From: a virus
Strand: one strand, 5' to 3'
Length of the DNA: 41,402 bases
Virus record (IMG/VR): IMGVR_UViG_3300043468_000395
Location: 1 to 41,402 of that record
The notes under the pieces are model-generated. The model was given only the letters and a program-made list of their open reading frames with translations, did not search any database and had not been told where the DNA came from. Below are positions 1 to 41,402 of this stretch, piece by piece (the first letter of the stretch is position 1; each line of letters starts with the position of its first letter). A program made the position numbers and the translations under genes.

Positions 1-127
1 GTCAAGCGGCGCAGATTGAGGCCGTTCGCAACGGCTGGGCCGACAGCTCAAAGGCCGACAAGGAGTTCGGCGGCGAGAAGTTGTCGGAGAACCTCGGCGT
101 CGCGAAGCGGGCGCTCGATCAGTTCGG
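1..127. repeat. Terminal direct repeat, left copy (circular assembly overlap)
   Basis: These 127 bases are identical to 41276-41402. The repeat sits inside the scaffolding gene, whose reading frame is intact only if the two copies are merged. A length of 127 equals a common assembler k-mer size. The simplest reading is therefore a circularised or circularly permuted phage contig with an assembly overlap, and not a biological terminal repeat. Confidence 0.93.
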
Positions 128-311
128 GACTTCCGAACTGCGCGCACTGTTGAACGAATCGGGCCTCGGGAACCACCCCGAGGTGATCCGGTTCATGTAC
201 CGCGCCGGCAAGGCCATCAGCGAGGACAAGGTCATCACGGGTGCGGCCGCCACGGCCAAGTCTGGGCCGAAGTCGTTCGCGGATCTTGCAGACGCTCTCT
301 ACGCCACCTAA
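1..311 (+). CDS. Capsid scaffolding protein, 3' part (gene continues from the end of the window)
   Basis: This is the C-terminal part of a 226-residue protein whose 5' part starts at 40906. Codons are in frame from base 3, and the stop is at 309-311. The segment holds the typical tail of podovirus scaffold proteins: a helical charged region, then motifs such as ALDQFGTSELRALL and GLGNHPEVIRF, ending in a basic/alanine-rich stretch. Scaffold proteins bind coat subunits during procapsid assembly and leave before or during packaging. The coat gene follows 21 bases later with an AAGGAG site, so the two are co-transcribed as in BPP-1- and T7-type phages. The split is an artefact of where the circle was opened. 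Confidence 0.85.
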   Translation, partial: QAAQIEAVRNGWADSSKADKEFGGEKLSENLGVAKRALDQFGTSELRALLNESGLGNHPEVIRFMYRAGKAISEDKVITGAAATAKSGPKSFADLADALYAT

Positions 312-332
312 CACCAACAAGGAGCCACCACA

Positions 333-1358
333 ATGGCAGTTCTCTCCAGCAACAACCTGACGCTCGCCGACTGGGCGAAGCGCACCGATCCCGAGGGCCG
401 CGTTCCGGTCATCGCGGAACTCCTCTCGCAGTCCAACGAGATCCTCGAGGATTGCGTGTTCAAGGAGGGCAACCTCCCCACCGGCGAGCGCGTCGTGATC
501 CGCACGGGCCTGCCGGCCGTGTACTGGCGCGCCCTCAACCAGGGCATCCCGAACAGCAAGTCCACGACCGCGCAGGTCGATGAGGCGTGCGGCATCCTTG
601 AGGCCCGCAGCGAGGTCGATAAGGATCTCGCCATGCTGAACGGCAACACCGCGCAGTTCCGCCTGTCCGAGGACGTGGCCTTCCTCGAGGCCATGAACCA
701 GACGCAGGCGACCACGATGTTCTACGGCAACCCTGCCATCGAGCCGAAGTCGTTCCTCGGCCTCGCGGCGCGGTACTCGGCTGCCCCCGGCAGCTCGGGC
801 ATCGGCCAGAACATCCTCGAGGGCGGTGGCACCAGCACCGACAACACGAGCGTCTACCTCGTGGTGTGGGGCGACAACACCGTCTACTGCCCGTTCCCCA
901 AGGGCAGCAGCGCGGGCCTCATGCATGAGGATCTCGGCGAGCAGACCGTCTACAACAGCGATGGCACCCGCCTCCAGGCGTTCGCCACCCGCTACCAGTG
1001 GAAGAACGGTCTGGTCGTGAAGGACTGGCGCTACGTGGTCCGCATCGCCAACATCGACGTGTCCGACATGTCGGCCGCGAGCGGCACGCAGGCGTCGAGC
1101 GCGGCCACGCAGCTCATCAAGCTGATGACCCGCGCCCTGTACCGCATCCCGAACATGGCGATGGGCCGTGCGGCGTTCTACATGAACCGCACCGTCCACG
1201 GCGGCCTGTCCATCCAGGCGATGGACCGCGCCCAGAACGTGCTGTCCGTGCAGCAGGGTCTGTCGCAGTTCGGCACCCCGTACAGTTGGCTGTCGTTCCT
1301 CGGCGTTCCGTGCCGCCGCGTGGACGCCCTCATCAACGCAGAAGCCCGCGTTCAGTAA
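333..1358 (+). CDS. Major capsid protein (BPP-1/gp7-type coat)
   Basis: A 341-residue protein forming the icosahedral shell. It matches the gp7-type coat family of podoviruses: N-terminal LTLADWAKR, the GNLPTGERVVIRTGLP segment, STTAQVDE, a central TMFYGN motif, and the late DWRYVVRIANIDVS and IPNMAMGRAAFYMNR motifs. Full length is as expected for the family. The start is supported by AAGGAG a few bases upstream of the ATG. It lies between the scaffold and a Bbp16-like cement protein, the order seen in Bordetella phage BPP-1. It is probably the most abundant virion protein and is read from the upstream late transcript. Confidence 0.93.
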   Translation: MAVLSSNNLTLADWAKRTDPEGRVPVIAELLSQSNEILEDCVFKEGNLPTGERVVIRTGLPAVYWRALNQGIPNSKSTTAQVDEACGILEARSEVDKDLAMLNGNTAQFRLSEDVAFLEAMNQTQATTMFYGNPAIEPKSFLGLAARYSAAPGSSGIGQNILEGGGTSTDNTSVYLVVWGDNTVYCPFPKGSSAGLMHEDLGEQTVYNSDGTRLQAFATRYQWKNGLVVKDWRYVVRIANIDVSDMSAASGTQASSAATQLIKLMTRALYRIPNMAMGRAAFYMNRTVHGGLSIQAMDRAQNVLSVQQGLSQFGTPYSWLSFLGVPCRRVDALINAEARVQ

Positions 1359-1386
1359 TAACTGAAGGCAGAAAGGAAACCACACA

Positions 1387-1905
1387 ATGATTCTCGACCA
1401 GAACCTTCGTCTCGGCAACACCGGGGCGATCACGTCGGCCGCCACCTACATCACCGGGACCAGCGGTACCCCGGATGTCGTTGACCTCCAGAGCGGCACC
1501 GCCTACTCGGCCACGGCCAGCGGCACGCTCTACACCGTCGCGCAGGGCACCCAGAACCGCGACATCGGCGAGGGCCGCGACCTCACCGTGATGTTCACCG
1601 TCACGACCGCCCTCGCGGGCGGCACGAACGGCACGTTCCAGGTGGTCGCCTCCTCGTCCTCCACGCTTGCCTCGGGCAACATCGTGGTCGGCGAGGTCGG
1701 ACCCATCACCACGGCGAACCTCGCCGCCGGCCGCCAGGTCGCCGTCAAGATCAGCCCGCAGCAGATCGCTGCGACTGGCCTGCGGTACCTCGGCGCGCAG
1801 GTCGTGACCACCGGCACCCACAGCGCTGGCGTCATCAGCGCGGACATCGTCATGGACATCCAGGACGGCCGCACGGCGTATGCCTCCGGCTTCACGGTGG
1901 CCTGA
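1387..1905 (+). CDS. Capsid cement/decoration protein, Bbp16-like
   Basis: A 172-residue protein rich in Gly, Ala, Thr and Ser with a regular beta pattern. It starts MILDQNLRLGNTGAIT and ends in an IVMDIQDGRTAYASGFTVA-type strand. This composition, its size and its place directly after the coat gene match Bbp16 of BPP-1, a jellyroll cement protein bound on the outside of the shell. An AAAGGAA site precedes the ATG. I infer that it stabilises the capsid after expansion. Confidence 0.72.
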   Translation: MILDQNLRLGNTGAITSAATYITGTSGTPDVVDLQSGTAYSATASGTLYTVAQGTQNRDIGEGRDLTVMFTVTTALAGGTNGTFQVVASSSSTLASGNIVVGEVGPITTANLAAGRQVAVKISPQQIAATGLRYLGAQVVTTGTHSAGVISADIVMDIQDGRTAYASGFTVA

Positions 1906-1917
1906 TAGGAGCACGCA

Positions 1918-2127
1918 ATGGCGAAGGTCAAGGCAAAGGTTCTTTGCTTCGTGGACAACGGCCTCCGGCAGCCCGGAGACACGTTCGACTACGACGGTCC
2001 GTACAACCATCACCTCGAGTACCTCGAGGGTGGATCGCAGCCGGAGCGCGCCGCCGATTCGTCGGAGGCGCCCATGCCCAAGCTGCGCGGACGGAAGCCC
2101 AAGGCCGAGGTCAGCGCCACGGAGTGA
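1918..2127 (+). CDS. Small head-associated protein, function unknown
   Basis: A 69-residue protein, MAKVKAKVLCFVDNGLRQPGD at the start. It has a short beta-rich N-terminal half (KVLCFVDNG, GDTFDY) and a charged, disordered C-terminus rich in Pro, Lys and Glu. Proteins of this size and pattern often lie between cement/coat and head-tail adaptor genes in phages. A TAGGAGCACGCA spacer with GGAG precedes the ATG, and it starts 12 bases after the cement gene stop. No catalytic motif is visible. Confidence 0.6.
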   Translation: MAKVKAKVLCFVDNGLRQPGDTFDYDGPYNHHLEYLEGGSQPERAADSSEAPMPKLRGRKPKAEVSATE

Positions 2128-2150
2128 TCCGATGTTGAGTCTGTGAACAA

Positions 2151-2185
2151 GGAGGGGAGTCGGCGGGAAACCACGGCTCCCCTCC
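2151..2185 (+). terminator. Strong hairpin between head and tail genes (possible partial terminator)
   Basis: A perfect 9-bp stem, GGAGGGGAG (2151-2159) with CTCCCCTCC (2177-2185), and a 17-base loop. It lies just after the coat/cement cluster and 6 bases before the AAGGAGG site of the adaptor gene. It lacks a U-tract. By position it resembles T7 T-phi, which follows the capsid gene and lowers downstream expression. It could instead affect translation of the adaptor. Confidence 0.5.
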
Positions 2186-2203
2186 TCTCACAAGGAGGTC
2201 GGC

Positions 2204-2884
2204 GTGCCCTCGGAAGTCGATATCTGCAACCTCGCGCTCGCGTACCTCGGCGACGATGCCACGGTCGCGAGCATCAACCCGCCCGAGGGATCGCCGCAGG
2301 CAGAGCACTGCCAGCGGTTCTACCCCATCGCACGGGACACGCTGCTCCAGATGCACAACTGGTCGTTCGCCTCGCGCCGCGTGAGCCTCGCGCAGGTGAC
2401 GATGCCGTACACCATGTGGAAGTACGCATACGCCTGCCCCGGGGACATGATGGTCGCGGTGGCCGTGCTGCCTCCGCAGGCCGAGAACGACTACGCGGTG
2501 CGCGCCTACCCGGCCGACCGCTACGGATGGGGATGGATCAACACCCCGTTCAACGCCGCAGGCACCTACGTGCCGCAGGAATACCAGATCGAGACGGACA
2601 CGCTGGGGAACAAGGTCATCTACACGAACCAAGAGAACGCGCTCCTCCGATACCAGGCGCTCGTGTCCGACCCGACCAAGTTCGACCCGCTGTTCACGAA
2701 CGCGCTCGCGTGGCACCTCGCGTCGATGCTCGCCGGGCCCATCGTCAAGGGCGCCGAGGGATCGGCCGAAGGCCGCAAGGCGGCGCAGATGGCGATGGCC
2801 TATGTGCAGCAGGCCAAGCAGTCCGACGCCAACCAGCGCGACGTGAAGCCCGAGCACATTACCACCTGGATGAGCGGCCGCTGA
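2204..2884 (+). CDS. Head-tail adaptor (tail tubular protein A / T7 gp11-like)
   Basis: A 226-residue protein with a GTG start; AAGGAGG lies 5 bases upstream (2192-2198). The N-terminus SEVDICNLALAYLGDDATV and the following EHCQRFYPIARDTLLQMHNWSFASRRV are typical of the T7 gp11-type adaptor family. The body is mostly alpha-helical in family members and forms a ring between the portal and the tail nozzle. The length is close to the usual ~200 residues. The next gene, the nozzle, starts one base after the stop. Confidence 0.88.
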   Translation: MPSEVDICNLALAYLGDDATVASINPPEGSPQAEHCQRFYPIARDTLLQMHNWSFASRRVSLAQVTMPYTMWKYAYACPGDMMVAVAVLPPQAENDYAVRAYPADRYGWGWINTPFNAAGTYVPQEYQIETDTLGNKVIYTNQENALLRYQALVSDPTKFDPLFTNALAWHLASMLAGPIVKGAEGSAEGRKAAQMAMAYVQQAKQSDANQRDVKPEHITTWMSGR

Positions 2885-2885
2885 C

Positions 2886-5800
2886 ATGGCGCAGACCCGC
2901 ACCTACAACCGCTCGTTCGCAGGCGGCGAGGTGTCGGCCGAGATGTGGGGCCGCATCGATGACGTGAAGTTCCAGACGGGCGCGGCGAAGATGCAGAACT
3001 TCATCGCGCTGCCGCAGGGGCCGGCCGAGAACCGCCCCGGCACCGCGTTCGTGCGCGAGGTCAAGGACAGCACCAAGCGCACGCGGCTGCTCCCGTTCAC
3101 GTTCAGCACCACGCAGACGATGGTGCTCGAGCTCGGAGCCGGGTACTTCCGGTTCCACACGCAAGGCGCAACGCTCGGGCCCGGGACTCCTGCCGCCTAC
3201 AACGGCGCGACCGCCTACGTGGTCGGGAACCTCGTCTCGAGCGGCGGCGTGAACTACTATTGCATCGCGAACACGACGGGCAACGCCCCGCCGAACGCCA
3301 CGTACTGGTACGCGCTCCCGGCCGGGATCTACGAGATCCCAAACCCGTATGCCGAGGCGGACCTGTTCGACATCCACTACGTGCAGTCGGCGGACGTCCT
3401 GACGCTCGTCCACCCAAACTACGCGCCCCGCGAACTGCGCCGACTGGGTGCCACGACCTGGACGCTGACCACGATCTCCTTCGTCCCGGAGGTCACGACG
3501 CCGACGAACGTGACGGTGTCTGCAAATCGCGGGCAGGCGCTCAACATCACGGGGATCACGCAGGCGAACCCCGGCGTCATCACGACCATCGGGAACCACG
3601 GCCTCGCCGTCGATGACCCTGTGTACGTGGACGGCGGGACGATGACCCAACTGCGCGGGTACTACACCGTCAACTCGGTGCCTGGCGCCACGACGCTGTC
3701 AGTCAAGTCCTACGACACGGGCACCCCAATCAACACGACGGGGTTCACGGCATGGACGGCTGGCGGCTTCGTGCAGTTCGGAGACCGCGTCCTTGACTTC
3801 GACTCGTACTACGTGGTCACGGCCGTGGACTCGAACGGAATCGACGAGAGCGCTCCGAGCGCGGCCGTCAGCGTGACGAACAACCTGAACGCGCCTGGCT
3901 CGAGCAACACGATCTCGTGGACCGCTTCGCCGGGCGCTGCGCTCTACAACGTCTATAAGCGCCAGAGCGGCCTGTACGGCTACATCGGGCAGACGCAGGC
4001 GACGTCGTTCACGGACAACAACATCGCCCCAAACCTTGGGCTGACGCCGCCCATCGCGGATACGACGTTCGTTCCGGGCGCGATCCTGTCGGTTCCGATC
4101 ACGAACGGCGGCACGAACTACGGCACCTCCATCACGGGCGGGATCTTCCAGTCCGTCACCGTGGTCAACCAAGGGACGGGATATACGGCCTCGACCACCG
4201 TGAGCGTGTCCGACCCGACCGGGAGCAGCGCGACGTTCACGCCGACCGTTTCTGGCGGCAACATCACAGCGGTGGCGGTCACGACCGCTGGCAGCCTGTA
4301 CACGGACCCGACGTTCACAGTCCTGGACACGAACGCCCTGTCCACCGGAGCCGGCGCCCAGTTGCGCGCCGTCACCACCCCGGTGGTCTACGGCACCGTC
4401 ACTATCGGCGTGACCGACCCGACCGGCACGGGCGCGGTGCTGGAGCCCGTCATCAGCGGCGGCGTCATCACGCAGATCCGCGTGGTGAGCGGCGGCCGCA
4501 ACTACACGAACCCGACAGTCACCGTGACCTCGGCCGCAGGCGGCTCGAGCGCCACGTTCGGCACGCCCGTTCTGTCGCAGGTGCAGTACCCCGGCGCGGT
4601 GTCCTACTTCGAGCAGCGCCGCGTGTTCGCAGGCACGACGCTCCAGCCGCAGACGCTCTGGATGACCCGCACGGGCACCGAGAGCGACATGTCCTACCAC
4701 ATCCCGCTCCAGGACAGCGACCGCATCTCGTTCACCGTGGCCGCCCGCGAGGCGAACACCATCCGCCACCTCGTCCCGCTGACGCAGCTCCTCGCGCTGA
4801 CGAGCGCCGCCGAGTGGCGCATCAGCCCGGTCAACAGCGATGTCATTACCCCGACCACGATCTCCGTGCGTCCGCAGGCGTACGTCGGCGCCAACAACGT
4901 GCAGCCGTCCATCGTGAACAACACGGTGGTCTACTGCTCAGCACGCGACGGCCACGTGCGCGAGCTGGGGTACTCGTGGCAGGCGAGCGGGTTCGTGACG
5001 GGCGACCTGTCATTGCGCGCCACGCACCTATTCGACAACTACGACATCACGGACATGTGCTACAGCAAGGCTCCGCAGCCGCTGCTGTGGTTCATCTCGA
5101 GCACGGGCAGCATGCTCGGCCTGACGTACATCCCCGAGCAGCAGGTCGGCGCGTGGCACCAGCACGTCACGGACGGCGCGTTCGAGAGCTGCGCCGCCGT
5201 GGCCGAGGGAGCCGAGGACCGCCTGTACGTGGTGGTCAAGCGCACCATCGGCGGCGTCACCAAGCGGTACGTCGAGCGGTTCGCGAGCCGACAGGTCACG
5301 ACCATCGAGAACTGTTTCTTCGTGGACAGCGGCCTGACGTACAACGGCAACAACGCGACGGCCACGACCGTCACCGTGACGGGCAGCACCTACCTGCCGT
5401 CCGACACGCTCACGATCACGGCGAGCAGCCCGATCTTCCAATTCCCGTCCACGAGCACGCCGCCCACGGACATCAACGATGCCATCGTGATGACTGACGC
5501 AGCCGGCAACAAGTACCGCCTGCGGATCATCGGCACGACGAGCACGACCGTTGCGACCGCCCGGGTGGACGTGACGCTGCCGGCGGCGCTCCGCAATGTC
5601 GCCACCACGGTCTGGGCGTTCGCCCGAGACACCATCGGGGGGCTGACGCACCTCGAGGGCAAGACGGTCAGCATCCTCGCGGACGGCGCCGTCATGCCGC
5701 GTGTCACCGTGACGGGCGGTCAGGTCACGCTCCAGCGCGCATCGGTGATTGTCCACGTGGGCCTGCCCTACGACAGCGATCTCGAGACGCTCCCGATGGC

Positions 5801-6089
5801 GATTCAGATGGAGGCATTCGGGCAGGGCCGCGCCAAGAACGTCAACGAGGCGTTCCTGCGCGTGTATCGCTCGAGCGGGATCTTCGTAGGCCCGGACAAC
5901 GACAACCTGACCGAGGCCAAGCAGCGCACCACGGAGCCGTATGGCTCGCCGCCCGGGCTCAAGACCGACGAGATCGGCGTGAAGCTCACCCCGACCTGGC
6001 GCCAGTCGGGACGCATCTACGTGCGGCAGTCTGACCCGTTGCCGCTCACCATCGTCGGGCTCACGCTCGAGGTCGCCATCGGAGGCTGA
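2886..6089 (+). CDS. Tail nozzle protein (tail tubular protein B-like) with inserted beta domains
   Basis: A 1067-residue virion protein. Its N-terminus (RSFAGGEVSAEMWGR, KMQNFIALPQGPAENRPGT, TFSTTQTMVLELGAGYFRF) is characteristic of the T7 gp12/nozzle family as found in BPP-1-like phages. Residues about 220-300 form an insert resembling the E1-FCCH-type small beta domain (PGVITTIGNHGL...V.V.GG). Residues about 397-563 contain four Gly-Tyr repeats (GTNY, GTGY, GSLY, GRNY), each followed by beta strands and PTGSSA-like turns. The remaining C-terminal half continues the nozzle fold. It is larger than T7 gp12 (about 790 residues) because of these inserts, which probably decorate the tail surface. 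It follows the adaptor without a gap. Confidence 0.85.
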   Translation: MAQTRTYNRSFAGGEVSAEMWGRIDDVKFQTGAAKMQNFIALPQGPAENRPGTAFVREVKDSTKRTRLLPFTFSTTQTMVLELGAGYFRFHTQGATLGPGTPAAYNGATAYVVGNLVSSGGVNYYCIANTTGNAPPNATYWYALPAGIYEIPNPYAEADLFDIHYVQSADVLTLVHPNYAPRELRRLGATTWTLTTISFVPEVTTPTNVTVSANRGQALNITGITQANPGVITTIGNHGLAVDDPVYVDGGTMTQLRGYYTVNSVPGATTLSVKSYDTGTPINTTGFTAWTAGGFVQFGDRVLDFDSYYVVTAVDSNGIDESAPSAAVSVTNNLNAPGSSNTISWTASPGAALYNVYKRQSGLYGYIGQTQATSFTDNNIAPNLGLTPPIADTTFVPGAILSVPITNGGTNYGTSITGGIFQSVTVVNQGTGYTASTTVSVSDPTGSSATFTPTVSGGNITAVAVTTAGSLYTDPTFTVLDTNALSTGAGAQLRAVTTPVVYGTVTIGVTDPTGTGAVLEPVISGGVITQIRVVSGGRNYTNPTVTVTSAAGGSSATFGTPVLSQVQYPGAVSYFEQRRVFAGTTLQPQTLWMTRTGTESDMSYHIPLQDSDRISFTVAAREANTIRHLVPLTQLLALTSAAEWRISPVNSDVITPTTISVRPQAYVGANNVQPSIVNNTVVYCSARDGHVRELGYSWQASGFVTGDLSLRATHLFDNYDITDMCYSKAPQPLLWFISSTGSMLGLTYIPEQQVGAWHQHVTDGAFESCAAVAEGAEDRLYVVVKRTIGGVTKRYVERFASRQVTTIENCFFVDSGLTYNGNNATATTVTVTGSTYLPSDTLTITASSPIFQFPSTSTPPTDINDAIVMTDAAGNKYRLRIIGTTSTTVATARVDVTLPAALRNVATTVWAFARDTIGGLTHLEGKTVSILADGAVMPRVTVTGGQVTLQRASVIVHVGLPYDSDLETLPMAIQMEAFGQGRAKNVNEAFLRVYRSSGIFVGPDNDNLTEAKQRTTEPYGSPPGLKTDEIGVKLTPTWRQSGRIYVRQSDPLPLTIVGLTLEVAIGG

Positions 6090-6090
6090 C

Positions 6091-6828
6091 ATGGGACTCG
6101 TCACCGCACCATTCGGCGTGAACACGCAGAGCACCCTGATGACGGGGTACAACCCCGCCACGTACCTCGGAACGGGGCAGTCGGTGCAGCCGCTCGCGCA
6201 GGCCGCGCCCACGGGACCGGGGTTTGCGAGCCAGTTCGCCGAGGCCATGACCGTGGCCGGACCCATCGCGTCGATCTTCGGGGCCGTGACGGGGGCGGTA
6301 GGCTCGTTCTACGCGGCACAGAGCCAGCAGAACCAGCTCAAGATGCAGGCCCAGAACCAACGGTTCGCGGCCGAGATGGCGCTCATCAACCAGCGCGGCG
6401 CGGAGTTCACGGCCGGCCAGATCGGGCGCGAAGGGCAGGCTCGGTTCGGGGCGTACTCCATGCGGGCAGGACAGGCCCGTGCGAGCGCGCAGGCGTCCCT
6501 GGCGGCCCGTGGCGCCGTCCTCGGCGTCGGGTCGGCGAAGGAGATCGTCGGCAGCATGGATCTGATGAAGGAGATCGACCGCCTGAACATCAGCGCCGCC
6601 ACCGTGCGCGAGCAGGAGGCCGCACGCTTGCAGGCGTTCAACCTCGGCACGCAGGCCACGATGGCCGGGATCTCGGCCCGCAACCTCGAGGCCACGGCCG
6701 GGACCATCTACCCGGGCCTGTCGCTCGGCACCAGCCTGCTCGGGAGCGCGACGGACATCGCCGGCCAATGGGCCCGCAACCGCCGCGTCGAGGAGCTGCT
6801 CATGGGCGTCTCGCAGCAAAGGATCTGA
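6091..6828 (+). CDS. Internal virion protein, T7 gp14-like (ejection channel)
   Basis: A 245-residue protein. Residues about 50-75 form a hydrophobic Gly/Ala segment (AGPIASIFGAVTGAVGSFYAA). A long Gln/Ala-rich helix (QSQQNQLKMQAQNQRFAAEM) and further amphipathic helices follow. This pattern, the size and the place after the nozzle match the gp14-type ejection protein, which inserts into the host outer membrane to start the DNA channel. It starts directly after the nozzle stop and is followed by two more ejection proteins. Confidence 0.72.
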   Translation: MGLVTAPFGVNTQSTLMTGYNPATYLGTGQSVQPLAQAAPTGPGFASQFAEAMTVAGPIASIFGAVTGAVGSFYAAQSQQNQLKMQAQNQRFAAEMALINQRGAEFTAGQIGREGQARFGAYSMRAGQARASAQASLAARGAVLGVGSAKEIVGSMDLMKEIDRLNISAATVREQEAARLQAFNLGTQATMAGISARNLEATAGTIYPGLSLGTSLLGSATDIAGQWARNRRVEELLMGVSQQRI

Positions 6829-6831
6829 ACC

Positions 6832-8613
6832 ATGCCCACCGTCCCTACGTCATTCGTGCCACAGGTCGCCCCGCAGGGTGGGGGCGACATCGGCCAGTTC
6901 CAGGCACCCGGCATCGCGGCCGCGGAGAACCTCGCAGGGCCGCAGATCGCCCGTTTCGGGCAGGCGATGGTCGGGGCGGGCAATCAGGCGTTCCGGCTCG
7001 GCTCGGCCATTCAGGACGGCATTGACGAGGCTGCGACCAAGGAGGCCGACGTGGCCGCCGGCAGGGCCATGCAGCAGGTCGCCGACAAGTACCTCGCCAC
7101 CGTGGGCAAGACGGCGGAAACGTCGTTTGAGGCGGCGCAGGCCGAACTGGCGCAGGCGGCCGCGGGGGCCGCCGACATGCTCCAGAACGACACGCAGCGG
7201 CGCATGCTGACGCCGATCCTGTCGCGGAACATGGGGGTGTTCCAGAGCCGGATGGCCCAGCACCGGGTGCAGCAGGTCAAGGTCTACCAGACGAACGAGT
7301 CGGTGGCCCGTGCCGAGTTGAGCGCGGACTATGCCATCCAGGCTTACGCGCAGCGCGGCGAGAAGGACGCCGAGGGCCGACCCATCGGGCTGATCCGCTA
7401 CGCGGCCAACGCCGACACGGCCGTCGCCGAGATCCGCAAGGCCGGCGAACTCATGGGGTACGCGCCGGATTCGGCGCAGATGAAGCAGCTGGAGCAGAAG
7501 GTCTACGACCGTATGGCGGTCGGGATCGTGAACTCCATGATGATCCAGAAGGAATACGGGCAGGCCGACGATTTCCTGTCCGATCCCGGCACGGCCCAGA
7601 CGCTCGACGCCAAGACGCTGTCCGCGCTGCGGGAGTCTGTGACCGCCAACCAGCAGAAGTCGGTGGTCGGGGAACTGGCGTCGAGCATCATGGAGACGGG
7701 GCTGCTCATGGCAAAGAGCGACCCCAAGACCTACTGGCAGCAGAAGGACGGGCCTGTCGAACCCCCGTTCACGCTGCGCGAGGCGCTTGACCTGTCCGAG
7801 CAGATCAAGGACGATGACACCCGCAAGTACGTGCAGAACGAACTGCGGACCCGCTACGCGCAGGAGGACGCGCTCATCGACCGCGAGTACGGGACGCTCA
7901 TCGACAACATCGAGCAGTTCCTTGCGGTCCCCGGCAACTCTCTCGCCGACGTGCCGCCCGACCAGTTCGGCCGGCTGCGGCCCGTGGACAGGCAGAAGTT
8001 CTTGCGCGGCCAGCGCGAGCAGGACGAATTGACGGTCATGGAGCAGGTGGCGCGCAACCCGTCACTCGTGGCAGATGGCGATTGGCTTGAGCGCAACCGC
8101 AGCAAGATGACGCACGCCACGTTCGTGAAGCTGCTCGCCGACCGCAGCAAGCCCGACCGTATCCTATCGGCGACAATCGACGCTGACCAGCTTGAGGCCA
8201 CGCTGACGCGCAATGGGTTCGACACGCTTGCCGCACCTCCACGCGGCGACAAGCAGGCCGCCGAGCAGTCGTTGTTCCTGCGCGACAACGTCAAGACCAT
8301 GATCGATGCCGAGCAGGCCAGAGTCGGTCGCGCCCTGTCGCGCACCGAGAAGCAGGCCATCATGGACCGCGCAATCCTCGACAAGGTCTACGTGCAGCGG
8401 TCGTGGCGCCGTGATCCGCAAGTTCCGTTCTCGGCGCTTGGTCCGGACGAATTGCAGCAGGCATACGTCACGGTCGGGAACGCCGACGTGATGATCCGAG
8501 ACATTCCCGAGCGGCGCATCATGCAGATCCGCAACGCGCTTGAGCGCGCCGGACTCCCGACCGACCTCAAGAGCATCGCGGACACGTGGGTCCGCGCAGG
8601 CAAGCCTCAATGA
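6832..8613 (+). CDS. Internal virion protein, T7 gp15-like
   Basis: A 593-residue, mainly helical protein rich in Ala, Gln and Glu, with no signal peptide. It starts MPTVPTSFVPQVAPQGGGDIGQ. It includes ENLAGPQIARFGQAMVGAGNQAF near residue 30, then long helices (ATKEADVAAGRAMQQVADKY). Such second-position ejection proteins in T7-like operons form the periplasmic tube. An AAAGGA site lies upstream. Its stop overlaps the start of the giant gene in an ATGA, indicating coupled translation. Confidence 0.7.
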   Translation: MPTVPTSFVPQVAPQGGGDIGQFQAPGIAAAENLAGPQIARFGQAMVGAGNQAFRLGSAIQDGIDEAATKEADVAAGRAMQQVADKYLATVGKTAETSFEAAQAELAQAAAGAADMLQNDTQRRMLTPILSRNMGVFQSRMAQHRVQQVKVYQTNESVARAELSADYAIQAYAQRGEKDAEGRPIGLIRYAANADTAVAEIRKAGELMGYAPDSAQMKQLEQKVYDRMAVGIVNSMMIQKEYGQADDFLSDPGTAQTLDAKTLSALRESVTANQQKSVVGELASSIMETGLLMAKSDPKTYWQQKDGPVEPPFTLREALDLSEQIKDDDTRKYVQNELRTRYAQEDALIDREYGTLIDNIEQFLAVPGNSLADVPPDQFGRLRPVDRQKFLRGQREQDELTVMEQVARNPSLVADGDWLERNRSKMTHATFVKLLADRSKPDRILSATIDADQLEATLTRNGFDTLAAPPRGDKQAAEQSLFLRDNVKTMIDAEQARVGRALSRTEKQAIMDRAILDKVYVQRSWRRDPQVPFSALGPDELQQAYVTVGNADVMIRDIPERRIMQIRNALERAGLPTDLKSIADTWVRAGKPQ

Positions 8614-11600
8614 TCGAGCCAGACATCAACGAACGCATGGCCCGGTTCGCACCTTCGCAGAACATGGGTGATCCCGGCGACGATGCCATTGAGCGCGCTG
8701 TTGCCGGGATGGCCGGGGTGCCGGCGCGCCCGCAGTTCGAGCAGGATGCTGACATCGACGCCGCCGTGCTCCAAATCGCAGGCGAGCGACGGCAGGATAT
8801 GGCCGCATCGCTGATGGCCGCATCGCAGGTCAATCCTGACCAGGCTGCGCGTGCGAGCAAGCTCGGCGAGCAGTTCGGGGTTGGGCAGGACATCGCGCTC
8901 CGCAACATGCAGGAGCTCGAGCGCGAGGCCACCGTGCGCGACATCCAGCGCATGGACTTGATGCGGAATGATCCCGTGCTTGCGCGCTACCTGTCCGACC
9001 GTGCGTTCGCGTCCGAGGCGCAGGACGATGTCGGGGTGCTCTCCAAGCTGCGGCCGCTCGTCATGGAGGCCGCGCTCATCAGCGCGTTCGGACCCGCCCC
9101 GATCCTGAAGCGCGGGTTCGAGCGCGGGTCATTGGTCGCGGAACGCGGCGACATCGGCACCAAGGCGATGGCCGGGTTCACGACGCAGGCCGACTTCGAC
9201 CGCGTGAAGCAGATCGAGGAGGAGATGCGGACGCTCGGGCAGATGGGCATCCTCGGCACGACGGCCGAGATGGTCGGCCAGAACGTGGCGCAGCTTCGGA
9301 CCATCGGCACCACGGCCGCCGCCGGCGCTGGCGTAGGCAGTTTCTTTGGGCCTGCGGGCACCGTGATCGGAGGCGGGATCGGCGCGACCGCGGGCGTCGT
9401 TGGCTCCACGGCATCGATGGAGGCCGGGAACCTGTACCTCGACCTGCGGGACGAGGGCGTGAGCGATGACACGGCGATCCCCACCGCAATCGCGGGCGGG
9501 TTCTTGAATGGCGTGATCGAGGTCGCCGGCATGAAGATCGCCGCCAAGCCGTTTCAGGCGTTGGCGAAGCGCGTCATGGCCGAGGCCGTGTCGGACGCCA
9601 TCAAGAAGCCGACGATGCGCGCTGCGCTTGCCGCGGCCGGCAAGGGCTACCTGATGCAGGTCGGGGCCGAGGGCGCAGAGGAAGCGTTGCAGGAGACGGT
9701 CATCATCGCGGGCGAGGAAATCGCCAAGGCCGTCGAAGGGGTGGACAGCGAGACGGGCATGCGGCAGGCGGTGGATCGCGTGCTCGAGTCGTTCATGTAC
9801 GGGGCGATGGGTGCGTCGATCCTAGGCGGCGTCGGCCCGGGCGCGAACCTGTTCGTGGACCTGCGGCGGTCCTCCAACAGCGAGCGGCAGCAGCGGTTCT
9901 TCGAGGGGCTTGCGGCCAACGGCAAGGAAAGCAGACTTGCCCAGCGCAGCCCGGTCGGATACGAGCGTTTCCTTGCGTCGCAGGCAGAGGGCACGACGGC
10001 CGAGACGATCTACGTGGACGGACGAATCGCGCAGCAGGTGCTCGCGCAGAGCGGCGTCCCCACGGCGCAGCTCGAGGAGATCCTCCCGGGAATCCGTGAG
10101 CGCATTTCGGAGGCCGTTCAGACGGGCGGCGACGTGACGATCCCCACGGCGCGGTTCTGGGCGCGGCTGGCGAACACGGAACTTGGGAACGCGCTGCTGC
10201 CGCACATGCGGCTGTCGCCCGACGCCATGAGCGCGACGGAGGCGCAGGAGTTTGCCACGCGCCGGCAGGAGGTCGTGCGCGAGGCCGAGCAGATTCTGGC
10301 GCAGAAGCAGGAGGCCGACGCGACGTTCGTGCAGCAGGCGCGGCAGATCGAGGACACGCTCGCCTCGCAGATCGTGGCGACCGGGCAGATGGACGAGAAG
10401 GCGGCTCGCTCAAGCGCGCAGTTCATGCGCGACTTCTACGTCACGCAGGCGGCGGCGTTGGGCATGTCACCGCAGCAGGTGTACGAGCGTTTCCCGGTGC
10501 GCGTGGAGGGCGCGATGCCGGGAACTGCGGCTGCGCCGATGGCCCAAGCAGCCCAGAAGACACTTGCGGATGTTGAGAAGGCATTTGCCGAACTCAACGT
10601 TGAGCAGCGTTTGACGGAAACGGATACGGCAATTCGTCCTGGAATTATTCGTGTTCCACAAGAACTGCGAGCGCAAGGACGCGCAACAAACGCGATGCAA
10701 CAGCTGATCGCATATGCCGATCAGGTCGGCAAGCGTATTGATGTTTCACCAACTGCGGAGTTTGGAGCGAACAAAAAGCGATTGGTGGAGTGGTACAAGA
10801 GCCTTGGCTTCGTTGAGAACAAAGGACGAAACAAGGACTTTGCTATCAGCGCGACTATGTACCGCGTTCCGCAGCCTGCCGCGCCCGGCGTCATGGAGCA
10901 GGCGGCGACGATGGACGCCGAGTACATGGCGGCCGTCGAGCGCGGCGACATGGCAACGGCGCAGCGCATGGTGGACGAGGCAACGGCGGTCACTGGATAC
11001 ACAGAAAGCGGGATGCACGGACTTTCGCGTGGAAAACTCGTTGGGAATCAATTTGACCCCAAGCTGCTCGGTAGCAACACTGGGGCGGCAAGCGCGAAAT
11101 TGGGATTCTTCTTTGGGTCAAAAGCAACGGCGGCAACGTATGCATTTGACATTGATCCAGTGGCCGCCCGCAAGCATTCCAAAAAGTTGCAGTCATTGTG
11201 GAAGCAGCTAACTGACAAAATTCCAGAACAATACCGGTATCTGTTGACGGGTTCGATGCAGATAGAGTCAGATCGTGGGCCGGATGCATTCTTCCCAACG
11301 GCAGATCCAGATCAGACCGGAGAGCAAGTTGCGTTTGACGCCGAGGAGTATTACGGCCGTCTTGGCGATGGGGCGATGTTCGCGCAAGAGGACATCATGG
11401 GCATCGCCGACCTTATGTCTGCTAAAGACGGTCAAAGACTGAATGAATACGTAGAGAACAAATGGATTCCTATGTGGATGTCTGCTCTTGATGTTGCGAT
11501 GAGCGAGGTGCAATCCACAGACGCATCGATATTGAATGTCAAACTGAAGATGCAGAATCCATTGGTGTTTGACTTCAAGGGAAGTCGATACCGCGATGTG

Positions 11601-14600
11601 TCATATGCACAAATCATCAGTAGAGCGAAAGAACAAAATCACGATAGCGTCATTCTGAAGAACACCTATGACGGGGGTGGGCTTGATGACATCAAGGTCG
11701 TTTTTTCTCCCGAGCAAATCAAGTCCGCCGACCCCGTCACCTACGACGAGGCCGGCAACGTCATCCCGCTGTCCCGCCGCTTCGACGTCACCAGCCCGCT
11801 GATCTTTGAGCAGGCGGCGATGTCCACACGTGTCCCAACGGCAGTAAAGCCGATTGAGGATGCGCTCAACGATGTCCTTCTCGCTGATTTCCCGTCGTTC
11901 CTGCGCGACGAGAAGTTCGTATCCAAGAACCTTGCCAAGTTCAAAGAGCTGAACGCGCCCATCCGCATCGATCCAAATGCGACGGATCAGCAGCAGCTTG
12001 AGCAGATCATCGAGCACATGACGAGCAATCTGCTGTGGCTGCATGATGCGATGGATCCGGCCATCCGCGAGCGGGCACGCATGTGGTACGTGGGCGGCCG
12101 CCGGCTTGTGGATTGGCTGGCAGAACGCCACGGCATGTCGCCGATGGGCGCAGCGACCGTGTTCGCTGTGCTGTCCCCGCAGAAGAACTGGTATGAAAAC
12201 GTCGGACTTGGAATCCGCATTACCGACATCGTCGCAACCCAGGGCGATGCCACGATGGACGCGGATATGCAGGCAGCCTATTTGTCTTCACTCCGCAAGG
12301 AGGTCACCAAGAAGGAAGGCCAGCTCGCCAAGCAGAACGATGCCAAGCCGAAGCGCGGGAAGGATGCGCTTGCGGAATGGGAAAAGAAGCGATCCAGCAT
12401 CGCAGACGAATTGAAGGCAGCGCAAGACAAGGTCGCCGAAGCGCAGGGAAACATTGATGCCATCGGGAACCGGACGTTGGCACAACTGCTTCGGGACCGA
12501 GATTTCTTTCTGGCAGCCATCATGGTGCGATGGTTCGACCAGACAAAGAACGACCGCACCTACCCGGTCATCAGCCCGGAAGGCGGCGTTGGCTCGCCGA
12601 TGCTCACCGAGGCTGGGACGCCTGCGAGCATCAGATACGGCAGTTACAACGAGGTTGCAAAGGCCATTTCGGCTTACGTTGACGGTCGCGCCGAAAACGT
12701 CCACTACCTCATCGGCGGCGAGCACAAGGTCCGCAACTTCTACAACAACCTGTTCAACCCGGAAGATCCGCGTTTCGCGACCATTGATACCCATGCCATT
12801 GCTGCCGCCTACCTGATGCCGCTTGCCGGCACGGACAAGCTGGTGCAGCACGGACTTGGCGGCGGGGTCGGCAATGCCATGTTCGGCATGGGGGGCGGTT
12901 ATGCGGTGTTCTATGAGGCGTATCGCCGTGCTGCGGAAGCACGTGGGATCCAGCCGCGTGAGATGCAGTCGATCACCTGGGAGGCGATTCGCGGCATGTT
13001 TGAGGCCGCGATGAAGGGCGGCCTCAAGGCTCCTGTCGCCGCCACATGGAAGCGATACGTGGACGGCGAGATCGACATTGATGCCGCACGTGCCGACGTG
13101 ATGCAGCGTGCCGGTGGAATCACCACGCCATCGTGGGTGGCACTCCCGATGGACATGGAGCCGACAGCAGGCTACGAGGGTGTGTCGCGCACAGCAGCTG
13201 ACGAACAGGCGGAACGTATTGCGGCGCAGCCAACGGCTGCATCGGTGATGTTTGAGGTCGCGCCGGATCCTGCGGATGTGAATCTTGTCAAGCGATGGAA
13301 AGCGTTGTCTCCGCAGCAGCGCCAAGCAATCAGCGTGCGCGTGGCAGAGGACATTGTCCCGCGCATTCTTCGCGAGTATGGCGTAGCAGCCGACATGGTC
13401 ATGCAGGTCGGCGGGTGGGAGGGCGCAACGAACGTCGGATTCGCGTTGCGAATGCCTCCCGGCCCGCTGGTTCGTCAGATTGCACAGGCAGTTGGATACG
13501 CGCTCTCGCAGCAGGCTGTGTTCACGTTGTCTGCGACGGAGTTCCAAGGGTCAACGAAATCAGACATCGTTGTGCTCCAATTGCAGCCGGGAACGACGGT
13601 TGAACAGATCGGCGACTTGTACGAAAAGAAGCTGTTTCCGCTTGGCGTCCAAGGTCAAGCCACGGTGCAGGACGCCATGATTATTAGTCTTGACCCTGGT
13701 GTTGATGGGGCTATACTTGCCAATACAATCGCGACGGCCGTAGCCGGCGATGGCCGTATCGTTGAGATCACTCATGCAACCGGATGGAGATCGCTTGATG
13801 AAACCCGAATCACAGAAGAAGCCGCCCGTGCGGCAGATGAAGGACGGCGAGCTGAAGGCGCTGCTGGGAGACGGCGTGTTGATGCTTACCGCCGCGAGGC
13901 CACGCGCCTCGTCGCCGAATACCTCGGAACCGGAATCCTTGAGCAGGCCGCCGTCGGCCCCGCCCGCGGCGGGTTCGACCCGAAGCGACTGACCACGATC
14001 CTCAACAAGACGGCAGACCTTTCCACGTTCCTGCACGAGTCGGCGCACGCCTTCCTGACGTTCTACGAGCAGGTCGCCGCCACGCCCGACGCCCCGGCGC
14101 GCATCGTCAACGACATGGACGAGCTGCTGCGGTGGTTCACGATCGACGGCGCCACGCCTGCCGAGCGCATCGCCAACTGGAACGGGCTGACGCTTGACCA
14201 GAAGCGCAAGTACCACGAGACGTTCGCGTACAACTTCGAGGTCTACCTGTTCGACGGCAAGGCGCCGAGCACGGAGATGCAAGGGCTGTTTGAGCGGTTC
14301 AGCGCGTGGCTCAAGCGCGTCTACCGTTCGATCCGCGATGACCTGAACGCGATCTACCGCCGCGAGTTCGGGGAGGATCTGCCGATCCTGACGGGCGAGG
14401 TGCGCCAGGTCATGGACCGCATGCTCGCCACCGACGAGCAGATCAAGCGGCAGGCCGCCATAAACGAGATGAAGCCGCAGTTCCAGACGCAGGAACAGAG
14501 CGGCATGGACGATGCCGAGTGGGCCGCCTACCAGGCGATGCAGCAGGAGGCCATCGAGGCGTCCGTGACGGACATGAACAAGGCGAGCATGCGCCAGCTC

Positions 14601-17600
14601 CAGTGGCTGGGCAACGCCCGCAGCCGCATCCTGCGCGACATGCAGAAGAAGCACGACGCCAAGCGCAAGGAGGTGGCCGCCGAGGTGGCCGCCGAGCTGC
14701 GCGTGGAGCCCGTGTACCGCGCCATGACCTACCTGCGGACGGGGAAGTTCATCGACGTGGACGGCGCCGAGGTCACGGTGGAAGGTCCGCACCGCCTCGA
14801 CACGAAGCGCGTGCAGGCGATCTACGAGAACCTGCCGACCGAGAAGGCGATGGAGGCCGTCCGTGCCACGGGAATGGCGATTGGCACGGTGTTCGCGCCC
14901 GACATCGCCAAGCTCGGCACGGGCAAGTACGGGATGCTCGGCGTGGACGGGCTGGACCCGGACGTGGTCGCCGAGACGTTCGGCTTCGGCAGCGGCGACC
15001 AAATGATCCGCGCCCTGCTCGCGGCCAAGCCCATGAAGGAGGCGGTCGCCGAGCGCACGGACGCCGAGATGCTGCGTCGGTTCGGGGACATGAACACCCC
15101 CGAGGCGCAGGAGGCCGAGGTGCAGAAGGCGCTCCACAACGAGGCCCGCGCCCGGTTCGTGGCCGTGGAGCTGCGGCACGTGGCCCGCGCCACCGAGCCC
15201 GTGCGCGTCATGCTCGAGGCCGCCAAGCAGGTCGCCCGGGAACTCATCGCCGGCATGACCCTGCGGGAAGTGCGCCCCGCCGACTTCATTGCCGCCGAGG
15301 CCCGGGCCGCCCGCGACGCCGGCCGCATGGGGACCACGGTCAACCCGGAGGCCGTGGGGCAGGCAGCACAGACGAGGGCGTATAACGAGGCCATTGACGC
15401 CGGGACGGACCCGGCCGAGGCGATGGCGGCAGCCATTGAGAAGGGCGCAGAGGCGGCTAGGAAGGCCCAGGAGCGATCCGACGCCCTGAAGGCGCAGTAC
15501 GGGGCCGACCCGCAGCAGGCGCTCATTAGGGCCAAGCGGGCGCAGCTGTATCAGAACCAGCTCGCCGCCGAGGCGCTTCGGGTCCGGGAGGAGGTCGCCA
15601 AGCAGGTCAAGTACCTGCGGCGCATCCTGCGGGACACCAACGTCAAGGCGATGGGCGCGCAGGCGGCCGACCAGGTTGCCGCCCTCCTCGAGCGGTTCGA
15701 GGTGGCCCCGGTCAGCCTCAAGCGGCTGGACGAGCGCAAGGCGTTGGCGGCATGGCTCGCCGAGCAGGAGGCCGCCGGCCTGGTGCCCGACATCGCGCCG
15801 GAGGTCGCCGACGAGGCCCGCCGCGTCAACTACCAGCAGCTCACGGTGGCCGAGTTCCGCGACCTCGTGGATGCCATCCGGCAGATCGAGTTCATCGGGA
15901 AGAACGAGCGCAAGGTGCAACTCGCCGCCGAACGCGCCGCCTACGAGGAGAAGCGGGACGAGATCGTCACCCGCATCCGGGCGGTGGGCCGCCTGCGCGG
16001 GGTCAAGTTCGACCCTCGCAGCCCGCTCACCAACATTGGCCGTTCTGCCGCCGCCCTGCGCGGGTTCGCTGCGCAGCACCTGAAGGCGGCGTCGGTCGCA
16101 CGCATTCTGGACGGCGGCGAGGACGATGGCCCGCTGTGGACGTTCGCCATCCGGTCGGCCAACGCGGCCGCCGACATGGAGACGCGCATGCGCGCCGAGG
16201 CGTCGGCCAAGCTCGCCGAGATTCTGGCCCCGGTGTTTGCGCTCGGGAACATGGGCGGCAAGGGCGTGTTCTTCCCGTCCATCAACATCAGCCTAAACCG
16301 CGAGGCGCGGATCGCCATCGCCATGAACGTCGGCAACGACGGCAACCGCCAGCGCCTGCTCGACGGCGAGGGCTGGACGATGGAGCAGGTGCAGCCCGTC
16401 CTCGAGAGCCTGACCGAGGCCGAGTGGAAGGCCGTGCAGCAGGTGTGGGACTACATCGACACCTACCGCCCGCTCATCGCCGAGAAGGAACGCCGGCTGT
16501 ACGGCAAGGAGCCGGAATGGGTCAAGCCGACGCCGTTCACGACGCGCACCGCTGACGGACGCGAGGTGCGGCTCGAGGGCGGCTACTACCCCATCAAGTA
16601 CGACCCGGTGGCGAGCCACCGCGTGGCGACGTTGAACGAAGTCAAGGAGGCCAAGCGTGCGCTTGACGGCGCGTACACCGCCGCCACCACGCAACGTTCT
16701 TTCACAAAGGCACGCGCTGTCAAGCCCGATATCGGGCCGCTGCTTTACACGCTCGACGCGGCGTTCGGCGGGATCAACGACGTGATCCACGATCTGTCGT
16801 GGCACGAGTGGCTGATCCAGACGCAGCGCCTGCTGCGCGACCCTGAATTCAAGACCGCCGTCACCGAAACGCGGGGACCGGAGTTCCTAAAGCAGCTCAA
16901 AGATTGGGCCAATGACAATGCCGCCGGCGAGCGCAAGATCGGGGTCGCTGGCGAGGCGGCGCTGTCGTGGCTGCGGCAGGGCATCAGCGCGTCGGGCCTT
17001 GGGTTCAACGTGGTAAGCGCGGCCATGCAGGTCACTGGCTTCAACCAGAGCATCGTGCGCCTCGGGGCCAAGTACGTCGGGCGCGGCGTCGCGCAATTCG
17101 CGGCGTCTCCAATCGACACGGCGCGCATGGTCGCCGACAAGTCCTCGTTCATGGCCGAGCGCGGGCGCACGCAGTTCCGCGAGATCAACGAGATCCGCAA
17201 CCGCGTCCGAGGCCAGACCGAGGTGGCCCGCCGGGTCACGTCGGGCACCTACTTCCTGATGATGAACATGCAGCGCACGGTGGACATCCCCACGTGGCTG
17301 GCCGGCTACCAGAAGGCGCTCGACGCCGGGAAGGACGATGCCACGGCGGTGGCGCTCGCCGACCAGGCGGTGCGAGACACGCAGGGCAGCGGCCTCATCT
17401 CCGATCTTGCCGCCATCGAGCGCGGCGGCCCGGTGATGAAGCTGTTCACGGTGTTCTACTCGTACATGAACACCGTCTACAACATGACGGCCGTGCAGAC
17501 GATGACGGCGCGCAGCAAGGGCAAGTTGGCCGCCGACTACGCCATGCTGCTCGTGGTCCCCGTTGTGCTCGGGCAAGCAATCAAGAACCTCATCCAGCCC

Positions 17601-17987
17601 GACGCCGGGGACGATGAACTCGACCCCGAGGCACTGGCCCGCAAGCTGGCGGCCGAGGAACTGTCGTTCCTGATGGGGACGATGGTGATCGCCCGCGAGT
17701 TCGGCGGGGCGGCGCAGCTCCTGACAGGCGCCGAGGGCGTCCGCATGGGTTACGGCGGGCCGGCAGGCCTGCGGGCCGTGGGCGAGGTCTACGGGCTCGC
17801 CACGCAGGCAGGTCAGCTCGAGTTCGACCGTGCGTTCAGGCGGTCGGCGATCAACACGCTCGGCGCGTTCACGGGCCTGCCGAGCGCGCAGGTCAACCGC
17901 ACCATCGACGGCATCGAGGCGGTCATCGAAGGCGAGGTTGAGGGCGTCGGCGCGGTGGTCGCGCCGCTCACCGGGGTGCAACGCTAG
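8610..17987 (+). CDS. Giant polyvalent internal virion protein (gp16-like, 3125 aa)
   Basis: I chose the ATG at 8610 because it overlaps the previous stop (ATGA); an in-frame GTG exists at 8586. Visible segments: Gly/Ala membrane-like stretch, residues about 230-273; GNAT-like acetyltransferase segment, about 655-755, with RAQGRATNAM; ADP-ribosyltransferase-like segment, about 795-1045 (MHG at 802, LGFFF, VILKNTYDGGG, FSPEQIKSA); coiled coil, about 1227-1287; HhH-glycosylase-like motif with K1373 and D1393 (ATIDTH); zincin with HESAH at 1809-1813 and a later HETFAYNFE; then long helical ejection-protein sequence with a hydrophobic segment, about 2975-2995. By family knowledge such polyvalent proteins travel in the virion and act early in the host. 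The GNAT/ART stretch (about 10560-11720) is clearly less GC-rich than its flanks, suggesting an acquired cassette. Multi-domain roles are inferred from motifs only. Confidence 0.82.
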   Translation: MIEPDINERMARFAPSQNMGDPGDDAIERAVAGMAGVPARPQFEQDADIDAAVLQIAGERRQDMAASLMAASQVNPDQAARASKLGEQFGVGQDIALRNMQELEREATVRDIQRMDLMRNDPVLARYLSDRAFASEAQDDVGVLSKLRPLVMEAALISAFGPAPILKRGFERGSLVAERGDIGTKAMAGFTTQADFDRVKQIEEEMRTLGQMGILGTTAEMVGQNVAQLRTIGTTAAAGAGVGSFFGPAGTVIGGGIGATAGVVGSTASMEAGNLYLDLRDEGVSDDTAIPTAIAGGFLNGVIEVAGMKIAAKPFQALAKRVMAEAVSDAIKKPTMRAALAAAGKGYLMQVGAEGAEEALQETVIIAGEEIAKAVEGVDSETGMRQAVDRVLESFMYGAMGASILGGVGPGANLFVDLRRSSNSERQQRFFEGLAANGKESRLAQRSPVGYERFLASQAEGTTAETIYVDGRIAQQVLAQSGVPTAQLEEILPGIRERISEAVQTGGDVTIPTARFWARLANTELGNALLPHMRLSPDAMSATEAQEFATRRQEVVREAEQILAQKQEADATFVQQARQIEDTLASQIVATGQMDEKAARSSAQFMRDFYVTQAAALGMSPQQVYERFPVRVEGAMPGTAAAPMAQAAQKTLADVEKAFAELNVEQRLTETDTAIRPGIIRVPQELRAQGRATNAMQQLIAYADQVGKRIDVSPTAEFGANKKRLVEWYKSLGFVENKGRNKDFAISATMYRVPQPAAPGVMEQAATMDAEYMAAVERGDMATAQRMVDEATAVTGYTESGMHGLSRGKLVGNQFDPKLLGSNTGAASAKLGFFFGSKATAATYAFDIDPVAARKHSKKLQSLWKQLTDKIPEQYRYLLTGSMQIESDRGPDAFFPTADPDQTGEQVAFDAEEYYGRLGDGAMFAQEDIMGIADLMSAKDGQRLNEYVENKWIPMWMSALDVAMSEVQSTDASILNVKLKMQNPLVFDFKGSRYRDVSYAQIISRAKEQNHDSVILKNTYDGGGLDDIKVVFSPEQIKSADPVTYDEAGNVIPLSRRFDVTSPLIFEQAAMSTRVPTAVKPIEDALNDVLLADFPSFLRDEKFVSKNLAKFKELNAPIRIDPNATDQQQLEQIIEHMTSNLLWLHDAMDPAIRERARMWYVGGRRLVDWLAERHGMSPMGAATVFAVLSPQKNWYENVGLGIRITDIVATQGDATMDADMQAAYLSSLRKEVTKKEGQLAKQNDAKPKRGKDALAEWEKKRSSIADELKAAQDKVAEAQGNIDAIGNRTLAQLLRDRDFFLAAIMVRWFDQTKNDRTYPVISPEGGVGSPMLTEAGTPASIRYGSYNEVAKAISAYVDGRAENVHYLIGGEHKVRNFYNNLFNPEDPRFATIDTHAIAAAYLMPLAGTDKLVQHGLGGGVGNAMFGMGGGYAVFYEAYRRAAEARGIQPREMQSITWEAIRGMFEAAMKGGLKAPVAATWKRYVDGEIDIDAARADVMQRAGGITTPSWVALPMDMEPTAGYEGVSRTAADEQAERIAAQPTAASVMFEVAPDPADVNLVKRWKALSPQQRQAISVRVAEDIVPRILREYGVAADMVMQVGGWEGATNVGFALRMPPGPLVRQIAQAVGYALSQQAVFTLSATEFQGSTKSDIVVLQLQPGTTVEQIGDLYEKKLFPLGVQGQATVQDAMIISLDPGVDGAILANTIATAVAGDGRIVEITHATGWRSLDETRITEEAARAADEGRRAEGAAGRRRVDAYRREATRLVAEYLGTGILEQAAVGPARGGFDPKRLTTILNKTADLSTFLHESAHAFLTFYEQVAATPDAPARIVNDMDELLRWFTIDGATPAERIANWNGLTLDQKRKYHETFAYNFEVYLFDGKAPSTEMQGLFERFSAWLKRVYRSIRDDLNAIYRREFGEDLPILTGEVRQVMDRMLATDEQIKRQAAINEMKPQFQTQEQSGMDDAEWAAYQAMQQEAIEASVTDMNKASMRQLQWLGNARSRILRDMQKKHDAKRKEVAAEVAAELRVEPVYRAMTYLRTGKFIDVDGAEVTVEGPHRLDTKRVQAIYENLPTEKAMEAVRATGMAIGTVFAPDIAKLGTGKYGMLGVDGLDPDVVAETFGFGSGDQMIRALLAAKPMKEAVAERTDAEMLRRFGDMNTPEAQEAEVQKALHNEARARFVAVELRHVARATEPVRVMLEAAKQVARELIAGMTLREVRPADFIAAEARAARDAGRMGTTVNPEAVGQAAQTRAYNEAIDAGTDPAEAMAAAIEKGAEAARKAQERSDALKAQYGADPQQALIRAKRAQLYQNQLAAEALRVREEVAKQVKYLRRILRDTNVKAMGAQAADQVAALLERFEVAPVSLKRLDERKALAAWLAEQEAAGLVPDIAPEVADEARRVNYQQLTVAEFRDLVDAIRQIEFIGKNERKVQLAAERAAYEEKRDEIVTRIRAVGRLRGVKFDPRSPLTNIGRSAAALRGFAAQHLKAASVARILDGGEDDGPLWTFAIRSANAAADMETRMRAEASAKLAEILAPVFALGNMGGKGVFFPSINISLNREARIAIAMNVGNDGNRQRLLDGEGWTMEQVQPVLESLTEAEWKAVQQVWDYIDTYRPLIAEKERRLYGKEPEWVKPTPFTTRTADGREVRLEGGYYPIKYDPVASHRVATLNEVKEAKRALDGAYTAATTQRSFTKARAVKPDIGPLLYTLDAAFGGINDVIHDLSWHEWLIQTQRLLRDPEFKTAVTETRGPEFLKQLKDWANDNAAGERKIGVAGEAALSWLRQGISASGLGFNVVSAAMQVTGFNQSIVRLGAKYVGRGVAQFAASPIDTARMVADKSSFMAERGRTQFREINEIRNRVRGQTEVARRVTSGTYFLMMNMQRTVDIPTWLAGYQKALDAGKDDATAVALADQAVRDTQGSGLISDLAAIERGGPVMKLFTVFYSYMNTVYNMTAVQTMTARSKGKLAADYAMLLVVPVVLGQAIKNLIQPDAGDDELDPEALARKLAAEELSFLMGTMVIAREFGGAAQLLTGAEGVRMGYGGPAGLRAVGEVYGLATQAGQLEFDRAFRRSAINTLGAFTGLPSAQVNRTIDGIEAVIEGEVEGVGAVVAPLTGVQR

Positions 17988-18015
17988 TACCCGTATCCGT
18001 ACCCGTATTTCCTAG
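17988..18015 (+). promoter_or_regulatory. TACCCGTA element, copy A (doubled), upstream of tail fibre
   Basis: TACCCGTA occurs at 17988-17995 and again at 18000-18007. The second copy is followed by N4 and CTAG (18012-18015). The same TACCCGTA-N4-YTAG pattern occurs at 37061 and 40562, each time just before a block of virion genes. I infer a late promoter or activator site. This copy lacks the ATACAGTC right half of the other two. Confidence 0.5.
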
Positions 18016-18039
18016 TCTGACCAACGAGGCTCCGCATCC

Positions 18040-19563
18040 ATGACCATCAGCTCTACGACGCGCATTGCAGGGCCGTTTGTCGGCAACGGGACGGCGACCG
18101 TGTTCCCGTTCACGTTCAAGGTGTTCGCCGCCGCCGACCTTGATGTCGTGCGTTTGGCCGTTTCAACTGGAGTTGAAACGACGCTCGTATTGAACTCGGA
18201 CTACAGCGTCACCCTGAACGGCGACCAGAACTCAAACCCGGGCGGCAGCATCACGCTGCTCGCGGGCGCCCTCGCCACGGGCTTTACGCTCGTCATCACT
18301 TCGGACATCGCGAACCTCCAGCCCACGGACCTGACGAACCAGGGCGGGTTCTACCCCGAGGTCATCACGGACGCGCTGGACCGGGCGACCATCCAGATCC
18401 AGCAGATCAGCGACATCGGGGACCGGACGCTCAAGATCCCGATCACGGACGGCAGCCTGAACATGGAGCTGCCAACCGCCACAACGAGGGCCAATGCGTT
18501 TCTGGCATTTGATGCTGCGGGTTTGCCCATTGTTCAGGCGGCATCATCGAGCGCAGCACCAACCTCAATCACGCGGCAGGTGTTTAGCGGTACTGGATCA
18601 CAAACGGCATTCGTGTTGGCGAGTGATCCGGGTGGTGCAGGCAATAGTGCCTGTGTGTACATCGGCGGCATCTATCAGCAGCGCAACACCTATGTGATTG
18701 CCGGCACGACGCTGACATTCAACCAGGCTCCCGTTGCGGGTACAAACAACATTGAGTTCGTGAACTTCCTTATCGGAAGCGGATCGAACGGCGTAGGCAT
18801 TGTCACGTTGACAGGGGAAGTTACTGGGTCTGGCACTGGCACAGTTCCAGCAACCATCGCCGCCGACGCGGTCACGTTCGCCAAGATGCAGAACATCGCG
18901 ACCGACCGCCTTCTCGGCCGTGACACTGCCAGCACCGGCGACATCGAGACGCTGACGGTCGGCGGCGGCATTGAGTTCACGGGCAGCGGCGGCATCCAGA
19001 CGAGCGCGTTCACCGGGAACGTGACGAAGGCTGCCGGCGGCACGGCGACCACCATCGCCAACGCCGTGGTTGCGCCCGCCATGCTCACGACGGGCGGGCC
19101 GTCATGGAACGCTAGCGGCGACCTGGTGGTGGGCGGCGACCTGACCGTCACCGGGAACGACATCAAGTCAAGCACCGCGACCGCCATCACGATGAGCGGC
19201 GCGGACGTCTCCATGCAGGGGAACACGGCGTTCAAGAACGTCACGGACGGTGTGGTCGCCATCGGCACGGTCGGCGCCACGCACACGTTCGACCTGACGA
19301 ACGGGACGCTCCAGACGGCAACGCTGACCTCGGCCACGGCGGCCACGTTCACAATGCCGACCGCGACGGCAGGCAAGCGGTTCACGCTCCTCATCAAGCA
19401 ACCCGCTTCCGGCAGCACCACGACGGCCACGTTCACTGGCGTCAAGTGGTCTGGCGGGACCGGGCCGACGATCACTGCCACGCTCGGCCGGCTGGACATC
19501 ATCAACTTCTACGCTGACGGTACGAACTGGTACGGAACCTTCGTGCAGAACTTCACCCCATGA
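18040..19563 (+). CDS. Tail fibre protein, T7 gp17 N-terminal-like
   Basis: A 507-residue protein. Residues 1-145 match the conserved T7 gp17 tail-attachment domain (TRIAGPFVGNGTATVFPFTF, VLNSDYSVTLNGDQNSNPGG, LQPTDLTNQGGFYPEVITDALDR, ISDIGDRTLKIP). The rest is a repetitive Gly/Thr/Ala beta shaft ending in a tip segment (FTLLIKQPASGS, LDIINFYADGTNWYG) often seen in phage fibre tips. It attaches to the nozzle and probably binds or docks the spike encoded next. It ends in an ATGA overlap with that spike gene. Confidence 0.85.
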   Translation: MTISSTTRIAGPFVGNGTATVFPFTFKVFAAADLDVVRLAVSTGVETTLVLNSDYSVTLNGDQNSNPGGSITLLAGALATGFTLVITSDIANLQPTDLTNQGGFYPEVITDALDRATIQIQQISDIGDRTLKIPITDGSLNMELPTATTRANAFLAFDAAGLPIVQAASSSAAPTSITRQVFSGTGSQTAFVLASDPGGAGNSACVYIGGIYQQRNTYVIAGTTLTFNQAPVAGTNNIEFVNFLIGSGSNGVGIVTLTGEVTGSGTGTVPATIAADAVTFAKMQNIATDRLLGRDTASTGDIETLTVGGGIEFTGSGGIQTSAFTGNVTKAAGGTATTIANAVVAPAMLTTGGPSWNASGDLVVGGDLTVTGNDIKSSTATAITMSGADVSMQGNTAFKNVTDGVVAIGTVGATHTFDLTNGTLQTATLTSATAATFTMPTATAGKRFTLLIKQPASGSTTTATFTGVKWSGGTGPTITATLGRLDIINFYADGTNWYGTFVQNFTP

Positions 19564-21266
19564 CGATGACGAAGCCAACCTCTGAACAGGTCACATTCCT
19601 CGCCGCCGGCTCGGGCGCTTCGCAGCGCACGGTGCTCGACAAGCTCCGCGATGTCGTGAGCGTGAAGGACTTCGGCGCTGTGGGCAATGATGCTGCCGAC
19701 GATACGGCTGCAATTCAAGCTGCAATCAATAGTGTTGCAACATCGGGTGGAGTGGTGTTTTTCCCTCCGGGAATTTATCGCATCAGTTCATTGCTGACAC
19801 TGTCCGATGGAATAACGCTGCAAGGCAGCGGGGCAGCCGAGTTGCCATCATTGCTAGCGTCGCCGTGGCAAGGGACTGTCATTTACCAAACTGGCAGCAA
19901 CTTCGCGATTCAGGCAGCACATAACTGCCACATCAACGATTTGTCCGTATGGGGATCAAGAACCCTGCAAGGAGCGACAAATTCAGACGGTGGTGTTTAC
20001 TGGAATGGTGTGATCGGTCGTGGAACAATGACCAATGTGCAGGTATGTGGGTTCACAAAACAAAATGCGGTGGCAATCCGAGTCCATGAATGTTACCGCC
20101 TGCAATTCAACTACGTTTTCATTTACAGCGCGTACACGGGATTGAAAACGTCCGGCAACACGACCACGATGGAGTGGAACGACGGTAGTGTCACGCGCAC
20201 AAACGAAAACAATCACGACCCGAATGGACGTGCTTTGGATTTGTCGGGTAGCAGCAGCAGCAACACAAGCTTGTACATTCGTGGTGTGTATTTTGAGGCT
20301 TGCGGTGGCGTCAATCCAATTTACATGGATCAGTTTGGTCGAGTTGTTTTTGAAGACTGCGGTTTTGAAAAGAATTGTTTGAGTGCGCCGTCAACCACAT
20401 TGGCAAATCCCATTGTTATCAATGCGGTAAACCCAATGGAGGTAGACCTAATTAGTTGCACATGGTCAGGATGGGATCCGAACTATCAATCGTATTCAGG
20501 AACCCTGACTTTCCTCAAATGCACCCAAAACGGCGCGGCAATCAAAATTGATAACTGCACTTTCATTCAAAATGATTTGCTGCCCGGTGTCACCCAGGTT
20601 GGAATAGATACCTACGGTTTCACTTCAACCCTGTGTATTACGAATAACCTTTGTGGCGGGGTCGGGTATGTCAGCGCAAATGAGCCGCTGAACTTCTTGC
20701 TGCCTAGAAATGCTACATATCCACCCAGACGCTTTGAATTTCACGGCAATCGTTTCAGTGGGTTGGGTGTTACCAAATCCGAACCGTGCAATGTTCGCAG
20801 TTGCTTCGATGTAGCGCCTGTTGGAAATGACAGTGCGCCATCGTCAGCGATACCGATAGCCGTAACTGGTGTCGCAACAACGACCGTGTATACGATTACT
20901 GTTCCACGCGCAATTATGCGAAGTGGTCACGGCGTGAAGTTACGGGCTTGGGGACGCCGTACCGGAACAGCAGGTACAAAGCAGGCAAAATTGCTGATTA
21001 CGGATACGGGAGCCGCAACGAGCTACAACATTACTGGCGCCGTTGCGACTGCTGATTCGTGGGGCGCTGACATTGTGATTTACTCACGCGCTAACACGAC
21101 ACAAAGTGTCAACGTGCGAAACCTTGATGGGTCAACGGCTACGAATGTTTGTGCTGTGCCCAACAAAGATTTTGCAACGTATGACATGCTGTTAGAAATT
21201 CAGTTTGAAGTTGCTGGGGCAGCAGACACGATGACATTGGATGGATTATTGTTGGAGGCGTTCTAA
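19560..21266 (+). CDS. Tailspike with pectate-lyase-like beta-helix
   Basis: A 568-residue protein. The N-terminal motif TVLDKLRDVVSVKDFGAVGNDAADDTAAIQAAIN and the following GGVVFFPPGIYRISS are the signature of the pectate-lyase-3-like right-handed beta-helix used in phage depolymerases and spikes. The middle shows the regular strand-turn pattern of a beta-helix; the C-terminal ~130 residues look like a separate beta sandwich. The substrate is unknown, probably a capsule or O-antigen sugar. The DNA is visibly AT-richer than the flanking genes (a 60-base stretch at 20341 is about 42% GC), a sign of exchange. Translation is coupled to the fibre gene by ATGA. Confidence 0.82.
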   Translation: MTMTKPTSEQVTFLAAGSGASQRTVLDKLRDVVSVKDFGAVGNDAADDTAAIQAAINSVATSGGVVFFPPGIYRISSLLTLSDGITLQGSGAAELPSLLASPWQGTVIYQTGSNFAIQAAHNCHINDLSVWGSRTLQGATNSDGGVYWNGVIGRGTMTNVQVCGFTKQNAVAIRVHECYRLQFNYVFIYSAYTGLKTSGNTTTMEWNDGSVTRTNENNHDPNGRALDLSGSSSSNTSLYIRGVYFEACGGVNPIYMDQFGRVVFEDCGFEKNCLSAPSTTLANPIVINAVNPMEVDLISCTWSGWDPNYQSYSGTLTFLKCTQNGAAIKIDNCTFIQNDLLPGVTQVGIDTYGFTSTLCITNNLCGGVGYVSANEPLNFLLPRNATYPPRRFEFHGNRFSGLGVTKSEPCNVRSCFDVAPVGNDSAPSSAIPIAVTGVATTTVYTITVPRAIMRSGHGVKLRAWGRRTGTAGTKQAKLLITDTGAATSYNITGAVATADSWGADIVIYSRANTTQSVNVRNLDGSTATNVCAVPNKDFATYDMLLEIQFEVAGAADTMTLDGLLLEAF

Positions 21267-21270
21267 CGCC

Positions 21271-21495
21271 ATGACCTCCCCGCACCACGACGAACTGTTC
21301 CTCGCCATCGGCCGCCTCGAAGGCAAGGTCGATTCGATCCTCGCCCAGCAGTCGCGGCAGAACGACGAGCTGAAGGCGCACGACGCACGCATCCGTTCCC
21401 TCGAGCATTCCCGCGGCTACATGCTCGGCTGGAGCGCGGCCATCGGGGCCGGCATGAGCTTGGCCGCCAACTACCTCATCAAGCACTTCGCCTAA
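21271..21495 (+). CDS. Small membrane protein, XhlA/holin-like topology
   Basis: A 74-residue protein. I start it at the ATG at 21271, with GGAGG 12 bases upstream; a longer in-frame start at 21241 overlaps the spike gene. Residues 1-48 are a charged helix (LFLAIGRLEGKVDSILAQQSRQ); residues about 50-70 form one hydrophobic segment (YMLGWSAAIGAGMSLAANYLI) with a short basic tail. This topology resembles XhlA-type haemolysin or holin accessory proteins. The lysis role is inferred; a tail role is also possible from its position. Confidence 0.55.
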   Translation: MTSPHHDELFLAIGRLEGKVDSILAQQSRQNDELKAHDARIRSLEHSRGYMLGWSAAIGAGMSLAANYLIKHFA

Positions 21496-21506
21496 AGGAC
21501 ACGCCA

Positions 21507-22076
21507 ATGCCAATGGACATCGTCATCGCGACTGACAAGCCGCAGTACCTCACGACGGGCCTGATTGCCGTTACGAGCGGCACGGCCTACACGACCACCG
21601 AGCCGACCACGACGGCCCCGTCCACGACCGGGCAGAACTTCCTGATCCCGACGAACCTCGGCGACAAGCCGAGCCTGCTGCGCCTCCAGCCGTTCTGCGG
21701 AGCTGCGGTCGCCCCGACCTCGGCGACGTTCGCGAGCGGCGGCCTGCGCGTGGTCGGTTGGTCGATCTACACGCAGACGAGCGGCACGGCGATCTACGTC
21801 CCGAATGTGCTTGCCGACCTGGCGCTCGGCCTGACCACCGGAACGGTGCAGAGCGAAACGATCAACGGCACGGCGCAGTACCCGTTCTCCACGGTTACGG
21901 TCGGCACCGGCGTCCCGACCGTGAATCTCTACAGCCCAGGCACTGCTGCTGGATCGAATGTTGAGCCGTGTGCCGCCCTCATTGACACGGTCGGGATGCA
22001 GTTCGTCCAGCTCCAATTCAAGGCAACTGCCACCGTATCCACGCCGACGATGGGTGCCTTTTACTCTTTCATCTGA
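21507..22076 (+). CDS. Putative virion/tail protein, function unknown
   Basis: A 189-residue protein with a Thr/Gly/Ala-rich beta pattern and no signal peptide. AAGGACAC precedes the ATG; a second ATG lies at 21513. The length and composition resemble small decoration or fibre-associated proteins. It sits between a membrane protein and a tail esterase-like gene in the late operon, so I infer a structural role. No known motif recognised. Confidence 0.55.
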   Translation: MPMDIVIATDKPQYLTTGLIAVTSGTAYTTTEPTTTAPSTTGQNFLIPTNLGDKPSLLRLQPFCGAAVAPTSATFASGGLRVVGWSIYTQTSGTAIYVPNVLADLALGLTTGTVQSETINGTAQYPFSTVTVGTGVPTVNLYSPGTAAGSNVEPCAALIDTVGMQFVQLQFKATATVSTPTMGAFYSFI

Positions 22077-22085
22077 AAGACAACC

Positions 22086-23750
22086 ATGCGCGTTTTACGC
22101 ACACGCCAAATCCCAAACGACGATCTTCCTCCGGCATCTGGCCCGTTAATGTATGGAAACAGGCGTGCCGCGCAAATGCTCCGCGATCTTGCATCCGGTG
22201 CGGATTCGCTGGACATTGTTGTCATCGGTGACAGCAATACTGGTTCGGCGCAGGCCGGAATGTGGGGTTACCACAACGGTTTGAGCCAAGCGATGTTTGA
22301 GCTTGGATGGTCGTGTTACGGCCTTCCGGTGTATCCAGCGATGACTACGTGGTCGCCAGCTTCCTACGCTACCGGTGGGTGGAACGCATCGGCGTTTCTG
22401 TTTTCACCGACCGGAAACCTTGCAAGCGGAAACACAAGCGGTGGTGCAACCGCGTACAACGCCTGGACTCCTGGCAAGGCTGCGACCGTCACTATTTCCA
22501 ACGCAAGCCCTGGCGTGATTACCTACACGGCGCATGGACTGACGGCTGGCACACCGTTTTTCTTGGCAACGACTGGCGCTTTGCCGACTGGACTTTCAGC
22601 CGGTACGACGTATTACATCAAGACGGTTTTGACCGCTGACACGTTCACGGTTGCATCGACGCCGACCGGGGCTGCTATCAACACCAGCAGCGCAGGTAGC
22701 GGGACGCACACGATCCAGACTTGCTTGTGGGTTCGATATGGAAGCGCAACCGCAACACCTCCAGCCAAGGACGATTGGGCGTACATCGCCAGCGGTTCAT
22801 ACGCCAACAACTTCAATGCGGTGGAAATGTCAACAGCGCATCCATTGAATGACACATCGCTAACGCTTTGGCATCGCGTTAGGTTTGGGACATTCACGGC
22901 ATCTGGAGGGTCATTCCAGGCCCGCGCCCGTGCATATGACGGTGGGCCAGTATATGCGAGCGGATCAGTACAAAGCACGCAAGGTGCTGCGTACTCTTTC
23001 GGAACGTATGAGTATCCGTTCAGCGTGAGTACGCCAACGGAATACATGCACGCATCATGGAGCGGTGGGGCTGGCGGTGCCGTTGGGCCATGCGCGATTC
23101 ACTCGCACACGATCTATTGCAAGCGCAAAGGATGGTCGGTGACTAGCCACGGCTACCTTTCAGGATACGACAGCCCAAGCATCAACCAGGCTGTCACCTC
23201 TATCGGCTCCACGTTGCTGCAAACACACTTGCAGGAACTACGCGAACGGCAGATCGCCGCTGGTGGTTCCGGCCGCGTCCTGCTCGTCACGCACAGCGGC
23301 ATCAACGGGAACGAAACCGCTTCCGATTGGACGGCCTGCCATGTGGCCATCTGGAACACATACAAGGCGGCGTGGGCTGCGCTCGGATACCCGGCCACAG
23401 ACCTTGCCATCGTGTCGTTCGTCGGTGTCCCGGCAAATGCTGCGGACAACAGCAACAACGGCAGCGGCGGAAACTTGATTACGGTTCGTGCTGCCGCAAA
23501 TCTGCTCCCGAACACGCAACCGGACATGACCGTTGTTGATGTCAAACGGTTCATGCCGTACAGCCGAGCCATTGTCGGAATCGGAAATGGTCGTTCGTAC
23601 TACCAGCGCACAAACAACCTACCGAACGCCGGATCGGATATCACCGTCCACCTTTCCGGCGGCATCTACACCGGATCTACGCGGGACACATCGGACGGAT
23701 ACACGGTCATGGCGCACGAGATCATTCAGGCACTTCTCAATACGGCATGA
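22086..23750 (+). CDS. SGNH-hydrolase-like tail protein
   Basis: A 554-residue protein. Residues 44-51 read IVVIGDSN, the block-I nucleophile motif of SGNH/GDSL hydrolases (Ser50). Near the C-terminus, SDGYTVMAHEI offers His544 as the likely catalytic His. Residues about 133-212 form an inserted small beta domain (ASPGVITYTAHGLTAGTPFF) of the E1-FCCH-like type also seen in the nozzle. In phages such enzymes deacetylate surface polysaccharides. Together with the spike upstream, it probably completes a receptor-processing set. The stop overlaps the next start (ATGA). The substrate is unknown. Confidence 0.7.
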   Translation: MRVLRTRQIPNDDLPPASGPLMYGNRRAAQMLRDLASGADSLDIVVIGDSNTGSAQAGMWGYHNGLSQAMFELGWSCYGLPVYPAMTTWSPASYATGGWNASAFLFSPTGNLASGNTSGGATAYNAWTPGKAATVTISNASPGVITYTAHGLTAGTPFFLATTGALPTGLSAGTTYYIKTVLTADTFTVASTPTGAAINTSSAGSGTHTIQTCLWVRYGSATATPPAKDDWAYIASGSYANNFNAVEMSTAHPLNDTSLTLWHRVRFGTFTASGGSFQARARAYDGGPVYASGSVQSTQGAAYSFGTYEYPFSVSTPTEYMHASWSGGAGGAVGPCAIHSHTIYCKRKGWSVTSHGYLSGYDSPSINQAVTSIGSTLLQTHLQELRERQIAAGGSGRVLLVTHSGINGNETASDWTACHVAIWNTYKAAWAALGYPATDLAIVSFVGVPANAADNSNNGSGGNLITVRAAANLLPNTQPDMTVVDVKRFMPYSRAIVGIGNGRSYYQRTNNLPNAGSDITVHLSGGIYTGSTRDTSDGYTVMAHEIIQALLNTA

Positions 23751-24232
23751 TGCGCTGGCTCGCCATCTTGGTGCTTTGTGGGTGCAACCCGGTGGCCCGG
23801 ATCTCAAACCACGCGAACGCCATCCGCACGGAGGCGCAGGCGCTCGAGGAGCACGGGCAGGCCACGGGCGATTCCGTGGTCGTGGCGGGCGCGCAGCGCA
23901 TCGACGGCCTCGCGGCGGGCATCCACGACGAGCTGCCGAACGTGACGAACAAGGTGCCGGCGTGGCTGTCCACCCTTCAGTGGTGGGGCATCGCGGTCGC
24001 GGTCGTGGCCGTGGCGTTCGTGCTTTGGCAGTCCGGGGCGTTCACGGCCATCCGCATCGCGGTCGGCTGGCTTCCCAGGCGCAAGGTTGCCCAGGCCGAA
24101 CTGGCCCTTGATACCCTAGACGAGTCCCGCCCGGAGTCGGCGCGGGAACTGGTCGCGGCGCTCCGGTCGCAGGACGCGGAAATCGACGCCGCATATCGCA
24201 AAGCGCAGAAGCGCAGAAAGACACAGGAATGA
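23747..24232 (+). CDS. Membrane/lipoprotein-like protein (possible lysis protein)
   Basis: A 161-residue protein. The first 13 residues look like a short lipoprotein signal ending in the lipobox-like Leu-Cys-Gly-Cys (C13). A single strong hydrophobic segment lies at about residues 79-95 (GIAVAVVAVAFVLW), and the C-terminal 60 residues are a charged helix. The size and the place at the end of the late operon fit a spanin- or holin-like lysis protein. Both neighbours overlap it by ATGA. The function is inferred. Confidence 0.5.
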   Translation: MMRWLAILVLCGCNPVARISNHANAIRTEAQALEEHGQATGDSVVVAGAQRIDGLAAGIHDELPNVTNKVPAWLSTLQWWGIAVAVVAVAFVLWQSGAFTAIRIAVGWLPRRKVAQAELALDTLDESRPESARELVAALRSQDAEIDAAYRKAQKRRKTQE

Positions 24233-24342
24233 TCCTCGCAGACGCACTCGGCACCGTTTGGTTCACTGCTCTCGTCGCCATCGTCGGCCTCGCGGCCGGG
24301 TGGTACCTGAAGGGCAAGCATGGGCACCGCTTCAAGTTCTGA
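24229..24342 (+). CDS. 37-residue single-span membrane peptide
   Basis: A short gene: ATGA overlap with the previous stop, then MILADALGTV, a hydrophobic span (about residues 10-27), and a basic tail ending KHGHRFKF. It is the last gene before a strong rightward terminator. Tiny membrane proteins at the end of late operons are often holin or lysis regulators; that role is an inference. Tight coupling to its neighbour argues that it is a real gene. Confidence 0.6.
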   Translation: MILADALGTVWFTALVAIVGLAAGWYLKGKHGHRFKF

Positions 24343-24377
24343 CCAGCCCAAGGGCGTTTGCGCCCACGGCACTGCGG

Positions 24378-24408
24378 GCGGGCGTGGCCTTCGGGCTGCG
24401 CCCGCTTT
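24378..24408 (+). terminator. Rho-independent terminator of the late operon
   Basis: Stem GCGGGCG (24378-24384) with CGCCCGC (24399-24405), an inner GCC/GGC stem and a TTCG tetraloop (24390-24393), followed by TTT. It lies 36 bases after the last rightward gene. Confidence 0.8.
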
Positions 24409-24419
24409 GCCAAAGGAAA

Positions 24420-24463
24420 CCCCCTCGCCGGGTGACCGCATCCTGCGGAATCCGACGAGGGGG
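24420..24463. terminator. Nested hairpin between convergent operons
   Basis: Outer stem CCCCCTCG (24420-24427) with CGAGGGGG (24456-24463), enclosing an inner hairpin CCGCA-TCC-TGCGG (24436-24448). It sits between the rightward terminator and the end of the leftward operon and may stop leftward transcripts. There is no clear U-tract on either side. Confidence 0.5.
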
Positions 24464-24482
24464 GAGAGGATGGACTTGCGGT

Positions 24483-24983
24483 TCAGCGGATTCGCAGGCT
24501 TGTGCCGCGAGGCAGAAGCTCGCAGCCGGCGATGCTAGCGCCGTTCTCGAGCGCCTGACGAATCGCGTCCTTGTTGGCGGTCACGGTCACCGTGGTCAGT
24601 TCCTTGGGGAGCGTGGTGGCGTCGCACGTCACGGACAGCGGCTGCTTCCCGCCGTTGCCCGCGACCGACAGGCGGAACCGCGGCGTGTCGATCTTGGTGC
24701 GTCCCGTCGTTTCCATCGCTTCCTTCAGGCGGGCCTTGAGGCGGTCGGCAAGCGCCTCGTCGGTGGCGGCCAGGTCGCGCATGCGCTGGGCCTCGGCGCG
24801 GCGGGCGTCGGCCCGGGCGACGAGGTGCTGGATGAGCGCCGCGTAATCGTCGGCCTTCTCCTCGAGCGCCGCGTCCAAGCCGGCGAGGTGCGCCTCGAGC
24901 GCCTGCTGCGCCTCGGCGTCGCCCCCGTCGAGGATGGCGTCCACGATGTCGGTGATCTCGTTCTGGATGGCGTAGAGACTCAT
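24483..24983 (-). CDS. Gp157-like protein (Sipho_Gp157 family)
   Basis: A 166-residue protein. The N-terminal two thirds are coiled-coil helices (ALEAHLAGLDAALEEKADDYAALI) and the C-terminus is a beta segment (KIDTPRFRLSVAGNGGKQPLSV, PKELTTVTVTANKDAIRQALENG). This arrangement is typical of Siphovirus Gp157 proteins, found beside recombinase and SSB genes. Its molecular role is not settled. GGAGGA lies upstream of the ATG. It is the last gene of the leftward operon, directly after the Bet recombinase. Confidence 0.82.
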   Translation of the reverse strand: MSLYAIQNEITDIVDAILDGGDAEAQQALEAHLAGLDAALEEKADDYAALIQHLVARADARRAEAQRMRDLAATDEALADRLKARLKEAMETTGRTKIDTPRFRLSVAGNGGKQPLSVTCDATTLPKELTTVTVTANKDAIRQALENGASIAGCELLPRGTSLRIR

Positions 24984-25004
24984 GGTGTATTCCTCCGGGT
25001 AGGG

Positions 25005-26027
25005 TCAGAAGGGGAGATCGCTGCCGTCCGTGACGGGAGCGGGTTCGGGGGCCGGCGGCTGCTCGGAGCGCAGCACGCGCATGACTGTGAGCGCCTTGCC
25101 GACGCGGGCCACGTCCATCGTGAGCTTCCCGTTGATCGACTCCTCGGCGAGGTCCGCGTACTCCTTGACGGTGGTGGCGATCCACGCGGCCCCGTGCTCG
25201 CCCGTCGCCTCAATGGCGATGGCGCGGCCCGGGCGACGCACGACGCGGTGGATGCGGAATGCGCCCTCGTACTCGTCGGGGTAAGCGTCGGTCGGTCCGG
25301 CGACGGGCGCGTCCGTGGCGGTTGGCGTGGCCGCAGGCGCCTCCTGCGGCTTCCGGGCCTTGCGGACGGGCTTCGGGGCGTCGGCGACGGCTGGCGCGTC
25401 CTGGGGCAACGTAGCGGCCTCCACGGGCGCAGGCAGGACGGCCACGACGTGGGACTGCGGGGCGGGGGCCACGGGCGGGTTGTCCTGCTGCCCCATCTCC
25501 TCGGCGGTATAGAGCCCGGACAGCTCGGCCGGGAACGCCTTGCGCAGCGCCAACGCCTCGGCGCACTTGGCGATCATCACGGACGGCATCTTCGGCCACA
25601 TGCCCGACAGGCTGCCGTCCTTCTTGCGCTGCGCGTACTCGCGGAACAGGGCGACGGCGGTGACTGCCTCCACGAATCCCTTGCGGTACACCCCGACGCG
25701 GGCGGCGGCGGGCGGCTCGTCGTGGAGCCACACGTCGGTCCACTGCCCGTCCGTCCCGCAGAACGCCACCGAGGTCTGGCCCGCGTACTCGCCACTGCGC
25801 TGGGCGACCAGGCGGAACCCGTCGATGCTCACCTGCGTCTGCATCACCTCGCGGCCGGCGCGGGAATCCCACCGCTTGACGGCGTAAATCTGGCGAGCGA
25901 ACGGGTCCAGCCCGGTGCGGTCGCAGACGCTGAAGAACAACTCCATCTCGTCGCGGCTCGCGCCTGCGCACAGGGTGCGGGCGAGCAGCTCGCGCTTCTC
26001 ATCGTCAAGTCGTGCAAGTGCAGTCAT
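25005..26027 (-). CDS. bet: Bet/RecT single-strand annealing recombinase with SSB-like C-terminal tip
   Basis: A 340-residue protein. Residues 1-180 match phage Bet proteins (FFSVCDRTGLDPFARQIYAV, SIDGFRLVAQRSGEYAGQ, SVMIAKCAEALALRKAFP, LSGLYTAEEMG). Bet anneals complementary single strands during recombination-dependent replication. After a Pro/Ala-rich linker (about 185-250) comes a second small domain (about 255-320, AFRIHRVVRRPGRAIAIEA...). The last residues are acidic and end DLPF, like the SSB C-terminal tip that recruits partner proteins. No partner exonuclease is seen. A sigma-70-type promoter lies about 57 bases upstream (26084-26111) and GAGGAG precedes the ATG. The neighbours, RusA and Gp157, fit the role. 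Confidence 0.88.
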   Translation of the reverse strand: MTALARLDDEKRELLARTLCAGASRDEMELFFSVCDRTGLDPFARQIYAVKRWDSRAGREVMQTQVSIDGFRLVAQRSGEYAGQTSVAFCGTDGQWTDVWLHDEPPAAARVGVYRKGFVEAVTAVALFREYAQRKKDGSLSGMWPKMPSVMIAKCAEALALRKAFPAELSGLYTAEEMGQQDNPPVAPAPQSHVVAVLPAPVEAATLPQDAPAVADAPKPVRKARKPQEAPAATPTATDAPVAGPTDAYPDEYEGAFRIHRVVRRPGRAIAIEATGEHGAAWIATTVKEYADLAEESINGKLTMDVARVGKALTVMRVLRSEQPPAPEPAPVTDGSDLPF

Positions 26028-26083
26028 CGTGATCTCCTCTCGTGAATGCCGCGATGGGCAACGCGCCTACCGCTGACGTGGTC

Positions 26084-26111
26084 AGTATACGCCCGGGTAC
26101 AGGGTTGTCAA
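26084..26111 (-). promoter_or_regulatory. Sigma-70-like promoter for bet
   Basis: On the minus strand, TTGACA (26111-26106), a 16-base spacer and TATACT (26089-26084). The -35 box is consensus and the -10 box matches 5 of 6. It overlaps the 3' end of rusA and would give a leader of about 50 bases before bet. Confidence 0.78.
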
Positions 26112-26518
26112 GCCCAGACTTTGACGCAGGTTTCCGCCGTGTCCCCCCATTCCTTGGCCGCCGACAGGATCGCGACCTGGGCATCGTCCACGTAGACCAC
26201 CCCGGTCATGGCGTCGAGGGCGGCGCGGCACAACTTGTCGAGGTCGGGGCGCCCCGGCGCACGCGGCGCGCTCGAACGCAGCATCCCCGTGCTGGTGTAG
26301 TGCGACTTCGGGCGCGGGAACCGGAACAGGAGTTCGACGGCGACCGCGTCGCTTGCCGGCGGTTCGGTCCACGCCTGCCTCGCCGCCAGCGCGAACACGG
26401 CGCGATACGGCTTCACCTTTGCGGATGACTCCACGAGGGCGACGCGCCCGCTGCGGAGCCGGATCGCCCGCTTGCTTCCCTGCGGCGCGGCCAGCCCTGG
26501 CACGGTGAACTCAATCAT
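26108..26518 (-). CDS. rusA: RusA-type Holliday junction resolvase
   Basis: A 136-residue protein. The N-terminus IEFTVPGLAAPQGSKRAIR and the core PGRPDLDKLCRAALDAMTG followed by VVYVDDAQV are the RusA signature; the conserved acidic residues of DLDK and DDAQ bind the metal. RusA cuts Holliday junctions made by annealing recombination and helps debranch DNA before packaging. The start overlaps the 3' end of the Mom-like gene by 8 bases. The gene is very GC-rich (about 78% in a 60-base stretch at 26221), unlike its upstream neighbour. Confidence 0.88.
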   Translation of the reverse strand: MIEFTVPGLAAPQGSKRAIRLRSGRVALVESSAKVKPYRAVFALAARQAWTEPPASDAVAVELLFRFPRPKSHYTSTGMLRSSAPRAPGRPDLDKLCRAALDAMTGVVYVDDAQVAILSAAKEWGDTAETCVKVWA

Positions 26519-27089
26519 GTTTATCCTTGTGCGTTATCCAAGCTTTATAATCGGCGCCGCCAGGCTCTTTATATTGCGACATTGGATATTTTTGCAATAC
26601 AGACTTATCTTTGATTGTCAATACCAGCGGACGATTAGAGTCTGGTCGCAATGGAAATACCCATCGGTCTTTTACGGATTGAGTCGCCCCAGATTTCCAG
26701 GAACCATTTTGACTAGGCGGTGGGCGCAATCGGTGCCAAGTAGGTGCCCACCACCAATTACAGGCGCGATACAAAGCGCCAAAATGCCCAACAGATGGAT
26801 CGCTGTAGCTAACAAGTGTAGTGCAGTCACAAAAACGATTCCGCAATGCTTTGACAAAACAAGCCCATTGTCGAGACCCAGCATTTTTGACATTGGAAGT
26901 AATGCACCACCGGGAGAGTTCTAACCATGTATTTGGGATATTACGAGCTGTAGGTCGAGATATCACAATGCAACCAAACTCATCCATCCACGCAAGTCCT
27001 TTTGCCAACGGGCCTAAATAATGATGTTGTTGGAGCAATGCTTTGACATTGGATGATGAGGTCCATCCTGGATTATCGAATAACATCAT
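26511..27089 (-). CDS. Mom-like DNA modification protein (GNAT fold)
   Basis: A 192-residue protein. The HHYLGPLAKG near residue 22, WLELSRWCI, and above all LVSYSDPSVGHFGALYRACNW match the Mom family. In phage Mu, Mom converts adenine to a carbamoylmethyl form and blocks restriction. Key family residues (the S-Y-x-D and G-H-x-G pattern) are present. The gene is AT-rich: I counted about 47% and 37% GC in two 60-base stretches (26521 and 26581), against nearly 80% in rusA beside it, so it was probably acquired separately. It starts ATGATG overlapping the upstream gene (ATGA). No Com-like activator was recognised. Confidence 0.75.
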   Translation of the reverse strand: MMLFDNPGWTSSSNVKALLQQHHYLGPLAKGLAWMDEFGCIVISRPTARNIPNTWLELSRWCITSNVKNAGSRQWACFVKALRNRFCDCTTLVSYSDPSVGHFGALYRACNWWWAPTWHRLRPPPSQNGSWKSGATQSVKDRWVFPLRPDSNRPLVLTIKDKSVLQKYPMSQYKEPGGADYKAWITHKDKHD

Positions 27090-27277
27090 TGAAAATCCCG
27101 TTTTCTGTGGTTCGTCTCGCGCAGCATGTAGTCGTTCACGCGACGCATCGCCTTCGCCAATTCGTGCCGCAGGTACACGACCTCCTGCATGAGTTCAAGC
27201 GTGAGCGGATCGTCGGTCCCGCTGGCCCGCGTGCGGTCAACGATGTCCTCTTCCGTCTCGCCTCTCCCCGGTTTCAT
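27086..27277 (-). CDS. Small helical protein, function unknown
   Basis: A 63-residue charged protein, with LTLELMQEVVYLRHELAKAMRRVNDYML as a long helix, probably a dimerising coiled coil. It overlaps both neighbours by a few bases in the early operon (start shared with the stop of the next gene upstream). No known motif. Confidence 0.6.
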   Translation of the reverse strand: MKPGRGETEEDIVDRTRASGTDDPLTLELMQEVVYLRHELAKAMRRVNDYMLRETNHRKRDFQ

Positions 27278-27525
27278 CAGCCGCTGCCCTCATAGAGGAT
27301 CTTTGTGATGTGCGCTGGCAGGCATCGTTGGCAGAGCGCGAGGTCGGCGCGCAGGCGCAGGATCTCGGCGCGTGCCTCGGCGCGTTCGGCGTTCGCCATC
27401 TCGCCCATGCCGTCCCACGTGATGCCGAGGCGGTCGCATATGTCAGCGCCCGGGGGCGGGAACGCCCCGCCCCCAGGCTCTCCATAACACGAAGGTGCGG
27501 TGTGCTCGTCGCCGTAGTCACGCAT
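27277..27525 (-). CDS. Small protein with a Cys pair, function unknown
   Basis: An 82-residue protein. A Gly/Pro-rich N-terminal half (GEPGGGAFPPPGADI) precedes a charged helix (AERAEARAEILRLRADLALCQRC), ending in a CQRC pair. The helix plus Cys pair recalls other small early phage proteins, but one pair is not enough to call a zinc finger. It overlaps its neighbours, consistent with translational coupling. Confidence 0.55.
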   Translation of the reverse strand: MRDYGDEHTAPSCYGEPGGGAFPPPGADICDRLGITWDGMGEMANAERAEARAEILRLRADLALCQRCLPAHITKILYEGSG

Positions 27526-27721
27526 GGATGGATCCTCTCCGTGCGTCTGCGGCTTCGCGCATGAGTTCTTCCATCGCGTCGGCGATGCGCCAGTAGAACG
27601 CGGCCTCGGCGCGGCACGACTCGGCGAAGTCGGCGTGCTTGGCTGGCTGCTTATCGGCGGCAGCGAGCTTGGCGTTGGCGCGCTGGCGCACCATCGCGAG
27701 GACGTAGTCGGGATTCGGCAT
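27518..27721 (-). CDS. Small Ala-rich helical protein, function unknown
   Basis: A 67-residue protein, mostly one or two helices (DYVLAMVRQRANAKLAAADKQ; CRAEAAFYWRIADAMEELM). It overlaps both neighbours. No recognised family. Confidence 0.55.
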   Translation of the reverse strand: MPNPDYVLAMVRQRANAKLAAADKQPAKHADFAESCRAEAAFYWRIADAMEELMREAADARRGSIHA

Positions 27722-27954
27722 CAGAGTTCCCTTACTTCGTATTCCTGCAACTGCGAGAGCAGCCGCACGTTGCGATCCCGCGACTCCTTCAGCATCACGG
27801 CCCCGGCGTTCACCAATGCCTCAAGCCGTTCGATCTCGTCGGCGGCTTGCGAGAAGATCGTCGGCCCGACGATAGGCGTGGTGATTCGCGTGTCGATCCC
27901 GGTCACGTTGGCATGCCGTTGCCGCAGTTCCGTCACGATGTCGATGTCGCTCAT
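27721..27954 (-). CDS. Small protein, function unknown
   Basis: A 77-residue protein beginning MSDIDIVTELRQRHAN, a pattern common in small phage early proteins (IVxELRxR). A helix with AADEIERLEALVNAG follows. The start overlaps the stop of the upstream gene (ATGA). Probably real because of the coupling and the familiar N-terminus; the role is unknown. Confidence 0.6.
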   Translation of the reverse strand: MSDIDIVTELRQRHANVTGIDTRITTPIVGPTIFSQAADEIERLEALVNAGAVMLKESRDRNVRLLSQLQEYEVREL

Positions 27955-28319
27955 CGGCTGGCCTCGTTGTGGCTTCCGATGCTGACCTGAACCGACATGG
28001 GAATCTCCTGCACCATTGATGCCACGCGTTCCCTGACCAATCGTGCTACCTCATCCTCCACGAGTTTGGTGATGTGTCCTTGGGTCGCCTTGACGGCTAG
28101 TTCAACCATCCTTTCCACGCCGGCCTGCACCTTGTCGTTGTAGTTCTCCTGCAAAACAAGGAACTCGGCCTGCTCGCGCAGGGCTTGCTCCAGCATCCGC
28201 TTGTAAACGGAAATGTCGAGTCGGACCCTGTGGGCGTTGTTTGTTCTTTGGTTTTCCGTAGTGTCCTCCATGATCGCCACGTTCTCTTCGGTGATTGTGA
28301 AGTTGATTCCGGCTTTCAT
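27951..28319 (-). CDS. Coiled-coil early protein, function unknown
   Basis: A 122-residue protein. I start it at 28319, where AAGGAGG stands 4 bases upstream of the ATG; a longer in-frame start at 28415 would overlap the upstream gene heavily. Long amphipathic helices (VYKRMLEQALREQAEFLVLQEN; VERMVELAVKATQGHITKLVEDEVARLV) suggest an oligomer. No known domain. Confidence 0.62.
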   Translation of the reverse strand: MKAGINFTITEENVAIMEDTTENQRTNNAHRVRLDISVYKRMLEQALREQAEFLVLQENYNDKVQAGVERMVELAVKATQGHITKLVEDEVARLVRERVASMVQEIPMSVQVSIGSHNEASR

Positions 28320-28498
28320 CGGTCCTCCTTGTTTCGTTCGATCCGCACCGCCTTCGGTGCGATGATGACGATATGGCATTTCCAGACCTGCTTTGGCGTG
28401 GGTGCCACGACGCACACGGTGCCGTCCGGGTGGACAAGCGACACGCTCTGGCCGTGGCGCAGCGTCATGGCGACATGTCCATGTAATGGATCACGCAT
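28316..28498 (-). CDS. CsrA-like small protein
   Basis: A 60-residue protein. The C-terminal segment HIVIIAPKAVRIERNKED matches the CsrA signature (I-x-I-x-APK-x-V-x-I-x-R-x-E), and TLRHGQSVSLV resembles the earlier LSRKxGExV strand. CsrA proteins bind GGA motifs in mRNA leaders as dimers. The N-terminal strand differs from bacterial CsrA, so RNA binding is inferred. It lies inside the early operon, with overlaps on both sides. Confidence 0.5.
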   Translation of the reverse strand: MRDPLHGHVAMTLRHGQSVSLVHPDGTVCVVAPTPKQVWKCHIVIIAPKAVRIERNKEDR

Positions 28499-28832
28499 GG
28501 CGTGCCTCCACGCCGGCGGCGCGAAGCATCTTGGCGACCTCGGCCGACTCGAGCGCCTTCAGAATCTCCTGCATGGGGAAATCGCTCGGCACCTTGGACG
28601 GGTGATCCAGCGCGACGCCGTCAAGGATGATCCTGAACGGGTGCCAGAACCGCACCTCCCACGCCTCGCGCACGACGCTGCCGTGCTGGTGGAATCGTTC
28701 AATGTCCTCACGCTCCCACCGCACGTCGAGGATCGCCTCGACCTGGTGATCCGCGAGGTACTCGAGCACGGCCGCGTCGGGGCCGAACAGCGCATCCGAC
28801 ACTTCGATGGTCACTTCGGTGGAGAGCATCAT
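28491..28832 (-). CDS. Early protein, function unknown
   Basis: A 113-residue protein. I chose the ATGATG at 28832 because it overlaps the upstream stop (ATGATG containing TGA); the longer version from 28904 runs back through the upstream gene. It shows alternating strands and helices (VTIEVSDALFG, EAWEVRFWHPFRIILDGV, MQEILKALESAEVAKMLRAAG). No recognised motif. Confidence 0.58.
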   Translation of the reverse strand: MMLSTEVTIEVSDALFGPDAAVLEYLADHQVEAILDVRWEREDIERFHQHGSVVREAWEVRFWHPFRIILDGVALDHPSKVPSDFPMQEILKALESAEVAKMLRAAGVEARHA

Positions 28833-29134
28833 GCGAGGCTCCATTCGCGGATGAGGCGGCCGTGAGTGGACGGGCGCTTGCTCGGGATGACCCGGCCCGT
28901 CCATTGGAACTTGGCGTCGAACACCGACCCGGCCGCGTTCCCGAGGTCCGCGTAGTCCAGGTTGTTGGCGGCCATGAGCTCGGCGACATCGTCGGCCGTG
29001 ACGGTGCCGTATTCCCGGGCGATGAACGCGGCGAACCCGCGGGCGGTCGCGAGCAGTTCGTGCCGGCGGTCGGCGGCAAGCGCCTTCCCGACCTCTTTGC
29101 GGCGCTGCGCCTCGGCGTGGTCGAAGAGGTTCAC
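28829..29134 (-). CDS. Early protein with winged-helix-like C-terminus, function unknown
   Basis: A 101-residue protein. Helical N-terminal half (RRHELLATARGFAAFIAREYGTV, TADDVAELM), then FQWTGRVIPSKRPSTHGRLIREWSL, a pattern seen in small phage proteins of replication regions. A DNA-binding winged helix is plausible but not certain. The stop overlaps the next start. Confidence 0.6.
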   Translation of the reverse strand: MNLFDHAEAQRRKEVGKALAADRRHELLATARGFAAFIAREYGTVTADDVAELMAANNLDYADLGNAAGSVFDAKFQWTGRVIPSKRPSTHGRLIREWSLA

Positions 29135-29376
29135 CGTGGCCTCCGTGCGACCACGTCGCGGTTCAGGATGCCGGCGTCGTGCAGGACGTATCCCTGCCCG
29201 GGCACGTGCTCGAGCCGCACCCGGAACAACGTCCGGGCGCGGTCGATGGTGTGATTCACGTTGCGCGTGGTGCAGCCCCAGTCCCGCGCCAAGTCGGCGC
29301 GGGAGCGTGGGGCGCGGTCGAGGGCGCGGACGAGCGAGCAGACGCGCTTCACGAGCTGTGCGGTGGAGTTACTCAC
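29131..29376 (-). CDS. HTH/winged-helix DNA-binding protein
   Basis: An 81-residue protein with a GTG start overlapping the upstream stop (GTGA). Residues about 15-70 form a helix-turn-helix with wing (RSRADLARDWGCTTRNVNHTIDRARTLF, then RLEHVPGQGYVL), as in transcriptional response-regulator wings. Likely a transcriptional regulator of the early region; the target is unknown, but the palindrome at 29680-29693 is close by. Confidence 0.6.
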   Translation of the reverse strand: MSNSTAQLVKRVCSLVRALDRAPRSRADLARDWGCTTRNVNHTIDRARTLFRVRLEHVPGQGYVLHDAGILNRDVVARRPR

Positions 29377-29576
29377 GACAGGCTCCCGTACTCGTCGCCG
29401 CAGATGGGGCAACGGTCAGCGGCGGGGCGATCCTGCTCGGCGCGGCGCTTGATCTCGAGATCAACCATCGCGAATACCTGCGCCTCAATCTCGGAGTGCC
29501 GGCGCTGGGCATCGAGCAACTTGCGGGCCTTGTCCTGCGACGCCAGAATCTGTGCGATGAACTCGTTGCGTTCCAT
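29373..29576 (-). CDS. First gene of the leftward early operon, CPICG motif
   Basis: A 67-residue protein. The start at 29576 has AGAGGA 5 bases upstream; the longer in-frame version from 29669 would run through the control region. It is a helix (ERNEFIAQILASQDKARKLL) followed by a charged helix and a C-terminal CPICGDEYG knuckle, half of a zinc-binding site. The role is unknown. Confidence 0.6.
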   Translation of the reverse strand: MERNEFIAQILASQDKARKLLDAQRRHSEIEAQVFAMVDLEIKRRAEQDRPAADRCPICGDEYGSLS

Positions 29577-29734
29577 TGTGTCCTCTCGTTGTTGGCGGCC
29601 TCGGCAACACGCCTCGGCCGACATGCGTGGTGTACATCGGTGTATATCGACCGCGCAATAGGGGAACATGAGAAAAAATCAGAAATATTTCTGCCAATGC
29701 GAAATGCGGGCGAGTGTTGGTAGGGTGCAGTCGG
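29577..29734. promoter_or_regulatory. Divergent control region with 14-bp palindrome and tandem 10-mers
   Basis: This AT-richer gap separates the leftward early operon from the rightward metallophosphoesterase operon. It contains the perfect palindrome CAGAAATATTTCTG (29680-29693) and the tandem pair GGTGTACATC / GGTGTATATC (29629-29648), phased by one helical turn. A minus-strand TATACA lies in the second repeat (29646-29641), without a good -35. The layout fits an operator and early promoter region; the binding protein is unknown. Confidence 0.55.
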
Positions 29735-30652
29735 ATGGGTGTGAGCATCACGCAGCACCACCCTGGATCGTTCACGGTCGAAATGACCGAGGAGCGCGAT
29801 AGCAACATCCCGAGCTCGGACTGGGAGCAGTATTTCCTGCTGGTGTCCGACGCTCACATCGACAACGCGCACGCAGATCGCGCCATGTTCGACCGCCACA
29901 TGCGCCAGTGCCGCGAGCGAGGCGGGAAGTGGTTGTCGAACGGTGACTTCCTGTGCCTCATGCAGGGCAAGTACGACCTGCGATCCGACACATCGGCCTG
30001 CCGGCCAGAGCATCAGCAGGGTCGCTATCTCGATTCAGTCATCAGCACGACCGCTGACTACATCGCGCCCCATGCCGACATGGCGCTCTTGTTCGCGCCC
30101 GGAAATCATGAGCAAGCCATCCGCAAGCGCCACGAGACGGACATGAACGAGCGGCTGGTTGAGGCGCTGCGCCACCGCAGGCCAGCAGACTGCCAAGCGT
30201 ATGCAGGCAAGTACGCGAACTGGGTGCGGTTCCTGGTGCGGAACAAGTCGCGCCGGCAGCTCGTCGGCGGAAGCGTCGTGATGTACATGCACCACGGCTA
30301 CGGCGGCGGCGGCCCCGTCACCCGCGGCACGATCCAGACCTCGCGCATGGCGGTCTACCTGCCCGACGCCGACATCATCTGGACGGGCCATACCCACGAT
30401 GAGTGGATCATGCCGATCCAACGTGCGCGTCTGTCCCCGCACGGGCGCCCGTACCTTGACCGAGTGACCCACGTGCGGTCGCCCGGGTACAAGGACGAGT
30501 TCAGCGAGCAGGCCGGGTGGGCCGTCGAGAAGGGCATGCCGCCCAAGCCCAAGGGCGCGCTTTGGCTACGATTCTACATGGATAACTTCCGCAATGAGCA
30601 CACGGGCCAGTCGAACCGCGTGTTGCGGTACGAGGTGCGCGAAGCGCAGTAA
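29735..30652 (+). CDS. Calcineurin-like metallophosphoesterase
   Basis: A 305-residue protein. I start it at the ATG at 29735; an upstream in-frame GTG at 29714 has no better site. Motifs in order: SDAHID (D39, H41), NGD (D71), GNHE (124-126), MHHGYG (186-187) and GHTH (218-221), which together make the two-metal site. The enzyme cuts phosphoester bonds; in phages such proteins act on nucleic acids or nucleotides, and the substrate here is unknown. It heads a short rightward operon facing away from the early genes. Confidence 0.88.
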   Translation: MGVSITQHHPGSFTVEMTEERDSNIPSSDWEQYFLLVSDAHIDNAHADRAMFDRHMRQCRERGGKWLSNGDFLCLMQGKYDLRSDTSACRPEHQQGRYLDSVISTTADYIAPHADMALLFAPGNHEQAIRKRHETDMNERLVEALRHRRPADCQAYAGKYANWVRFLVRNKSRRQLVGGSVVMYMHHGYGGGGPVTRGTIQTSRMAVYLPDADIIWTGHTHDEWIMPIQRARLSPHGRPYLDRVTHVRSPGYKDEFSEQAGWAVEKGMPPKPKGALWLRFYMDNFRNEHTGQSNRVLRYEVREAQ

Positions 30653-30676
30653 CTGGCCGTTTCAGAAGGACAGATC

Positions 30677-30943
30677 ATGCCGACTCCCGCCAAGGGCAAG
30701 CGATTCGTGAAGGTGGTCCGCAACCCGGAAACGGGCCGCACCCGCAAGGTGTCCTATGGGCAGGCCGGCAAGGCCAAGGGCGGCGGCGACCGCATCAAGC
30801 CAGGAACCGCGAAGGGCGACGCATATTGCGCTCGTTCGTTCGCGCAGATGAAAGCGCACCCAGCCGCGGCACGAAACCCCAACAGCCCGCTGCGGCTCTC
30901 CCGTGCGAAGTGGAAGTGCAGCGGCAAGACCTCGAGAGGATGA
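30677..30943 (+). CDS. Small basic Cys-containing phage protein
   Basis: An 88-residue, strongly basic protein: MPTPAKGKRFVKVVRNPETGRTRKVSYGQ, then GDAYCARSFAQMK, NPNSPLRLSRAKWKCSG. This is a widespread phage family of unknown function; basic charge suggests nucleic-acid or virion association. AGAAGGACAG precedes the ATG. Confidence 0.7.
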   Translation: MPTPAKGKRFVKVVRNPETGRTRKVSYGQAGKAKGGGDRIKPGTAKGDAYCARSFAQMKAHPAAARNPNSPLRLSRAKWKCSGKTSRG

Positions 30944-30947
30944 CACC

Positions 30948-31073
30948 ATGGCAAAGCGTGGCCTGTACGCCAACATCAACGCACGTCGCAAGGCCGGCAC
31001 CAGCCGCCCCAAGTCGAAGTCCACGGTCAGTGCAAAGTCGTATGCGGCCATGAAGCGCGGGTTCAAGAAGTGA
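30948..31073 (+). CDS. 41-residue basic protein
   Basis: Starts MAKRGLYANINARRKAG and ends MKRGFKK, a common small basic phage protein with no assigned role. GAGAGGA lies 7 bases before the ATG. It begins 4 bases after the previous stop. Confidence 0.7.
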   Translation: MAKRGLYANINARRKAGTSRPKSKSTVSAKSYAAMKRGFKK

Positions 31074-31077
31074 CCCC

Positions 31078-31341
31078 GTGCGCGTCCGCATCGGCGGCAA
31101 GTACTGGACGTTGAGGTTCTCCGGGAACCTCAAGGACTACGGAAGCATGGTCGATCCCGGCCACGCCGAGGGACGCCTCATCCGCATCGGGACGTGGCAG
31201 GGCGAGCAGGACACGCTCGACACCATCATCCACGAGGCGCTGCACTGTGCACGCCCGGAGCTTGACGAGGCTGCGGTAGACGCGACTGCCCGCGACATCT
31301 CGCGCCTGTTGTGGCGGCTGGGATACAGGCGCAACCAGTAA
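31078..31341 (+). CDS. Small zincin-like protein (HEALH)
   Basis: An 87-residue protein, GTG start 4 bases after the previous stop. Residues 49-57 read DTIIHEALHC: the HExxH zinc-binding motif (H52, E53, H56), with acidic residues downstream (ELDEAAVD) as possible third ligands. Similar short HExxH proteins are common in phages near small basic genes. Whether it cuts protein is unknown. Confidence 0.65.
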   Translation: MRVRIGGKYWTLRFSGNLKDYGSMVDPGHAEGRLIRIGTWQGEQDTLDTIIHEALHCARPELDEAAVDATARDISRLLWRLGYRRNQ

Positions 31342-31480
31342 GAAACTCTTACGGATTCTCCTTTCCGCTTACGCGGTGGCTTTCGTCCGCCAAAGCGCAT
31401 ACAGATCGGCGCACGATCCGCAACCAAGTTCAACAAAGTGGAACTTTAGTACACCTTATCGGGACGTGTACGCGGGATCA
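31342..31480. terminator. Convergent intergenic region with two short hairpins
   Basis: Two hairpins lie between convergent genes: AAGTTC/GAACTT (31426-31446), followed on the plus strand by TTTAG, and GTACAC/GTGTAC (31449-31471). Either may end transcripts from one or both sides. No gene seen. Confidence 0.4.
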
Positions 31481-32050
31481 CTATTCCTCCCAGTACACAC
31501 GCTCACCACGGCGGTAGTGCTTTAGGTCATCGCTTCGCTTCTCGCTCGTGAAGTGCTTGTCGAAGAAGCGGCAGTAGTTGTTGGGGTACAGCAGGAAGCG
31601 CCCGTCCCACCGTTCCACGAGGTTGAGCGGCTTGTGTTCCTGGGGGTAGCGGCTGAACCCATCCGCCCAGTCGATGACGATGCCCGTGTGCCGGCCCGTG
31701 AACCCCGGCCCGACGCCGCTGCCCATCGTGAGCAGTCCCTCGAGGTAGTGCATATGCACGGCCTCTATGCATTCACCCATCGCTCCCCACGGCTGAAGGT
31801 CACCAGCGCATGTCCCAAACGCGGTTTCGTCGCGCTCGAACGCTTTGGGATCGCTTGCGAGCTGATGCAGCGGGATGCCGCACCATTCCGCGCCCGTCTC
31901 GAGCAGGACGTGCGCCATGACAATCTGCGCGGGTCGGGCGTACACGGCGTGCCAGATAGCCCGCGTGGTGCCCGCGGGCATCGTCGGCCCGAGGGCGCGA
32001 TTGTCTACGTGGACGTACAGGTGGAACGGGAGATTGGCGTGGCGTGGCAT
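31481..32050 (-). CDS. Unknown protein from a leaderless-type gene
   Basis: A 189-residue protein beginning MPRHANLPFHLYVHVDN. I chose this start because a minus-strand TATACG lies exactly 7 bases upstream (32063-32058), the same arrangement as at four nearby genes; an in-frame start at 32197 would give a poorly coded N-terminus. Conserved-looking segments include GTCAGDLQPWGAMGECIEA and GRHTGIVIDWADGFSRYP, ending in a basic tail. No family recognised. Its only operon-like neighbour is the PAPS-reductase-like gene upstream. Confidence 0.6.
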   Translation of the reverse strand: MPRHANLPFHLYVHVDNRALGPTMPAGTTRAIWHAVYARPAQIVMAHVLLETGAEWCGIPLHQLASDPKAFERDETAFGTCAGDLQPWGAMGECIEAVHMHYLEGLLTMGSGVGPGFTGRHTGIVIDWADGFSRYPQEHKPLNLVERWDGRFLLYPNNYCRFFDKHFTSEKRSDDLKHYRRGERVYWEE

Positions 32051-32057
32051 AGGCGTG

Positions 32058-32063
32058 CGTATA
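32058..32063 (-). promoter_or_regulatory. -10 box 7 bases before an ATG (leaderless promoter)
   Basis: TATACG on the minus strand, with 7 bases to the ATG at 32050 and no Shine-Dalgarno site between. The -35 region is weak. Confidence 0.5.
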
Positions 32064-32225
32064 CTAGCGGTGCGGAGACGTGGGTCTGCGGTGTCGGAGC
32101 CAAACACCCACATGCGCCGGCGCACAAGGCCGCGAGGTACGCCCGCCGGCAGGCCACGCATTGGGGTAGCAACAACCTTCCGCCCAGGGGCAGGCACGAC
32201 GAAGCTCGTGCGCTGTCCCGCTTAT

Positions 32226-33020
32226 TCATTCGGTGCAGTCGCAGGGGATGGTTGTGTCATCAAGGTGCTGGAACAGTTCACCCTGCACCGTAATTTGCGT
32301 GAGCAACTGGTGATACGTCGGCCGATCCTTTCGGAACTTGGCCCCGATTGCCTGTTCCTGTTGCGCCCACCATGCTGCGCGACTGGGCTCGGCGCGGATC
32401 ACTCGTTCGATTCTGGCGCTACCTTTGAGGAAACACAGGTCGCAGTTACCGAAGGCCGGATCGTCGTTTGGGAGGGCAAGGTCAAATGGCTGCTGCTTCC
32501 ACCAGGCAACGATGGTTTCACGGTCCACGCCAGCGTCTGCAAGCGGCATGGCGATGTCGCGGGTCGGGTCCGAGCGCAGCTTGGCGACCCGGCGCGGCTC
32601 GTCGGCGCGCAGGCCAAGCACGGAGGTGAAGTCTCCGTACCCATTGTCGGACATGAACTTCTGCATCGGGATGACCTTTAGGTCGCTGGTGCAGAATCTT
32701 GCGATGGGATTGGGGAGGTAATTGCGCTTTGCGATCAGGGCCGCAAATGGCTCCCCGTTCCTGCTGGCCGTGTCCGGTCGCACGAGGTTGTATCCAAACG
32801 GCGACCATTCGATCCAAGTAATCACGCACCATTCGCGCCCGATCCGTTCCACGAACTCGTAGGTGGCGTCGTGTTCTTTTCCTGTGTTAGCAAACAGGAC
32901 ATGGCCGCCTTTAGGAAGTTCCCCGCCCCAAGCATCCAGCACATGGCGCAGCAGATATGCGCTGGTTCTGCCGCCGCTGAACGACACGTAGAACGGCGGT
33001 TCAATGCGATATGGGTTCAT
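32226..33020 (-). CDS. PAPS-reductase-like (PP-loop) phage protein
   Basis: A 264-residue protein. SFSGGRTSAYLL (residues 13-24) is the PP-loop nucleotide-binding motif; RFCTSDLKVIP, LGLRADEPRR, GNCDLCFLKG and the terminal CDCTE are conserved in the phage PAPS-reductase-like family and supply possible metal-binding Cys residues. Relatives include PAPS reductases (sulfate assimilation) and DndC (DNA phosphorothioation); which applies is not clear from sequence. I start at 33020 because a TATACT box lies 7 bases upstream (33033-33028) and there is no Shine-Dalgarno site. Confidence 0.8.
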   Translation of the reverse strand: MNPYRIEPPFYVSFSGGRTSAYLLRHVLDAWGGELPKGGHVLFANTGKEHDATYEFVERIGREWCVITWIEWSPFGYNLVRPDTASRNGEPFAALIAKRNYLPNPIARFCTSDLKVIPMQKFMSDNGYGDFTSVLGLRADEPRRVAKLRSDPTRDIAMPLADAGVDRETIVAWWKQQPFDLALPNDDPAFGNCDLCFLKGSARIERVIRAEPSRAAWWAQQEQAIGAKFRKDRPTYHQLLTQITVQGELFQHLDDTTIPCDCTE

Positions 33021-33027
33021 ACTGGCG

Positions 33028-33033
33028 AGTATA
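33028..33033 (-). promoter_or_regulatory. -10 box 7 bases before the PAPS-reductase-like ATG
   Basis: TATACT on the minus strand, 7 bases before the ATG at 33020. The -35 region is weak (TGACCA at 18 bases). No Shine-Dalgarno site in between. Confidence 0.5.
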
Positions 33034-33120
33034 TCCATGTGACGAGTTCGCTGGTCATGGCGCAAAGTGACTACAGAACTACACAGGTGGAGCGGATTCG
33101 CTCACATACGAACGAAACGA

Positions 33121-33144
33121 AACAGCCCCGCGTAGGTGGCTGTT
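33121..33144 (-). terminator. Backup terminator hairpin after the small-RNA array
   Basis: Minus-strand stem AACAGCC/GGCTGTT (33144-33121) with a 10-base loop, followed by TCGTTTCGTTC. It lies just beyond the stronger terminator at 33175-33196. Confidence 0.45.
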
Positions 33145-33164
33145 CGCACAGTCACATTTCTGCT

Positions 33165-33232
33165 AAAAAAGCAAGCCGCTCGCGTCAACGAGCGGCCCGC
33201 AAGACCTTCGAATCCCTGCCCGGGATGATGGC
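33165..33232 (-). ncRNA. Candidate small RNA C (~68 nt)
   Basis: Starts about 7 bases after a promoter at 33239-33266 and ends at a terminator: stem GCCGCTCG (33196-33189) with CGAGCGGC (33182-33175), 6-base loop, then TTGC and TTTTTT (33170-33165). A 5' hairpin ATCCC/GGGAT is also possible. There is no start codon with a credible ORF. It is the best supported of three consecutive units. Confidence 0.62.
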
Positions 33233-33238
33233 TGCGAA

Positions 33239-33266
33239 AGCATACCTCGCGTCACATGTTTGTCAA
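33239..33266 (-). promoter_or_regulatory. Promoter of small RNA C
   Basis: Minus strand TTGACA (33266-33261), a 16-base spacer and TATGCT (33244-33239). The -35 box is consensus and the -10 box matches 4 of 6. Confidence 0.62.
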
Positions 33267-33406
33267 ACAAACTCGCCGCGGATCTTGCGATCGACGCGGC
33301 GAGCTTCCGGGGGCAGAAGAAGGTGCCGTCCGTGGCACCAGGTGTCCGGTCGCGCCGCGCTTGGCGGCACATGCCGCCTCGCCTCGTCAGAGAGGCACGC
33401 CAGACG
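33264..33406 (-). ncRNA. Candidate small RNA B (~143 nt)
   Basis: Starts after a TATAGT box (33418-33413) and ends at stem CTCGCCGCG (33303-33295) with CGCGGCGAG (33280-33272), 14-base loop, then TTTGTTTG. The body holds further stems, such as GGCGGC-ATGT-GCCGCC and GGTGCC-ACGGAC-GGCACC. The -35 is weak, so this unit is less certain than C. Confidence 0.45.
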
Positions 33407-33412
33407 GGGGGC

Positions 33413-33440
33413 ACTATACCTTGAAACAGAACACCCGCAA
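33413..33440 (-). promoter_or_regulatory. Possible promoter of small RNA B
   Basis: Minus strand TTGCGG (33440-33435), 16-base spacer, TATAGT (33418-33413). The -35 matches 3 of 6 and lies inside the terminator hairpin of unit A. Confidence 0.4.
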
Positions 33441-33518
33441 GCGAACTTGCGGGTGCCTGCAAATTTTGCTCGCAGTCGGCGACAAGGTCGCTATGCTGCG
33501 GCCAGCACATTCAAACGC
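33424..33518 (-). ncRNA. Candidate small RNA A (~95 nt)
   Basis: Begins after a TTGCCC-N16-TACAAT promoter (33552-33525). Ends at a 10-bp stem, CACCCGCAAG (33455-33446) with CTTGCGGGTG (33441-33432), TTCG loop, then TTCTGTTTC. No credible ORF. Confidence 0.52.
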
Positions 33519-33524
33519 GCTTGC

Positions 33525-33552
33525 ATTGTAGCGAACGTGCCTTCAGGGGCAA
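33525..33552 (-). promoter_or_regulatory. Promoter of small RNA A
   Basis: Minus strand TTGCCC (33552-33547), 16-base spacer, TACAAT (33530-33525). The boxes match 4 of 6 and 5 of 6. Confidence 0.5.
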
Positions 33553-33937
33553 CAATGCCGCAGGACGCTCCCGGCGCGGTAGGGGAGCAGGGATGTAGAC
33601 GCGGGCCCGAGTGACCCTAGCCCGCGCCACCGAAAGGTGCGCTCACCCACGATTGCAGCGGCTGGCAGTCCCCCAGCGAAATGGTGAAATTCGTGGCATC
33701 GACCGAAAGCGCGGCTCCGTGCGGGCTGGTTGATCGTGGCCCCATTGCGGGGTCACGCTCCCTCTGCGCTCACCATGCGAACTGAACGCCCTGCCGGCGG
33801 CGGCTGCCCCTGCGACGAAACCCTGCGACGAAACCCTGCGGCGGCTCCGGCTCGGGAAGAACACCTACATAAAGATCCGAACCGATCTCTTCCCGAACGT
33901 CGGGCCACGCCGCGACGCCGGCACCCGCCCTGCATCG
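33553..33937. other. Hairpin-rich noncoding region
   Basis: 385 bases without a credible gene. It holds stems GCGGGC/GCCCGC (33601-33625), CACC-GAAA-GGTG (33628-33639, a GNRA tetraloop if read rightward), a GGCCCC/GGGGTC stem (33738-33753), CCCGA/TCGGG near 33893-33905, and a 13-base tandem repeat. It may be a leader, part of a larger structured RNA, or an origin. Confidence 0.5.
33811..33840. repeat. 13-base tandem repeat
   Basis: TGCGACGAAACCC at 33811-33823 and 33824-33836, followed by a third partial TGCG. Inside the noncoding region. Confidence 0.85.
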
Positions 33938-33965
33938 TTGACGCAGGAAGGCCGACCTGTATACT
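33938..33965 (+). promoter_or_regulatory. Promoter with leaderless start
   Basis: TTGACG (33938-33943), 16-base spacer, TATACT (33960-33965). The next gene's ATG is at 33973, 7 bases after the -10 box, with no Shine-Dalgarno site. Transcription would begin at or next to the ATG. Confidence 0.72.
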
Positions 33966-33972
33966 TGCTCGT

Positions 33973-34425
33973 ATGACAACCCCGACCTTCCTCGAGAACA
34001 TGGCGCTGGTGGCCGAGTTGTGGCCGAAGTTTCAGATGGACAAGGCGCTGCGCGACATCGTGTACGAGAAGTGGCAGGCGCTCCACCAGGACAAACTCCG
34101 CGACTGCATCCGCCAGCATCGCCTCGAGCGCGACTCGAAGCCTGACATCGCCGCGATTCACAAGAAGTACTGCGCGATCACCGGGCAGGATCGACCGACC
34201 AACATCCCCGACGCCTCGCGCACGCGCCGGCAGGCCGACCGATGCGTGGGCCCGACGCCCGAGGAGCTCGAGGAATGGGAAGCGTGGGCCGAGGAACTGC
34301 TCGCCACCGCAAGCGACGCCGAGATTCGCGAGGTGCACGAACGGCTCGGGCTCACGTTCACGGCGCGACGGTTCCTCGCCATCGCCGTCGAGTACTGTCG
34401 GAAGAATCCGCCGCTCGTTCGGTAG
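33973..34425 (+). CDS. Leaderless-type early protein, function unknown
   Basis: A 150-residue helical protein starting MTTPTFLENMALVAELWPKF. Charged, with Trp-rich helices (EELEEWEAWAEELLATASDAEIREVHERLG). The start is set by the promoter at 33938-33965; an in-frame start at 33730 would run through the noncoding region. No recognised family. First gene of the rightward block leading to the terminase. Confidence 0.62.
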   Translation: MTTPTFLENMALVAELWPKFQMDKALRDIVYEKWQALHQDKLRDCIRQHRLERDSKPDIAAIHKKYCAITGQDRPTNIPDASRTRRQADRCVGPTPEELEEWEAWAEELLATASDAEIREVHERLGLTFTARRFLAIAVEYCRKNPPLVR

Positions 34426-34428
34426 ACT
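34423..34428 (+). promoter_or_regulatory. -10 box 6 bases before an ATG
   Basis: TAGACT, 6 bases before the ATG at 34435 and overlapping the previous stop. No Shine-Dalgarno site and no clear -35. Confidence 0.4.
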
Positions 34429-34434
34429 GCGCGC

Positions 34435-34710
34435 ATGGCGCGGCGAAAGAACCCGATCCTGCTCGCCAACCTCGATGACTGCCTCCTCGGAGTCATGTAC
34501 CCCAAGGCCACCGACCGATCCGGTATACCCGTCGCCGTATACAGCGCCGACATGATCGCCGCACGGCTGCGCGACAACCACAACCTCACCCTCCCCGAGG
34601 CTCGCGCCTTCGTCACCGACAACATCGAAACCAACGAAATGGGACCAGGAACCCCGCGCCTCATCTGGGCAGCAACCAGCGAGGATTTCGGGCAGTGCGT
34701 CAACCCATGA
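34435..34710 (+). CDS. Small protein, function unknown
   Basis: A 91-residue protein starting MARRKNPILLANLDDCLLGVMYP, with LTLPEARAFVTDNIETNEMG in the middle. No family recognised. Preceded by a TAGACTGCGCGC-ATG arrangement similar to the next gene. Confidence 0.62.
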   Translation: MARRKNPILLANLDDCLLGVMYPKATDRSGIPVAVYSADMIAARLRDNHNLTLPEARAFVTDNIETNEMGPGTPRLIWAATSEDFGQCVNP

Positions 34711-34713
34711 CGA

Positions 34714-34719
34714 TATACT
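34714..34719 (+). promoter_or_regulatory. -10 box 7 bases before an ATG
   Basis: TATACT followed by GCGCGCA and the ATG at 34727. No Shine-Dalgarno site; no clear -35. Confidence 0.45.
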
Positions 34720-34726
34720 GCGCGCA

Positions 34727-34978
34727 ATGAATATCCGAACGTATGACGATTTCAAGGCCGCAGTCACCACGGCCGTGGAATCGCAAGGCGAAACCCGGTG
34801 CTCCGTCGCACGACGCCTCGAGCAGCAGGGCGCCCTCCGCGCACACACCGTCATGTGCCTCCTGTCCACCGCCCCCGTCATCGGCCGGCGGAAGCCGTCA
34901 TTCGACTCCGTCCTCAAGCTCGCAGACGCCGCAGGGCTCGAACTCACCCTCACACCCAAGGAACACCGTGCCGAGTAA
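34727..34978 (+). CDS. Small HTH-like DNA-binding protein
   Basis: An 83-residue protein. TRCSVARRLEQQGALRAHTVMCLLS and RRKPSFDSVLKLADAAGLELTL resemble the HTH of XRE/HigA-type regulators, with the final SFxSVLxLAxAxGLELxL typical of such repressors. It may regulate the nearby leaderless genes; the target is unknown. TATACT lies 7 bases before the ATG. Confidence 0.6.
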   Translation: MNIRTYDDFKAAVTTAVESQGETRCSVARRLEQQGALRAHTVMCLLSTAPVIGRRKPSFDSVLKLADAAGLELTLTPKEHRAE

Positions 34979-35114
34979 GTCACCCGCCCAGCGCCGCCTC
35001 ATGGCCGCAGCCGCACACTCCAAGGCGTTCGCCAAGAAGGTCGGCATCCCGATGTCCGTCGCCAAGAAGTTCAACCGCGCCGACGCACGCAAGTCCAAGG
35101 CCCGCAAGAAGTGA
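34968..35114 (+). CDS. Small basic protein
   Basis: A 48-residue protein with a GTG start overlapping the end of the previous gene; AAGGA lies 5 bases upstream. MPSKSPAQRRLMAAAAHSK and a Lys-rich end are like a common small phage protein of unknown role. The stop overlaps the next GTG. Confidence 0.65.
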   Translation: MPSKSPAQRRLMAAAAHSKAFAKKVGIPMSVAKKFNRADARKSKARKK

Positions 35115-35368
35115 CGCGCCTCGTCGCCTACGGCGAGAACGGGCGCCGGGTAGGGGAAAGCCACCACCATGCCACGATCCCGCAAGCCATCGTCGATGAA
35201 ATCCGCGAACTCCACGAGGACCACGGATGGGGCTACCGCCGCATCGCAAAGCACCTCGGGCTCGCCTGGTACACCGTCGCCAAGATCGCGAAGTACCAGC
35301 GCCGCGTCGCCGTCCCCCGCCGATGGGAGCGCATCCCCGAAGCGACCGAGGGGCCGACCGCGGCTTGA
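35111..35368 (+). CDS. HTH protein upstream of terminase
   Basis: An 85-residue protein, GTG start in a GTGA overlap. VDEIRELHEDHGWGYRRIAKHLGLAWYTVAKIAKYQRR is a clear helix-turn-helix (resolvase/HTH-38 type). It overlaps the terminase small subunit by 200 bases in another frame, which is unusual. Confidence 0.62.
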   Translation: MTRLVAYGENGRRVGESHHHATIPQAIVDEIRELHEDHGWGYRRIAKHLGLAWYTVAKIAKYQRRVAVPRRWERIPEATEGPTAA

Positions 35369-35744
35369 GAAGGCACCGGAACCATTCGCCAGCGAGATAC
35401 TTGCGTGGCTTACAAAGGGCAAGACCCTGCTGTCATTCTGCGAGCAACCAGGTAAGCCGACCCGGCAGACCGTGATGCTTTGGCTGGAGGCGGACGAGGA
35501 ATTTGCTTGTCACTACAAGGCGGCCCGCGAGCAGGGGCAGGAGGCCATGCTCGAGCGGTGCGAGGAGATCGCCGACATCGAGCCGGAAACGCCCGTGCAG
35601 GCCACGTGGCGCAAGTACCAGATCGACACCAAGCTCAAGATCCTCCGCATGACGAACCCCGCCAGGTATGCCGAAAAGGTGTCCGTGGATCATGGCGGCG
35701 GCGTGACCTTGAACGTCATCACGGGCGTCCCGGATGCCAACTGA
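35169..35744 (+). CDS. terS: Terminase small subunit
   Basis: A 191-residue protein. From about residue 59, RPRGRPRLEKAPEPFASEI, LLSFCEQPGKPTRQTVMLWLEAD and AREQGQEAMLERCEEIADIE match the phage small terminase family, which binds DNA and starts packaging. The first ~55 residues are Ser/Pro/Arg-rich and lie out of frame over the HTH gene, so they may not be real. No canonical start codon exists between residue 10 and the conserved region. See findings. Confidence 0.72.
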   Translation: MPRSRKPSSMKSANSTRTTDGATAASQSTSGSPGTPSPRSRSTSAASPSPADGSASPKRPRGRPRLEKAPEPFASEILAWLTKGKTLLSFCEQPGKPTRQTVMLWLEADEEFACHYKAAREQGQEAMLERCEEIADIEPETPVQATWRKYQIDTKLKILRMTNPARYAEKVSVDHGGGVTLNVITGVPDAN

Positions 35745-37059
35745 AACGGTGCGCCTGAACTACGCGCCCAGGGCGTGGCAGAAGCGGTGCCACCTCGAGC
35801 GCAAGCGGTTCACGGTCCTCGCCCTGCACCGACGAGCCGGCAAGACCGAGCTCGCCATCATGGAGCTCCTCGACAAGGCCATCAAGTTCAAGGCCGAACT
35901 GGGGTTCTTCGTCTACGTGGCGCCATACCTCAAGCAGGCCAAGGCCATCGCATGGGCGCGCCTCAAGTCCAAGATCGACCCATTCATCCGCACCGCGGCC
36001 GTAGACGTGAACGAGGCCGATCTAGCCGTGACGTTCAAGCACAACAAAGCCACCATCCGCCTGTTCGGCGGCGACAACCCCGACGCCCTGCGCGGCGTCC
36101 GACTCGACGGATGCGTGATTGACGAGGTCGCCCAGATCAAGCCAGAGGTCTGGAACGACATCATCCAGCCCGCCCTCTCCGACCGCAAGGGCTGGGCCAT
36201 GTTCATCGGCACGCCCGCAGGCATCAACCTGTTCAGCGAGCTGTTCTATCGCGCAGGCAGCCTGCCGGATTGGTATGCGGCCCGGTATACGGTCCACGAC
36301 ACCGACGCGCTCGACCTTGACGAGGTCGCTCGCCTTCAGCGCGACATGCCCGAGCAGGCGTTCGCACGCGAGTACCTGTGCGACTTCAGCGCCGCGGGCG
36401 ATGACCAGCTCATCAGCCTGTCCGACGCCGACAACGCCGCCGAGCGCGAGTACCAGGACGGCGACGTGATCGACGCCCCGCTCGTCATCGGCGTGGACCC
36501 GGCACGGTTCGGGGATGACCGCAGCGCCATCGTCCTGCGGCAGGGGCTCCGCATGGAGAACCCGCGAATCTATACGGGCATCGACAACATGGCACTGGCG
36601 GCGGCCGTCGCCAACGTCATCGAGGAGCGCGACCCGGACGCCGTGTTCATCGACGCGGGCGCCGGCGCGGGCGTGATCGACCGCCTGCGCCAACTTGGCT
36701 ACGAGGTCACCGAGGTTCCGTTCGGCGGCAAGGCCACCTTCCCGAACCTGTTCGTGAACAAGCGCACCGAGATGTGGTGGGCCATCAAGGAATGGATCGA
36801 CCAAGGCGGCTCGATCCCCGACCGCACCGACCTGAAGCAGGAACTGTCCACCCCGCTGTACTGGTACGACAACGTGGGTAAGCGCGTCCTCGAGTCCAAG
36901 GACGAGGTCAAGAAGCGCCTGCAAGGCGGCGGCAGCCCCGACATCGCCGACGCGCTCGCGCTCACGTTCGCCTACCCGGTCGCCAAGATGCTGCCTCGAG
37001 AGGTGCGCGAGAAGCTGTCGCCGCGCCGCGAGGATCACGACCCATACGAGGACATGTGA
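35734..37059 (+). CDS. terL: Terminase large subunit
   Basis: A 441-residue packaging motor. Walker A HRRAGKTE (32-39), Walker B-like GCVIDEV (126-132) and a C-terminal nuclease with VIGVDPARFGDDRS (D255), VFIDAGAGAG (D307) and a late PDIADALA Asp. The order and length match BPP-1-type large terminases. It overlaps terS by 11 bases and is followed by a TACCCGTA element. Confidence 0.93.
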   Translation: MPTETVRLNYAPRAWQKRCHLERKRFTVLALHRRAGKTELAIMELLDKAIKFKAELGFFVYVAPYLKQAKAIAWARLKSKIDPFIRTAAVDVNEADLAVTFKHNKATIRLFGGDNPDALRGVRLDGCVIDEVAQIKPEVWNDIIQPALSDRKGWAMFIGTPAGINLFSELFYRAGSLPDWYAARYTVHDTDALDLDEVARLQRDMPEQAFAREYLCDFSAAGDDQLISLSDADNAAEREYQDGDVIDAPLVIGVDPARFGDDRSAIVLRQGLRMENPRIYTGIDNMALAAAVANVIEERDPDAVFIDAGAGAGVIDRLRQLGYEVTEVPFGGKATFPNLFVNKRTEMWWAIKEWIDQGGSIPDRTDLKQELSTPLYWYDNVGKRVLESKDEVKKRLQGGGSPDIADALALTFAYPVAKMLPREVREKLSPRREDHDPYEDM

Positions 37060-37060
37060 G

Positions 37061-37092
37061 TACCCGTAACGACTAGCGCGAGGAATACAGTC
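37061..37092 (+). promoter_or_regulatory. TACCCGTA element, copy B
   Basis: TACCCGTA (37061-37068), N4, CTAG (37073-37076), then GAGGAATACAGTC ending at 37092, directly before the ATG. It matches copy C at 40562 in 24 of 32 positions over the same length. The right part includes a Shine-Dalgarno-like GAGGA, so only the left half is likely to be the shared control site. Confidence 0.55.
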
Positions 37093-37578
37093 ATGCCCGT
37101 CAGGCCCGCAACAACCGATGACCTCGACACCATTTCCGACATGGGGTTGAGGTTCATGGGCCGTACCCGTTACGCCGCCACCATCTCCCCGAGCCGCGAT
37201 GAAATCAAGCACGCATTCGCAGGGATTCTGGTCAATGGCCGCATCTGGGTGGCGGAGATTGACGGCGTGGTTCATGGGTTCATCGCATGCATCATGCAAG
37301 GCGCATGGTTCGCACCGAACATCCGCATCGCCCTCGAGGCCGCATGGTGGATGGACGAAGATTTCAGGGGACGGCCTGAAGGCGTGCGCCTCCTGCTCGC
37401 GTTTGAGCGGTGGGCCAAAGAAGAGAAAGCCGACGCCGTCTGCATGTCGGACATCGTCATCGAAGGGAACACCGCAGCAGCGTCGATCCTCGAGCGGCTC
37501 GGCTACGCGGTGAGCGAACGCACATTCTTCAAGGCAACACCATGTACGACCACAGCATCAGAAAGACCCGCGACCTGA
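37093..37578 (+). CDS. GNAT-family acetyltransferase-like protein
   Basis: A 161-residue protein. RPATTDDLDTISDMG at the start, IWVAEIDGVVHGFIACI in the middle, and WWMDEDFRGRPEGVRLLLAFERWAKEEKADAVCM then EGNTAAASILERLGYAVSERTFFK are the GNAT pattern seen in phage genes next to terminases. The substrate is unknown. Its 3' end overlaps the next start. Confidence 0.78.
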   Translation: MPVRPATTDDLDTISDMGLRFMGRTRYAATISPSRDEIKHAFAGILVNGRIWVAEIDGVVHGFIACIMQGAWFAPNIRIALEAAWWMDEDFRGRPEGVRLLLAFERWAKEEKADAVCMSDIVIEGNTAAASILERLGYAVSERTFFKATPCTTTASERPAT

Positions 37579-38057
37579 CCGCACGCCATGAGCGGCAGTT
37601 CATCATTTCGGCCATCGGCTCGGCGCTCGCCTCCATCGGCGCGGGCCTCGGTGCCGCAGCAGGCGCGGTCGGCCTTGGCGCAGGCGGTGCAGCCGGCGCC
37701 GCAGGAGGCATCGGCGCGGCCATCGGCTCGGCTTTGCCCGCCATTGGCGCCGCCGCGGCCGCCGCCGGCACCGGGTACGCGATCTCCGCAGGCGAGAGCG
37801 GCAAGCGCGCCCAGCAGCAGGCCATGACCCAGCAGCGGAAGGCGCAGGACGCCGCCGCAGCGCAGGCCCGCTCGCAGCAGCGCCGCAGCCAGCAGGCGAT
37901 GGCCGCAGCCAACCGCGCCGAGCCCGATGTCGCCGGGATCATGGGACGCGCCGCGGCCGAAGGCGCCGGCGGCCCAGTTAGCACCATGCTCACCGGGCCG
38001 ATGGGCGTGAACCCGCAGGATCTCCAGCTCGGGCGCTCGTCGCTCCTCGGAGGGTGA
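37542..38057 (+). CDS. Ala/Gly-rich virion protein with hydrophobic segment
   Basis: A 171-residue protein; I start it at 37542 (MYDHSIRKTRDL) and not at 37410 in the GNAT gene. Residues about 22-85 are a glycine-zipper-like hydrophobic stretch; a Gln/Ala-rich helix (RAQQQAMTQQRKAQDAAAAQ) follows. This resembles the gp14-like ejection protein at 6091. A minor virion protein, inferred. Confidence 0.6.
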   Translation: MYDHSIRKTRDLTARHERQFIISAIGSALASIGAGLGAAAGAVGLGAGGAAGAAGGIGAAIGSALPAIGAAAAAAGTGYAISAGESGKRAQQQAMTQQRKAQDAAAAQARSQQRRSQQAMAAANRAEPDVAGIMGRAAAEGAGGPVSTMLTGPMGVNPQDLQLGRSSLLGG

Positions 38058-38058
38058 C

Positions 38059-39771
38059 GTGAGCCAGTACACCGGAGACGCATCCTCGTACCCCAACGCG
38101 CCCACGCGGGATCGGCTGTTCACCCGCTGGGGCCAGCTCAAGAGCGAGCGCGCCTCCTGGTACGCACACTGGCAGGAACTCACGTCGTACATCCTGCCGC
38201 GCAACGGCCGCTACTTCGTGCAGGACCGCAACCGCGGCTACCGCCGGCACAACAACATCTACGACAACACCGGGACGCGGGCGCTCCGCACGCTCGGCGC
38301 TGGCATGATGTCGGGAGCAACGAGCCCCGCACGCCAGTGGTTCCGGCTCGCCACGCCCGACCCCGAGCTGAACTCGTTCACGCCCGTGAAGTTGTGGCTT
38401 GATGACGTGACCAAGCGCATGCAGCGCGTGTTCCAGAAGTCGAACACCTACCGCAGCCTGCACCAGATGTACGAGGAACTGGGCACGTTTGGAACGTCAG
38501 CGAGCATCATGCTCCCGGACTTCCAGGACGTGATCCACCACTACCCGCTGACGTGCGGCGAGTACTGCATTTCGACCGACGCCAAGGGCCGCGTCTGCAC
38601 GCTGTACCGCGAGTTCGACATGACCGTCTCGCAGATGGTCAAGGAGTTCGGGCTCGAGAACTGCTCCGTGAGCGTGCAGAACATGTACCGCACGGGCAGC
38701 CTCGACCAGTGGGTGCCAGTCATCCATGCCATCGAGCCGCGGGCCGACCGCGACATCGGCAAGCGCGACAGCAAGAACATGCCGTTCGGGTCGTGGTACT
38801 TCGAGGTCGGCGGCGAGGACGGGCAGTTCCTGCGCGAGAGCGGGTTCATGCAGTTCCCGGCGCTCTGCCCGCGCTGGTCCGTGGTCGGCGGCGACATCTA
38901 CGGGAACAGCCCCGGCATGGAGGCGCTCGGCGACATCAAGCAGCTCCAGCACGAGCAGCTCCGCAAGGCGCAGGCCATCGACTACCAGACCAAGCCGCCG
39001 CTCCAGGTGCCGGCCGCCATGAAGAACCGCGACGTGGAAACGCTCCCGGGCGGGATCTCGTACTACGACGGCGCATCGAACGGGATCAAGACCGCGTTCG
39101 AGGTGAACCTGAACCTCCAGTACCTGCTGAACGACATCGTGGACTGCCGCGAGCGCGTCCGCGGCGCGTTCTACGCCGACCTGTTCCTGATGCTGGCGAA
39201 CATGCCGAACACGCGCATGACCGCCACCGAGGTCGCCGAGCGCCACGAGGAGAAGCTCATCATGCTCGGGCCCGTGCTCGAGCGCCTGCACAATGAGCTG
39301 CTTTCCCCGCTCGTGGACATGACGTTCACGCGCATGCTCACGGCCGGCCTGATCCCGCCCGCCCCGCAGGAATTGCAGGGCATGGACCTGAACATCGAGT
39401 TCGTCAGCATGCTCGCGCAGGCGCAGCGCGCCATCGGCACCAACGCCGTGGACCGCTTCGTCGGCAACCTCGGCGCCATCGCGCAGATGAAGCCCGACAT
39501 CCTCGACAAGTTCGACCAGGATCAGTGGGCCGACATCTACGCCGACATGCTCGGCGTGGACCCGTCGCTCATCGTGGCCGACAAGGACGTGGCCCTCCTG
39601 CGCGACGCCCGCAACCGGGCGCTCGCCGCCAAGGAGCAGGCCGCCGTCATGCAGCAGCAGTCGCAGACGGTCAAGAACATGGCGCAGGCGCCCACGCAGG
39701 GACAGAACGCGCTCACCGACGTGGTGAACATGTTCAGCGGCTACAACTCGCCTTCCGCAGTGGAGATTTGA
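38059..39771 (+). CDS. Portal protein (head-tail connector)
   Basis: A 570-residue protein, GTG start with GGAGGG upstream. RLFTRWGQLKSERASWYAHWQELTSYILP, GMMSGATSPARQWFRL, the GTFGTSASIML segment, and NMPNTRMTATEVAERHEEKLIMLGPVLERLHNELLSPLV are the Head-tail_con family of podovirus portals. Forms the dodecameric vertex through which DNA is packed. Confidence 0.93.
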   Translation: MSQYTGDASSYPNAPTRDRLFTRWGQLKSERASWYAHWQELTSYILPRNGRYFVQDRNRGYRRHNNIYDNTGTRALRTLGAGMMSGATSPARQWFRLATPDPELNSFTPVKLWLDDVTKRMQRVFQKSNTYRSLHQMYEELGTFGTSASIMLPDFQDVIHHYPLTCGEYCISTDAKGRVCTLYREFDMTVSQMVKEFGLENCSVSVQNMYRTGSLDQWVPVIHAIEPRADRDIGKRDSKNMPFGSWYFEVGGEDGQFLRESGFMQFPALCPRWSVVGGDIYGNSPGMEALGDIKQLQHEQLRKAQAIDYQTKPPLQVPAAMKNRDVETLPGGISYYDGASNGIKTAFEVNLNLQYLLNDIVDCRERVRGAFYADLFLMLANMPNTRMTATEVAERHEEKLIMLGPVLERLHNELLSPLVDMTFTRMLTAGLIPPAPQELQGMDLNIEFVSMLAQAQRAIGTNAVDRFVGNLGAIAQMKPDILDKFDQDQWADIYADMLGVDPSLIVADKDVALLRDARNRALAAKEQAAVMQQQSQTVKNMAQAPTQGQNALTDVVNMFSGYNSPSAVEI

Positions 39772-39772
39772 C

Positions 39773-40558
39773 ATGGCATACCTGAAGAACAGCAGCCCGT
39801 TCCTGTACGACACCGTCACCAACGGGATCGTCGGCGTCCGCAGCGACGTTGGCAATCACTATTTCCAGACCGGGATCTACGAGCCGGCGTCGTTCAAGCA
39901 GGCTCCTGGTTTGTCCATCGCGGCAGCGGCGGCCACGTTCACGGGCCTGACCTACGACGACGATGGCGGCAACGTGCGTTTGGTTAGCGCGGGAGTCCAC
40001 GGCATCGCCGCCGGGTCGGTCGGGCACAGCGTGTACGTGACGTGGGCCGGGGGAACCGGGGTCAATGGGTTCTATCCGATTGTCACGCGGTCAGTTACGA
40101 CCAGCCTGACTATTGCCCTGCCGTACGTGCTTGGCCTCGGGACGCCGACCGTGTCGTTGGTCAACTCGGACATCACGCTTGCCACGCAGACGATCCCCGC
40201 CGGCACGATCAACCCCGGGATGGTGTTGGAGTTTGACATGCTGTTCAGCTGCACGGGAAGTTCCAACAACAAGACGTTCAAGGCGAATCTCGGTTCGGCG
40301 GCGTGGTACTCGCAGACCGTTGCGGCAAGCATTCAAAGCCTGTGCGTTGAGAAGAAGGCATGCGTGCTGTCGGCCACCGACATCATCAGCAACGCGCTCG
40401 CTGCGCCCGGGCATGGCACCGCAACCGGCGCGAACGTCACCATGACCCCGTCCGGTGGCGTTGGCGCAGAGCAAAATCTCACCATCGTCGGCAGCCTTGC
40501 CAACGCCGGCGAGTTCCTGCGTCTTGAGGCGTGGGGTCTGAAGATCAACGGCTATTGA
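39773..40558 (+). CDS. Putative structural protein with FCCH-like domain
   Basis: A 261-residue Gly/Thr/Ala-rich beta protein, N-terminus MAYLKNSSPFLYDTVTNG. Residues about 53-125 (GVHGIAAGSVGHSVYVTWAGG, GVNGFYPIV) resemble the small beta domain inserted in the nozzle and the SGNH protein. It lies between portal and Bbp19-like genes. A head fibre or decoration role is inferred. Confidence 0.6.
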   Translation: MAYLKNSSPFLYDTVTNGIVGVRSDVGNHYFQTGIYEPASFKQAPGLSIAAAAATFTGLTYDDDGGNVRLVSAGVHGIAAGSVGHSVYVTWAGGTGVNGFYPIVTRSVTTSLTIALPYVLGLGTPTVSLVNSDITLATQTIPAGTINPGMVLEFDMLFSCTGSSNNKTFKANLGSAAWYSQTVAASIQSLCVEKKACVLSATDIISNALAAPGHGTATGANVTMTPSGGVGAEQNLTIVGSLANAGEFLRLEAWGLKINGY

Positions 40559-40561
40559 TAG

Positions 40562-40593
40562 TACCCGTAAGCATTAGACGCAGGGATACAGTC
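40562..40593 (+). promoter_or_regulatory. TACCCGTA element, copy C
   Basis: TACCCGTA (40562-40569), N4, TTAG (40574-40577), then ATACAGTC. Upstream of the Bbp19/scaffold/coat block. Same spacing as copy B. Confidence 0.55.
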
Positions 40594-40598
40594 CAACC

Positions 40599-40949
40599 GT
40601 GAGCACGTACGACCCCCTCGATCTGCGGGGACAAGAGCGCGACAAGGCCGAACGCGAGCTGCGTGAGCGACTGGAGCGGCAGAGCGAGGAGTCGGACATC
40701 AAGTGGCTCATGTCCAGCAAGCGTGGCCGTCGCATCGTGTGGCGGTTTCTGGACCAGGCGGGCGTGTTCCGAAGTTCCTTCAACACCAACGCGATGTCAA
40801 TGGCATTCGCGGAGGGTGGACGGAACCAAGGGCTGCGGTTGCTCGCGATGGTCCACGAGCTCTGCCCGGAGCAGTACCCGGCAATGATGAAGGAACAATC
40901 CACCAATGACGGAACCAACGATGATGGAAGCGGCCGCAACGACCACTGA
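40599..40949 (+). CDS. Bbp19-like phage protein
   Basis: A 116-residue protein, GTG start. SSKRGRRIVWRFLDQAGVF, NAMSMAFAEGGRNQGLRLLAMV and CPEQYPAMMKEQ match the Bbp19-type structural family located before the scaffold. It overlaps the scaffold start by 44 bases. Confidence 0.8.
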   Translation: MSTYDPLDLRGQERDKAERELRERLERQSEESDIKWLMSSKRGRRIVWRFLDQAGVFRSSFNTNAMSMAFAEGGRNQGLRLLAMVHELCPEQYPAMMKEQSTNDGTNDDGSGRNDH

Positions 40950-41402
40950 AGGCGCTTCCCCATCCTCGGTCCCCGATACGGTTGCGGCGACGGCCGACAA
41001 GCTGTACGGGGACACCAAGGCGACCGCGACCCAGGGCCAGCAAGCCGCCGATGCGGCCGCTGCTGGTAAGGAACCCGCGCCGGCCGACGCAGCCAAGACC
41101 GAGGCACCCGCCGAGGCCAAGGCAGCGCCGGAAACCTACGAGTTCAAGGCACCGGAGGGTCGAGCGTTCGACCCCGAGGTCATCGCCGAGTACTCGAAGG
41201 TGGCAAAGGAACTGAACCTGTCGCAGGAAGCCGCGCAGCGCGTCCTCGACACTGTTGGCCCCAAGCTGGCGGAACGTCAAGCGGCGCAGATTGAGGCCGT
41301 TCGCAACGGCTGGGCCGACAGCTCAAAGGCCGACAAGGAGTTCGGCGGCGAGAAGTTGTCGGAGAACCTCGGCGTCGCGAAGCGGGCGCTCGATCAGTTC
41401 GG
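40906..41402 (+). CDS. Capsid scaffolding protein, 5' part (continues at base 1)
   Basis: Starts MTEPTMMEAAATTTEG, with AAGGA 11 bases upstream. It continues over the junction (41275 joined to base 1) to 311, giving 226 residues. The disordered Ala-rich N-terminus leads into ETYEFKAPEGRAFDPEV, ELNLSQEAAQRVLD and the helical body typical of podovirus scaffolds. Bases 41276-41402 duplicate 1-127. It lies between the Bbp19-like and coat genes. Confidence 0.87.
   Translation, partial: MTEPTMMEAAATTTEGASPSSVPDTVAATADKLYGDTKATATQGQQAADAAAAGKEPAPADAAKTEAPAEAKAAPETYEFKAPEGRAFDPEVIAEYSKVAKELNLSQEAAQRVLDTVGPKLAERQAAQIEAVRNGWADSSKADKEFGGEKLSENLGVAKRALDQF
41276..41402. repeat. Terminal direct repeat, right copy
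   Basis: Identical to 1-127. See the left copy. Confidence 0.93.

Follow-up and report, generated by a model that had tools for sequence, protein, structure and literature searches.

The interval around positions 33121-33552 is most probably a phage-borne island of small RNA genes located ahead of the packaging and structural operon, with the mechanism that we propose below. In the best reading, an element on the plus strand (U) and two units on the minus strand (A and B) form a conserved core, and a third minus-strand unit (C) is variable. Comparison of sequences establishes the signals, folds, strands, conservation and exchange of the units, whereas their transcription, an action in trans and the roles of CCCCCGGA and U are proposed. 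Several unknown RNAs appear to be in use among phages of this group.

The window, i.e. the whole stretch of DNA that was analysed, is the contig of 41,402 bases of virus record IMGVR_UViG_3300043468_000395. A podovirus-type phage fits its gene content, which comprises terminases, a connector, a capsid protein as well as tail and depolymerase-like proteins. A single open reading frame of 3133 codons (8586-17987, plus strand) occupies almost one quarter of the contig. The island is flanked by a PAPS-reductase-like gene on the minus strand and the terminase/structural operon on the plus strand. Because of this position, control of the early operon, which had been considered as a role of the RNAs, is not supported. 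For an action on the host or on a defence system, the data speak neither in favour nor against. The relevant features are:

333-1358: major capsid protein, GP7-type
33113-33143 (about), minus strand: orphan terminator, ACAGCC..GGGGCTGT-TTCGTTTCG
33165-33232, minus strand: unit C, predicted small RNA
33239-33266, minus strand: promoter C, TTGACA-16-TATGCT
33264-33405, minus strand: unit B, predicted small RNA
33305-33313, minus strand: CCCCCGGAA before the terminator of B
33322-33339, minus strand: hairpin GGTGCC-ACGGAC-GGCACC within unit B, with an ANGGAN hexaloop
33413-33440, minus strand: promoter B, TTGCGG-16-TATAGT
33424-33518, minus strand: unit A, predicted small RNA
33470-33497, plus strand: promoter-like site of U, TCGCAG-16-TATGCT
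33523-33784, plus strand: element U, predicted structured RNA
33525-33552, minus strand: promoter A, TTGCCC-16-TACAAT
35169-35744: small terminase, Sf6-like
35734-37059: large terminase
38059-39771: head-to-tail connecting protein

Minus-strand units A and B

Units A, B and C are present as described in the original prediction. A scan for promoters and terminators recovered all three minus-strand pairs with their 16-nt spacers at the expected places, and the lengths of A (~95 nt), B (~142 nt) and C (~68 nt, followed by TTTTTT) were borne out. The same applies to the overlap of neighbouring signals: the -35 box of B is embedded in the 3' arm of the A terminator and that of C in the tail of the B terminator. 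In the scan, a unit was defined as a promoter with a hairpin and T-rich tail no more than 170 nt behind it. Applied to both strands of the whole window (41.4 kb), this definition yielded exactly three units, namely A, B and C. In 100 dinucleotide shuffles of the window the mean was 0.19 units (maximum 2, none in 84 shuffles), a figure that serves as a guide rather than a strict probability, since the units were already known when the whole-window scan was designed, with thresholds that let the weak -35 box of B pass. A stricter, ready-made promoter scan detected the promoters of A and C and missed that of B. All three predicted RNAs fold better than shuffled sequences (z of -3.43 for A, -4.25 for B and -3.43 for C).

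The interval as first delimited does contain the units, but, owing to its start at 33121, it also includes a fourth terminator of the minus strand at about 33143-33113, for which no promoter is present in the window. The plus strand of the interval is not empty but contains the 5' end of U along with a promoter-like site. We propose that A, B and C are separate minus-strand genes. Each would have a promoter of the sigma-70 type and its own intrinsic terminator, and they follow each other so closely that the -35 boxes of B and C reside within the terminators of A and B, respectively. Most likely, the host RNA polymerase transcribes them separately and without phage factors, and the resulting RNAs most likely act in trans.

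For comparison, about 220 loci of relatives (numbered with L) were collected by terminase and PAPS-reductase searches and by three DNA-pattern scans of viral contigs. Conservation and covariation in these relatives support A and B as independent tandem small RNAs of a podovirus, whereas C is recognised by its signals and fold only. Among the three, B is favoured most by the comparison with relatives, so that the view of A and C as the stronger units had to be revised.

Unit B is composed of a branched 5' domain, an optional GGA hairpin, an exposed CCCCCGGA and the terminator (hairpin 33303-33272, tail TTTGTTTG). In alignment A1, which contains 26 distinct B sequences, a structure of 36 pairs holds in 99.2% of cells, and 14 of these pairs are changed on both sides (shuffle mean 7.4). 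With partners slid against each other, pairing amounts to 31-45%. The 5' helix starts at the predicted transcription start site, and its fourth pair is found as A-U, G-C, U-G and C-G among the homologues. Since the 5' domain contains no A-C cells while U-G and G-U cells are present, the minus strand is the RNA strand of B. Covariation of the 5' domain extends well beyond the terminator. In the inspected relatives with A directly upstream, the -35 box of B (TTGCGG or TTGCGC) is located inside the 3' arm of the A terminator; where A is absent or farther away, another promoter-like site is found in unrelated DNA at about equal distance. This retention or re-making of the promoter provides good evidence for B as an independent gene.

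The most constant stretch of B is CCCCCGGAA, which is invariant in alignment A1. Although each of the 49 distinct B 3' parts has (A/G)CCCCCGGA ahead of its terminator, this constancy is partly built in, because both this set and alignment A1 required CCCCGGA. Fairer evidence comes from the B units of L195, L210 and L213, which were found by the model or by neighbourhood independently of CCCCGGA and share (A/G)CCCCCGGA. A search of the phage for a target of CCCCCGGAA gave an exact complement in B itself and no second one. Presumably, the ends of the RNA are shielded by its branched 5' domain and its terminator. These would leave CCCCCGGA exposed, where a host RNA or an RNA-binding protein may make contact. 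We infer that B acts in trans via CCCCCGGA.

An unlikely alternative is that B serves as a decoy for a host regulator of the CsrA/RsmA type, with the GGA of the hexaloop and a GGA in the linker binding the protein and thereby freeing host mRNAs. The hairpin C-ACGGAC-G of the window fits CANGGANG, the known CsrA/RsmA consensus. An ANGGAN hexaloop hairpin was found in 17 of the 49 distinct B 3' parts, with varying stems and either ACGGAC or ATGGAC as the loop, vs 0.4% in shuffles. However, these 17 units are related by descent, and a decoy would be expected to have more than one or two sites. Instead of several GGA hairpin sites kept across the family, there is one in the 17 units and none in the other 32, so that this is not the common function of B. 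Consequently, the decoy was rejected as the general role, and since two thirds of the distinct B units are devoid of the hairpin, a CsrA-type action would be a side function at best.

Unit A shows a variable 5' end, an inner hairpin, the terminator hairpin (33455-33432) and the tail TTCTGTTT. In 24 distinct A units, the promoter (TTGNNC-16-TACAAT or TAGAAT) and the terminator hairpin are retained, and the length is 85-95 nt throughout. Most of these also possess the inner hairpin despite quite different sequence, the likeness being one of fold only. The fold of U does not explain this hairpin, because it is located upstream of the predicted start of U. Like B, A keeps its own promoter and intrinsic terminator in relatives, as would be expected for an independent gene. 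Nevertheless, A is less firmly supported than B, for which covariation was counted on an alignment. In L144, L153 and L197 a gene is inserted between A and B; the A terminator is retained there and B has its own promoter.

The plus-strand element U

The largest element of the island, U (~262 nt, predicted start near 33504), had been overlooked. U overlaps promoter A, and the same bases, read on the plus strand, contribute to the first hairpin of U. The promoter-like site of U lies inside A in divergent orientation and presumably starts U on the plus strand. In most relatives it has a counterpart of the form TTGCA(T/A/G)-15 to 18-TANNNT, a pattern that misses L021, L043, L047, L150 and L156. 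U was found in 66 viral contigs with B beside most of them, and matches to model R1 likewise place B beside U in most relatives. A related terminase is present in 12 of the 14 contigs tested. In loci reaching far enough, the terminase genes follow ~0.8-2.6 kb behind U in the same orientation, and a variable set of small genes occupies the space in between.

In 31 distinct sequences of U, 65 pairs hold in 97.8% of cells, and 19 pairs are changed on both sides (shuffle mean 9.3, none of 500 shuffles as high). Slid partners pair in 32-43%; in this comparison the structure of U is favoured, because it was written by hand on a subset of the 31 sequences, and the double changes are the stronger evidence. 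The loops vary as in RNA, with GAAA replaced by GCAA and the appearance of UUCG. Of the cells with wobble pairs, 130 are compatible with the plus strand and 16 with the minus strand, hence U is most likely a plus-strand RNA. Our initial assumption of U on the minus strand was ruled out by these counts. The helix ATGGTGA/TCACCAT is a possible pseudoknot with no double changes. The single-fold energy of U is no better than that of shuffles on either strand, and no intrinsic terminator was found behind U. The relatives do not refute the original prediction, as they retain the promoter/terminator pairs of the island. Indels of 1, 2 and 4 nt in U, i.e. not multiples of three, ruled out U as a coding sequence.

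As for its function, U is most likely a leader or control RNA of the terminase operon that acts in cis or in its neighbourhood. It stands in front of a long operon with the same orientation, as would be the case for an antitermination RNA. A more far-reaching reading, which we regard as rather doubtful, is that U represents a new class of structured phage RNA which, at the head of the late operon, would act on RNA polymerase or packaging. Together with the overprinted A and B it would then form a divergent RNA control unit that is essential to a group of uncultured podoviruses and has exchangeable accessory RNA genes behind it.

It is highly improbable that the conserved interval is instead a DNA element such as a packaging site, a replication origin or a protein-binding region, the inverted repeats of which mimic RNA genes. 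The interval does adjoin the terminase genes, it is rich in inverted repeats and strongly conserved, and the outer part of the U helix holding promoter A is almost without wobble pairs. However, DNA palindromes would show no strand bias of wobble pairs, whereas these favour the minus strand in B and the plus strand in U (130 to 16). Moreover, the terminators end in T tracts and the promoters retain their hexamers and spacing. There is also very little probability that U alone matters and that the terminators of A and B, with weak or silent promoters, merely block stray antisense transcription into the minus-strand gene: A indeed overlaps U, with promoter A placed within a U hairpin, but the 5' domain of B covaries well past its terminator, and a B promoter re-made in unrelated DNA would be unneeded for insulation alone.

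Two contigs, L164 (35,279 bases) and L190 (33,816 bases), carry U and/or B and gave no match to the large terminase of the window. Thus, the RNA genes may not be confined to phages with this type of terminase, unless the two contigs are incomplete. In relatives without U (L034 about 3510-3590, L003 about 2890-2990, L024 and L042) another candidate structure occupies its place, in which GGGGCGGG..CCCGCCCC is interleaved with GAGCAGGTGC..GCACCTGCTC, a possible pseudoknot just before a plus-strand gene.

Unit C and the distal end

Unit C ends in a strong terminator (hairpin 33200-33171, then six T) and is restricted, among the relatives, to near-identical contigs of the window lineage. In L021, a TTGACA-16-TATACT promoter is found at the position corresponding to promoter C. 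Behind B, relatives contain either nothing or at least one further unit with a TTGACA- or TTGACG-16-TATACT promoter, which directly follows a terminator of the CAGCCCC...GGGGCTG type in L009, L021 and L043. Units are extra or missing in L008, L009, L014, L021, L043 and L195. The orphan terminator of the window closes extra units in L009, L014, L021 and L043 and is probably the remnant of a further unit. Because of this terminator and the variable units behind B, the distal end looks like a site of gain and loss. The distal units are swapped among relatives, and C is one of several such exchangeable cassettes. This exchange points to a route by which phages gain RNA genes.

A recurring structured unit behind B, CCGTCAGCCGTTGACGG..AGTCGGGAAACCGAC..GCCGAAAGGC, was observed in L009 (2463-2740), L021 (190-365), L043 (about 1190-1350) and L195. 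At the distal end of the array in L022 (about 4060-4110), where others have extra units, there is a short tandem repeat, CGGCAGTGTC, in several copies and variants.

Relation to known RNAs and phages

In Rfam 15, neither the window nor ten relatives scored above the gathering threshold of any family. A weak match to RNAI in a relaxed Rfam search (E 0.11) was judged to be chance. In the named phage and plasmid records searched, the island interval has no counterpart, and 52-base matches to mycobacteriophages (E 0.9) were likewise attributed to chance. By terminase, MW202640 and MW202722 are the nearest named relatives (71%). In both, annotated genes precede the terminase, and the B model found no match in the stretches read. 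The same model gave 0 matches in 301 genomes of the family to which the sole genome assembly with a related terminase belongs, a search that was run without positive control.

Phage small RNAs are usually described singly and from cultured phages. Known small regulatory RNAs of phages and prophages include STnc6030, SprY, Esr41 and sas of P22 (review PMC12197685). Like these, the predicted RNAs are short, phage-encoded and thought to act on host or phage functions. In contrast, the island consists of several predicted RNA genes that are unrelated to one another, follow each other with overlapping terminators and promoters and are conserved over many phages. The words 'tandem' and 'array' are absent from the text of the review (PMC12197685). 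In a partial coverage of the literature, no close case came up for small RNAs of phages in tandem, for CsrA decoys from phages or for put RNA.

Phage morons, as described, are single protein genes that lie between phage operons and carry a promoter and a terminator of their own. The units of the island are similarly self-contained, located between two operons and gained or lost among relatives, but they are predicted RNA genes, and U, A and B form a conserved core. Bacteria also have small RNA genes in tandem, for example LhrC in Listeria and CcsR in Rhodobacter, which are copies of a single RNA in each case. The island shares with them the arrangement of several small RNA genes in a row, whereas A, B and C are mutually unrelated. 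The sequence comparison with the bacterial RNAs was made through Rfam. The put RNA of HK022 functions in antitermination. With ~262 nt, U is longer than put and shorter than GOLLD and ROOL. The latter two are large phage-linked RNAs (PMC12286853). U resembles these RNAs in that it precedes a long phage operon, as put does, or in being a large conserved structured RNA with invariant loops, but it differs by its intermediate length and the absence of an Rfam match. Thus, the island, its overlapping layout and its RNA families appear to be new, while phage small RNAs and structured leader-like RNAs are already known as kinds.

The island is a conserved yet still changing set of unrelated, predicted RNA genes in phages that have no cultured member in the collections searched. 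For U and B, covariation is sufficient for usable structure models. If the RNAs are expressed, an RNA-based takeover of the host or control of the operon becomes testable.

On either side of the island, TATACT boxes (33018-33033 on the minus and 33960-33975 on the plus strand) end just 7 nt before an ATG, which predicts leaderless mRNAs for both flanks. The likely start of the PAPS-reductase-like gene is 33020 rather than the TTG at 33065, and the first plus-strand gene starts at 33973. The same arrangement of TATACT and ATG as in the window is found in L009 and L195.
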